A stretch of 64,000 nt of DNA from NCBI GenBank assembly GCA_037043015.1, contig CM073331.1, forward strand, positions 6,707,305 to 6,771,304. The letters are read 5' to 3'. A program made the translations under genes and the position numbers. Positions 1 through 64,000 of this stretch are shown one piece after another. How positions within the stretch are numbered: the first letter of the stretch is position 1; every line of letters begins with the position of its first letter. The notes below the pieces were generated by a model. The model was not told where the DNA came from and ran no database searches. It was given only the letters and a program-made list of their open reading frames with translations. This DNA comes from Bryum argenteum. Taxonomy: Eukaryota > Streptophyta > Bryopsida > Bryales > Bryaceae.

Positions 1-579
1 AAATCACTAAAAGATTTGAATGTTTTAAAGTAAAATCAAGAATGGCTATTATATTGTGTGTTTTTTGAATAAAATCTAATATTAATTAGCAAATATTGTA
101 TTAGTGTAAACTCTATATACATGTAGTATAGAAATAAGTATGAAAAGGGATATAATGGTAGTTAAAGAGGTTAGGATATAAAAAGATATAAAAAGAGTAA
201 AGACAATGGTTGGATCTAAATATCAAAAGCTATTAAGGCTTATATAAATTATTGTAGAAAACTTAAACTAGATCCCATATTGTTTTCTTCATGTGAGAAT
301 TTTAGGTTAGTAGAAATATAATTGCATTTTGTAAATCAATTTTTGGTAATTCTTGCCTTGCATTTGGTTATAATAATCTATAGACTGATGGTCTTGAGTA
401 TAAGCATGCTCATTTTGAGAATTAGAACCGTATATGGTTGGTGATGTTAACAAGAAGATGGAATTATACTATGTCATTGGAGTATAGTTTCTTGGAGTAT
501 AGTTTCTGGGATTTGGAGCGAGAGATACATGCATATAATATAACTATCCATATTAAACAGTAATCTAGATAATGCAATG
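1..579. other. AT-rich flank, no gene seen
   Basis: Low-complexity AT-rich DNA with only short chance reading frames and no recognised protein similarity. It contrasts sharply with the GC-rich retrotransposon that begins at 688. Confidence 0.6.
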
Positions 580-671
580 GCAATGAGGTACAAAGATCGA
601 TTGTTTTGCTTTATATGTTTATAATTGTAGAAAAGCAATGAGGTATAAAGATCGATTGTTTTGCTTTATAT
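580..671. repeat. 37-bp direct duplication
   Basis: Positions 580-616 and 635-671 are near-identical 37-bp copies (one T/C difference) sharing the core aaagatcgattgttttgctt, 55 bp apart. The second copy ends 12 bp before the target-site duplication of the Ty3/gypsy element. Confidence 0.8.
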
Positions 672-682
672 ATAATAATTGG

Positions 683-687
683 GAGTG
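683..687. repeat. Target-site duplication of element A, left copy
   Basis: GAGTG immediately precedes the left LTR. The same five bases follow the right LTR at 19431-19435. A 5-bp duplication is standard for Ty3/gypsy integrases and fixes the element boundaries. Confidence 0.9.
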
Positions 688-3600
688 TGTCGTAACGTGC
701 TCTTCCGATTCGTGCCCGGATAACCCTTTTTCGCGGTAAAAGAGGTTTCCCAAACAAGAACCCGAGTATTCGTTCCACGGAGATCCTGTGAAGTGCAAAC
801 ACAACAATTTCCACCAGTTAGCCAACCCGGATTTGTGCTATCCGGGAACTGTCCTCTCACCCCTGTGCCCTGTATCCTGTCCTGGAAAAGCTGCCCGGAC
901 AGGAGAGGGGAGGGAGTTTAGTTTTTGTGGTTTAGTTTAGCCTCTGTATTCACCTCAGAGGGATTTTCCCGGACTTAGATAAGTGGGGGGATTAGGCCAC
1001 TTCTCTCGTTGATTAACGTGACCGGAAAGGTCACCGAGACTCTCTCTCTCTCCTTACCCTGTTAGGAACTTCCCTTATACCTCCCTCTACGCCCGGACTA
1101 TAGATCCACACGCATGTCACAAAGTTCGGTATCCGGTTCTCCTATGGTCCGGTTATCTCAACTCACTACCCGGGTTAGTGGATTCCGGGTTACTGGACTG
1201 GGAGTGGTGCGACTGACCCGGAGTTCACCGCTATCACCTATACACCGACCTTCCTATCCGGACTTCAGCAATCCAGGGGGACTCAACCGAGCGCGGCCTC
1301 GGGAGTCGGTTAGGCGGCCGGAATCCCTTCCTGGCCGCCGTAATCCTGAATGCTGCACGGACAGGCTAAACCGGGCTCTAAGTGAGAGGTGCCGTTCGTT
1401 GGCCGCACTCCTCTCCTACCAGCTTCTCTACTCTCCTCACTCCTCTCCGTTCAAGGACGGAACCGCTACCTCTTGCCCGGACAGCAAGGGCCTCCTGGAC
1501 TTCGCAATAATCCTAGCACAGCATACAAGACAGGAAAGAGGAAAGGTTCCACAAACTCACCCCCTCACGTACACCCACACGCGCACACACATACAAGGAT
1601 GGAGAAAGGGGCGTTCTTGCAACTGCATTAGGGTACTGCAAAAGACCAAAAAAAAAGACCCCGAGGGGGTATCCTCCCCTCGTCTAAGTAGCAGCTCCTC
1701 CCTGGCTTCCCAGAAGAGGACAAAAGTTCCTTGCCAGGGAATCTTTCTAATCCCTACCCCTAGTCAGCCTAGCGCCGTCATTCTCCTATCTGCAATAAAA
1801 GCATACTAACCCTCGATCCGAGAAATCCGCCCCCAGTTGCCTTGGTCTTGGTCATTCTTCCCCATTCTGGCGGTTACAGCGCCTCGGCAGTCGTGGAGGT
1901 GCCGTCCCCCTGCACTTTCGGTCCGGGTTGGGAGGTAATCTCTTCTTCCTCCCCCTCCTGGCCAAGTGTTGGGTTAGCTTCCCCACCGTCCACGAATTCT
2001 GTATCTCCGGATGGGGCGGGGGCCGAGGTATCCGGGCATACCTCCCCAGTCTCCGGGACTTCCACCAGCTCCTCGGGGAAAAGGGGAGTAGCCTCCGCGG
2101 CGTGGGCTGTATTAGGAGGCCCCTCGGGATCTGGAGATCCGGAGAGGGGCGCTGCCTCCGGTTCTTGGAGAGGTTGGGGCGCCTCTACCTCCTGCCCGGG
2201 TGAAGGGAGGCCGGTTTTCCCTTCTTCCCCTGGTTGGATTGTGGCCTCCTGGTTGGGAGCAGGGCTCTCGTCCAGGGGGGCCACTATCCGGTCAGGTGGG
2301 ATTGGTGAGGAAGTCCTCCCCCGACCGGTGTCCTCCTCTATCCGGGTAGTCTCCTCCTCTATCCGGGGAGTCTCCTCCCCAGGGCGTGACACTCCCTTGG
2401 CCGCCTCTATCTCTTCCCGGTTACTCTCGGGTAGGGGTGGTAGGGTGCTCATCCCGATCGGGGCCTTCTCCGGACTGCGGATGGATAAAGGTAGTGGCTC
2501 CTCCATCGCTGCGGGGTCGGCGGACTCCTCTTCCTCCGCTATGGTCGCCTCAGCAATCTCGGGTACAACCCGGGTAGAAGGATTATCGTCTTCCTCCAAT
2601 GGGGGTGCCTCTCCCGGGAAAGCCCGGGTCATCTCACGGATGAGGTCTCTCATCTCCTGCAAGGCCCCTTCCATCCGCTCGGTGGCCTTCTTCATATAAG
2701 CCGCCATGCGAGTAGGGAGATCCGACCCGGATGCCTGGAACTGGGCATCGAATAGCTGAGATTTGAGCTGGGCTTCTCCTGGAGCATACAGGAGTCTCCG
2801 CAGGCCGAAAAGATGCTGTCGTGCATATCCTTGTTGTTTGGACAGTTCCTCTTCCAATCGCTTGATCTCCCGGTCCTGGCGTAGAATAATGAGGGACCCT
2901 TCATTGACCCTAGTCCGGGCTTCTGCAGCATCCCGTACTAACTCCCGGACCATGTCCGGGTACCGCTCCACCTGGTTGGTCCGGAGCGCTACAGCTACCC
3001 CCCGCAGCGCCTTGTGCATTTGAAGGTGCTCCTGTGTGCACATTTGTAATGCATAGGCGATAGGTTGGAGGGGGTCGTCCTCTGAAATCCGGAAGGGAGG
3101 TACGGGGAGGTTTGGATCATGCTCCGGCCGCTTTGGGGTGAAATCATCCCAACCAGATGATCGGGGTGCGGTGGATGGGACTGCCAACCCCTGTTCCCGG
3201 GTAGTGGGGAGGGGAGAGTGGTGGCCGGTCTCACCCTCGTCCTCCGACTCCGAATCCTCCTCCATTGCCTTCTTCCCCTTCCTTCTGGTGGACCTGTCCC
3301 CAGATGATGTAGCTCGTGGCGCGACCGGGATTGCCCGGACAACTGGTTCACGTGGTCCGGTCCGGTTGCCAGGAGAACTGGCAGGGGTCACTGTAGCATC
3401 TTCCCTGGGCCTGGTGAGTTTTCTCCGTACCCGGGTCGTCGGTGTCTCTCGGGGGATCTGCCTTCCTCTTTGCGGCGTATTTTGGCTCCCCCCACTCGAC
3501 TCCTCCTGTTGTGGTAGTATGCCCGGGTATCTCGACAGGGCTGTCAGCCAGGAGAAGAGCCTCAATGGGAACCTCGTCCACCGGTCCCTCTCTTACCGGG

Positions 3601-5520
3601 GTCCGTACCTCCGGAATGGGGTCCACTAATTGGGAAGCCCCCTCAGCCTCCGTATCCGACCCGGGTGGTGTGGTGCGGCCGCTTCCGGTTCCTTGGTGCC
3701 GAGGATCGGGCTCCACAAACCGGAGAACCCGTCCGGACTTCCTTCGACGCTTGAGCGGGAATCTCCTCCCCGTCACTATCTCGTTCCCTGCATGCAGCCG
3801 CAAGGGGGTGGGGAGTCAATCGTGGGGGCTAACGGGTTGCTGCGCTCTGCACCGGAGAGTCCTCATCTTCTCCGGTTAAAGGCTGGGATTATTGGTGGGT
3901 CACAGTCTTTGCCATGCTCCGGGTTGCTATCCTGTGAGTGGTGGCCGGTCGGGGTGGAACAACTCTCTCCGTCATGGGTATGGCTGCTCCTCCGGAAGCC
4001 GGTCCTGGTGTTCCTCCATCCCTTGGCTCGGGGGCAGTGGGTCCTGTCCTCCGTGGCCCCTGCGGCCCTGGTGGTGCTGGTGGCGGTGGTGGGGGAAGTG
4101 CTCCTACTCCGGGGGCAGGCACCCTGGGGAGGAGTCTAGCTGCAGCGGGGACCCCTGTCTCGGGATCCATTTCCCGGGAAACATATCTCTCCGGCCCTCC
4201 ATCGCATTCGGAGGAGTGTGACTTCTCCGGGTTGAGGCGGTCGTGAGTGCGCGTATAGGTGGTACACATAGGGAGCCATCGGGCAACCCTTCGCACTGGT
4301 AGTCTTCTTCGAAGCCCGGGCGATTACCTCCTCGAGAATGTGGCCCCATCCTACCTGTTTGCGGCCCCGGTAAGACTCCATGATGGCCTTCAGGAGTCTA
4401 TTCGAGACGAACTGGGGCTTCTCCGGGTTGAGAATCGGGGCCGGGAAACCCGGCGGCCCGTCGCTCCCGCGCATTTGCGCAGTCCTCCACCCGGTATCCG
4501 TCGTGCTCGTGTGCAGGGTTGTGAAACATTCCACCAAGGGAGGGGTCATTCCGCACCTGTATGTACCCCGTGGAGGAGTCCGGGAAGCCGTACGTTGCCC
4601 TCCAACACGCCTCCTGCCAGAAATGCGGCTTGGCCCGGACAGGGTTGTCTGCGAAGGTGGGTGGGTCTTGTCCGGACACGCGACCTCCTCGATGATCCCC
4701 GCGTCCTCCACGTTCCAAGGCACCCAAGACAATCCCGCGCATCCCATTCGAGTGAGGTCCTCGCACCAATCGAGCCCGGGCATCCTCCGCGATGGGAATG
4801 CCGGCTGGATGATTTTACACCGGCACGCGAAGCTCGTCCCCGGCCATCCTCCTGCCTCTCCTCTCCTGGCTATGGCGTGCCGGACTAACGCGTGGAGAGC
4901 TGCAGCGTGCGCGAATAGGGAGCGGCAGAGTCGGCGATGCGCACGAAACACGAGGGAGGAAAAAAAGGGGGGTAACGGCCGCTTTGCTCCGCTAAAGACA
5001 AAAAGGTAGAGTGGGGAGGTGGCCGTGCTTTTGGCGGCGCATCATTAATCTCGGCCTGTCAGGCCGGGACTGTCGGCGCCGCCGCCAGGGTTTTCCCCGC
5101 CCGACCCGTTCGTGAACCCGACCCGGCCGCTGCCTTCCCTGTCTTCGATACCCGGCCCGGCTGACCATACCCGGTTGGGGTATACCCGATTGGGGCAACC
5201 TTTTCCCGGGTAGGCGTAAACCCGCGAAGGGCCATTCCTGGTCATCCGGATCCGCAGCGGTCGACGGGATACGACTAGACAGGACCCTGGCTTAAGAGCA
5301 GGGGATACAAAGAAAAAGAAAAATCCAAAAAAAAGTAGTGCTACCCTACCCTGCCCACTAAGTCTAAGGATACTCCTGGGTGGGCAGGTTCCTGGCCGAG
5401 CTAACATTACCCGGACATTGCCCGGGTAGGCCAGGATATGGGCATTTATTTCTCCTAATTAGCTACTCCTAACCGCTATCCGGACTTACTTGGGCGAAAA
5501 TGAAAAAATGAGGTTTGACA
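688..5520 (-). repeat. 3' LTR of element A (about 4.83 kb)
   Basis: It matches 11614-13576 plus 16567-19430 almost throughout, starts and ends TG...CA, and lies directly against a polypurine tract. At 4833 bp it is several times longer than common plant LTRs. It holds an accessory reading frame of about 990 codons on the same strand as gag-pol. Positions 2645-2652 are the uninterrupted version of the site where the hAT element inserted in the other LTR. The part beyond the gene (688-1873, the 3' end of the LTR on the minus strand) has no convincing gene. Confidence 0.93.
1874..4844 (-). pseudogene. LTR-embedded accessory gene, left copy (frameshifted)
   Basis: This long gene lies wholly inside the LTR, about 680 bp downstream of the LTR start. 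Its function is unknown. The right LTR copy shows the start codon (Met-Ala-Gly-Asp). The order of regions is: a globular N-terminal domain with EDLTRMGCAGL, NPAHEHDGYRVEDC and VGWGHILEEVIARA; a proline-rich linker; basic and acidic stretches (RSTRRKGKKAMEEDSESEDE); a coiled coil (REIKRLEEELSKQQ); and an acidic Pro/Ser-rich tail ending at 1874. 1874-3565 is one open frame of 563 codons. Between about 3600 and 4800 small indels split the frame several times relative to the right copy. The N-terminal domain is shared with 47351-50952 and, more weakly, with 53847-55634. It resembles the putative plant transposon protein family. The acidic and basic tracts suggest a nuclear protein, which is inference. 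Confidence 0.75.
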
Positions 5521-5532
5521 TTACCCCTTTTT
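5521..5532 (-). promoter_or_regulatory. Polypurine tract of element A
   Basis: The minus strand reads AAAAAGGGGTAA directly before the 3' LTR start TGTCAAACC. This is the expected place and composition for the plus-strand primer. It lies only about 45 bp after the end of the pol frame, so no internal space is left for an accessory gene outside the LTR. Confidence 0.85.
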
Positions 5533-5577
5533 CATCTGTGAGCGTCCCCGCGAACACTGCGCCCCTTGTAACTCCGG

Positions 5578-8500
5578 TTACTCTGACCCGGATTGTGGGG
5601 GTTCGTCCTCCTCCGAGGTGACCTCCTCATCCGTTAACTCCTCAGGGTGGTACTTCTTCACCCTCGATCCATTCACACGGGTACCCATGATGTTACCCTG
5701 GAGATCTTCCAACTGGAGGGACCCGTTGGGGAACACTTGGGTTACCCGGTAAGGACCCATCCAGCGGGTGTGCAGCTTACCCGGGAAATCTTGATGGCGG
5801 CTGTCGTACAGGAGCACTAGCCCTCCCTCTCTGATTCCGTGGTCCCCTGGAAGCCTCTGGTCCTACTTTTCCTTTCGGTCTTCCTGCACCGCCCGGTTTC
5901 TCTCCATGCCTTCTGTTCGGCCCTCCTCCAAGGCGTCGATGGCTTGTAACCTCTCCGGTTTGCCGTCTCCCTCCTCTCCGAGCCTTGTAGCCATAACCCG
6001 GTGAGTCTCTACCGCAAGCTCCACTCCGTGAATGGCCTCCTGACCGAAGACCATAAAATATGGGGTCTTCCCGGTGGTTGTCTTCTCCGCCGTGTTGTAC
6101 GCGTGAACCGCGGAGGCAAGCTTCCTGTCCCAATCAGTCTTATGGGCGGACACCATCTTGTTTAACATTTTGCCGATGATGCCGTTTGAGCGCTCCGTCT
6201 GACCGTTGGCTTTGGGATTGTACGGAGTTGTCTTGCGGTGCCGGATCGCATACTTGGTGGTGATGTCCTCGATGACATCATTGATGAAGTGCGCTCCCCG
6301 GTCACTGACCAGTTCCAGGGGATGGCCGAACCTCATCATGATTTCCTCGAACAGGAATGACGCAGCTGTCCTGGCATCGTTCCCTCGAGTTGCCCGGGCT
6401 TCTACCCACTTCGTGGCGTAATCGGTTGCGAGTATGATGTAGCACTTCCGGTTTTTGGTAATGGGGGCGATTGGACCTACAAAGTCAATTCCCCATTTGA
6501 CAAAAGGGGCCAGGGGAAAAATCGGGGTCAGGGGCCAGTGGTTCCGGAAACTCGGTTGTCCTGTCCGCTGGCATTGGTCGCAGCGCTGGACGTAGTGCCG
6601 GACATCCCGGATTACGAAGGGCCACCAATACCCCGCACTCTTAATACGGTTAACCGTACTCATGGCGGCTAGGTGCCCTCCGGAATTTCCCGCGTGTAAG
6701 GCCTCCATCACCTGCCTCCGCTCTCCGGGTTCCAAACACCGGCGCAGCCTGTCATCGGCTCCCATCCGGAACAGGACTCCGTTGATCAGAGTGTATGGAG
6801 CCACACGGTGTTGGAAGACGCTCTTTTCTTCCCGGTTCATGCCCGCGGGGTAGCGGTGGGTCAGGAGGTACTCCCGGATCTCCTGGAATTCGGAAAGTAC
6901 CTCGCCTTCCACTTGCAGCACAGCAACTTCCGGCCTATCCTGGCTATCCGGGAATTCGTCGGGAAACAGGGAGGAAACGTCTTCCAGGGCCTGTTCACCT
7001 CGCATCCTGGACAAGTAATCGGCATTGGCATTTGCCCTCCCTGGCTTGACGACTACCTCGTAGGTAAACTCCTGTAACAGGAGTATCCACCGGGCTATCC
7101 GTCCAGAGAGGTCCGGCTTATTCACCAGGTACTTGAGCGAGTCATGATCCGTATGAAAGATCACCCGATAGCCGAGGAGGTAATGCCGGAACTTCTTGCA
7201 GGCATAGACTACCGCCAGGGCTTCTCGTTCAGTGGTGGTGTAGTTCCTTTCTGCTGAACTCATCTGTCGGCTGGCGTAGTAGATGGGCCTCTCCCGCTTA
7301 TGCTCATCCGGCTGCCACAGAATGGCTCCTAGGCACCACCCCGAGGCGTCGAGGGTGACATGAAATTCCCGGGTCCAGTCCGGTGGTGCCAGGATAGGTG
7401 CCCGGGTTAGCTGCTGCTTCAGTTCCTCGAAAGCTGATTGCCTCTCCGGTTTCCACAGGAAGGGCTCGTCCTTTTTCAGCAAGGCCGTTAATGGGGCAGC
7501 TTTCCTGGCGTACCCATCAATGAAGCGCCGGTAATATCCCACGCAGCCCAGGAATCCGCGAACCTCCTTAACCGTCCGCGGTGGTGCCAGTGTCAGGATA
7601 GCACTGACCTTGTCCGTATCTACCTGCAGTCCTCTCCGGCTCACCACGTGCCCGAGTAGCAACCCGGTCTCCATTCCGAAAAAGCATTTCCCGGGATGGA
7701 GTTTGAGGTTTGTTTCCCTACAGCGCTGGAAGGTTTTCCTCAAGTGCTCGAGGTGGCTCTCCCGCTTTCCGAACACTGCGAAATCATCAATGAATACTTC
7801 TAGGAAATGCCGAAGAAAGTCCTTGAAGATATCCATCATGAGCCGCTGGAAGGTGCCCGGGGCGTTACACAACCCGAACGGCATCCGGTTAAAAGCGTAG
7901 GTACCCCACTCCGTAGTGAAGGTGGTTTTGAGTTGGTCACTCTCCCGGATGGAGACCTGATTGTACCCGGAGAATCCGTCCAGGAAACTATACAGTTCCT
8001 GTCCGGCCACGTGATCCAGGATAATGTCGGTAAACGGGAGCGGGAAGTAATCCTTCTTAGTGGTGGCGTTGAGCTTGCGGAAGTCCTGGCAAACCCGGAT
8101 CTTCACCTTCCCGTCCGCCCCCGTCTTCTTTGGTACCACCACAATCGGGGATACCCACTCCGTGTTATTAACCGGGTAGATGAACCCGGCCTCCAGTAAC
8201 CGGTCAATCTCCTCCTTCACCATGAGGGAGTATTTCGGGTTAAGCCGGTACTGGCGCTGGCGAATCGGGCTAGCACCTTCGACTAAGTCGATTTGGTGCT
8301 CCCCTAGCTGTGGAGGAATTCCTCGGAGGTCTGTGGGCGCCCATGCGAACACATCGGCAAACCCGGACAGCAGGGAGCTGTACTCGCTCTTTTCCCGGGC
8401 AGTCAGGGTCTTTCCCAGGAAGAACTTCTTTCCGGGGCCTACTTCGATCTCCTCAAAATCCTTGGGCGATACGACGCCTTTAATGCGCTCAGGTTCGGCC

Positions 8501-9768
8501 TCTTCCGGGGTTATTCCCAAGTTTCCCCAGGGAATAACCCCCTCCCCGGTGAGTCGACAGGGTTGTCCAGAGGGGTCGGCGAGCTGCTTCCGTATCCACT
8601 TCTCGGATAGGGCTACGCACGATTCTCCCAGGGATCTGTCATCCATCTCCGGTTTTTCCTCAACCTCCTCATCTGCACCCAGTTCCCGTCCTTCTTCCGT
8701 CACGGAGTCCGGAAATGCGAAGTCCTGCTCTACCAACCCGGAGAATTCGCTCACCAGGTAGCTGGCCTGTGTAGTGGAGTTCTCCGTATCCGACCACTCC
8801 GTGGTGTAGCCGTCGGATTCGTGTGTTTCCCCTTCATGGGCGGAGTGCATCCAGGGGATGATGAGGGTCGGCCTCTTCCCAACCCGGAATTCCTTCTCTC
8901 CCCAGTCCACGATTACCCGGGCCATGTAGAGCCAGGGTCGGCCCAGTAGCATCCGGAAGGGTCGCCCGGTTGCTACCCGGATAATGACAAAGTTCAAGGG
9001 GTAGGTAACTCCCCCTATGATGGTGGGAACCCTGGAAAGCCTCCCTACCGGGGCTACCCGAGATTGGTCAGCCATGCGGAGGACCAACTGGGTTGTTTCC
9101 AGGGTAGTGTACCCGAGGTCGTAAGCCGTGTCTTCCAACATCAGGTTCACACCGGATCCGCCATCCACAGGTACATCGTGGATGATGCAGCCATCAACTT
9201 CGACCTGCAGTTCGGGCGCGCCGAAATCCTCCACCTGCGCGAAGTTCACCGCAACTGAGGGAAGCTTGTATCTCTTCTTCCGCCGTTGAATCCAGGCTTC
9301 CCGGACAGTCTTCTGATAATTGGCGTTATCGTGGAGAAGCTGCCCGATAGTCACATTGGCCTGCGTGTCCTTGATATCTTGCAGGATATCATACTCATCG
9401 ACCCGCATTTGGGGTCCGGGTTTGATCACGACAGGGGTGTCCTGGAAATGAACAACCCTGCGATCCGGATCTGCCCGGGTTGCGGCAAGGTCTGTCCTGA
9501 CCTCGTCGCTGATGTCTCGATCGAGTTTGGTGGATTCCACCCCTTTTTCTGCGTCTGCTAGGGGTGGTGCCGGTGGTTCTACCCGAGTAGGCTCTTTGTC
9601 TTCCTCTTCCTGCCCGGGTTCTTCATCTTCCCGGGCTTTCCGGTTCGCCTCGCGGATCGCCTTCTTCTGTCTCCTCGAGCCTGTGTTGCTCTTTTCCCGG
9701 GTGGAGCTACGCGTGGAGACCTTATTGACTGCGGCCTCCTGTTCGCCGGGTAGCTCCACCTCGCACCC
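5578..9768 (-). CDS. pol: Pol polyprotein of element A (PR-RT-RH-IN), one internal stop
   Basis: The frame follows gag in the same phase after a single TGA. Counting from 9759, visible domains are aspartic protease ([10 protein letters not shown], about residue 199), reverse transcriptase (SFLDGFSGYNQV; FIDD catalytic box at about 657-660), RNase H (HVTLDASGWCLGAIL, about 801-815) and integrase with an HHCC zinc finger (about 1023-1064), core (KWGIDFVGP) and the NGQTERSNG stretch. An in-frame TAG at 5863-5865 interrupts the frame after about 1298 codons. Reading continues in phase into the C-terminal GPY module (HTRWMGPYRV) and ends at 5578. The TAG looks like one nonsense change, perhaps from a Trp codon. 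No initiator ATG is evident, which fits expression as a Gag-Pol fusion. Confidence 0.93.
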
Positions 9769-11418
9769 TCATTTATCCGGATTTTCTATTCCGGCGGTGG
9801 AACCGTAGTTAAGGCCGGACTGAGAACGCGGAGGGGTCTGCACAGACTTGTAGATGACCTTCGGAGGGGGCTTTTTCGGGCAACCCTCAAGGTTATGTCC
9901 GTACTCATGGCAACCCTGGCAGGGTAGGTTTTTCGGGGCACCAGGTTCAACGTCGGGTACATCGCAGCCACTGGCGTAATGTCCTCTCCTCCCGCATCGA
10001 TAGCAGATGACGTAATCCAGGTAAGTGCCAGTGAGGGGCTGCCCGGATGGCTGTCCGGGTAGACTCCTTCCTGGGGCGGCTGGATACGTCCTTCCTCCTG
10101 AACGCGGGGTGACACCTCGGCCGCGCCCATATCCCGCATGAACCTGGTACAGGGTAACCACATCCTCCTCTTCCGGTTCCTCTTCCTCCTCAGCCAGCAC
10201 GTATCGGACCCCTGTCTGGGGGTCGGTCCACTTCGAGGACCTCCTCGTGGACGTATTGGGGCACTCCGTGGGGTTGTGTCCGTACTCCTTGCACTTGGAG
10301 CACCACACGTTAGCCCGCTGCGTCGGAGGATTTTTGCGGCCACTCTGGAGTTCGGCCATGTTCACTTTGATAGCTTCGAGCTCCGCCAGGACTTTCTTGA
10401 GGCCATCTTCCTTCTCAACCTTCACCTTAACCGTGGCGGAACTGGACTTCTTGGAACTCTTTGCCTTCTCTGGTTTGGCCTCCTCCTCGCTGTCCGAGCT
10501 ATCCGGGTCGTTCGAGTCCGGGTCATCGCTACCCGCGGAACTGTCCGAGTCGGTGTCCTTCTTTTTCTTACCCTTCTCCTTCTTCTTATCCTTCCCCTTC
10601 CTGCGACTACTACGGAGAGCTTGAGCGGAGTCCTCGTAATCCAGGGCAGCATCCATAGCTTCCCGGAGTGTCTCCGGTTTGCTTCTCCGGATCTGGAAGG
10701 ACATATCCTCCGGTAGCCCGCCCACGTACCACTGGACCGCCACCATCGGAGCGATGTCGAAGGCCACCTTGTTCATGAGGGCTTTCACCCTCTGCCCGTA
10801 CTTCCGAACGGACTCATACTCGCGCTTCCGGACTTTCCCCAGCTGCATCAGGGCCCGCGCCTCTCCTCCGGCTTCCCGGAAAGCATGAAGGAAGGCTATC
10901 CTCAGCTGATCCCAGTTAGCCTTCACATCCGCGGGTACATCATTGTACCACTTCAACGCTTCCCCTTTTAGCAATCCGGAAAACACACGGAGTCTGGACT
11001 CCGGATCTTCCAGGTTAGCATCAGCGGTGGCCACGAACTCTTCGACCCAATCATCCACGTCTTTGCCACCATCACCCGCGAAGCGGCTGTACTTCAACCG
11101 GGTGAGTGGTGCGCGACGCAACGGAAGGACAGGGTTAGGGTCCATGGGTCCGGGGTTGGCTCGGCCCGGACTGGGCGGTCCTTCGCTTCCCGGAGGGGAG
11201 TTCGGTGTGTCGCTCTCGGATGGGGGTGCTGGTACTGGAATTACCCCTACCGCAACCGGGGCGACTACCTCCTCAGGAGGGGATGCGTAATGGATCTCCT
11301 CCTCTTCGTAAGCAAATTCGCGAGCTTGTGCGAGCTGCTCGATCTCGGCTGTAGCTCTTCTCCTGGCGGCCCGGGTAACTCGACTTCCACTTGGCTCACT
11401 CGTCTGCCCTCGAGTCAT
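9769..11418 (-). CDS. gag: Gag of element A
   Basis: The product of about 549 residues starts MTRGQTSEPSG at the first ATG after the primer site. The order is a low-complexity N-terminus, a retrotransposon gag core (DDWVEEFVATADANLE, LKGEALKWYNDV, WDQLRIAFLHAF), a highly charged Lys/Asp/Ser linker and three CCHC zinc knuckles (CSKCKEYGHNPTEC, CYRCGRRGHYASGC, CQGCHEYGHNLEGC). Gag forms the particle and binds the RNA genome. The frame ends in TGA at 9769-9771 and pol continues in the same phase without a shift. A phase-1 or phase-2 overlap for frameshifting is absent, so pol expression would need stop readthrough. Confidence 0.93.
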   Translation of the reverse strand: MTRGQTSEPSGSRVTRAARRRATAEIEQLAQAREFAYEEEEIHYASPPEEVVAPVAVGVIPVPAPPSESDTPNSPPGSEGPPSPGRANPGPMDPNPVLPLRRAPLTRLKYSRFAGDGGKDVDDWVEEFVATADANLEDPESRLRVFSGLLKGEALKWYNDVPADVKANWDQLRIAFLHAFREAGGEARALMQLGKVRKREYESVRKYGQRVKALMNKVAFDIAPMVAVQWYVGGLPEDMSFQIRRSKPETLREAMDAALDYEDSAQALRSSRRKGKDKKKEKGKKKKDTDSDSSAGSDDPDSNDPDSSDSEEEAKPEKAKSSKKSSSATVKVKVEKEDGLKKVLAELEAIKVNMAELQSGRKNPPTQRANVWCSKCKEYGHNPTECPNTSTRRSSKWTDPQTGVRYVLAEEEEEPEEEDVVTLYQVHAGYGRGRGVTPRSGGRTYPAAPGRSLPGQPSGQPLTGTYLDYVICYRCGRRGHYASGCDVPDVEPGAPKNLPCQGCHEYGHNLEGCPKKPPPKVIYKSVQTPPRSQSGLNYGSTAGIENPDK

Positions 11419-11585
11419 GAAGCAGCACACCGGGTATACCTCCGGCGGCTTCTAGACTGGTGGTTGGCTCGCACTTGCAACTCCTACCTGCCAGACGTGG
11501 TGAGTGAGTTTCGATCTCGTCACCAGAACCTCCAGCGCGAATCTCCTTCTCTCCTGGCAGAGATGTCGATCTTGCAGCTTTAGGA

Positions 11586-11603
11586 TCCCCGGCAGCGGCG
11601 CCA
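11586..11603 (-). promoter_or_regulatory. Primer binding site of element A, tRNA-Asp type
   Basis: The plus strand reads tccccggcagcggcgcca, which matches the 3' end of plant tRNA-Asp(GUC) at 17 of 18 positions including CCA. The primer site on the element strand is therefore TGGCGCCGCTGCCGGGGA, ten bases inside the 5' LTR. tRNA-Asp priming is known for Tat/Athila-type elements. Confidence 0.85.
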
Positions 11604-13576
11604 AAAGTAATCGTGTCGTAACGTGCTCTTCCGATTTGTGCCCGGATAACCCTTTTTCGCGGTAAAAGAGGTTTCCCAAACAAGAACCCGAGTATTTGTT
11701 CCACGGAGATCCTGTGAAGTGCAAACACAACAATTTCCACCAGTTAGCCAACCCGGATTTGTGCTATCCGGGAACTGTCCTCTCACCCCTGTGCCCTGTA
11801 TCCTGTCCTGGAAAAGCTGCCCGGACAGGAGAGGGGAGGGAGTTTAGTTTTTGTGGTTTAGTTTAGCCTCTGTATTCACCTCAGAGGGATTTTCCCGGAC
11901 TTAGATAAGTGGGGGGATTAGGCCACTTCTCTCGTTGATTAACGTGACCGGAAAGGTCACCGAGACTCTCTCTCTCTCCTTACCCTGTTAGGAACTTCCC
12001 TTATACCTCCCTCTACGCCCGGACTATAGATCCACACGCATGTCACAAAGTTCGGTATCCGGTTCTCCTATGGTCCGGTTATCTCAACTCACTACCCGGG
12101 TTAGTGGATTCCGGGTTACTGGACTGGGAGTGGTGCGACTGACCCGGAGTTCACCGCTATCACCTATACACCGACCTTCCTATCCGGACTTCAGCAATCC
12201 AGGGGGACTCAACCGAGCGCGGCCTCGGGAGTCGGTTAGGCGGCCGGAATCCCTTCCTGGCCGCCGTAATCCTGAATGCTGCACGGACAAGCTAAACGGG
12301 CTCTAAGTGAGAGGTGCCGTTCGTTGGCCGCACTCCTCTCCTACCAGCCTTCTCTACTCTCCTCACTCCTCTCCGTTCAAGGACGGAACCGCTACCTCTT
12401 GCCCGGACAAAGAAGGGCCTCCTGGACTTCGCAATAATCCTAGCACAAAGATACAAGACAGAAAGAGGAAAGGTTCCACAAACTCACCCCCTCACGTACA
12501 CCCACACGCGCACACACATACAAGGATGGAGAAAGGGGCGTTCTTGCAATCGCATTAGGTACCGCAAAAAAAAAAAAAAGACCCCGAGGGGGTATCCTCC
12601 CCTCGTCTCTAAGTAGCGACTCCTCCCGGCTTCCCGAGAAGAGGACAAAAGTTCCTTGCCGGGGAATCTTTCTAATCCCTACCCCTAGTCGCCCTAGCGC
12701 CGTCATTCTCCTATCTGCAATAAAAGCATACTAACCCTCGATCCGAGAAATCCGCCCCCAGTTGCCTTGGTCTTGGTCATTCTTCCCCATTCTGGCGGTT
12801 ACAGCGCCTCGGCAGTCGTGGAGGTGCCGTCCCCCTGCACTTTCGGTCCGGGTTGGGAGGTAATCTCTTCTTCCTCCCCCTCCTGGCCAAGTGTTGGGTT
12901 AGCTTCCCACCGTCCACGAGTCTCATCTCTCCGGATGGGGCGGGGGCCGAGGTATCCGGGCATACCTCCCCAGTCTCCGGGACTTCCACCAGCTCCTCGG
13001 GGAAAAGGGGAGTAGCCTCCGCGGCGTGGGCTGTATTAGGAGGCCCCTCGGGATCTGGAGATCCGGAGAGGGGCGCTGCCTCCGGTTCTTGGAGAGGTTG
13101 GGGCGCCTCTACCTCCTGCCCGGGTGAAGGGAGGCCGGTTTTCCCTTCTTCCCCTGGTTGGATTGTGGCCTCCTGGTTGGGAGCAGGGCTCTCGTCCAGG
13201 GGGGCCACTATCCGGTCAGGTGGGATTGGTGAGGAAGTCCTCCCCCGACCGGTGTCCTCCTCTATCCGGGTAGTCTCCTCCTCTATCCGGGGAGTCTCCT
13301 CCCCAGGGCGTGACACTCCCTTGGCCGCCTCTATCTCTTCCCGGTTACTCTCGGGTAGGGGTGGTAGGGTGCTCATCCCGATCGGGGCCTTCTCCGGACT
13401 GCGGATGGATAAAGGTAGTGGCTCCTCCATCGCTGCGGGGTCGGCGGACTCCTCTTCCTCCGCTATGGTCGCCTCAGCAATCTCGGGTACAACCCGGGTA
13501 GAAGGATTATCGTCTTCCTCCAATGGGGGTGCCTCTCCCGGGAAAGCCCGGGTCATCTCACGGATGAGGTCTCTCA

Positions 13577-16102
13577 CAGGGATGTCACAGCGTCCGGACG
13601 TCCGGACGTCCGCAGGGGGTTATGGGAGCGTCCGTGACTTAGAGATTTTGGACTATTTACCTAAGGTAAAAGGGGCGACCGGTCTTTGGGCGGGGCGACC
13701 GGTCCTTGGCCTGGGCGACCGGTCTTTGGCCCGGGCGACCGGTCCTTGGCCGGGGCGACCGGTCTTTGGCCCGGGCGACCGGTTTTTGGCCCAGGCGACT
13801 GGTCCGCCGACCAGCCCAACCCGGGGCGACCGGTCGGTGTCTTGCGCTCCTCTCTTCCCCTCTCACTCACCAACACTCCCTCATCTCTCCACTTCTCCCT
13901 TCTTCTTCCTCCTCTTGCTTGCATTTAAGAATTGTCTATTTTTAGGTACCTGACATTGTACCTACAATCTAAATCAGGGCATTAACCCACATGCCGATTT
14001 TGTCAGGGGAATGTCGGGAAGATCTTCTTTTCATAGAAGGGAATGTTTTACACAAAAGATCTTATGGGCTTGGACACACATGAAAAATAGAACTTATTAT
14101 AAATAAACCCTCATTGTTCAGATGAATCTTAACTATCCATGAATCACTTGGAATTCTTTAGGGGTACAATGTCATGCTTTGATAGAATTTGCAATATATT
14201 TACATTGACTTATGATAATGAAAAATATTATAGTTACTAACCATTTACGGATCTAAGTATTTAAGCAAATTTTATTTGAATCCAAATGGGTCGTTGTTTA
14301 TTTAACCCCTAAAGGCTAGGGGGGGGGTTTGAAGGAAAAATAAATGTGTTAAGAAATGTGAGTTTTCTAACTCTTGTAAACTTTCTTCCCAAAGACAATA
14401 TAAAAACCTTAATTCTAAGATTAAATTGTTGTAGGTGAAAACTTGAAATCCTCATAACAATTAATAATTCTCTTGTAATAGATTAAAGACACCTAAACTT
14501 TCAATAGCAAAATAAAATTCTCATTTCTATTCTTAGTACTTATTTATTTGTATGGTTTCCTTAAGTTTTATCTTACATGATAAAGGCCAATACTTATCTA
14601 TGAAGATACTATTAGTCTCCTTTTATAATAAGTTATTCAATATTAAGCAAACCTTGTCATGTTTGTGATTAAAGGGGTTGGTGTGAAAGATTCATGATTC
14701 CAAACTAGGTTTTGTAATGTAGATGAGGTTTTCAACCCATCTTACATCTCGGAGGTAAAAAATAAGTCCAACAAGAATCCTTTTTAAATCAGATACATCT
14801 TATCAAAATTTGGAATAGAGTACAAAATGGTTGATTGGGCCTTTAGTAGTTGAGCGTTAGAGTGAATATCCAATCATGTACTATATTGAAAGGCTATTAG
14901 CATCATATAAGTATATAAATATGTGAAGGAAAAAGACATATAACATAAAACTTACAATACAAATTCATGCAACCCAAATTTAGAAGAACAATACTACAAA
15001 GTATTATGTGCTAATATTTGTCTTTCAAGTGTATGTGTGAGTATGAAGATTATATTTCTATAAGACTCTCCTAAACATTTAACAAGTTACGTAGTGGTAA
15101 TGTGTAAATATAGATTTTTCATTTAATTGATCTTGGTAAATGTTCATAACTCCTGAATAAATATGAGTCATGTCCACGTTTATGGCGTATGTTATTTTTT
15201 ATTTTTGTAGAAAGTGATGTATCTTCAATATCTTATAATAGCAATTCATAATACTACATGATCAAATATACAATGATATATTATTTTAAGATGCGATTAG
15301 TTGATATTGACCCCATCTGATTTATATGGCAATAAAATTTGTATTGAATAAAAATAATCTTTGTGGAAGCGTTTTCTTATCCTCAAGTAAAGATTTTTTA
15401 TTTAATCTTATTTGACCCTTATGATGCTATGTGTTTCTGGCAAATGACACTAAGAACTTACACCCCCAAAATACCAAGTGCCCTTCACAGTGAATTAAGA
15501 CATTAGGCTTGTTCCTAAAGTTTGCAATTTGGAAATTAAAGAAAAATACGTAATTTAAACTAAAAAACACATGAACATCATCCTATTTTCTCTTTTAAGT
15601 TGTTAAACATCAACATGCCATAAGTAGTACAAAGTAAGTAACATCTTCCGGACCATGATAATAAGATTAAATGAATCATCAATCAATTCGCAAAAGTAAC
15701 TTAAGTATGGTTATAATTTATAGATAAAATAAAGAGATCTTAATCCCTAGATATCCTTGATGCGAAATTGCCTAAATTCTCCATGCTTATAAAGCCCCAT
15801 TTGAAACAATGTTTAGAAGATCCAACCGTAGGATCGTAAAGTTCACTTGAGTTTTTAGTCACTTGTAAAATTTAAACCGTTGATTCTTTTCCATTAGTGA
15901 GATCGTAATGCTCAAAGCAAGGAGAATCTTATTTGGGCGGGAACCCCAAATAGTGTAATCTGGATCTTGAAAAACTTTAGGGAGGGAGTTGTTAAGAAAT
16001 TCAAAATGGTTGTTGGAATAAATTAGAATAGGGTTAGGGTTAAGAGGAGTGGCCGCCATCCTTAGCTCCCCACCAAGGCGGCGGACGCCCACGCCGTCCG
16101 GG

Positions 16103-16139
<37 letters not shown>

Positions 16140-16558
16140 TCGTCCGAATCGGTTACTCCGACCGGATTCTAAATTTAGATTTTTTTTTTTTTTTTTTTTT
16201 TTTTTTCCTTAAATTCGGTCGGGCCGTCCGACCGTCGATCGACGACCGTCGTCCACCACCGTCCGACCGGTCCCACCACCGACCGTCGGTCGACCGTTAT
16301 CGATCTGACGGTTGTGGATCTCCGAATCAAATCTCATGGTCACCACGACCTTCGGTCGCCTCGACCGGGCGCCGGTCGGAGCGAATTTTCTCGGTCGCTC
16401 TAAAGAAGATCAGATTTGAACGGCTTAGATGCGAGCTCCAAGAAGATCTAATGGTTGAAATTTTTACTGTTGTCGTAGTAATTCCATTTTACCCCCCCGG
16501 ACGGACGGACGGACGTCCGACCAAAAAAACTTAAAAGACGTCCATATTGACATCCCTG
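13577..16558. mobile_element. Non-autonomous hAT-type DNA transposon
   Basis: The element has perfect 11-bp terminal inverted repeats CAGGGATGTCA...TGACATCCCTG and an 8-bp target duplication GTCTCTCA (13569-13576 and 16559-16566). Both are hAT hallmarks. The matching empty site is present once in the sister LTR at 2645-2652. Inside the ends are GGACGTCCG-type palindromes and CGACCGGT-rich subterminal repeats. The centre (about 13930-16020) is AT-rich. No transposase frame is present, so it must be mobilised in trans. Near the right end an A-tract (about 16109-16138) and a T-tract (about 16178-16206) could pair as a hairpin. Confidence 0.92.
13673..13837. repeat. 20-bp subterminal tandem repeat of the hAT element
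   Basis: GGCGACC recurs exactly every 20 bp (ending at 13680, 13700, 13720, 13740, 13760 and 13780, and as gcgact at 13800). The unit is close to GGGCGACCGGTCTTTGGCCC. Related CGACCG/CGGTCG words are dense near the other end (about 16210-16400). Subterminal repeats of this kind usually bind hAT transposase. Confidence 0.85.
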
Positions 16559-19430
16559 GTCTCTCATCTCCTGCAAGGCCCCTTCCATCCGCTCGGTGGC
16601 CTTCTTCATATAAGCCGCCATGCGAGTAGGGAGATCCGACCCGGATGCCTGGAACTGGGCATCGAATAGCTGAGATTTGAGCTGGGCTTCTCCTGGAGCA
16701 TACAGGAGTCTCCGCAGGCCGAAAAGATGCTGTCGTGCATATCCTTGTTGTTTGGACAGTTCCTCTTCCAATCGCTTGATCTCCCGGTCCTGGCGTAGAA
16801 TAATGAGGGACCCTTCATTGACCCTAGTCCGGGCTTCTGCAGCATCCCGTACTAACTCCCGGACCATGTCCGGGTACCGCTCCACCTGGTTGGTCCGGAG
16901 CGCTACAGCTACCCCCCGCAGCGCCTTGTGCATTTGAAGGTGCTCCTGTGTGCACATTTGTAATGCATAGGCGATAGGTTGGAGGGGGTCGTCCTCTGAA
17001 ATCCGGAAGGGAGGTACGGGGAGGTTTGGATCATGCTCCGGCCGCTTTGGGGTGAAATCATCCCAACCAGATGATCGGGGTGCGGTGGATGGGACTGCCA
17101 ACCCCTGTTCCCGGGTAGTGGGGAGGGGAGAGTGGTGGCCGGTCTCACCCTCGTCCTCCGACTCCGAATCCTCCTCCATTGCCTTCTTCCCCTTCCTTCT
17201 GGTGGACCTGTCCCCAGATGATGTAGCTCGTGGCGCGACCGGGATTGCCCGGACAACTGGTTCACGTGGTCCGGTCCGGTTGCCAGGAGAACTGGCAGAG
17301 GTCACTGTAGCATCTTCCCTGGGCCTGGTGAGTTTTCTCCGTACCCGGGGTCGAGGGCTGTCTGCGGGGGGATCTGCCTTCCTCTTTGCGGCGTATTTTG
17401 GCTCCCCCCACTCGACTCCTCCTGTTGTGGTAGTATGCCCGGGTATCTCGACAGGGCTGTCAGCCAGGAGAAGAGCCTCAATGGGAACCTCGTCCACCGG
17501 TCCCTCTCTTACCGGGGTCCGTACCTCCGGAATGGGGTCCACTAATTGGGAAGCCCCCTCAGCCTCCGTATCCCCGGGTCGTGGTGCGGCCGCTGCTTCC
17601 GGTTCCCTTGGTGCCGAGGGATCGGGCTCCACAAACCGGAGAACCCGTCCGGACTTCCTTCGACGCAGAGCAGGAATCTCCTCCCCGTCACTATCGTTCC
17701 CCTGTACAGGCTGCAAGGGGGGTGGGGAGTCAATCGTGGGGGCTAACGGGGTTGCTCTGGCTACCGGAGAGTCCTCATCTTCTCCGGTTAAGGCTGGGAT
17801 TGGCTGGCTGGGTCCTGGTGCTGCCATGCTCCGGGTTGCTATCCTGTGAGTGGTGGCCGGTCGGGGTGGAACAACTCTCTCCGTCATGGGTATGGCTGCT
17901 CCTCCGGAAGCCGGTCCTGGTGTTCCTCCATCCCTTGGCTCGGGGGCAGTGGGTCCTGTCCTCCGTGGCCCCTGCGGCCCTGGTGGTGCTGGTGGCGGTG
18001 GTGGGGGAAGTGCTCCTACTCCGGGGGCAGGCACCCTGGGGAGGAGTCTAGCTGCAGCGGGGACCCCTGTCTCGGGGATCTGTTCTCCGGGAAACATATC
18101 TCTCCGGCCCTCCATCAGCATTCGGAGGAGTGTGACTTCTCCCGGGTTGAGGCAGTCGTAGTGCGCGTATAGGTGGTACACATAGGGAGCCATCGGGCAA
18201 CCCTTCGCACTGGTAGTCTTCTTCGAAGCCCGGGCGATTACCTCCTCGAGAATGTGGCCCCATCCTACCTGTTTGCGGCCCCGGTAAGACTCCATGATGG
18301 CCTTCAGGAGTCTATTCGAGACGAATCAGGGCTTCTCCGGGTTGAGAATCGGGGCCGGGGAACCGAGCGGCCGTCGCTCCCGCGCATTTGCGCGATCCTC
18401 CACCGGTATCCGTCGTGCTCGTGTGCGGGGTTGTGAAACATTCCACCAAGGGAGGGGTCATTCCGCACTGTATGTACCCCGTGGAGGAGTCCGGGAAGCC
18501 GTGACGTTGCCCTCCAACACGCCTCCCGCGTAAATGCGGCTTGGCCCGGACGGGGTTTCTGCGAAGGTGGGTGGGTCTTGTCCGGACACGGCCTCCTCGA
18601 TGATCCCCGCGTCCTCCACGTTCCAAGGCACCCAAGATAATCCCGCGCATCCCATTCGAGTGAGGTCCGCACCAATCGAGCCGGGCATCCTCCGCGATGG
18701 GAATGCCACTTGGATGATTTTACACCGGCACGCGAAGCTGTCCCCGGCCATCCTCCCGTACCTCTCTCTCTCTCCCGGCTATGGCGTGCCGGACTAACGC
18801 GCGTGGAGAGGCTGCAGCGTGCGCGAATAGAGGAGCGGCGAGAGTCGGCGATGCGCGAAAACACGAGGAGGAAAAAAGGGGGGTAACGCCGCTTTGCTCC
18901 GCTAAAGACAAAAAGGCAGAGTGGGGAGGTGGCCGTGCTTTTGGCGGCGCATCATTAATCTCGGCTGTCAGCCGGGATCTGCTGTCAGCGCGCCGCTGTG
19001 GTTTTCCCGCCCGACCCGTTCGCGAACCCGACCCGGCCCGCCGCTTTCCTGTCTTTCGATACCCGCCCGGCCGACCATACCCGGTTGGGGTATACCCGAC
19101 AGGGCAACCTTTTCCCGGGTAGGCGTAAACCCGCTGAAGGGCCATTCCTGGTCATCCGGATCCGCAGCGGTCGACGGGATACGACTAGACAGGACCCTGG
19201 CTTAAGAGCAGGGGATACAAAGAAAAAGAAAAATCCAAAAAAAAGTAGTGCTACCCTACCCTGCCCACTAAGTCTAAGGATACTCCTGGGTGGGCAGGGT
19301 CCTGGCCGAGCTAACATTACCCGGACATTGCCCGGGTAGGCCAGGATATGGGCATTTATTTCTCCTAATTAGCTACTCCTAACCGCTATCCGGACTTACT
19401 TGGGCGAAAATGAAAAAATGAGGTTTGACA

Positions 19431-19435
19431 GAGTG
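19431..19435. repeat. Target-site duplication of element A, right copy
   Basis: GAGTG follows the right LTR and equals 683-687. Confidence 0.9.
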
Positions 19436-19915
19436 GACATGGTGGATTGGGGAGGAAACATGGCAGCAGATCGGGGAGCGGACGAGGAGCAGACATGGGA
19501 GCGAACGGGGTGGATAGGGTAGACAGAGCGGACAAGGGAGCAGATGGGGGAGTGGAGGGGGAGCGGATGGGGGAGCAGACGGGGGAGCGCATGGGAAGCG
19601 GACGAGGGAGCGCATGGGGAGCGGACGGGGGAGCGCATGGGGAGCGGACGGAGGAGCGGATGGGGGAGTGGACGGGAGAGCAGATGGAAGAGCGGATGGG
19701 GGAATAGACGGGGGAATGGATGGGAGAGTAGACAAGGGAGTAGACGGGGGAGCAGATGGAAGAGCGGATGGGGGAATAGACGGGGGAATGGATGGGAGAG
19801 TAGACAAGGGAGTAGACGGGGGAGCAGACGGAGGAGTGGATGGAGGAGTAGATGGAGGAGTAAACGGGGGAGCGGACAGGGGAGTAGATGGAGGAGCGAA
19901 CTAGGTGAATGAGCG
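19431..19915. repeat. GA-rich minisatellite
   Basis: Purine-rich tandem units such as gggggagcggacgggggagc and gatggaggagtagatggagg run to about 19915, mostly in steps of 15-18 bp. Element A inserted at its left edge. The long proline/serine frames on the minus strand are a by-product of this composition. Confidence 0.85.
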
Positions 19916-21123
19916 AGCGAAAGGGGGTAGCGGATGGCAAGCGGACGGGGGGAGCGAACAAGGAGTGGATGGGACAAACAAAGTGGGGGAGTTGTATAGT
20001 AATTTACTTACCTGATTTCACCACTTTGTGATAACATGTCTCTACACATGGCACAATTTTCTGGAAGTGCATCCAATGTGTCTAGGAAAAGGTTACCGTT
20101 AAATGTCATTCACATGGTAATTTTACCTGGCCGTTACGGTAATGTCAGAATCTGTCACCACGTCATGCTATGATCGTATCCTGACGTCGTTACGTTGTGA
20201 CGAAAAAGGTCACCGTCATGACACAATAGACAACTCTGATAAAAACCTGTACTCACACTAAGTGTACACCACTCTCATGAATCAAATAGTTTGTATGCCT
20301 GCCAGAATGTACTCACTGCTGCCACTGCACGTAATCATAGACGGCAGGTGGTAAGCATAATAACATGTTCATCAATGACAAAAATGTTGAGTGTGACTCA
20401 AGAGAGGATCTGGTGGATACATGTGTCCTCGGAGGCGTTGTCACTGTCTTTGACAGTTTGAAGAGCATCAATTCCAACTTAGATGTTGGAGGTGGTGGTA
20501 AGTCTTCATAACGCTCGTGTTGAAGCATGTTGAGAAGAAGAAATTATGAAAGAGATGGGAGCATGTTCGAAATAGAAAATGATGAAGCTTCTAAGGTAAT
20601 ATGATCTACTGGGCGTGTAGAGCCCTTCTCCCAGTTATCAACGGGCTTAATTCGTGTCTAATGTACATGGTAGAAAGCCTGTAAAAAATATCTACATCCT
20701 CTCTACCTCGTGGCAGTCACTATCGCCAATACATGGGGCCAATAGTCCGATGATGGCATCGTCATATCACCTTCAGAGTGTAGACGAGCAATCCTCATAT
20801 CACTTATAGACTTTAACTACTCAGGACTACGAGGCAATCGCTGATTTCATTGCGGGAGTCGGTTCGCATCCGTTCAGCCACATTTTGCATTCCATCTGTC
20901 CATCCATATCTGGTCATGAATTGGTTAAAGGTAAAATGACTTCGAATCTCAGATCGCTTTGTTTTGGAACACAAATAGCTGACCAGTCTTCCATAGTCAA
21001 CCATTGCAAGAAGTTTACAATTGATACACTACAGGATGGGTTGGTGTTCTGATTCAATTAGGTATGCACCAATCAACACCTGATTATTTGTTTTCTTCGT
21101 ACAGCTGGTATTGCCCTTGTTTT
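19916..21123. other. Anonymous spacer, no gene recognised
   Basis: Short minus-strand frames (20313-20528 and 20813-21004, about 60-70 codons) have ordinary amino-acid composition but no recognisable domain or splice context. They could be remnants of an unknown gene. Confidence 0.4.
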
Positions 21124-21406
21124 TGTTGGTATTTGATACCTTCATCTTCTCTGTACAGTAGTTGATACAATTATATTACTGTCCCCCATCAGTGGACTGT
21201 CCACGTTAGCTTCCTATTTTAGTCAGACTCATTGTATATATTCTCACCTCTTCTAGCTTGTCCTTCATCTTTTGATCAACACGATACAAATGGTACTCCT
21301 ACCTTCAATATGGCATTAGATCGTTCTCGCTCTTCGTAGTTTTTTTAGATCTTCTCTCCTCGGACCTCCTCCGGGACCGATCTATCTTCTGTATTTGCAA
21401 TCATAC

Positions 21407-21418
21407 TAGTGTCAGAGC
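21407..21418 (+). promoter_or_regulatory. Degenerate tRNA-iMet primer binding site
   Basis: tagtgtcagagc differs at two positions from the usual copia primer site TGGTATCAGAGC. It lies four bases after the candidate LTR end. Confidence 0.6.
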
Positions 21419-22177
21419 ACGAAGTCTCAAAAATTTCCGATCAGTGACAATCTGTTGTCTAGACCTTAATTATTAGTTTGGATCTAATCTAGCAGCACTA
21501 CGTCATCAAGCGGCCCAAGTTCAATTCAAGGAAGTTGTTCTGTACACCGGTGCAACGGCCCAATCGGAGTGTCTGCCACAGACGTCGAGAGAGCGCGAGC
21601 GGAGTGCCTGCCACCGGCGTCAGGGGATTCTTGTAGCTGAAGTCTGCCTTTGGAAGGAGAGATGGAGAGTGCGGCCGCTACCAAGGAGTGTTGCGATGAG
21701 TGGACGACAAGATGGCGGATCTTGGTTGATTTGTGCCGCCGACATGCGATGTAAGCGCTGCATCCGAGGAGGTGTCAATTGGGGAGAAGTCTCCTGCTGG
21801 TTGTGAAGGACTGGAGGAGCGCGTGAGTGAGACAGTTCCTCACGTTGTAAAAATCCTCTACTGACCAATCGGTGCAGTGACTCTATGTAACTTTTACCGG
21901 GTTGACGCACGGTTCTGTCAATTGCGATGTATTGAAGTTAGCGCCAGTGTTTCTCGCGTTGTGTGGTCTAAGCGGGTGTATACCTAGGGCTGGAAATTCC
22001 CTAGCGGGTGGTAAATCTTTTGCTGGTCTTATACAGATCGAAGGAGTGAGCGTTCTGGCCCTCACTCAAGAGTCTGCATACCCCGAGCGGAACGTCGAAC
22101 GAGCATTTTGCCGGTTTACTAAACACCAAGTTTTGTCCCGATCTTACTTTTGTTCTTTCAAATATCATTTTCTTAAG

Positions 22178-22855
22178 ATGGATCAGTCATTGCATGGAAT
22201 AGTTACTCGTGAAGGATTGAAGCTGCAAGGAACCACCAACTATGCAATGTGGTCACTTAAGATCAGGATGGCGCTACAAGACGAGCTACTTTGGCATATG
22301 ATCAAACCGAGTTCCCCTGAGGCGATTGGATCTCAAGCCACCCCTGCCGCATCTGAAGTCGCAACCTCATCTGCCACGACTCCAACTCTTACAAGAGCAA
22401 TCCATATTAAACTTAACACTCCAGCACCTGCTCGAATTGATTCTACACAGGTCCAGAGACAGAAAGTCAGAGCAAGGCGCATCATCATTTTTACAGTTAA
22501 AGACTCACTCTTCCCTTACATTATGCATATGAGAGAACCTATTCAAATGTGGAAAAAATTGCAATCTTTGTTTGAATCCAAATCTACCAATAAACGTTTG
22601 GCATTAAAAAATCACCTTTACAATCTTAGGATGAGCAATAAACAGAGCGCAGAAGAGCATCTAAGAAACTTCAATACAATAGTTGCACAGCTTGTTAATA
22701 TCAACATTACTCTAGGGGATTATGAACTCCTTGACAAACTACTCATGAGCCTTCCAGATAGTTGGTCAAATTTTTGTGAACATGTCTCTATTAGAGAAAA
22801 TCAACTTACTTACACAGAATTGGAAACACTACTCATCCATCAAGATAGTAGATGA
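22178..22855 (+). CDS. Copia gag, N-terminal part
   Basis: 225 residues starting MDQSLHGIVTREGLKL, with the typical copia gag opening (TTNYAMWSLKIRMAL), then MWKKLQSLFESKSTNKRLAL and LLMSLPDSWSNF (gag-polypeptide UBN2-type domain). The start at 22178 is chosen because the gag similarity begins there; the frame is open further upstream without similarity. It ends in a stop just before the zinc-knuckle region, which lies in another frame. Confidence 0.85.
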   Translation: MDQSLHGIVTREGLKLQGTTNYAMWSLKIRMALQDELLWHMIKPSSPEAIGSQATPAASEVATSSATTPTLTRAIHIKLNTPAPARIDSTQVQRQKVRARRIIIFTVKDSLFPYIMHMREPIQMWKKLQSLFESKSTNKRLALKNHLYNLRMSNKQSAEEHLRNFNTIVAQLVNINITLGDYELLDKLLMSLPDSWSNFCEHVSIRENQLTYTELETLLIHQDSR

Positions 22856-22944
22856 AATCAATTTAAGAATCAAAATCAGATTGAAAAAGTGTTGATTGTT
22901 GAAGGTCGTTCACACAACGACAGAGACAGCAAAAGTCGTAATAC

Positions 22945-24540
22945 TTGAAGTACAAGACGGAGTGGTGGCGCAATTTTACAGCTTGTGGCGGCAGGTCAGT
23001 GGCTCGTGGTGGCAAGTCTGTGGCTCACAATGTCACTCTGGCGTCATATGGCAGCAATCAGTTTGATGACAATCCCAGAGGCCACGGTACTGCAGTGAAT
23101 AAAACATCAGGCGCTTGTTATAAATGTGGGGCGCTAGATCATTGGTCATACAATTGCAAGATCACTGGCCTTGAGGAACGCATCCGTGATATTAGACTGG
23201 CAAACAACTATCAAAATTCCAACATGAATTGGCGCAAGAATTTCCATGCTCATGTGGTTGAAGAAGAAACCCATGAAGAAGCTCAAGAAGATTAAGGTGA
23301 CGATACACAAAAGAATCAAGAAATTTATGCAACGGAGTTATCGAGTGTACCTACCGCTAGCAATTGGTACTTGGACAGCGGTGCAAGTGCTCATGTCATA
23401 GGTAACCACCATCTTCTATCTGACTTACGTAGTGGACCAAAGTCACAGATTACCATTGCAAACGGTCACATTCCCCCGTAAATGCACAAGGTGCAATTAC
23501 TCTCTTTGGAAATAAATTGATCACTGGAATTCTCTATGTGCCAGGACTATACAAAAATCTTCTCTCAGTGGGTAAATTTGCAGACAATGGCCACTTCACT
23601 TAATGTGGACCTTGAAATTGCTGGATCTTTGCCAGAAATAACCCTAAAAGGGTTATCCTTACAAGATCTGGCACTTACTCAAATAGCCTATATAGACTTA
23701 ACACATCTTTGGCTGGGAACGTCGACCTCACACCACCTATCTCCCTCAATATTGCAGCCATGTCACCACCTGGTTTAACAGAACTTTGGCACAAGCGCCT
23801 TGGACATCTCAACTTTCAGTCACTTCTCAAGTTTTCTAGACAAGGAATTGTCACCGGACTTCCTTTTCTCAAGAAAGTATTAACCACATGTGAACCTTGT
23901 ATACTTGGCAAACAACATATTCAAGCTATTCCAAGACAAAGTTTTCATCAAACTTCTAAACCACTTAAATTGATTCACTCTGACTTATGCGGCCCATTCC
24001 CACATCATTCACTCAAAGGTTCCAGGTGCGTCCTCACCTTCATTGATGACTACTTTAGACACACTTGGATGTATTTTTTAGTCACCAAGGACATTACTTT
24101 TCCAACTTTTCAAAACTTTCAACACATGGTGGAGAAACAAATCTCCCTTGCCATCTCTTGTTTACGAACAGACCGCGGTGGAGAATATCTCTCCAATGCC
24201 TTCAATACCTATTGTGACCAACAGGGCATCAGAAGACATCTAACAAATGCCTCTACACCTCAATAAAATGGCAAAGCTGAGAAGAAAAACAAGCATTTAT
24301 GTGAAACCATGCGAACTCTACTATTTGGCTCAAACCTGCCAACATCTCTCTGGGAGGAAGCTGTCCAAGCGTCAAATTATATTTTGAACCGTATGCCTCA
24401 TCGCGCATTATATTTGACTACACCAATGGAGCATTTTTCAGGTCACAAACCTGATGTTTCACACCTCCGCGTATTTGGATGTCGTGCATACATTCACATC
24501 AAGATAGGTAACAAACTACAACCTAAATCAAGCAGTACAT
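22945..24540 (+). pseudogene. Copia zinc knuckle, protease and integrase remnant
   Basis: The CCHC knuckle (CYKCGALDHWSYNC) lies at about 23116-23160. The protease active site NWYLDSGASAHVIG follows at about 23360-23400. Integrase starts near 23780 with its H-H-C-C finger (LWHKRLGHLN, CEPCILGK), core aspartates (HSDLCGPF, RTDRGGEY) and the glutamate-bearing segment NGKAEKKN, which follows an in-frame TAA near 24264. The tail LRVFGCRAYIHI is recognisable and then similarity ends. At least two frame breaks and one nonsense codon are present. Confidence 0.85.
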
Positions 24541-25709
24541 GCCCGTGAGCACCTGGTCCAGAATCCAAATATAAGAAAACGAACCAAATATAAGAAAAAA
24601 TGAAGTTAGTCCGAAGTTCAACTTGGACCAACCATGAACTTGGTATAATGTCACTATGGAATCCAAACACATGTAATTGGATTAGATACAACTATGAACA
24701 TACGAAATTTCTATCACACTATGTTGCCAAACTTCAAGCAACTACAAGAAAAGCACATATGAACTAAAAAACAAGAAAAAATCAACATGACTTGATGATT
24801 CAAAACGAGATTTCAATACAACAAATACAAAGAAGAAAAACAATAGAATAACAACAAATCCAACAACATTCCATGCAGCAACAATGTTAAATCCTAAAGT
24901 GCATGTTAGATCTCATAGAGACCTACCCTAAACAAATAAAAGATGAAAATGGAAAATCCAACCGTAGGATCTTCTTTGGAGCATGGCAATTAGTATGACT
25001 ACCAAGTTGCATGCCATTTGGAGCTATGGATTTCAAGATCCATGCAAAAAAGGGGTGAAGATCACACCACCAAAACTTTCATGCAAAATATCTTTCGCCC
25101 ACTATCACAAATTGAGGATCAAGGTTTTTACTATCTACCCAAGGAGGGAGTACAGTAAACCCGCCGAGGAGTTGGGCAAAAAAAACGGCGGATGAAAAAT
25201 CAATGGGATGAAAGCGGGGCAGTGCACCAAAGACGGAGCCTCACATCCAGAATGTCGAAAAACGACACTATGGGCGCTTAAGGGTTAAGACACAAAGTTG
25301 AAAAAATTGACATCATGAAGAAAAATAGAAATTGGATGGTAGAACTCACCAGTTGCATGAAACTGCCCCACTAACGGTAACGGAAATGCCAAAATGCAAG
25401 CCACATGTCGAGGTCTTTGATTTTCTCCTCCGATGCAGCTCAGAGGATAGCCACCATGCTTTAATGGCAAGGTAATGGGACTCGAACTGTTTAGGGCCCA
25501 TCTTAGCATCCTTGTATTGCTTATAGAACAACTTGTGTTGTTGTTTGAGCTCGGGGTTGATGTAGGTGGCGGTTGGCACTCTATAGCTCAAGTAGCTTGA
25601 TGTGGGTGGCGGTTGGCTCTCTATAGCTCGGACAGCTTGATGTGTGTGGTGATGGCCTGAGGGTCTTTTGTATACCTTCAGGGAATTTTTTTTGTTTACA
25701 ACTTGTATT
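24541..25709. other. Anonymous spacer
   Basis: No gene is recognised. A minus-strand frame at 25346-25591 (about 80 codons) looks protein-like but matches no family I know. The 15-bp word tccaaccgtaggatc at 24957-24971 also occurs inside the hAT element (15821-15835). Confidence 0.4.
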
Positions 25710-25821
25710 AAGATCTACCTTCTAAGGTTCAAGATCTACCCTCTAAGGTTCAAGATCTACTCTCTAAGGTTTAAGATCTACCCTCTAAGGTTCAAGATCT
25801 ACCCTCTAAGGTTCAAGATCT
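25710..25821. repeat. 21-bp minisatellite
   Basis: Five copies of a 21-bp unit, approximately aagatctaccctctaaggtt plus one base, in tandem. Each copy contains AGATCT. Copies differ by single pyrimidine changes. Confidence 0.9.
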
Positions 25822-26767
25822 AATGCCAACAACTTCTCTCGAGCTCACCTTGTCACTACTATCCACTAACACTCACATCACACGTCCAACACCAGACCAA
25901 CATCACATCAACACCAAGTCATTGTGAATGGAGAGCTTAGAAACTCTTTTACTTGCTTAATCCATTGCATACACTCTTACCCTAGAATTTCAGCACTCTA
26001 CTACTAAGAGGAGGGGAAGAGAGAGAGAGATAGAGGGAGAGAGAGCCTCTTAGTGAGGCTAAGAGAAGAGAGGTGCATCACCCCAAAAGAGAGAGGGAAA
26101 AATGAGAGAGGGGCGGCCTTCCAAGGCCACCCCATTCTACTCCAACCCTAGTCATCCAACATAAGTTCTGTCCAACCTGTCAACCTTCATCCAAGGCCTT
26201 CCTAATTCACCTAAAGTAACCTAATTCTACCCCTCTAAGGGCTGGTCCTACCTTTTACCACTGTAAAAACACTCTATCAACTTAATCCTACCAATTCTAA
26301 TCCCTACTACTTGTTTTATAATCTTAAACTCAAGGTCTTCTTTTCTTTTCTCCACACGTCTTCATTTTCTCCAACACATCATCGCCAATATTTTCTTCAC
26401 ATCATTGCCAATATTTTCTTCACATCATCTTCATCTTCATCTTCATCTTTAATTCTTCTTCAATCCAACTCCAATTAATCTCAAAGTCTCTTCAATCCTT
26501 GATCTTCAATTTTCCTTCAACTCAACTTTCCTTTTTGAATGAAGTATTTTAAAGTCGGTTCAACAATTAGCTTCACTCCACTCCTACCACTTGTTCTAAT
26601 TGGTACAATCAATCCTTCTATTTGGCTTAACGGCTAAAATGAACTATTTCCTAACTATTAATCTTAATTCTCTCTCAAATTATCATAATAATGACATAAT
26701 AATGACTAAGTGAGCCATAATCCAACTCGTAGACGGTTGGGATGGCTCACAGGGGTCTGTCGAACTC
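25822..26767. other. Spacer with GA- and CT-rich tracts
   Basis: It contains a GAGAGA tract (about 26005-26115) and TCTTCATCTTCA-type pyrimidine runs. No gene was seen. Confidence 0.5.
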
Positions 26768-28230
26768 AACAGACCCTATCAGCTGATTTTTTGTATACGA
26801 CTTGTGTGTAATGAATCGTGTGGATGTGGTTGTTTGAGCCCTTCTAACGAGTTTGGGTCATGTTGGGTGGCGAGCAGTAGGGTCACGTGGTCACGGTAGT
26901 GGTGCCAGTGATGGGGACGTGTGGCGGGAGAGGTCATTGGTGATGGCCCGGGGATATGACAGATCTGGCAGACCCTCTAAGCTAGTTTTTTCTTAACAAC
27001 TTGTGTGTGTATTAGATCGTGTGGACAAGGTTGTTTGAGCCTTCGTAACTCCCTTTGGATTTAATTTCTGTAGCCTGCGACGTCCCCTCTCATCGCGTGA
27101 GGGGTGTCGCAGGAGGGCCTCACGTTCGTGAGGAGTGCCGCAGAAGGGACTCACGGAATCTCACCGCGAAAGACCCGGCCCTTAATTAAATCACTATTTC
27201 GAGTGGTGAGGCTTTCATTTTCAAAGATCAAAAGCTTTTAAAAGTTATGACAGTCGATCACAGTCAATGCTGCATATTTAAAATGTGTGTTTTGATGGAT
27301 GATTGGCCAAAGTTTATGAACAAAACTCAATGTTGATTCAGTACGTGAAATGGATTTTTTCACCAATCTGAACAATTATTGGTAGTCAACCTTCACCGAA
27401 AGTCCAAAACTAACCAAAATTGCAACTTCTACTACATGCTAACTGAAATTGACAAACTAACTCCACTCTAAACTAATGAGTCGTTGTAGGTGCTCGTCCT
27501 ATGTAGTCGCCCTAGGCACTTGTACTTCGCTCAGCATTTTTCCTTTTCACGTGTGTTACCCTGCACACAAAGGAACCTGTAGCAATGAAAATCCAATGAT
27601 ACATGCAACTCCTAATCCAAATCACCGAACTCACTACACCATTCCACATTCGTACAAATGATGAATATTATTGAAATTTTACAAGAATCGAATATGATAT
27701 GTGTAATTCCAAAGATCTAAGAGCTTAAATGTAATTACCTGTAATTGCCCAACCAACGTAGACAAAAGTGCCGGATCAATCCCTGATCTAAACATAGCTT
27801 GACCGTCAGATCCACGTGGACGGCTCAGATTAAATCCCAACGGAGTTACGCTGTAAGAGCCCCGGCCTTGTCGGGCCTCACGGGATGTGGTTCTTCCTCG
27901 TCGGGTCGGGCAGGCCCTACCCCTCCTCGTCAGGACCTCACATCCCGTGAGACCCTCGAGGCAGGGCCTCTTACTGTACATGGTGAGTTTTAGTGCTCCA
28001 TGGTGGTGAGCATTGGGGTCACGTAGTCACCACAATGGTACCCGTAACGGAGGGAGGTGATCGGGGGAGGTAACTGGTGACAACATAGAGGTCGGTTGGA
28101 TCGGACACACCCTCTGGGCAATTTTTTTGTTCATTACTTGTGTGTATATTGGGTCATGTGAATGTGGCTGCATGAGCCTTCATGGCGAGTCTCGGTGCTC
28201 CAAGGTGGCGGGTAGTAGGTTCACGTGGTG
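26768..28230. repeat. About 200-bp repeat family, interrupted
   Basis: Units share CAGACCCTCTAAGCTAG-like starts, AACTTGTGTGTGTATTAGATCGTGTGGA and GGGTCACGTGGTCAC blocks. The unit starts at about 26771 and again at about 26971, so the period is 200 bp. Two further partial units lie at about 27980-28230. The stretch 27056-27975 has a different composition and appears to be inserted in the array. Confidence 0.7.
27853..27974. repeat. Imperfect long hairpin
   Basis: Arms at 27853-27889 and 27939-27974 (gtaagagccccggcc... and ...gggcctcttac) are inverted copies about 85 percent identical around a 49-bp loop. This is foldback or MITE-like. No target duplication was identified. Confidence 0.7.
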
Positions 28231-30640
28231 TTAAACCCTATTTTATAGATATCTTTATCTCAGTTACCATTGGCACTATTAACAATTGGTAGTTACTGTT
28301 GGCATTATTATCAGTCGGTAATTACCACGGTAGTTTTTCATGTTTATTGAGACAAATAGATCTGAGATAAGATCTTTTTACCTTTTGTAAATAGATCATA
28401 CCTAACGGTCACATCTGAGTTTTGAATATAAAAGGAATCATGCCCACTCCTTTCACAAGTGAGTTTTTTTCCAATTCTTTCCCATCATTGCTACCGGTCT
28501 CTTCTTGTTATATTTCGTGATTTTTTGTACTTGATCAAAGGTATTGAGTGAGTAGTCGGACGTGAGAGTACGTGAGTAGTTAGTATTCGGTAGTAGAAGT
28601 GGGCGACATCTCCCTCGAGGATGGGAAGTTAGATTACCTTCATGTAGGCTCGGTCGTACTGTCAGTACTGAGTACCGACCTAGCCTATGTTATCCTCGTT
28701 AAACCTTCCTGAATTCTTTGCTTATCATAAACACACGGTTTGCCACCTCGATCTGACCACACTACTTGGTGAATAGATCAATGAGCAAGTACAAGTAGAA
28801 GTTAATCCCTTCTTATTAAACATAGTTTTGTAGGTTTTTACCTTAGTTACCGTTTGTATAGTTACTGGTCAGTAATTACCACGATAGTTTTTCAGTTTTA
28901 CCAAACAAGATAGATCTGAGATTAGACTTTTACCTTTTGTTACCGATCTGACCTTAACGGCTAGATCTGAGTTATGATATAAAATCAAGCATACCTTCTT
29001 CTCTCACCATTGAGGCAAAAAGAAGTTGATCATGTTCAGATGAAAGTTTCTTCTCCCACATTAGTCTAGCACTTTCGCTGTATCTTCCCTTTGTCATTTT
29101 CTGACGTATGAAGCTTATCTCGGAAGTATTGAATGAGTAGTCAGAAAAGACAGAGTAACAAGGTGCAAGCATGGTAAAGTGAGCAATTGGGTGACAACTT
29201 TTTGGTACTTTTAAAAATAAGAAAGTGCATGCAAAATCTGAAATTTCAATGAAAGTGATGTATAAAATGGTTTTAGTTAACTTTTATCTCATATCTAAAT
29301 ATTTAAAAAGTTTAAAACATTTAATGCAATTGAAATTGTTTGAGTTCAATGTATAAAAGTGGTTCAAAAGTTCAAGATTCATTTTTATCTCTTTGATCAA
29401 ATTTTGGTATTTTAAATCATTAAGTTTCAAATTTTGTTTGTTCAAAATTGTTTATCACATAGAAATTAAGAAACGGTATTTTTTTTGTCATCACTTTTCT
29501 TACTTTTTGGCTCACTTTGACCTCACTTTACAAAACTCCAAAACAACCCAGTCAAGAAAAGTGCAATGGCACATTTCATGTAGATTTGCCACTTGCATGT
29601 GCACATATTAGTAGATATACTTGCTTTCTAGAAGACAGTGGTTGGAGCCAGATTAATACCTCACCATTTTACAACCCACTTCCTACCCATTGATGAGAAT
29701 CACTTCATTTTCTTCTACAAAATGACCTTCAATTGCTCACTTTACCATGCTTGAACACAACAGTTGATTGTTCCTCGATCTGGAGAGAGAACACTAGGTA
29801 CTTTCTATGCTCGGTAGGACAGACAGTACCGAGATAACTACCGAGTTGTCCTTCTTTTTGTTATCCCTTCCATTCTCATACAGTGAGGACGAAGCACAAC
29901 TCACCCTTCGACAATCTATGTTGTGGTAGAATTCGCTCCAAGTTACCACTTCCCTCAGATACTGATTGGTTACTCCTTTACCATTTGGCTTCTACCTACT
30001 CGGATTACTGATAAAAGGGTTATCAGAGTAAAGAGGGATCGCCAAATGGTAGAGGAATAACCACTCAGTAACCAAAAGAACGGATTAACCTCTATTGGTG
30101 CTTGCTCACTGATGTTATTTACCAAGTGGTGAAGTTGAATCCAAATGGTAAATTGCACATCAATAGTAAGTGAGGAGTTCTGAAGGGTTTAACAAGGATG
30201 AATATAGTCTAGGTCGGTTCTCGGTAATGACAATACGACCGAGTCTTTAGGAAGGTAATCTAACTTCCTATCCTCGGAAGGAAGTATCACCTACTTCTAT
30301 TATGGAATACTATCTACTCACATACTCTAACATCCGACTTCTCACGCAATATTTTCGTTCAAATACAAGAAATTAAAAAATACAAGAAAAGAAGGTTGGT
30401 AAGAATGATAGGAAAGAAATGGGGAAAACTCCTCTTGCCAAAGGAGTTGGCTTGCTTCCTTTCATATTCAAAACTCATATGTGGCCGTTAGGGCAGATCT
30501 ATTTATAAAAGGTAAAATATTTTATCTACATGTCTCCGTAAACAAGAAAACTACCACTGTAATTACTAACTGATAACACTGCCAACGGTAACTGAGATAA
30601 AAAAACCTACAAAACAGGGTGTAAAAATTATCCCTTTACC
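28231..30640. repeat. Three LTR-like copies, one inverted
   Basis: Copy 1 (about 28231-28800) and copy 2 (about 28812-29165 continuing after 29753) are on the plus strand. Copy 3 (about 30060-30640) is inverted. All share blocks such as ctcagttaccgttggca, ggtaattaccacggtagttt and agatctgag. Copy 1 has a TATA-like word at 28427-28434, which is degenerate in copy 3 and absent from copy 2. This looks like a family of LTR or promoter-bearing repeats of about 0.5 kb. No coding frame was found, so class is uncertain. A further hairpin lies at 29966-30062. Confidence 0.65.
29166..29753. mobile_element. MITE-like element
   Basis: Perfect 24-bp inverted repeats at 29166-29189 and 29730-29753 (core atggtaaagtgagcaatt) bound 588 bp of AT-rich, non-coding DNA. 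The element interrupts copy 2 of the surrounding repeat family. No clear target duplication was seen, so the superfamily is left open. Confidence 0.8.
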
Positions 30641-32484
30641 AATAACAATCTTGTAGGAGCTCTCAAGCTTGGGAGCCTCCTTCATCGCTCAATTGCCCTA
30701 CTTGATGCAAATAAGCAGATCATTGCCCTCAACCCTTGTCTCTTTGCCGTCACTCTTCAACTCTGTTATTTATGATCCCGATTTTAAACACTTTTACTTC
30801 CTGTCTTTCCAACAATAGAAAGCAACAACTTTAAAAAGAAGCTTCTGAAGACTTTTACTTTCCATATTCTCGCTGCTAGGAATTGGAAATCCAAAACTAA
30901 ACATCCTTAGATCAGGGTTATAAACAGAAGAATGAAAGATATGAGACCTCACAAAAATCTAAAATTTATTACACCAATATAAAAATTATAAAGAATTTGT
31001 AGACAAACCTTTATTGGAAAATAAAATAAAAAATAAAATTCTTGAAGCAAGTGCTATTCACAATGTGTAGGAAAACTCGAGTGCCGTAGTTTTACCCTAG
31101 GATCGGCAAAATAGTGCCTAGTAATTAATTAAATCTCTTCTAAATTTTAGGCAGAATTGTCAAGGAATTATTAAACTATTGGGCAATTTGAGATTATTTC
31201 ACAAATTAAGGAAGATCTCACATGAATGTGTGAAAGATTTTGCATGATTTTGAATTCATTTTTTGATATTTTAGGCATATTGATCCAATAATTTTCAATT
31301 TAACCTGAATTTTTCTCCAATTAATTATTTTATGCCGATCCTTGGATAAAATTACGGTATTCATAGTGTTATAGGAAATTTCATAAGGTTTGATCAATTT
31401 AAACATGTAGTCTTATAGATAAAATATAAATCTTAACATGATCTTCAAATTTTTGTGCCTATTTCATATGATTTTTTAATGTGCTTTCAATGATGGTACT
31501 CTCAAATTCTAATTCTTTGTAAATAATAAGATTCGTTTTTAACATTTTAATGAGTGCATTGAAGATGGTTTAACATTTAAAGAGGTAACATTTGACCCCT
31601 AAGTGCATGAACTAATAATAAAAATAGCACTCCAAACCTTCATAGCAAAAATAGAACTTCTTATGTCCATCAAAACCATCCAATTTTGTAAGGCAAACTT
31701 CTTCTTTCCATCGCTATGGAACATGATTCCTTTCTAGAAGCTTGTACTGATTTATTTGAAGTTTAATGAGATATGGGAATGGACACTTTACTTCAAAACA
31801 AGCACTTAGGGGCCGACTGTAGATCCTAGAACATCTAGAGGTGGCCTGTTCACACCTGTCATAGTTCATGCCTTAGCATTTGGGGATATTTGGATTTAAT
31901 GAGGTGTGCCACTCCAGAGTGACTCCATTCTTTTCATGTGAATTTAGAGTGACAGGGAGAGGTTGGTAAGGTAATTACACTTCCAGGGCTCATGTGTGTG
32001 AGAGATCATTCTAGTGTGGTAAGATCATAGATCATCGCATCACCTTTCCTTTACCCCGGGGATATGTTTCTGCTCGCTCTACTGCTGCACACACAAGGAG
32101 TTCAGGACTGTTAACGTGTGCACTTCTCGGTTGATATCCGTGCTATACTGAGGTGATACTATTATGATACACGCGTAATACCCGCGTCGTACTCAGGCGG
32201 TCATGTTGTGAAATAGACAAGAATACAATATTGTAAACCAGTGTGGGCTGCTTGTGACAAGATTTCTCCCCGTAGTTATGTATCAGGGGGTTGTTCTCAA
32301 AATGTTTGTAATTTTTCTGTCTTTGGTGTTGATGGCTTGGTTGGGAGCCTCTCGAGAAGAGTTCTAGCAGTCGGGTTTTCAAGAAGGACCACAAATATCC
32401 GACTCGTGGCAACTAGTGGGTTCTCAGGCGAAGGTAGTGAGCTTGGACCTAAACCCTAAAGTTGAGAGATGAAGTGATGAAGTG
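30641..32484. other. AT-rich spacer upstream of the OSB-like gene
   Basis: No gene is recognised up to about 32240. The frame at 32241-32459 could be leader sequence of the next gene but has no recognisable domain. Confidence 0.4.
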
Positions 32485-33889
32485 ATGAAGATGGCTTCGC
32501 ACTCGAAGATGCTGGGTGCACGGATGCGTGCATGGGCATCTTCTTGGATGCAGGTAGGATCCCGACTCCAGCATTGCGCATACCGTGTTCGTTTGGAATT
32601 AATCTAGTCATGTCCATAACATAACAGATGGGAGTTTGTTGCAGACTTCGTGGGTCATGTTCTCGCTCCGTCATGGAGGAAGAATCGAGGGAAGAAACCG
32701 GTGTTCATCATCGATTCGGAAAGGAATATCTACAGATGCCCATGCTTCAGGTATAATTCAACTTTCAGATTTGAGCTGTAATGGACAGTGGTGGATTTGA
32801 TTTGTCTCCACGATAGTGGCTTATTTCAACTCCTGGACGGTGTGCTAATTAAGAATGAACGAGTAGGTTCAAAGTGCTGAAAATTTGTATGTCTGGTGGT
32901 ACAATGTTTAACAATCTGCAGAAGGTATCATTGCTTATTAGAAACAACTTGACTAACATAAAGATGAGGATATACATCTGTATTTGGAGTAAGTGACTCA
33001 TAAGGAGACCTTTTGGTGAAACCCTAACATATTCTTCATTTCTTAGAAGTAATCTGTTTTCTTTCAGCTCACGCTGTACCCGTTGTGCTCCAAATTTGTT
33101 CCTCAAGAGAACGAGGCTGATGTCGGTGTTGTTTGTTGTCTTCGACTCAGGGGAAGCTCAGACAAAAGAACAACTTTGGAAGGAGTATTTTGCAGATCCC
33201 TCCCAGTGGTGGGACAATAGGGTTGCTAAGGTATCACCAGAAGTAATATAGTTGTTTGATGATAGAAAGTCGTTCATGACAGACTTGGATCAAGGTTTAG
33301 GGTTGTAGGAGGGCTTTAGTGACTCAGTAAAGCAACATATGTACTATTGGCTCCCTCGAATGTTTTGTGGTGAAGCCTCATTCTTTGCAAACAATTGACC
33401 TTTAGTTGTTGCAGGTTAAGAGCTGTTCTTCTTGTTCGTTTGGCAGTTTTTATGTAGGGGTTGGATCGTTGGGCACAAATTCGTTTTCAGTCAAAATATC
33501 CAACTCTGACCGTGGGGTTGGAATTGTTTTGGTGTCTTTAGATCAATCCTAGATCACCCGATTTTAGGCATAAAGCGTCAAGAAAAGCACTCTGGCTAGA
33601 TGGCTGGTCTACTCCACTATGGGCAAAATTGGTGATTGAAGGGGAATTGCAACCTCCTGTTGGCCATCGCACCCAAAGTCCTCTAGACACTGCACTACCA
33701 AATAGGTATACTTATTTCTTCAAACCGAATTTTATGAATAATGAACAGAAACTACAGACACTATTTTATAACTTGTTGTCGATCGTGGGCAAATGTCTGT
33801 GTTTTAAGAGAAGTTCAGATGACGATTGGTTTCAAGCAAAACGTGCTTCGTTTCCATTAGGCTGGAGTGAAGTGAGCTGGATTGTCTAA
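32485..33889 (+). CDS. OSB-like organellar single-strand-DNA-binding protein gene (exons approximate)
   Basis: Two exons carry the OSB-specific PDF motif. Exon 33151-33230 encodes LWKEYFADPSQWWDNRVAK and ends at a good donor. The next exon starts at 33542 after ...tgtctttag and encodes NPRSPDFRHKASRKALWLDG and WSTPLWAKLVIEGEL. It is open to 33889, with a possible donor at 33705. Upstream, exons 32485-32553 and 32645-32750 join in frame into an arginine- and serine-rich start (MKMASHSKMLGARMRAW) resembling a mitochondrial or plastid transit peptide. OSB proteins bind single-stranded DNA and restrain recombination in plant organelle genomes. The OB-fold (SSB) domain normally before the PDF motif was not found, so the gene may be incomplete or have an exon I missed. 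It lies just upstream of a PPR gene. Confidence 0.7.
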
Positions 33890-34109
33890 GAAATGTTATT
33901 TAGAATAATGATTGCAATAATAAAATCTGAAACTTCCAGCTTTAATTGGTATATTGAGCTAATTGTGTGTACAGCACATGCTGCTCTTGCCTCTTCCTTT
34001 TATGATGTATTGTTTTTAAAGAAAAAATGGAATGTAATAGTTCTCATGAACAACCATTTGATGAGGCAGGCCACCCAAGAACAATGGGAGAGGGAACTCT
34101 CAACCTACT

Positions 34110-34116
34110 TATAAAA
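34110..34116 (+). promoter_or_regulatory. TATA box of the PPR gene
   Basis: TATAAAA lies 45 bp before the ATG at 34161, which would give a very short leader. Confidence 0.5.
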
Positions 34117-34160
34117 GAGAGTCGAGGCAGAGTGTTCAAGTTGATTATCCTACTCTGCAC

Positions 34161-36875
34161 ATGCGAAGTGCAAATACGTTAAGTGAAGCAGTTGCTGTTC
34201 TGAAGAATCATGTCCATCAAGGCATTACTGTAGACTCTCACATTTATGTTGAAGTTCTGCAGCGGTGCTTTAGGCAGAAAAATCTTACATCAGCCAAGCA
34301 GGTTCATGACTGCATCAAGAGGAGTGGAATGGAGCAGAATGTATATGTGGCCAACAACATGCTGAGAGTCTATATTGGATGTGGGCAGTTGCAGGAGGCA
34401 CGCCAAGTATTTGATAGACTCGTTAAAAAGAGTGTTTTCAGTTGGACCATCATGATCGGAGGTTATACTCAGCATGATCATGCCAAGGATGGATTTGAAC
34501 TTTTTAATCAAATGCGTTATGAAGGTACGCAGCCTAATGAAGTTACTTACTTGAGCATTCTGAAGGGATGCGCTAACCCAGTGGCGTTGAAATGGGGCAG
34601 AGAAGTTCATGGTCACATCAGACATGGTGGCTTTCAATCAAATGTACGTGTGGGGACTGCACTTCTTAAGATGTATGCAAAATGTGGAAGCATTACGGAG
34701 GCAAGGGACGTATTCGACAATTTGACCAACCGTGATATTATAGCGTGGACTGTGATGATTGGAGCATATGCAGAGTGTGGTCGTGGCCATGAAGCATATG
34801 AACTTTTTCTTCAGATGCAGCAACAGGGCTACAAACCAGATGCTTTTATATTTACGAGCCTGTTGAATCAGCGTTCTAGTGCAGCTGGCGCCCTCGAGTG
34901 GGTGAAAGATGTCCACGCTCACGCTGTGAAAGCAGGACTTGAGTTGGATGTGCGTGTGGCTAATGGGCTTATCAACATGTATGCGAAGTGTGGCTGTGTT
35001 GACAATGCTCGCCGAGTTTTTGACAGAATGGTCAATCGGGATATCGTTTCTTGGAATGTGATTATTGGAGCGTACGCCAAAAGTGGTTGTGGTGCTGAAG
35101 CATATCAACTCTTTCTCCGAATGCAACGGGAAGGCTTCATACCAGATACCTTCACTTACTTGGGCATCCTAAATCCATATGCTAGTGTAGGAGCTCTGGA
35201 ATGGGTAAAAGAAGTCCATGCCAAAGCTCGCAACGTCGGCCTTGATACGAGTGTACATGTGGGTACTGCACTTGTCGGAATGTATGCAGCGAGCGGCACC
35301 ATAGATGACGCACGACAAGTTTTTGATAAGATGGTGAGGCGTGATGTTACTTCTTGGAATGTGATGATTGGAGCATATGCCGAGCATGGTTGTGGTACTC
35401 AAGCGCATCAGCTCTTCCTTAAAATGCAGCAGAAAGGCTTCACACCGGATAAATTTACGTACTTGGGCATCCTAAAACCTTGTGCAGATATGGGAGCATT
35501 GGACTGGGTGAGGAAGGTACATGCGCAGGCCCTCCAAGCAGGACTTCAGTCTGATTTGAGCGTGGGTAATGCGCTTATTCATACCTATGCAAAGAGTGGT
35601 AGTATCGATGATGCCCGCCTCATCTTTGACGGATTGATGGAGCGTGATGTAATCACATGGAACGCGATGATTGGAGGGTATGCATGGATTGGTCGTGGGC
35701 ATGAAGCATATGGACTCTTTCTGCAGATGCAAAGAGAGGGCTTTGTACCGAATGCAACCACGTACTTGAGCATCCTGAATGCAAGTGCAAGTCCAGGGGC
35801 TTTGGAATGGGTGAAGGGGGCTCACGATTACGCCTGTCAAGGGGGACTTGAGTCAAACTTGCGTGTCGGTAATGCACTTATTCATATGTATGCCAAGAGT
35901 GGCAGTATTGATAATGCCCGCCTTGTTTTCCACAGAATGCTAGAGCGTGATGTGATCACTTGGAACGTGGTGATTGGTGCACTTGCTCAACATGGGTATG
36001 GGCATGAAGCTCTGCAAGCATATAAACAGATGAAGACAGAGGGCTTCAAGCCCAACGAGCTCACATTTGTGGCCGTCTTGTCAGCCTGCAGCCATGCAGG
36101 CCTTGTTGATGAAGGTCGTCGCCAGTTTTTGGCAATGACTCAAGATTATGGTATCAGACCTTCCGTGGTGCATTATACTTGCATGGTGGATATTCTTGGT
36201 CGTTCGGGATGTTTGGAGGAAGCCAAGCTTTTTATTCAGAACATGCCGATTGAGCCAGATGGAGCAATCTGGGGAGCTTTGCTTGGTGCTTGTAGAACTC
36301 ACGGCAACGTGGAATTGGCCGAACTTGCGGCTGAGGAGCGTTTTCGGTTGGAACCAAAGGATTCCTCTGCTTATATACTTCTGTCCAACATCTATGCTTC
36401 AGCTGGAAGATGGGACCAGGTGTCATTATTGCGCACTTTGATGCAGGAAAGAGGTATACGCAAGGAGCCAGGGCGTAGCTGGATTGAAGTTGCTGGAAAG
36501 ATCCACCATTTCGTTGTGGGAGATACATCTCACCCGGAAACAAAAGAGATCTATGCTGAGCAGAAAAAATTGTTTGAGAGAATGAAGGCCCAAGGGTATA
36601 GTCCTGATACGCGGCTTGTATTGCACGATATTGACGAGGAGGACAAAGAACTGGCCCTTTGCTCTCATAGTGAGAAGTTGGCTATTACTTATGGACTAAT
36701 GCGGACGCCTCCTGGAGAAGCAATTCGTATATTCAAGAACCTTCGGGTGTGTTCGGATTGTCATACGGCAACCAAGTTCATCTCCAAAGTGACTGGGCGA
36801 GAGATAGTGGCCAGAGATGCGAATCGTTTTCACCACTTCAAAGATGGTGTGTGTTCTTGTGGTGATTATTGGTGA
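34161..36875 (+). CDS. DYW-class pentatricopeptide-repeat protein, organellar RNA editing factor
   Basis: 904 residues with no intron, as is usual for PPR genes. About twenty PPR motifs of P, L and S types form tracts of repeated modules (for example VGNALIHMYAKSGSIDDAR followed by RDVITWNAMIGGYA). E-type motifs follow (EPDGAIWGALLGACRTHGNV), then a PG box (PGRSWIE) and a complete DYW domain. The cytidine-deaminase-like zinc ligands are present: HSE at about 836-838 and CSDC at about 864-867. The protein ends in GDYW. Such proteins bind a specific organelle transcript and convert C to U. A targeting peptide is not obvious at the short N-terminus (MRSANTLSEAVAVLKNHVHQ), so an upstream start or exon is possible. 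The target site cannot be deduced safely here. Confidence 0.96.
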   Translation: MRSANTLSEAVAVLKNHVHQGITVDSHIYVEVLQRCFRQKNLTSAKQVHDCIKRSGMEQNVYVANNMLRVYIGCGQLQEARQVFDRLVKKSVFSWTIMIGGYTQHDHAKDGFELFNQMRYEGTQPNEVTYLSILKGCANPVALKWGREVHGHIRHGGFQSNVRVGTALLKMYAKCGSITEARDVFDNLTNRDIIAWTVMIGAYAECGRGHEAYELFLQMQQQGYKPDAFIFTSLLNQRSSAAGALEWVKDVHAHAVKAGLELDVRVANGLINMYAKCGCVDNARRVFDRMVNRDIVSWNVIIGAYAKSGCGAEAYQLFLRMQREGFIPDTFTYLGILNPYASVGALEWVKEVHAKARNVGLDTSVHVGTALVGMYAASGTIDDARQVFDKMVRRDVTSWNVMIGAYAEHGCGTQAHQLFLKMQQKGFTPDKFTYLGILKPCADMGALDWVRKVHAQALQAGLQSDLSVGNALIHTYAKSGSIDDARLIFDGLMERDVITWNAMIGGYAWIGRGHEAYGLFLQMQREGFVPNATTYLSILNASASPGALEWVKGAHDYACQGGLESNLRVGNALIHMYAKSGSIDNARLVFHRMLERDVITWNVVIGALAQHGYGHEALQAYKQMKTEGFKPNELTFVAVLSACSHAGLVDEGRRQFLAMTQDYGIRPSVVHYTCMVDILGRSGCLEEAKLFIQNMPIEPDGAIWGALLGACRTHGNVELAELAAEERFRLEPKDSSAYILLSNIYASAGRWDQVSLLRTLMQERGIRKEPGRSWIEVAGKIHHFVVGDTSHPETKEIYAEQKKLFERMKAQGYSPDTRLVLHDIDEEDKELALCSHSEKLAITYGLMRTPPGEAIRIFKNLRVCSDCHTATKFISKVTGREIVARDANRFHHFKDGVCSCGDYW

Positions 36876-38006
36876 TCTGGCATAGCATTCTTGAGAACCC
36901 CTGCTTAACACCCTTGACCTGGGAGAAAGAGGGCTCAATTTAGAGCAAGTGAGCCTTTCAAACCATAATCATTCTGCCTTCTCTGCTGCGTATGTGAGTG
37001 GTGTAAGAGCATTGACTTCCATTGATTTGCTAAAATTTGCTTGGTTTCCAAACGGTGGTGAGTCCCAAACTGCTCTAGAATGCTATGGGACGCCCTTCAC
37101 CTCTCCCCCTTTTTTGACCAGTGGATAATTATTATAAGAACCCATTATCTCAATTGGGTGTTGCCCTTTTGGTATATATCAGGGCAGTATAGCCTTGGCC
37201 ATCAAGCAAAATACAAGTAAGGTCTTAGACTTTCTCATTCGGGTTTGCTGTTTGTAGTCTCTTTCTGATGGGTGCAAGAAACTCAAGTTCTGCTGCAAGT
37301 ATTCAACTTAAGTTTCCGAACGCTGAATTCGTCTTCGAGTCTATGCCTGTTCCCAAGTGCCAATCAAGGGGCATCGAAAGTCCCGGCGACGACCTCTACA
37401 CGCCTATTGCCTGGAACCAAGCTCTTCCAGCTCGCTCCATGACCAGAGAGTGATCATCTGGCTGTAGGCTGTGCAAGCTCCCGACCAGGTGGAACTTTTA
37501 TATCAATGGCACAACAGGGAATTATCAGAATGCGAGAAGTCCGGCCTGGGTCAAGGAGGATCGTAGCGCTATGATCGTCAACAGCTAGACGTTTCCTAAC
37601 AACAGTTTCAAGCGACATCGATCAGCTTCAACGAAGATATCTGTAAATTATAGTTGGACGATCGAGGAGCTGGTGAAGTTTTTGAAGTTGAAGTCTCCGA
37701 CTCTGATTGCGAATCAATTGGGTTAAGATATATAAATATCAATACCCCACGGTACTTGTATAGCAGCTGGTCGGTATGGAAAGCTTGGAAGAGTAGTGAT
37801 ATTCATCGTCACCTGTATATTTGCTCTCGAATTCATGTTGAGTGAATATTGTGTATCCGGAACAAATAGGAATGCTCGGGCGCTATAAGTTCAGATTCTA
37901 GTAATCGCTTTCGAGTTAATTTATATACATTTCGTGAATCAAGGAGCCCTTCGGGAATATATTTCTGAATTCGAGGAGTACGTATAGATGATTTTTGCAA
38001 TTTAAA
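36876..38006 (+). other. Intergenic region with a small hypothetical frame
   Basis: A TATA-like word (tatatat, about 37172) precedes a 61-codon frame at 37268-37453 starting MGARNSSSAASIQLKFPNAE. More open sequence follows in other frames to about 37720 (ending LVKFLKLKSPTLIANQLG). It may be a decayed gene. I recognise no family. Confidence 0.3.
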
Positions 38007-40690
38007 ATGGCGGTGGGGGATGCTGCGAGCGAGAGGACGCTGGAATACACGCCTACCTGGGCTCTGGCAACAGTGAGGACGGTCTTCATCTTGATCTCCC
38101 TTATCGAGCGCAGCTTGCACGTCCTTGGTCATGTATGTTCATTCTCCAGCTATCTCTAATTTATGGCCAACTGATCCACTTCTGGCCAAGATAAATTCAG
38201 TTTCAATGTATACATGTGACGTCGTCGATTTAGCTAGGTCGGCACTTACTTAGCAATTGTTCATGTGTAGAGCAGCTTGAAGCAACGTATTGATCAGTGC
38301 TGAATTTAGTTAACATCGTAGATTTGACAAGTTGGTTGCTTAAAATTGTTTGAAGAACAGGAAAGAGGGACATTGTAAGAGTTTTAGCACGATTTAGTCG
38401 ATTCGTATTCTTGAATCTTGATAGGAAACCGAATGAAAATATTTGAAATGCATTTGAGTACTTGATCCGCTGTTAACTGATCGAACTTGAACTAATGGCT
38501 TGCAGTACCTGCATCGGAGCAAACGGAAATCACTCAATTTTGGCCTACAGAAGTTGAAAGACGGTGAGTTGTTTTTTGCAAATAATCTAATACTTAGATG
38601 CAAGATTGTAAAAAGATATGAATTAGCCAGGCCTGAGCAGATTTGCAGAATGCTTTGAGAAACAGAATTCTACTCAAACTTGGACCCCTTTATCGTCCAT
38701 AAACAAGAGGTGATAATGTAAGTAAGTTTATCTTTGTGGCAAAGCTATTGTTGATCGGGTTCATCTCCTTGACAATTACCATAATTACAACCCCCATCTC
38801 TAAGGTGTGCGTCAAATCTAATGTGTACAACAAATGGATGCCTTGTGACATAAAATCAAGGCCTAAAGCAACGTCCACCGGTTCCGACTACCCTCCTGTT
38901 GATGGGCGCTGAAGGCTTTTCGCGACTTCTGTGGTTGATTCTTTTTGTGACGAGGTATGTCAAATTACTTCCTCACATATATAGTACTATTATAACCTTT
39001 CTGAGGTCACTCTTATCTCATGTTAATGAAGTTGTAACATTATTGGTTACGTCTTGTGACATAAAATAGGGCCATGAGCATTTTGTGTCAATGAACACCC
39101 TCCATCAGCTTCACATATTCTTCTTCGTCCTGGCTGGGGTCCATGTGGCCTACTGTTGCCTTACCATGGTGCTTGCTCTTACAAAGGTAATTAAAACCGT
39201 CACATTTTTCTGCCAATAAATTTCTAACACTTTTGGTAATAAGAGAAATCAAATTCACGTAATTATCCAGCATCTAATGCATTGCTTTCATGCCATTTTT
39301 TTGAATTCATTGTTGTAGCTTAATTTGAGTGATGTGGCTGGTTCAGGTGTACACCTTAAGGAAATGGGAAAGGGAAGCTCATGAATCAATAGCCTAGCAT
39401 AATGCAACAGGTGAGCATTCTTTGAACACAATCAGAAAAATCAAAAAGCAATTCCCATTTTGCCAAATTGCCAAGAAATCAATTTTAGAATCGGATCTAA
39501 CTTCTGTATAAAACTTTGACTTGGCATGCAGTGATCACAAATATTGTAAACTTTTTACGACAATCAACATTTGTGCGTTATCACGCATCAAAGCCAATGG
39601 GCGTGAAGGTCCTTGTGTGGGTGGTGAGTTTTCAAAATAATGTATGCATTGTCACATTTACACAACAATTACATTGATGGCAAAGATGAATAAGATATAT
39701 AAAATGAATTTCTTTCAACAGTGAATGTTCTGGATGCTAGGCCCCGGTCATATATTAAAGAAGTTTCAAAGATATTAGTACTATGATCTACTGTCTTGCA
39801 ACAGGTTTGCTTTTTCAAGCAGTTTAATGTGCCTCGAGCGGACTACCTTACCTTGCGCTTAAGCCTCGTCACGGTGAGTGCCTGAACTGCACATGCTTTT
39901 AAGCTTGTGATCCACGCGTAATTTTCAGTTGTGAATTGAATCATATAAATGTTGAAAAATTAATGATCTTAGTGAGTGTCATTGTATTGCAGACTCACAA
40001 TTTGCAGGACAACTAGAACTTTCATGCCTACATGATTCGGTGTATGGAGGATTAATTTGAAACAATTGTAGGAATAAGGTATAGTTCATGGCCTAAGTAT
40101 GAATCATCATAAAGCTGTGAACGAATGCCTACAAGTTATTTCTTGCTCTATTTGGTTGTTTATTTTGTAAAGTTACTTGGAACCCACAACTAAGTTTGAT
40201 CAATGATTGGTAGTCTTTGCCATGTCTAATGATTCTCTAACTCAATCTGAATGTTAATAGAGATACTGTAACCGCCAATGCTTTACGATAATGTGAGCAT
40301 TAAGAAAAATATATTCAGTGAAGTTTAATATTGAGTATTGTGATTTTTGCTGCAGCATGTAGCAGTGGGGATTCGTCATCGCCTATCTCTTATTCAGTGT
40401 CACCAGTACTCATCTCAAGATCATTTCACTACAAATTTCTCTTGCATCAGTCATCAAAACCACGGGTTTTTATGTACTAATTTGAATATACTACTGATCT
40501 TATTTAGGATCTAAAAGTTCATATTTTCGTGGCCATTGTGCAGAACCCAATGCTCACTTCTGAATAGCAATGATTCCTCTAGTGGTTGTGTTGATCATAG
40601 GGATGAAGCTGCAGCATGTGATTGCAACATTGGTGCTGGAGCATTCGGGGGTGAGGGACCCCTATAGGCGGAGCGACAGAAAATGCAGTG
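38007..40690 (+). pseudogene. Decayed MLO-family membrane protein gene
   Basis: A run of exons follows the MLO order. Exon 1 (38007-38132) encodes LEYTPTWALATVRTVFILIS and ends HVLGH at a donor. Exon 2 (38506-38563) encodes YLHRSKRKSLNFGLQKLKD. Then come LLLIGFISLTITIITTPISK (near 38750), NTLHQLHIFFFVLAGVHVAY (39069-39186), VYTLRKWEREAHES (39347-39410), STFVRYHASKPMG (39532-39623), KQFNVPRADYLTLRLSLVT (39805-39873), THNLQDN and MIRCMED (39993-40078) and GMKLQHVIATLVLE (about 40570-40690). MLO proteins are seven-transmembrane proteins with a calmodulin-binding tail. At least three in-frame stops (near 39396, 40013 and 40054) and loss of the C-terminal tail show that it is not functional as read. 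Splice sites are mostly intact, so decay looks recent to moderate. Confidence 0.85.
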
Positions 40691-40784
40691 CATTCGTGCT
40701 TTTTGGTTACACAAATTTACACTGGGGTTACACTGGTGTAACCCGCGCGTTGAGAATGCATGCACTTGAATTGGAATGCACGTA

Positions 40785-41047
40785 GTCCGCCCTGCTCCTT
40801 GGCTCCACCCTGCTCCGCATTGCTCCGCCATACTGTGCCCTGCTCCGTCGTGCTCCACTGTGTTGTGCCCTGTTTTCCCGTGCTCCATGTGCGACCTTGT
40901 GCTCTGTCGTGCTCCGCCGTGCTCCGTTGTGCTCCTGTGCTTCGCCGTGCTCCGTGTGCGACCTTGTGCTCCGTTGTGCTCCGCCGTACTCCGTTGTACT
41001 CCTTGTGCTCTCCCATGCTGCGCCGTGCTCTCTTGTGCTCCACCCTA
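40785..41047. repeat. TGCTCC minisatellite
   Basis: Tandem units of about 10 bp (cgtgctccgt, tgtgctccgc and variants) with two larger repeats containing gtgcgaccttgtgctc. It begins about 95 bp after the last recognisable MLO codon. The cysteine/proline-rich frames here are artefacts. Confidence 0.85.
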
Positions 41048-41190
41048 CATGATTGATCTTTCGCTATTTGGAAGATTGATCTCAATTGTAAGAACGCGAA
41101 GACCCTTATTTTTTTGGTGTAAATTATTTGTGGTCTTGGCTGTGGGGATGCCGAAACCTTCATTTTTTTTAATGTACATGGCTTGGAATG

Positions 41191-41437
41191 CAACTCAGTC
41201 AGGACTATGAGATTGGTGATGGTACCACTAGTGTTGTTGTGCTTGTGGGAGCTTTACCAGAGCAAGCCGAAGTTCTGCTTGAGAGAGGCCTTCATTCCAT
41301 CCGTGTAGCAGAGGGTTATGAACTGGCTTCCAAGCTGGCAATATAAAAACTGACGGGGATTGTGCATTCATTTGAGTTCAGCCCGAACATGTAGCCTCTT
41401 GTGCGAATTTGCATGACCACGCTATCTTCGAAAATGT
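41191..41437 (+). pseudogene. Fragment of CCT5 (TCP-1 epsilon chaperonin subunit)
   Basis: One frame reads [20 protein letters not shown], continues [20 protein letters not shown] and [11 protein letters not shown], and later PLVRICMTTLSSKM. This matches the ATP-binding region of the cytosolic chaperonin epsilon subunit (GDGTT motif). In-frame stops TAA at 41344 and TAG near 41389 break it. It covers only about 80 codons with no intron across the stretch, so it is a dead fragment or processed copy. Confidence 0.85.
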
Positions 41438-43154
41438 GCGAGTATTTCCCCTTGTTTGTCTGTATGTCTGTCTGCTTTTTTCATTTTAAATTAATTTTTA
41501 ATGCCTACATGTGAAGAAGAGCTCATTGCCTAAGTGCCTCAGGTGATTAGAATTGCCAAACTTTCTTCTTGTTTTTGCTAATTAAGATTTCACTTGGATA
41601 CTGATGCTAGAATTGCTTCTATATATTTTAGATGCTAGTTTTTTTAATAAATTTTGAAATATTTGTTTTTTTTTCTTATCTAGTTTTTGTTTTTTTTCTA
41701 CGCATGAATCTTGAATGGTAGGTTGTTGTGGGCTCTCTGGATTGAGTTTCACCGTAGTTGATTTATATCAAGACCATGAGCAGAAGTGTGAGGTGGCTTG
41801 GGGTGTATTGTAATTTAAATTTTGGCGTATATTTTTCCTGCGTGCATCAACCTAGTGATATAACTGCAGCTGCGTCGCCTCCTCTTCCATCTCTATTTAC
41901 TTCTCTGCTCCTCTGTCATTGTCTGCATCCTTCTTCCAGAATCTCAGTGGGCAGATCTCCCTGGGCACCGATGAGTTTGTCAATTTTTTGATAGAATCAT
42001 TTGATGTTGTGCGGCGTGGAGAAGGAGAAAGGTGCAGTTCATTACCCGTTGATTTCTCCTATATTCAGCACCGATGAGTACGGATACTACTCCGAGTGGA
42101 ACCCTTCAATTGACGGTTCCACTCGGGATGGAAGAGAGAAGAGGTATGATCATCGTACCCTGAACCTTGGTCGAGTTGTGGTTGAGTCAAAAGTTGAGGG
42201 GATCCATTGTTGGTCTAGAACCGTTGAAGCATTGCACGAAGAGTAGTGTGGCCAGTTTCATGCTAGTGGTGATTGAGTTGTGCCACCAGTTTGACCTTCA
42301 AGGCAAGGCCAAGTTGTTGGACGACATTGTTTCGACAGCATTTTCTTGGCCGCACCTGATCGTTTGTAGGTGGTTTAGGAGCTTGCTTAATCCAGGGTCA
42401 CGTAAGTGTATATTTTGGAAGGGTAATGATGGAGTGAGTTCAGGTTGTGATTGCTTGCACTAGCACAGCTGGTGTTATGGGCGACGCAAATTTAGACGGT
42501 TTTCCTCCTAGGTCGGTTATTGTTCCGGTGCGATTGCGATGGTTTGAAGTTTCTACTTCGTTGGGGATCAAGCCAGATGAATGAAGTTTTTTTCTCTATT
42601 TGAAAAAATTGTTGTGGAGTTCAGTTCTGTTAGTCATGGATTTCTACGGTATTTCATGTTGGATTGGATCACCCTCAAAACACAGCACCGTTTCAATGCT
42701 ATTTCTAAAATTATCTTTAAGATTAAGGGGGGTTATTTTTTTCCTTTTCAAAATTGTTAGTGATTTTGGTTTTTAGCAAAGTAATGGAGCTTTTGGGTGA
42801 TGATGATGAGTTGTACGATGTATTATGGCTAGCAATTTTATTTTGCAGAATAGTTGTATTGTTAGGTGAGAATTCTTTAGTTTCTATTGATGTAAATTTC
42901 CCCCACAAGGTAAAGGGGTGTAATCAGGCCCTTGTAATTTTTGTTTTATTCCTGTGCAAAACTTTTGCTGCAATCTGTTATGACCAAGGGGCTAGGCATC
43001 TCTATCCTGAAAGTAGAAGAGTTTTACTCGTGAAAGTAGAAGAGTTTTACTGTTGTATTTGGTGCGTTTGTGGTTCACAAATCGCGACGACTTGCAAATT
43101 GTAGGGGGAGGATACGTTCACGATTCACTTCTCTTTCACTTCCTGGATATACTG
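41438..43154. other. Anonymous region
   Basis: Short plus-strand frames at 42001-42246 and 42167-42463 look partly protein-like but overlap and match no known family. They may be gene remnants. Nothing else was recognised. Confidence 0.35.
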
Positions 43155-44040
43155 TATGTCTGTATTACATCCATTTTACATGCATTTATTACATCCATTT
43201 TACAATCTAGTTACATCTAGTTAAAATTACATCCATTTCACATGCATTTATATGAAATTACATCCATTTTACTTGCATTCTCATGCAATTACACCCATTT
43301 TCCATACATTTGTATGGAATTATACCCAATTTATGTGCATTTACATCAAGTTACATCCATTTCACATGCATTTGCATGGAGTTACATTCATTTTACATGC
43401 TTTCATGAAAATACACCCATATTACAAACATTCACATCTAGTTACACCCATTTTATATGCATTCACATGACAACTGAATACATCCATTTCACATGCGTTT
43501 CCATGGAGTTTCATTCATTTGACGTGCATTCACATCCAGTTACACCCGTTTAACATGCATTCACATCTAGTTACACCCATTTAACATGCATTCATATCTA
43601 GTTATACCCACTTTACATGCATTCAAATCTAGTCACATCCATTTTACATGCATTTACATCCAATTAAACCTATTGTAAGTACATTCACATTCAGTTACAC
43701 CCATTTTACATGCATTCACATCCAATTATATCCACTTTATGTACATTCACATTCAGTTACACCCATTTTATATACATTCACATCCGATTATACCCAATTT
43801 ACATGCATTCACATCCAGTTATATCCACTTTATGTACATTCACATTGAGTTATACCCATTTTATGTGGTTCAGGGTTCAGTTTCACCCATTTCACATGCA
43901 TTCACATCTAGTTATACCCATTTTATATTCATTCAAGTCCAGTTACACCCATTGTATTTACATTCACATCCAATTACATCTATTGTACATGCATTCACAT
44001 CTACTTACACCCATTGTATGTACATTCACATCCTCTTCAT
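43155..44040. repeat. 30/31-bp minisatellite
   Basis: Nearly 0.9 kb of tandem units close to cattcacatccagttacacc followed by cattttacatg, with period about 30-31 bp and roughly 28 diverged copies. The open frames across it are a consequence of the repeat. Confidence 0.9.
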
Positions 44041-45749
44041 TCAAACCTAATATAATCATTGAATAACATCTGTATTCTATAAAAAAAAAAATTCATTGAA
44101 TTCTTATACTTATTGTAATAAGGAATTTGATTTTCTTGACGTTTTTAGTGGTAAATTGTATAAAAAAAACATACTTGGATTCCACATACGTGAATGCCTT
44201 CATTTCATTGAATTATTTGGAATTGTTTGGAAATATTTGTTTGAATATTTTAACAAACATATCATATAATTTTTTTGTTTATAATGTAATAATTTTGCAG
44301 CTTGTTTTTGAAATAACATATAAAACCTCCTTATGTGAACAATGTAATTACAAAAAAAACTTGATTTGAATTTCGTATTTTTTATAAACGAAACAAATAA
44401 TGAGAAATAAAACTCTGCCCATCCAAATAGGGAAAGTGCCAAAATCATTGCTTATAGTTGACTGTCATTGTCAGGGCATAATGCAACTCTTACTCCGTGA
44501 AAACAATCATAGGAGACAATCCTAAGTACGATCAAAGGCACAATCCAGGACACAATCAACTAATCACAAATCTGGGACAATGTCGAGTGGACATCAGCAT
44601 GGGTTGCTCTGCAATCCCTCTACAGTTCCGTTTCACTTCTCTGTCCAGTTCTCCATCACGGTCCTGTTTTCTGGTTCACTGTCTCCATTTCCTATCTAGT
44701 TCACTCCCGCTTAAAATCTAGGAATAAATTAGAATATCAAAACCCTGTGGAGTGAAGCGGTAGCACGGTTTCTGGTCCTTGGGTCTCGGAAGGGCCTAGG
44801 ATTTGGGATTGTGTTCAACACATGGGATCTATTTTGGGTTGCTCTCATTTACTTTTCGGTTGTCATATGCATCAAATTTGTACCCTAAACCTAAACCACG
44901 GTAAACCATGTTTGTGATGGATTACATCGTATCAGTAGACGGTGATCTCAACTATTGGTCGATCAAGTTTTACCAATAGATGTCGTGTTTGGAACGGACG
45001 AGGTGATTAATGACATCAGCGTAATGTCGGGTTATGGGTACGAGGGTACGGGGACTGTCCCGTCTCCAGTCCCCATTTCGTATTACCTAAATTGCTTCCT
45101 CCAGCTCCTTCATCCTCATATTGATGTTGTTTCGTTTATCATTCAAGCAATGATCTTCACAGGTAGGAATGGCTTTTGAAGGAAGTGACTGAATCAAAGA
45201 TTGGCCTTCTAAACTGTACTTTCCAACAATAGTAGCTGGTGCATATTTTTCCATAATAACTGGATCTAATAAAATTCAAAAGTTTTCTGCCAATGCTTTA
45301 AACCTGTGTCGGATGACCTATACTTCACATGCATCCACATTATTTTTGCGAAGTAATTTGTGAAATCCACCTTCCACTTATATAAATGGTTGCTCAATCA
45401 CTTCGCATTCCAATACAGGTTGCAGAAACACTACATATACAGAGTTTTTCAATTCGTCTACGAGCGTTTTCCAATTCGTCTACAAGTATTGTCGCGCACC
45501 TCTCCTTGAGGAGTGCCCCCAACACCAAGGGTCCAAGGGAGGACACCGGAGTGACGCCCGGGCCTTGTGGCGCCATGGTGAGGTGACCCAAGTGGGCCTA
45601 GTGTGGGGAAGGACCCTGGGCGTTGGAGACGCCTCTGACCTACGGAGACTAGGAGCCACGAGGGAGCGGACATGAGAAAGTGATGGCTCATATTCTCACG
45701 ATTTTGAAATGCTAAAGAACACCTCAATCGGAGGTGTGAGGTAAAAGTT
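44041..45749. other. Anonymous spacer
   Basis: AT-rich to about 44470, then mixed sequence. No gene, RNA or transposon end could be assigned. Confidence 0.4.
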
Positions 45750-46824
45750 ATGAGAAATGGGAGTTGGAGGGACTAGGTGGAGGCGCTGGCCAGGGCCAGC
45801 GCTGAACAGGGAAGACGTCCCGAGAGTCCCGACCCTCGGGAGTGGCATAACTTCCTCAATACTTGTCCAAATGGGACAAGTAAGGAGTCTATTGACATCT
45901 ACTCGACAAGTAGATGCCGATAGAGTGGTCGCTCGCCTCATTTTGTGGCGGGACAAAGAAGCTACTATTGAGATTGAAGGGAAAGACTTTACTTAGATGG
46001 TATTGGATAACATCAGCCAACCAAGGGCTGAACATAAGTAGGAGGAACCCTCTCCTAGTGCTTACCTAACCATGTGGTATAACTAAACACTATGGGCTGC
46101 CTTTGACTACAAGCAACACTTAAAGGAGTATAAGAACTAACTAAGTGTGTAGTTCTACTCCTAATACTCCATGTATTCTATCTACTCCATTAGGTACATG
46201 TTCCCTCAACAGTTTCCTCAACACTCCCACTTTGTGAGTGGACAAAGGCACAAAGCCCCATCTTCTCAATCAAGGCCAAGTGTTGTGGCTTTCCAAGCGC
46301 CTTGGTTAGCACATCAGCAACCATAGCTTTGGTAGACACATACTTGAGCTCAATCACTTGATCCTCCACTTGCTCACGAATAAAATGATGTTGCCCATCA
46401 ATATGCTTGGTTCGTCAGTGGTGTGTAGGATTCTTGGCCAAGGCAATAGCTCCTTGGTTGTCACACAGAACTTGTGTGCCACCTTGTTGAACAAAGCCAA
46501 CATCAGCCAAGAATTGCCTCAACCAAATGGCTTCCTTGGTACATTGGCTCATGGCCATATATTCAGCCTCCGTTGTAGAGAGTGCTATGGAGGGCTGCCT
46601 TTTGGAATTCCATGAAATGGCACCAACTCCAAGCATAATAACATATCCGGTTGTGGATCTCCTATCGCCTTCATCACCGGCCCAATCTGCATCACAATAG
46701 CCACGTAGCAACAAATTTGCACCTCCAAGTTGCAATTCTAGTCTAAGTGTTCCTTCGAGGTACCTCATGACCCTCTTCACCGCAGCCCAATGCGTTGGGC
46801 CATACTTGGACATGTGTTGACTCA
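45750..46824 (-). mobile_element. 3' end of a Ty1/copia element
   Basis: The minus strand carries the copia RNase H tail, then a purine-rich tract (AAAGTGGGAG, about 46224-46233) and what should be the 3' LTR start (TGTTGAGGAAACTG, from 46223 leftwards). The left end of the LTR is not confirmed. The element is cut off at 46824, exactly where the LTR-like unit with a TG start begins. Confidence 0.7.
46226..46824 (-). pseudogene. Copia RNase H domain and Pol C-terminus
   Basis: It contains AVKRVMRYLEGTL, GYCDADWAGD, ISWNSKRQPSIALSTTEAEY, AIWLRQFLADVG and CDNQGAIALAKNP, a classic copia RNase H. A TGA at about 46416 falls in HH*RTKHID where Ser is usual. The frame then continues through HFIREQVEDQVIELKYV and VADVLTKALGKPQ to the end. 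One nonsense change and truncation of everything upstream make it a remnant. Confidence 0.9.
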
Positions 46825-47639
46825 TGTCGGACCCTGTTTTTTCGATTGTGTGATATTATGTTTAAATGCGCATTAAGAGTACGTATAGTGTCTAGAATCC
46901 GACCTAAGTATGTGATAGGCCGTATACTATAAGGCAAATAAGTTTAAACATTGGCAAGTTATCTTTAGAATGTAGTTCTTAATAAGAAGGACGGGTTCCC
47001 AAACCCGTACTCTGCACTCGAACGTGGAGGACGTACTGTCAGAAGCCGGAATGGACTAAAGACGGCGGCTGGAGGACGGAGTGGCGAAAAGAACCATAAT
47101 GACAAGGGGTGCCAAATGACGGCTCTGTACGAAGCCAGCCATCATAGCGGACGGACAAGTCATGATGGCCGGATTGCAAATAAAACGCGACCCGTCCGCC
47201 CTTGTCGTCACCTGCCTTCTCGCTTTCCTGCCTCCTCGCTTTCTGGCGCTCCTGCCTTCCGCCTTTTCGCTTCCGTCCCTTTGTTTCCAATCCCGCCCCC
47301 TGGCCGATCTCAGCCCGGCCACTAGTTACTTCTTGTCGCTTTTCTTTCCAATGGCAGGAACAGCTTCCGCTTCCGCTCCGGCGCAGGAGGAGCTCAGGAT
47401 CTCCCTCAAATTGGTGTTTCCGACCATTCCGGCCGAAGAAGACGAGAAGAAGTTGTTGATTGAAGACCTCGAGCGGATGGGACTTGCCGGCCTGTTGGAC
47501 ACGCCGTGGGACTGAAGGATGCGGACATGGTGTGCGAGATCAAGACCGGCGCGCCAAACCAGTTTGAGCACACTGTGAGGTTAAATCCCGGTCTTCCGGT
47601 TCTAACTCACAAGTCGGGCCGTGGGGGAGGAATGCAAAC

Positions 47640-49280
47640 AATTTGACCTTTCAAGCAATGGACAACCTAGCAATCTTAGCAAATCTTCTCAACCTAAAAT
47701 TTGAAGTTCGAAATTAAATTGGGCAGCACTTCCGCGCTTGGTCCCAAATTTCCTAAATTTTAACCTAAACTTGTAAATTCAGCATAGAATTTGGGCAGCG
47801 CTTCCGCACTACCCTTACTCTTAGTGTACTCTAGCATTCAATCATCTAAATCAGCCAGGCAAGCGAAGCACAACCATTCCAATCCAAGGCCAACACCAAA
47901 GACAAGAGCATGCAACACAATTTAAATCATCACAACCAATTTTTGGGCAATGAAATTGCCACTTTTTAGGATAAAGTTCACAATCTTTACTATGTCTAAC
48001 CACACAACCAAACCAATTGCAAAAAACACAAATATCAAGGAATTGAGAAGGGATGGGCTCCCTTCACGTTGTCTCTGACCACTGCTGGACTCTCCTTCAC
48101 TCCTGCTGCCACCACGCCTCCATCCTTGATCCGCTGAGGACGAGCCTAGTATTGCTGGAAAGAGGGCTTGGAGACGCTTCCAAATCACCAAGGCTCGTCC
48201 CTCTTGTCTTCGTAGATCTCGAGTTGTCGCCCTTCAAAGTCGGCCTTCGACTCTACCGCCACAACCAACCCTCTTTCGCTCCAACTGCCACCACGCCCCC
48301 GTCCTTGATCCGCTGAGGGCGAGCCTAGTGTTGCTGGAAAGAGGGTTTGGTGACGCTTTCAAATCACCAAGGCTCGTCCCTCCAATCTTCGTAGATCTCA
48401 AGTTGTCGCCCTTCAAAGTCGGCCTTCGAATCTGCCGCTACATCCGACCCTCCTTTGCTCCAACTGCCACCACGCCTCCGTCCTCGATTCGCTGAGGGCG
48501 AGCCTAGTATTGCTGGAAAGAGGGCTTGGAGACGCTTCCGAATCACCAAGGCTCGTTCTTTCAATCTTCGTAGATCTCGAGTTGTCGCCCTTCAAAGTCG
48601 GCCTTCAAATCTGCCGCTACAGCCGACCCTCCTTCACTCCAACGGCCACCACGCCTTCGCCTTGACCCTTCTACCTACCCAAGAACACACACACAATCCT
48701 CTTTCCAAACCCCTAGGGTTCTCCTTCACCAACAACCCCTTTCCAACAAAACATGCACACCCAATTAGATCTAAAACCGATTGCTACAAAAACCACAAGC
48801 AAGAAGATTCAAAAACGGCCCTAAAAAAAACAAGATCTAGATCTTAGATCTCCCAAAAAACCTTCCACACACACACACACCTCTCCACACACCAACTTTT
48901 AACCCTAACTCCCACCCTCTCTCCCTAGTTGGAGACTTGGATGGAGTAATTTTCATCCATTCCGCACGAATGAAACTTCTTCATCCGGCAGTTCATCCAC
49001 AGGGTTTTACCAATTCCCTAGCTTATTAGTTAGGGGAGAAGTTGAGCAATTTATGAATAATGATAAAGTAGTAAAACATAACTAAAACATGTCATGAAAC
49101 TTTGACGCAATTTAATATTACTAATTTAGAATAGAATAACAACCACCGGGCCATCTAAGTAGACCCCTCCAATTATCCTAGAAATTCCGGAAACCGAAGG
49201 AATTAGCCTAAATGCCCCAATTGGGGATTTTGAACGTAAAAATATTATACTAGCGCTTGTAAATAATGTTTCGAACAAGC
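47640..49280. other. Sequence interrupting the accessory gene
   Basis: It separates two halves of one protein domain, so it is an insertion or a large intron. Its ends show no clear inverted repeat or duplication. It contains the 180-bp tandem repeat listed separately and AT-rich flanks. Confidence 0.5.
48069..48650. repeat. About 180-bp tandem repeat, just over three copies
   Basis: The block gatccgctgagggcgagcct recurs at about 48128, 48307 and 48486 (period 179-180 bp). Each is followed by gctggaaagagggcttgg and cttcgtagatctcgagttgt. Copies are about 90 percent alike. Confidence 0.85.
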
Positions 49281-51321
49281 GTGAACCATTTCGGCGGTTC
49301 ACACACACGGTCAGAGGCAATCCCAAGTCCTGAACGGCCGAGCACTGGAGGGCGGTTTACGGCATGATCGGACACACTGGAGTAGGGTTGTGCGGCCGGA
49401 AACACAAATGGGCGAGGACGGCTTTTCACGGCGGGCCGCACAAGAATAACGGGTACGCACTGGAGGCTTGCAAGGACCCAAGGGAGCTCGCGGTGATAAA
49501 ATTTCTTGCCCCGATTCTTCACACAGAGAAGCCGCACCGGATTACCGTACGGCTTGCCAATACCGTCCTCTGTTCACTTCGCCAAGAGCGCGAGGTGGAT
49601 TGGGGGATCATCATCTGCGACTTAGTCGCTCGGCTCGCGGAGAACGTGGGTAAGACCCGACCTAGCCCGATCACTCCATTTCTGTATCACTTGTACAAGA
49701 AGGAGGAGGTGCTGACGGAGGAAAAGGACTCCCTTTGCGAAGTCGCGTTGTCATCCCAAAACAACGGCGTATTCGAGTCCGAGGAGGACGTAGACAGCAA
49801 GGCCGTGTACTCAGATGAGGAGGACGAGGCCGGATCCGATGAAGCGGAAATGCAGCCGGACGCGCCGCAAGAACCAGCTCACGAGTCAACCCCGCCGCGA
49901 ACAGCACCGGAGGTAAATATTCTTCCGTCCCCGTCCTCTACTGAAAAGCCGGCCTCGGTCGGAGTTCAGACCGAGCACGGGCAGCCTTCTACGTCCCCGG
50001 ACGGCTTCACTGTTACGGCCGACTGGGAGGATCCGCGCAAGCCCGACGATCCCCGACCTCCTACCAGTTCGTTCGCCAATCATCCGGACCCGATGAGGCG
50101 AGCATGGTACCACTTCACGGATGCCCGATGTCAGTACTTTGCTTACCAGAAGCTAATGGCGGAGATGTGCCAAGATTTTGGAGTACAAACCTTGCAGGAA
50201 GTAAAGAGAAAATGGGACGCTAGAAGGCCCGAGGAACAGTATCAGCAGTTGGAGAGGCATATCACAAAACTAACGCTGGACGATAGACGATTAAGGGAGA
50301 CGGTCAAGTTGAGAGAGGAGGAGCTCGTGATCGGCCGGCAAGCAGTCATGACAGCAAACGAGCAAGTGGTGAAGCTTTGCGAGATTTGCGAGACTCCTGC
50401 CGAGGTACTTCAGAGGGCGAATTTGTTTGAGGCCGGAATCTTGGAGTCGGAGGTGTTCAAGGCGGATACGTTCAAGAAATTCCTCCTGGCAGCGAAGGTT
50501 TACGCTACCAGATCGAGAAGAGCAACGCCGAGGTGAAAGTAATACTGGACTCCGTCCGCCAGCGGATTACGGAAACACCGCCTCCGGCCTTTATGGCCAC
50601 GCCAGCCCAGACTCCGACCACAAGGCCAAATCCGGTCAGGACGGATGCTAGTCCTTCGAGTCCGGCTGACGTCAAAGGCAAAGGCCAGGTGAAGGCAGAG
50701 GACTCTCCGGCCAAGAATACTCGTAGAGCGAAGCGGAAGCTTACGGCCGAGGAATACGAGAAGTCTCCGGGTGCACAAAAGCTTCACAACCTCGGCCTCG
50801 AAGATTCAGAGGAGGAGGAATTGAGGAGCAGCAACGATACGGAGAGCGAGTACGAGACCACGGAGTCGGGGCAGAGGATCAGAATAGGCCGGATTTCAGC
50901 TACGCCCATGAAACGGCCAAAGTACGGAGTGCCATCCAAGCGGAGGAAGTAGGACGGCTTCAGAGGCCGTAAGTAGGAAGCCGGCTAGGGTTAGGAGGCC
51001 AGATTAGAATCCGACCTAGGACAGTAGGCATAATCTTTTTGGGAAAGCGAGTCGCTTTTTGCGGAGTAGGCCATGTAGGTCGGCGCCGCAATCCAGTTAG
51101 GTTTCTAAGTCGTTGACTTAGAAGTACTTATAGGTGAATATGGGATCACCTAAAACATTCCATTCCTTATGTGTTAATCTAAAAACCCTCTTATGCGCAT
51201 ATTCAGTGTGATCCTTGTTCTGTGTCCCTTTTGAGGTCGAGTGCTTAGAAGTCGTATCTACTGTTGTTGGGTTGTAAGTTGGGAGAACGGAATCCGGATT
51301 CCTTGTTAGATCGTTTCTGTA

Positions 51322-51436
51322 CAGGGTTGTCAAATCGGTCGACATTCGGGGTAAACCTAGTCCGCGGACTATGTCGACCGGGACCATAGTCCGGACCATG
51401 GTCCGGGGGGGTAAATGCGAGTTACCCCCGTCCCTG
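51322..51436. repeat. Palindrome-rich CAGGG...CCCTG segment
   Basis: The 115-bp stretch starts CAGGG and ends CCCTG. It contains nested inverted repeats: ggtcgacat (51337-51345) with atgtcgacc (51371-51379), the palindrome tagtccgcggacta (51358-51371), and ccggaccatggtccgg (51391-51406). It may be a tiny MITE or a regulatory palindrome. No 8-bp target duplication was found. Confidence 0.45.
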
Positions 51437-51530
51437 CTAACTTCTGGGGCCCTTGGATCATCCACCTGGCCACATCTCGGTCGGCCAGGCGACGGATCGG
51501 CCGTCGGATCCAGGGTCGGCCGTCCGCCGC

Positions 51531-51537
51531 TATAAAA
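51531..51537 (+). promoter_or_regulatory. TATA box of the kinase-like gene
   Basis: TATAAAA in a GC-rich setting, 227 bp before the ATG at 51764. Confidence 0.55.
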
Positions 51538-52713
51538 GGCCGACCGGCCTCCTTTTCCTCTACTTCTTTTCTCCATTTCTCACGAAGAGAGGATGCGGAG
51601 TGTCTCTGGCTGGGAATTCTTGTAATTCCTGTTCACTGGCTCCTTGTCTTTTGGAGGAAGGAAGTGACTCATTATACAGGAGGAGTTTGTGTTGTTTTTT
51701 TTTGAAAAGTTTTTGTAAAAACTTACTACACTTTCTTTACATATTTCCTTTTTTGGGATCAAGATGCCAAAGGAGAAGAAGAGGAAGGCTGGTGCCAACT
51801 TGTTTGAGAAGTTCGAGGCTCATGAGGTCCCGGGTGACGCTTGTAAGGCATTCTTGATAGAATTTACCGTCAAATTTTATGAGGGCAATGATCTTCGAGC
51901 ATTGGAAAGCAAATATGTGAGATATCAGGAGGAGGGCATCGAGAAGTTTAAGCTCGAAATTAGAGAACTCATGATAGAAGTGCTTCAGCATCCGACCTGG
52001 GTAGCAGAGACAGAGAAACGGGGGTTCATGTGGTGGATGGATAATAGGGTGAAGGATGCACTCTGGAATCTCAAGGTTGTAATAGCCAAATATGGAAGGA
52101 TGTTTCGGGAGGGTGATGAGGATTTTGTTGACGTGGTGAATAGGGCTGATTGTTTTTCTGCCCAAATGAGGGCATTTTCAAAGAATTCACACTGTCGAGA
52201 CTCTGGAACATGGTGGCAATCCATTGAGGGACGACAAACTCAAACCATGCGATTGACTCATTTGGTTACCATTCCGGATACAACCCAAATTATACGAGTT
52301 GACAACACGAGGTTGAAGGGACGATATGGTACTATTATCAAAGTTCGCTTTGAAGGTGTTGCAGGCATTGAACCATTTTGGGAATTTGCTGCAAAAACTT
52401 CCATTCACTTGTTGACACGACCGGAGTTGGCAAAATTGGAGCATATGAATGAGTCTATGGCGATAAGGATTAGACACCCTAGTGTGATCCGCTTTGTGGC
52501 CATTCATCCAGTGAAGAATCAAGGCTATGCGTTCTGGTGGAATGGCGGGACTATTCGAGAGATGCTGAACCGCGATATGGATTATGGTGACGATGTCTTT
52601 GTACATTTGAACTTTGGGAATTACCCCGATGACGAGGTTATTCGGGCTCATCAACTGATTCGATTCCGTAAAAAACGAACAGAGCTTGCTTGGGCGTTGT
52701 TGCATATGATGAA

Positions 52714-53494
52714 TGTTGTCCTGGGTTTCCGAGGATGGAATGCTTTACGAGCTCATCGAGGGTCTGTTGATAGAAGAACGTGGATAGTTGTGTGGCTGGG
52801 CAATCTTGGTAAGTGAAAGCCACGGAGTTGACTTTCTGGGGGGAAGTTTTCTAAGACGGTGGCAGCACTTATTAGCTGCCTTGGAGGCGGGCAGAAGGTG
52901 ACCCGGTTACCGTGGGGAACCTCTGTTTACGAGCGGGGCAGGAGAGATACCGTGGACAGGAAACCGGGTTGTGTGGGGGATCTACGAGGTTCAAGTGTCG
53001 AGCACAGGAGACCTAACAGGACCTGCAGCTACCGCGGAGTCTCGGTGTCCTCGGTGACAGTGTAGGAGCTCGGGAGAAGGAGGACGGCGTTAGGCATTCA
53101 TGACGTCCACACAGTCATAGTTAGTGGAACAAGGGAAATGCTGTGTGAGAGAGAGAGACACAGAAATGAGAGAGAGAGTAGGCTCGGTGGCCTTTGTATT
53201 CATCAGATAAAAATGCAATACAATGGAAGGTGATATCTCCACCAAGGGCTCACTTCTACGGTGACTACAGGGAGTCCTCTCCCCGATTTTCTACTACTTT
53301 ATATACTACGACACTCCTATAAAACTGGCGGTGCCCTTATCCTAGCTGCCGTGGTCAGCATCTGTCTTCTGCCTCGGATGCCTTGATCTCCTAGTTCGGC
53401 CGCTATCTCCTCCGTTGAGTGTGCCGCGGTGGCCCAGTTGCTGTTGTGGTTCCTGCTTTGTCTCCGAAGTTACCCTGTGACGTCAGCGGTAACA
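52714..53494 (-). repeat. 3' LTR of element B
   Basis: 781 bp, nearly identical to 61262-62043. It contains a GAGAGA tract and a tatatac word near the middle. Confidence 0.95.
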
Positions 53495-53507
53495 TTTTGC
53501 CCTCCCT
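53495..53507 (-). promoter_or_regulatory. Polypurine tract of element B
   Basis: The minus strand reads AGGGAGGGCAAAA directly before the LTR start TGTTACCGC. Confidence 0.75.
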
Positions 53508-53846
53508 GTGAGAGCGCAATCCGTCCGCGGATTGCTTTAGTGTCTGGCACGTCGATCGGCCGGGCGTCTGTCGGGACGAGTCTGTTCCCGTGGCAGCTGC
53601 TGTTGTCGGCGGGGCGGAGGCCGGTCGTCATACATCGAACGGATGGCCGCGGCGATGCCCCTGTGTAGTAAGCGTCGGTTCCGGATGGTATTAGCGTGCT
53701 CGTGGATGTCATGGACCGTTTTCCCGAGCAATTTATTACACCCCGGGCATTGGACGTCGCTGGCTGTGTGGTCCGCGAAGCGCCGTGCGAGGTCGGGGTG
53801 ATTGTTGAAGTACTTCTATACTTCATCGTGGGCATCTTGGTATTCC

Positions 53847-55634
53847 TCATCGGCATCGCGGTGAGGAAGGCTGTGCCGTGGACGTTGTGGACAGTGAAGG
53901 CGGGCGATTTGGCGTTTGCATCTGTTCATCGGCTGCCGTGGGAGACGGATGAGGCGTCTGCTCCGTGTCGGTGAGGTGGTCGGGGATATGCACCCTGTCT
54001 TGCAATGGTTCGTCGATGCTCTCATACGGATCCTGCGTTCCCTTGCTATCCTCGGTTGTAACTCCTGTGGGCATGTACTCAGGAGAACTGCGTGAGGTTG
54101 GTACCTGTGGTGCTGGCTGCTCTTCCTCGGTAACCGCGGCGTCTGTAGGGAAACCGGCATCCTCGTGGCTGGATTCCTGCCACTCGACATCGTAATCGGC
54201 ATTCAATTGTAATTTGGTGAGCGTCTCCTCAATACAAGCTGCCACCATGTCGACCGCGATGTCATCTGTTTGAGGAGGATTTTGGCGAATGGCTTTGAAA
54301 AGTATCTCGCCCAAGACAGCTGCGGCATCATGGACCCAAGCTTGTTTGTTTGCCTCAAAGTTTTCTGCTTCGGTGGCTAAAGCTTGACGTCGCTCCTCTA
54401 AACTCTGCGCCTCGGGATTTGAGGGATTGGTGTCTATCAGATTTCGGCATTGTTGCCGAAGTTCGTCAGTTTGCGCTGTCAATGACACCAACTGTTCCCT
54501 TGCGTTGTCCCTCTCCTTGGCGACCCCGTTGAGCTGTGAAGTTATTTCCTGTAGGTCGATTTGTTTTGCGGCTAGTTGACTTTGAAAAGTCTGGGCCGCG
54601 CGGTTTGCATCCTCCACCTTCTGCATTGCCTGACCTAACTCCTCGCCCTTTTGTCGCAGTTGTGTGTGCAGATCCTGCGTGGCCCTGCTGTATCGTTCAT
54701 TTTCCTCCTTTAGGTGCCGCTGCTGTCCCTCTGTAGATTGTAAGTGCTGCACTACCTGTTCCACACAGGCTGCCATGGCCGCAGCCTGTCGGTCGAGCTG
54801 CTCCGCCAGTGTCTGCTGGGTGTCACCTCCGGCGTCCTCGTACTCCGTGCGTGGCCTTTTGCTGGCGCTTGGTGCCGCGGCATCCTTGATCGGCTTTGCT
54901 GGCGATGGCAATTTTCGACGCTGGATTTCCACGAAGCTTGACATGGGAGGTAACCTGTTGTGCTCCTTGTGGTACCGTAGGTATCGCTGGATGTAAGTGG
55001 AGAGGAAAGGCCCAATGGGGCTTGAGTAATCCGTGTACCGCTGGTGATTTTGCAATTCAACACGCAGGTGGTCTTCGAACAGCATCCCCCAGTTTACTTT
55101 GGCTCCTGCATCGGCCAGAAACAACAACTCCAATTGTGCGGGTAGAATGCTGTTGCAGTTGCACCTGCAATAGATTTGGCTGATGATACCGCGGATGCGA
55201 GCGAACCATGGCTCCTTCAGCATTGCGCCGACTGTGTAAGTATCATAGCCTGCCTTGTTCTTCTGCTCTAACCCCGGCAGCCTCTGCGCGATGTCTGGTC
55301 TTGGGAAGCCACAATTCTCTGTCCATTGCGTGAGTCCCGTGCCATCCCACCCGTACTGATGATACAGGTAAGCCGCGGAAAATTGCACCTGCACGCCATC
55401 TACGGTACCGGTGGGGTAAGTGCCTCCGCAACCCTGTGGCGCCATGGTCTCAACAAATTGCTTGCAGTGATTGATGTTGAGCCTCCAGGTTTTCCTATCC
55501 TCCCAAAAACGATGCAACCCTGTGTTTTGTGTCCAAACTCCATCGATTCTGCTGCGCCAGTCCAGGAGCTGCTTCGGCATGAAAAAGGGGGCCTCCGGCT
55601 TCGGCTTCTGTGGAGTGAGGTTGCGAGCTGCCAT
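53847..55634 (-). CDS. Accessory protein of element B
   Basis: 595 residues from an ATG at 55634 ([18 protein letters not shown]) to the stop at 53847, in the same frame as pol. The N-terminal half is globular and includes [50 protein letters not shown] and [14 protein letters not shown]. The second block resembles VGWGHILEEVIARA...PMAPYVYHLY of element A and VDWGIIICDLVARL...PITPFLYHLY at 49.6 kb. A long coiled coil follows ([20 protein letters not shown], then [14 protein letters not shown]) and then an acidic Pro/Ser/Thr-rich tail. The DNA before the ATG is CT-rich with a weak TATA-like CTTAAAAT, so it may have its own promoter. Function is unknown. Confidence 0.75.
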
Positions 55635-58600
55635 GGAAACCGTGGATTGTGTGACTGAGAGGTCACGCAAGATAATCGGAGCAAATGGCCGAGGAAACAA
55701 GGAATGGCGGCGCGCGGAGAGAGAGTGAGCAGCGAGGCAGCGCGGTAGTGTAGCAGAGAGAGAGCAGTGAGGGCAGGGCGGCGATTTTAAGCAGTCTGTG
55801 GCTTCCGCGGTGGTGGGAGTTAATGTCGGCGGGGTGGGAGTTAGTGCTGTCAGTGGCCATCGGTTAAGAGCCGTTTTGGCGGCTGTGGTAGCTCCTTTGA
55901 TATCCATGATGACCTGTGTAGGTGACCTGATGGGGTCTGCCTCATTTTCGCTGAAGGCCGCGGTGTCTAATCGTGCATGACGGCACTGATGGTCTTGGTC
56001 GTTTATGTAGGCCACTTGTATGTGACTCACATGTAATATTGGGGTATTTGCCTCCCCGCTATCCTTGCCATCTGTGATATCCACGTTTTCCGTGGACTCT
56101 GCGAAGCTTTTGATGTCTTGCGTTGGTGTTTGTTCCTGTGCTTCCGTGGACAGTAAATTTTGTAATTGTCCCAAACTTATAGTTGGCTGGTGGTTCGTAG
56201 TATTGGAATGATATTTCTTTATTTTTGCCGCGTTAACTATGGTGGCCTGGGCGTCGTAGTTGTCATTATTTACCAAAAGTACTGTGTTATTGGGTAAAAC
56301 TAACTGCACCCTGTAGGGTCCATGCCAAATTGTCCCGAATTTGGCTTTCCTGATTTTTGGGTCCCTTGGGCACCATAGTACTTGATCACCTTTTTGAAAT
56401 ACCCGCGGAGGTTTTGTGCCTTGGAAATATTTTGCACTTAATGCTTGTCTTCGTAGGATATTTAGTTTAGCTTCTCCTCGGAATTCTTCAAGCCTGTGTA
56501 AATTGTCCATGCGGGCTGCGAGGATACGGTGAGGTTGGTAATCACGTGGCTGCATGGATTTAAAGGTTGGCACAATATACTCTGTCGGTAACAACGGCTG
56601 TGTCCCGTACACGAGTTCGAACGGGCTAAAATGGGTGGCCGCTTTTGTAGCTACCCTGTAGGCCCACAAAGCCGCAGGCAAACAGTCATCCCAGTCGACT
56701 TGGTTGGCTATCACGAATTTGCGCAACATGGTTAGGATAGTTTTGTTGGTAGATTCCGCTTGTCCATTTCCTTGGGGATAATAAACTGTACTGGTTCTGT
56801 GTTTGATGAGATGGTTGTCCATAAGATCTTCGATGACTGCATTGACGAAATGCGTGCCTTGATCCGAAACTATTTCCAAAGGGCACCCGAAACGAGTGAT
56901 TACGTTCTCGTAGAGGAAAGTAGCGGTGACCATGGCAGTATTGTTGCGTAATGGCTTCGCCTCTACCCATTTGGTTGTATAATCTGTGGCAACCAGGATG
57001 TATTTGTATCCCCGTTTCGTCGCCGGTTTGATTGGTCCCACAAAGTCGAGTCCCCATCTTTGAAATGGTCCCAGTGGTGGGATTGATTTTAGTGGCACTC
57101 GTCCTTGATGCTGGAAATTGGTAGCCGCGGTCTGGCATACGTGACAGTTTTTGACATAAGTGTTGACATCTTTATGCACCATGGGCCACCAATATTTGGC
57201 TGCTAATATCTTTTGGACCGTGGTTCCCGGTCCTTGATGTCCGCCTGCGGGGCCAGCATGGAGTGTGGTAATGATTTGTTGCTGATCCCTGTCGGGCACA
57301 CAGAGTCGTATCTCTAAATCGGTGCCTTTTCGATATAAATGGTTGTCTATCAGAGTGTATGGAAATGTAGTTCTCACGAAGCTGATTTTTTGGGAGCCAG
57401 TCAACCCCTCCGGAATACTGCCCTGTTTTAAGTATTCCATGATGTCATATCTCCAATCTTTTTGAACTTCTGTGGTGCCGACGACATGGAGTTGCAGTGA
57501 GGCAGCTTGGATATAAGGCTCGTTAAAGGAGTCATCTATGCCTTCTTCGGTAGCATTGGTGTCCCTGGAGAGATAATCTGCTACAATGTGTCGTTTTCCA
57601 GGTACAAACACTACCTCGAAGTCGTATTCCATGAGAATCATGATCCACCGTGCCACTCTTCCGGTGATTAACGGCTGGTTTACCAGATAGGATAAACTGT
57701 GGTGGTCTACCATAAACCGGAATTTATTCCCTAACAGGTAATGTCGGAATTTCTTTACTGCATACACCATGGCTAGCGCTTCTCTTTCCGTGGTGGAATA
57801 ATTGCGCTCTGCTTGGTTTAGCAACCTGCTAGCGTACGCCACCGGTTGGTCGTGTTTACCATTGATGTTTTGTGCTAACATCACGCCCACGGCGATTTTG
57901 GAGGCGTCTGTGTGTACGTGGAATGGCTTGGCCCAGTTGGGTGCTAGAAGAATTGGTGCCTCCGAGTATGCTTGTTTAATTTTGTCTAAAGCTGCCTGTG
58001 CTGCCGGAGTCCAATCTCGTGGATAGGAATAACCTGGATGATTCAAGGCAGCTATTGGTGCCGTTAGATGGGCCAATTTCGCGATGTACATTCGATTGAA
58101 CTGTGATATGCCAAGTAGTCTTTGGACGCCTTTTTGGTCTCTGGGTGGGGTCATATCTAGGATGTCCTGTATTTTAGAGGGATCTGGGAGTTTGCCATAC
58201 TTGCAGACGATATATCCCAAGATGACCCCGGCAAAAAATAGGAACATACATTTGTCGGCATTGAGGCTTACCCCGTTTTCCCTGCAGGCCTGAAATATCT
58301 GTCTCAGCTGGTCAACATGGTCTTGCATTTGTCCGTAAACTGTGCCGTCGTCTAGGTAAATCCGGAAGAATTTCTTTAGATAAGGACGAAAAATTAATTC
58401 CATGACACGTTGGAATGTCATAGGTGCATTCTTGGCCCCGAACGGCATTCTTTCGAATTGATATGGCCCCCATTCCGTGGAAAACGCGGTTTTGTTTTTA
58501 TCTTGCTCGGCCATGGCTACTTGATAATACCCTGAAAAACAGTCTAGGAATGAGTACATTTCGTGTCCTGCCACTTCATCGATGATTTCTTCCATGTAAG

Positions 58601-60650
58601 GTAGAGGATAGTGGTCTTTTTTAGTCACTGCGTTGAGTTTGCGAAAGTCAACACAGATTCGTAAAGCGCCGTTTTTCTTAGGGATGATTACCATCGGAGA
58701 CAACCATGGTGCCGAGTCTACCGGGGAAATAAACTTAGCATTAAGCAGTTTATCCAATTCTGCCTTTACCTTGATAGCATAGTTAGGATTCATTCGGTAT
58801 CTACGCTGTTGGACTGGATGAGCGTTTGGTACCAGATCTATTGTGTGTTCCGCTATTGTCCTCGGTATCCCTTTCAAGTCTTCATGTGTCCATGCGAATA
58901 TATCATGGTATTCTTTGAACAGTGCTATGGCTGCTCGTTTGATGTCATTAGGAGCATCTGCGTTTATTTTAACATTTTTTGGCTCCTGTTCGGTACCAAG
59001 GTTGACAAGCTGTACTTGTTCTTTGGACCCATGTGTCCAGCCAGTTATCACTTGCTGACTTAATGCTTTGGATGCAGGAGTGTTGTCAATGACGACGCCT
59101 TCGGCAACTTCGGTGGTAAACCTTGAGGGAATATCAAATGTATCTTCCTGGGAGACCACGCTGGCCAAGTGAATCTCTGCTAGCGGGATTAGATCGGGGT
59201 TGGCATGGAACACCAGGGCCTCTTGTTCATGCGTCAGTCCTTTACCCCATGCCGTACCAGCCTGTTGCCGTATTTGTTTGATTTTTTCTCTGGTAATGCA
59301 ACTGTCTACGGGGATTATCATAGTTTTCCCATATCTTCGGATCCTGATTTGATTTCTGGCCCAGTCATGAACCGCATTCATGTCACGTAACCATGGTCGC
59401 CCCAATATCATAGGGAAATTGCTGCTATTTGGCATATCAATGACAACAAAGGTCGCCGGTGTTGAAATGCCATGAGTAGTGATAGCCACGGTAGCTAGGA
59501 TTCCCAATGGTGTCACCGGGGCATCATTGGCCATTCGTAGGACGAACTGTGCTGTTGTTGGTCGTGGTAATCCCAACTGTTGTCTGAGGTGATCGCTGAT
59601 TACGTTAACCCCGGAACCCCCGTCAACCAGCACATTTTTCAATTGATGCTGACCCAATTGGATGTGTATGACTGCTGCCTCGGTGTCGATGGTTGTTGCA
59701 TTGATTTCCACGGTTGCCGTGGTCGTGGTCGCGGTTTTGTGAATGTTCTGTATATAAGTTTGAAGTTCGGGACTAATTTTGAGCAGATCTGCTAACGTGA
59801 TTTTTACGTCAGTCTTTTCTAATAACTGCTGCAGGTCTGGGACTACCGCGGCTTCCAAGTCGGCTTGTATTTCTGTTCGTAGATTGTGTAGTCTTTTCCA
59901 GTGCTGTTCCGCAAATGGTTTGCGGTGTTCGACGACATGGTTATCTACGGTGGCCTTTGACCTGGTGGTTACTGCCGCGGTGCTTATGGTGGCGATGTTG
60001 GTACCGTGGACTTCGGTAAGAGTGACTCCCCCTCTCCTATTACTGGAGCTCGGATCTGTGTTGCCGTGGTGTGCCTTGGTGTCTGCCGCAGTGCGAGTGT
60101 TGGCCCAGCGTTGTTTTAAAACTGGGCATTGTCCCCGTCGGTGATGGGGAGATCCACATTCCCAACAACCGTCATTTCGGCCAGGTTGTAGAGCATCCAC
60201 ATCGATTTCCTCTGGATACATGGCAGCGGTTTTGGTCCGTGTAGTCCTGGCATCATCGGCTTTCGGTGTCGTATTGGAGAACCAACAGCGCCCTGCGTGA
60301 AGTTTTCCACACGTAACGCATGGGGTGAGTGTTGAGCGAGTGGTTACCCGGGTTGTTGGAAGTGGTAACAACGGTGTTTGAGATTTATCAATAGCGGTGA
60401 ATTCTCTGCTGATATCATTGGCAGCAGCTAGTATGTCTTGTAGTGTTTTCACTCCGCGGATGATAATGCCTTGCTGTATCCACGGTAATAATCCTTTTTT
60501 GAACCATTCGCACAGGTAGTCTTCCTCGGGTCGTTGACTGAGTTTGTCCGCCAATTGTTTGAATCTATCGTAGAATTTGTCAACGGGTTCATTTCTCTCC
60601 TGCTGAATGTTTCCTAACGCTCGGAGGATTTCGGAACTTGTTTTTAGTTT
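53847..60650 (-). CDS. pol: Gag (C-terminal part)-Pol-accessory open frame of element B
   Basis: One frame of about 2267 codons. It opens inside the gag core ([20 protein letters not shown]) and has two zinc knuckles ([26 protein letters not shown]). The order then is protease ([11 protein letters not shown]), reverse transcriptase ([18 protein letters not shown] box in [12 protein letters not shown]), RNase H ([15 protein letters not shown]), integrase zinc finger ([10 protein letters not shown]...CHVCQ), core ([36 protein letters not shown]) and a GPY module ([16 protein letters not shown]). The frame then runs on through about 200 low-complexity codons into the accessory protein. All catalytic motifs look intact. 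Confidence 0.93.
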
Positions 60651-61187
60651 TTAGAATTTCTGCAGAAAACTACGTTCCATTTCTTCCCACGTTGGTAACA
60701 AGTGCTCGGCTTCAAAGTCAATATACCAATTGATGTGGTTGCCTTGGAGCGTGGTTCCGAAGATATTCTGTAGATCTTCCGTGCTGGTAACGCCGTTGGT
60801 TCGTGCTATCACCTTAAACCTGCGCACGTGCCAATCTGGGTCACCGGAGTCATCAAAAACTGGGTAAGGTATTTTTGGTAACTTGATGAGTCTGTCTCGT
60901 TCTCTGGATGCCATTGACGCAGCCATTGTAGGATCGTTGGACGGGAGTTCTGATGGTCCCGCCATGGTGACTAGAGGTGGATTTGGGATAGTTGTAGATG
61001 TACCTATTCCCTGGAGATAGTGAGAATTTAGTAATTCTATCTTGGCATTGGTAGCATCATTTTTTGCTGCCAAATCGGTCATTTGCTGTTTCATCCATTG
61101 GAGCAATTCTCTCATGGTATCTTGGTCATCTTGGGGTGCGGCCTCTTCAGGTTCTGCATTCTTCTCTGTGGCTTTTCGTGGAGGCAT
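60651..61187 (-). CDS. gag: Gag N-terminal part of element B
   Basis: 178 residues starting MPPRKATEKNAEPEEAAPQD, with a short coiled segment (LLQWMKQQMTDLAAKNDATN) and the first half of the gag core (DDSGDPDWHVRRFKVIARTN, TWEEMERSFLQKF). A TAA at 60651-60653 ends it in the middle of the gag domain. The next codons continue the domain in the same frame, so this is one nonsense change rather than a Gag/Pol boundary. Confidence 0.9.
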   Translation of the reverse strand: MPPRKATEKNAEPEEAAPQDDQDTMRELLQWMKQQMTDLAAKNDATNAKIELLNSHYLQGIGTSTTIPNPPLVTMAGPSELPSNDPTMAASMASRERDRLIKLPKIPYPVFDDSGDPDWHVRRFKVIARTNGVTSTEDLQNIFGTTLQGNHINWYIDFEAEHLLPTWEEMERSFLQKF

Positions 61188-61240
61188 GTTTTTTGTCTGT
61201 TTATGATTTCAGTTGTTTTCTGGGATGACTCAACATTCCA

Positions 61241-61258
61241 TCCCCAGCATGGTCGCCA
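61241..61258 (-). promoter_or_regulatory. Primer binding site of element B
   Basis: The plus strand reads tccccagcatggtcgcca, ending in CCA three bases before the LTR, as expected for a tRNA 3' end. I could not assign the tRNA with confidence. It differs from the tRNA-Asp type of element A. Confidence 0.7.
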
Positions 61259-61261
61259 AAA

Positions 61262-62043
61262 TGTTGTCCTGGGTTTCCGAGGATGGAATGCTTTACGAGC
61301 TCATCGAGGGTCTGTTGATAGAAGAACGTGGATAGTTGTGTGGCTGGGCAATCTTGGTAAGTGAAAGGCCACGGAGTTGACTTTCTGGGGGGAAGTTTTC
61401 TAAGACGGTGGCAGCACTTATTAGCTGCCTTGGAGGCGGGCAGAAGGTGACCCGGTTACCGTGGGGAACCTCTGTTTACGAGCGGGGCAGGAGAGATACC
61501 GTGGACAGGAAACCGGGTTGTGTGGGGGATCTACGAGGTTCAAGTGTCGAGCACAGGAGACCTAACAGGACCTGCAGCTACCGCGGAGTCTCGGTGTCCT
61601 CGGTGACAGTGTAGGAGCTCGGGAGAAGGAGGACGGCGTTAGGCATTCATGGCGTCCACACAGTCATAGTTAGTCGAACAAGGGAAATGCTGTGTGAGAG
61701 AGAGAGACACAGAAATGAGAGAGAGAGTAGGCTCGGTGGCCTTTGTATTCATCAGATAAAAATGCAATACAATGGAAGGTGATATCTCCACCAAGGGCTC
61801 ACTTCTACGGTGACTACAGGGAGTCCTCTCCCCGATTTTCTACTACTTTATATACTACGACACTCCTATAAAACTGGCGGTGCCCTTATCCTAGCTGCCG
61901 TGGTCAGCATCTGTCTTCTGCCTCGGATGCCTTGATCTCCTAGTTCGGCCGCTATCTCCTCCGTTGAGTGTGCCGCGGTGGCCCAGTTGCTGTTGTGGTT
62001 CCTGCTTTGTCTCCAAAGTTACCCTGTGACGTCAGCGGTAACA
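61262..62043 (-). repeat. 5' LTR of element B
   Basis: 782 bp. It differs from 52714-53494 by one inserted G (near 61368) and substitutions at about 61651, 61674 and 62015. Confidence 0.95.
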
Positions 62044-62583
62044 ATGAACGAGGTCCACAAGAGCCACCACCTCCATAACGATATATCTCCAGATAATATC
62101 CTTCTCCACTTCCCTGCTGATGAATCACGAGTGTATATCGGAGTATGCGATTGGGGCTTTTCCACAACGGTTCAGGAACCAATGCAATCCCTTTATACAT
62201 TCACAAAACGTGAGGACATGGTGGAGGCCCTGCGAAAACGTTATTGGGTAGATCCACGAGTGGCGTTCTTGTACAAAGCGGGTGAAGATTTACAGGTTAT
62301 TCCAAAATACTCGATTGCTTTGGAGGAGTTTGCCACGGCCCGCATAGCACAAAGAATTAATGGGATGACCATGTCTACGGCGTACGAGAGCTTCCAACGT
62401 GGAAACCAAAATACTTCGGTATTCTCCAATGAAGACCTTGCACAAGCTTTCCATCTTTACATGGATAGAGTATGCAACGAGAGCCGTGACGGCGCTGGAG
62501 GGTTGTCCCATATCATCTCACGCTTTAGCGAAATGTTTCATTGGCCCACGCCTCATGAGCATTTTCGGACGAATTACGAATAG

Positions 62584-63793
62584 GAAAACGTAGAATTTGT
62601 TTTACTCATATCGGTTTTATTATAGTTTATGAATTAGTATGCATGTTCTATTTTCACTCCAACAATACTCTTTGTTTCAAATGCATTGCATGCCTTTCAA
62701 ATTTTGGCCCACCAAGTACACTTATGTTTATTATAATATTTTGCCCCTTTGCACCATTTGGATGAGGCCTTTAGGGTAAAGCCCAAAAAAACCTATTGAT
62801 TCAATTTTTAAGTGTTGGTTGGGTAATTCAAAATTAGCGATTTATCTTCTATTTTTCTTCTAATATGTTTATAAGCCAATCACTACTGAAATTCCAAAAA
62901 TATTTAAGTCATAATATTTACCAATTTTACAGTGGCAGCCTCCAAAAATTACCAACACAAGCTCAAAATGTATTAGTAAATTATGAATTATATATTTCAA
63001 AATTTGTCAAAATTTTAGATTATGGAAAACTTTTAGAAATAAGTTACCTCAAAAATCACAAACTCCTACACTCACATAACCCACTTTAAGTTCTTTATAA
63101 TACGAAATATACGTAACGACGTGCATGTTTTACTATAGTATTGTTTTCGGACCTGCTTTTAGAAAATAACTTGCATGAATGTCAATCAAGAGGAATGAGG
63201 CTCCTAAATTTTGCATGAATTTACTACACTTGATTACATACATGGGAAAAAATATGACCAAAATTTTGTTGGTAACAATCTCCAACTCCCCCTTTGCACC
63301 GTGGAGACACTGCCTCCGGAGCAAATCCCAAATAAAGTTTTAAACAAAATTTGGATGTTAGGATCTCGCAAATAATAAACATCCTAAGGTCACTTTTTAA
63401 AATAGTAACTTAAAATAGGCTTCGGGTCACGATCTTACGGTTGAATGTATTAAATAGATAAAAATAATTTGTACATACTCCGAGAGTACATAGATGTAGG
63501 AAATCGTAGTTTTGAGCAGGAGGTTTCAACTTTCAAGCTTCCAAAAACACTAAAATTCTTACTGGTTAATACATGGAATCATAACATATTTACTCAAATA
63601 AATGTGTAATATAGGTCATGGTCCTACATTCCTTATATCATTCATATGATGTCCGTTTACCAACAAAACATGGTTAAGAAGGTCTTAAAAAATGACCTCT
63701 ACCATATGGAGAATAGAGTTCTCATCCAAATACTACATGTACGTACAGTACATTACAACATGCCTATATGTAAATGTATAATTACTTTGCATC
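62584..63793. other. AT-rich spacer after the kinase-like gene
   Basis: It should include the 3' untranslated region of the kinase-like gene. No other gene was seen. Confidence 0.5.
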
Positions 63794-64000
63794 CTAGTCC
63801 TTATCATCTTGTGTTCCACTTGGCCCTGCTTGGTTGGAGAACCGCCCTCGCGAATAAGCATCATACAAGCGCTGCTCGTCGTAAATACGATCATTTTCGA
63901 GCTTGCGGATGTACTCCGCTTGACTTTGAATTGTTGCCTCTCGTAGTTGTCTTTCAAACTCTGCATCTTCTTCTTCACGAGTTCGGAATGGTAGCGGGCG
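63794..64000 (-). CDS. C-terminal end of an unidentified protein, runs off the window
   Basis: The frame is open from the window edge for 68 codons to a TAG at 63794-63796. It reads RPLPFRTREEEDAEFERQLR, then EATIQSQAEYIRKLENDRIY, and ends GPSGTQDDKD. The strongly charged, heptad-like composition suggests a helical or coiled-coil C-terminus. It could belong to a host gene or to a transposon protein. No family is recognised. Confidence 0.5.
   Translation of the reverse strand, partial: RPLPFRTREEEDAEFERQLREATIQSQAEYIRKLENDRIYDEQRLYDAYSRGRFSNQAGPSGTQDDKD

What the first reader, a model, noticed from the sequence alone, without database searches (positions are those of the whole stretch)
688..5520. 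A complete accessory gene lies inside a 4.8-kb LTR
The LTR limits are fixed by TG...CA ends, polypurine tract, primer site and GAGTG target duplications, so the ~990-codon frame at 1874-4844 (repeated at 12777-18751) is certainly LTR-internal. Each insertion therefore carries two copies, each the first gene after an LTR start. Known plant retrotransposon extra ORFs sit between pol and the LTR or before gag; an ORF of this size in the LTR would be exceptional. That it was ever translated is inferred from its homologs.
Basis: partly seen in the sequence, partly recalled or inferred. Interest (0 to 1): 0.88.

Follow-up and report, generated by a model that had tools for sequence, protein, structure and literature searches.

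The report
Protein gene inside a retrotransposon LTR
A family of plant jumping genes carries an extra protein gene of about 1,000 codons inside its long end-repeats, a part normally thought to be non-coding, and comparison of intact copies shows that natural selection has preserved that protein.

Summary
The finding holds, and is stronger for the family than for the window copy. The element (minus strand) is a Ty3/gypsy retrotransposon: LTRs 688-5520 and 11614-19430, GAGTG duplications, tRNA-Asp primer site, gag and pol between. The LTR frame is real but decayed here: frameshifted in both LTRs, and cut by a 2,982-bp insertion in the 5' LTR. Elsewhere in the same genome 11 of 48 fetched loci have an uninterrupted frame of 977-1078 codons from a shared Met. 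For six of these I have both LTR ends; all six are solo LTRs with perfect 5-bp duplications, so the gene lies wholly inside the LTR. dN/dS is below 1 in 55 of 55 pairs of the 11 frames (median 0.21; N-terminal domain 0.08, helical region 0.07; pol yardstick 0.06-0.07). No Pfam or PDB sequence relative was found; a bipartite nuclear signal is conserved and no membrane segment was found. A gene-less derivative has transposed, so the gene is not needed in cis. A TATAAG box near the LTR's far end (35 of 35 LTRs) suggests that the gene lies in U3, like MMTV sag, an unrelated protein. My searches of an open-access library found no plant precedent. Expression and function were not tested.

The parts
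683..687 (.). Target-site duplication GAGTG, left
   Evidence: Identical to 19431-19435
688..5520 (-). 3' LTR, 4,833 bp, complete
   Evidence: Direct repeat of 11614-19430; starts TGTCAAACCT and ends CGTTACGACA in element sense
1074..1079 (-). TATAAG, candidate core promoter of the genomic RNA, 392 nt before the LTR end
   Evidence: At -388 to -394 in 35 of 35 LTRs compared and nowhere else in them; function inferred
1874..4844 (-). LTR-internal gene, left copy, frameshifted
   Evidence: tblastn of the intact L049 protein; longest stop-free piece 572 codons
5445..5450 (-). AATAAA motif about 71 nt into the LTR; might belong to a promoter or poly(A) signal in the LTR head
   Evidence: Present in the first 120 nt of 25 of 35 LTRs; function speculative
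5521..5536 (-). Polypurine tract next to the 3' LTR (GATGAAAAAGGGGTAA in element sense)
   Evidence: Sequence; the same end precedes L021, L023, L033, L037, L044
5863..9759 (-). pol frame, 1,298 aa: RT, RNase H, integrase
   Evidence: Pfam
9769..11430 (-). gag frame, 553 aa
   Evidence: Pfam Retrotrans_gag, E 1.5e-08
11584..11603 (-). Primer-binding site, tRNA-Asp(GTC)
   Evidence: 12 genomic sites match the tRNA 3' end pattern; ARAGORN calls tRNA-Asp at both loci fetched
11614..19430 (-). 5' LTR, split by an insertion
   Evidence: Direct repeat of 688-5520
12777..18751 (-). LTR-internal gene, right copy, frameshifted and split by the insertion
   Evidence: tblastn of the L049 protein
13577..16558 (.). 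2,982-bp insertion inside the gene (8-bp flanks GTCTCTCA, inverted ends CAGGGATGTC); hAT-like by recalled criteria
   Evidence: Sequence
19431..19435 (.). Target-site duplication GAGTG, right
   Evidence: Identical to 683-687

Best explanation
[quoted passage not shown] Shown: the gene lies wholly within the LTR, it is intact in many copies, it has evolved under strong purifying selection, and it is dispensable in cis because LTRs without it have transposed. Inferred: genomic RNA starts just downstream of TATAAG about 390 nt before the LTR end, so the gene lies in U3 and, in genomic RNA, sits between the polypurine tract and the 3' end (likely, about 0.65). It is translated from an LTR-head promoter or from a spliced subgenomic RNA (undecided). 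The product has a conserved N-terminal domain, a Pro-rich linker with a bipartite nuclear signal, a helical, probably coiled-coil region and an acidic tail, and most likely works in trans in the nucleus, on expression or silencing of the element or on its pre-integration complex (about 0.5). Because the gene is in the LTR, each insertion carries two copies and each solo LTR keeps one.
For: 11 of 48 fetched loci have uninterrupted frames of 977-1078 codons from a shared Met; 9 of the 11 reach the common C-terminal end. 6 of 6 of those with both LTR ends in hand are solo LTRs with perfect 5-bp duplications. dN/dS below 1 in 55 of 55 pairs, median 0.208; N-terminal domain 0.079, linker 0.229, helical region 0.068, tail 0.408; pol 0.06-0.07. 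76 of 92 gaps in the frame are multiples of three, against 36 of 181 in the LTR head and 21 of 159 in the tail (sums). TATAAG in 35 of 35 LTRs. A bipartite basic motif in 6 of 6 proteins, no membrane segment. Window piece of the middle region predicted all-helical. An element with gene-less LTRs and intact TSD.
Against: No transcript or protein data. 37 of 48 fetched loci are broken, shortened, incomplete or without the shared start, and both window copies are broken. The second and third sets of loci were picked for apparent openness. The LTR copies were chosen by their last 299 nt, which inflates conservation there; only L047-L049 escape that bias. One antisense frame is fairly open in the intact copies (3-10 stops, up to 815 codons). 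Gene-less LTRs that transposed could also mean that the protein is merely helpful. Nuclear, trans-acting function rests on a motif and on analogy.
Confidence: 0.7

Rival explanations
1. The gene lies in R/U5: genomic RNA starts in the LTR head, upstream of the frame, so the LTR gene is the first cistron of the full-length RNA, ahead of gag.
For: AATAAA-like motif within the first 120 nt of 25 of 35 LTRs; first ~180 nt are fairly conserved; the Met has a G at -3 and +4 in 4 of 6 copies checked.
Against: TATAAG in 35 of 35 LTRs lies about 390 nt before the LTR end; every short LTR keeps the last ~1.1 kb. gag would then need reinitiation behind a ~3-kb frame (inference).
Confidence: 0.25
2. The frame is a captured host gene or gene fragment carried as a passenger without a role in the element.
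For: No relative in Pfam or among PDB sequences; some LTRs transposed without it.
Against: dN/dS below 1 in 55 of 55 pairs with dS up to 1.26. Selection over that divergence among element copies needs function during the element's own cycle; the window's two copies show near-neutral change after insertion (0.81 overall, 1.04 in the helical region).
Confidence: 0.05
3. The protein is an env-like protein displaced into the LTR.
For: Sense orientation and position after pol in the DNA, as for plant env-like ORFs (PMC7264820).
Against: No membrane-like segment: the highest 19-residue hydropathy is 0.80-1.01 in 6 of 6 proteins; a conserved bipartite basic motif instead.
Confidence: 0.05
4. The 5-kb TG...CA units with 5-bp duplications are mobile in their own right, rather than solo LTRs left by recombination.
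For: 24 of 34 LTRs with both ends are single units with perfect duplications, and all six intact-frame copies with known ends are of this kind.
Against: The same units are LTRs of gag-pol elements in the window and next to primer site or PPT in L014, L019, L023, L034, L021, L033, L037, L044. Solo LTRs commonly outnumber full elements (recalled).
Confidence: 0.05

Closest known systems
MMTV sag (LTR-encoded accessory gene of MMTV-like betaretroviruses)
   Same: Most of the gene lies in U3 of the LTR; preserved mainly in solo LTRs; overall omega 0.289 in that study (PMC4667437, passages).
   Different: Unrelated host, element and protein as far as tested; here a far longer frame, a basic nuclear motif and no membrane segment; U3 location here is inferred.
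Plant extra ORFs between pol and 3' LTR or upstream of gag (Grande, RIRE2, Retand, Athila env-like)
   Same: Accessory gene besides gag-pol in a Ty3/gypsy element; nuclear location reported for Grande GENE23 (PMC7264820, parts 1 and 2 of 3).
   Different: Those lie in the internal region, the cited Grande, RIRE2 and Retand ones in antisense; this one lies inside the LTR in sense. No Transposase_28 match.
CRM centromeric retrotransposons, group A
   Same: Coding sequence inside an LTR of a plant Ty3/gypsy element (PMC3059260, one passage).
   Different: There the pol polyprotein runs on into the 3' LTR; here pol stops at 5863, outside the LTR, and the LTR gene is separate with its own Met.
Second Ty3/gypsy element of the window (52712-62043)
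   Same: Extra coding region with a predicted coiled coil after integrase, same host.
   Different: Fused to pol and outside its 784-bp LTRs; no detectable sequence relation.

Membership tests
Ty3/gypsy LTR retrotransposon | gag, then RT, RNase H, integrase in this order | tested here: met
   Pfam on 9769-11430 and 5863-9759
Ty3/gypsy LTR retrotransposon | TG...CA LTRs, tRNA primer site, polypurine tract, 5-bp duplication | tested here: met
Named plant clade (Athila, Tat, Phygy and so on) | RT/RH/INT phylogeny | not tested
   No reference RT set at hand; no chromodomain was reported by Pfam on pol, which alone does not place it
LTR-encoded accessory gene, MMTV sag type | Frame wholly or mostly inside the LTR | tested here: met
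   6 of 6 intact frames with known ends lie in solo LTRs with TSD
LTR-encoded accessory gene, MMTV sag type | Location in U3 | tested here: inconclusive
   TATAAG in 35 of 35 LTRs at about -390; no RNA ends
LTR-encoded accessory gene, MMTV sag type | Membrane-anchored superantigen (recalled) | tested here: not met
   No membrane-like segment in 6 of 6 proteins
Plant eORF between pol and 3' LTR | Frame in the internal region | tested here: not met
   Frame lies between the LTR ends
CRM type, polyprotein into the LTR | pol frame continues into the LTR | tested here: not met
   pol stops at 5863; the LTR starts at 5520
Env-like | Transmembrane segment | tested here: not met
   Highest 19-residue hydropathy 0.80-1.01
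Transposase_28 or another named accessory domain | Pfam match above cut-off | tested here: not met
   Three near-complete frames, only sub-threshold hits at E 0.89-4.4

The most novel reading that the evidence does not exclude
The LTR is a self-contained gene (promoter, frame, terminator) for a trans-acting nuclear factor. Solo LTRs, usually treated as dead footprints, remain a dispersed set of helper genes that support gene-less derivatives of the same family; solo-LTR formation, which normally ends an element's coding capacity, here preserves it.
Probability: 0.35. Interest if true: 0.9.

Novelty: new variant of a known kind. Interest (0 to 1): 0.76.

Why it matters
LTRs are treated as regulatory, non-coding sequence. 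A large, selected protein gene wholly inside a plant LTR means that annotation which masks LTRs, or looks for extra ORFs only in internal regions, would miss such genes; that solo LTRs can keep coding capacity; and that the sag arrangement of one retrovirus group has an independent parallel in plant retrotransposons. It makes a question testable: does a solo LTR supply a protein in trans?

Tried and rejected
Relatives of the LTR protein in the large protein database could not be sought (switched off), so its spread outside this genome is unknown. Pfam (E up to 5) on three near-complete frames and PDB sequences with the N-terminal domain: nothing above cut-off. BLASTP and profile comparison with the C-terminal extension of the second element: no relation, so my idea that such an extension was moved into the LTR has no sequence support. 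Splicing as the origin of the short LTRs: sequence overlaps of 5-23 nt at the junctions in 10 of 12 (none resolved in L043 and L044) fit template switching or recombination between short repeats better. Viral-contig scan with gag: no relative. ARAGORN on the window: no tRNA. The host was not identified; a DYW-type PPR gene at 34161-36875 indicates a land plant (recalled); a paper search aimed at a guess did not help.

Rows left out: the final selection statistics use the 11 uninterrupted frames only. They leave out L050 (one stop: 682 and 343 codons), L055 (open for 1,016 codons but without the shared start) and all partial frames. The earlier table holds stretches that are out of frame at their ends (L018, L028, L042, both window copies) and is used only for the window pair. 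Open_frame values can run through stops (L050: 1,026 listed; L054: 1,016 listed, 985 found), so only frames that I translated are counted. An earlier count said that all LTRs end CGTTACGACA; the recount gives 31 of 35.
Full report
Observation. The element lies on the minus strand. Its 3' LTR is 688-5520 and its 5' LTR 11614-19430, two direct repeats. GAGTG flanks the whole at 683-687 and 19431-19435. gag (11430-9769) and pol (9759-5863) lie between; Pfam recognises gag, RT, RNase H and integrase. The primer site at 11584-11603 fits the 3' end of tRNA-Asp(GTC): 12 genomic sites match the 21-base tRNA end, and ARAGORN calls tRNA-Asp there in both loci that I fetched. The right LTR is split by a 2,982-bp insertion at 13577-16558 with 8-bp flanks GTCTCTCA and inverted ends CAGGGATGTC.

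The frame in the window. The longest stop-free pieces are 572 codons (left) and 625 (right). The two window copies differ with omega 0.81 over 336 codons (out-of-frame ends included) and 1.04 in the helical region (4 synonymous, 14 non-synonymous changes), about as expected for decay after insertion. So the gene is complete in extent but not open.

The family. A search with the last 299 nt of the LTR scored 40 of 295 candidates, and all 40 matched; two are the window's own LTRs and I fetched the other 38. A protein search scored 43 of 3,341 candidates and gave 72 matches; from these I fetched 4 and 6 more loci, 48 in all. Both LTR ends were located in 34 of the first 42. All 34, and the window's left LTR, start TGTCAAACCT; 31 of these 35 end exactly CGTTACGACA, the other four differ slightly. 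24 of 34 are single LTRs with identical 5-bp flanks; 3 are followed by the primer site, 4 preceded by the polypurine end, 1 has both; 2 have neither, with flanks differing at one base. 22 of 34 exceed 4.7 kb; 12 of 34 are 1.65-3.2 kb.

Intact frames. 11 of 48 loci have an uninterrupted frame of 977-1078 codons from a shared Met: L009, L013, L017 (3 of 38 in the set chosen by the LTR end), L047, L048, L049 (3 of 4) and L051-L054, L056 (5 of 6); the last two sets were picked for apparent openness. 9 of 11 reach the common C-terminal end; L009 and L054 stop earlier. L009, L013, L017, L047, L048 and L049, the six with both LTR ends in hand, are all single LTRs with perfect duplications, which fixes the gene inside the LTR independently of any pol-containing copy. 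L014, L019 and L023, which precede a primer site, show that 5-kb LTRs of this kind also flank internal regions. Within the intact frames the other five reading frames hold 3-35 stops each; one antisense frame is fairly open (3-10 stops, up to 815 codons).

Selection. For the 11 frames omega (NG86) is below 1 in 55 of 55 pairs: whole frame 0.155-0.615, median 0.208; N-terminal domain median 0.079; linker 0.229; helical region 0.068; tail 0.408; dS 0.04-1.26. The largest one-sided Fisher p is 0.024 for the whole frame; for single regions of close pairs it rises to 0.34. Pol gives 0.06-0.07 in 3 of 3 comparisons. In 15 pairwise DNA alignments of six copies, 76 of 92 gaps in the frame are multiples of three, against 36 of 181 in the LTR head and 21 of 159 in the LTR tail (sums over the rows). 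The frame is a protein gene that stayed functional through the divergence of these subfamilies.

The protein. The N-terminal ~230 residues are nearly invariant among six close copies. The linker is 18-19% Pro and holds a bipartite basic motif in 6 of 6 proteins; no stretch reaches membrane hydropathy. A 171-residue window piece that follows is predicted helical, with one 57-residue helix, from a single sequence (mean pLDDT 67.9, pTM 0.41). Pfam gave only sub-threshold hits (E 0.89-4.4) for three near-complete frames, and PDB sequences none for the N-terminal domain.

Where in the LTR. TATAAG lies 388-394 nt before the LTR end in 35 of 35 LTRs and nowhere else in them. 32 of the 35 were chosen through their LTR end (31 by the search, plus the window's own), so part of this is choice of copies; but the box lies outside the 299-nt query, and the three copies chosen by protein (L047-L049) have it too. 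The last 500 nt show 94-99% majority letters over 32 LTRs. I infer that genomic RNA starts near -360 and that the gene lies in U3. AATAAA occurs within the first 120 nt of 25 of 35 LTRs and might belong to a head promoter or a poly(A) signal; this is speculation.

Derivatives. The 12 short LTRs lack part or all of the frame; sequence overlaps of 5-23 nt mark the junctions in 10 of 12. In 3 of 12 (L022, L033, L034) tblastn finds nothing of the L013 frame, though L022 keeps a 162-nt DNA piece from it. L015, L021 and L025 share a junction and are 98.7-98.8% identical; L024 and L030 share one at 93.7%. L034 and L033 are the two LTRs of one element (96.5% identical, TSD GAATG, primer site and polypurine end in place) with an open piece of 782 codons, 687 of which match pol. 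Gene-less forms have transposed, so the gene is not needed in cis; whether copies elsewhere help is inference.

Mosaic LTRs. Head, frame and tail give discordant identities: L017/L048 0.87, 0.75, 0.92; L009/L013 0.79, 0.93, 0.90. Recombination between subfamilies is likely.

Literature. PMC7264820 (parts 1 and 2 of 3), PMC6317226 (passages, sections 9 and 20) and PMC11963269 (passages) describe extra ORFs upstream or downstream of gag-pol; what I read mentions none inside an LTR. PMC3059260 (one passage) reports CRM polyproteins that extend into the 3' LTR. PMC4667437 (passages) describes LTR-encoded sag, mostly surviving in solo LTRs. PMC10787394 and PMC11117352 (passages) hold no LTR gene in what I saw. 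Full-text searches for such a case in plants listed none that I recognised; the library is open-access and lacks most subscription papers.

Verdict. Observation partly confirmed (the window copies are broken); interpretation supported and strengthened. An LTR-encoded accessory gene is known from MMTV-like viruses; in a plant retrotransposon, with this unrelated protein, it appears new.

Noticed in passing
13577-16558: 2,982-bp insertion in the 5' LTR with 8-bp flanks GTCTCTCA and CAGGGATGTC inverted ends; hAT-like by recalled criteria, AT-rich inside with GC-rich ends.
   Followed up: partly
52712-62043: Second, young Ty3/gypsy element (784-bp LTRs, 99.5% identical) whose pol frame of 2,235 aa runs on for some 850 residues after integrase, with a predicted coiled coil.
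   Followed up: partly
L015, L021, L022, L024, L025, L026, L030, L033, L034, L037, L043, L044: Short LTRs of the same family with different internal deletions, some junctions shared by several insertions: the family spawns gene-less derivatives.
   Followed up: partly
688-5520 versus 11614-19430: The two window LTRs differ by many 1-2-nt indels (70 gap columns and 64 mismatches in 2,910 aligned columns) concentrated in the part with the N-terminal half of the gene; decay or assembly error in very GC-rich sequence was not resolved.
   Followed up: partly
34161-36875: Intact 904-codon PPR gene with a DYW deaminase domain.
   Followed up: no
19436-19990: Degenerate GGGGGAGCGGATG-type repeats begin right at the insertion site of the element.
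   Followed up: no
43164-44033 and 48088-48668: Two arrays of self-similar tandem repeats (72-75% and 87-90% between units).
   Followed up: no
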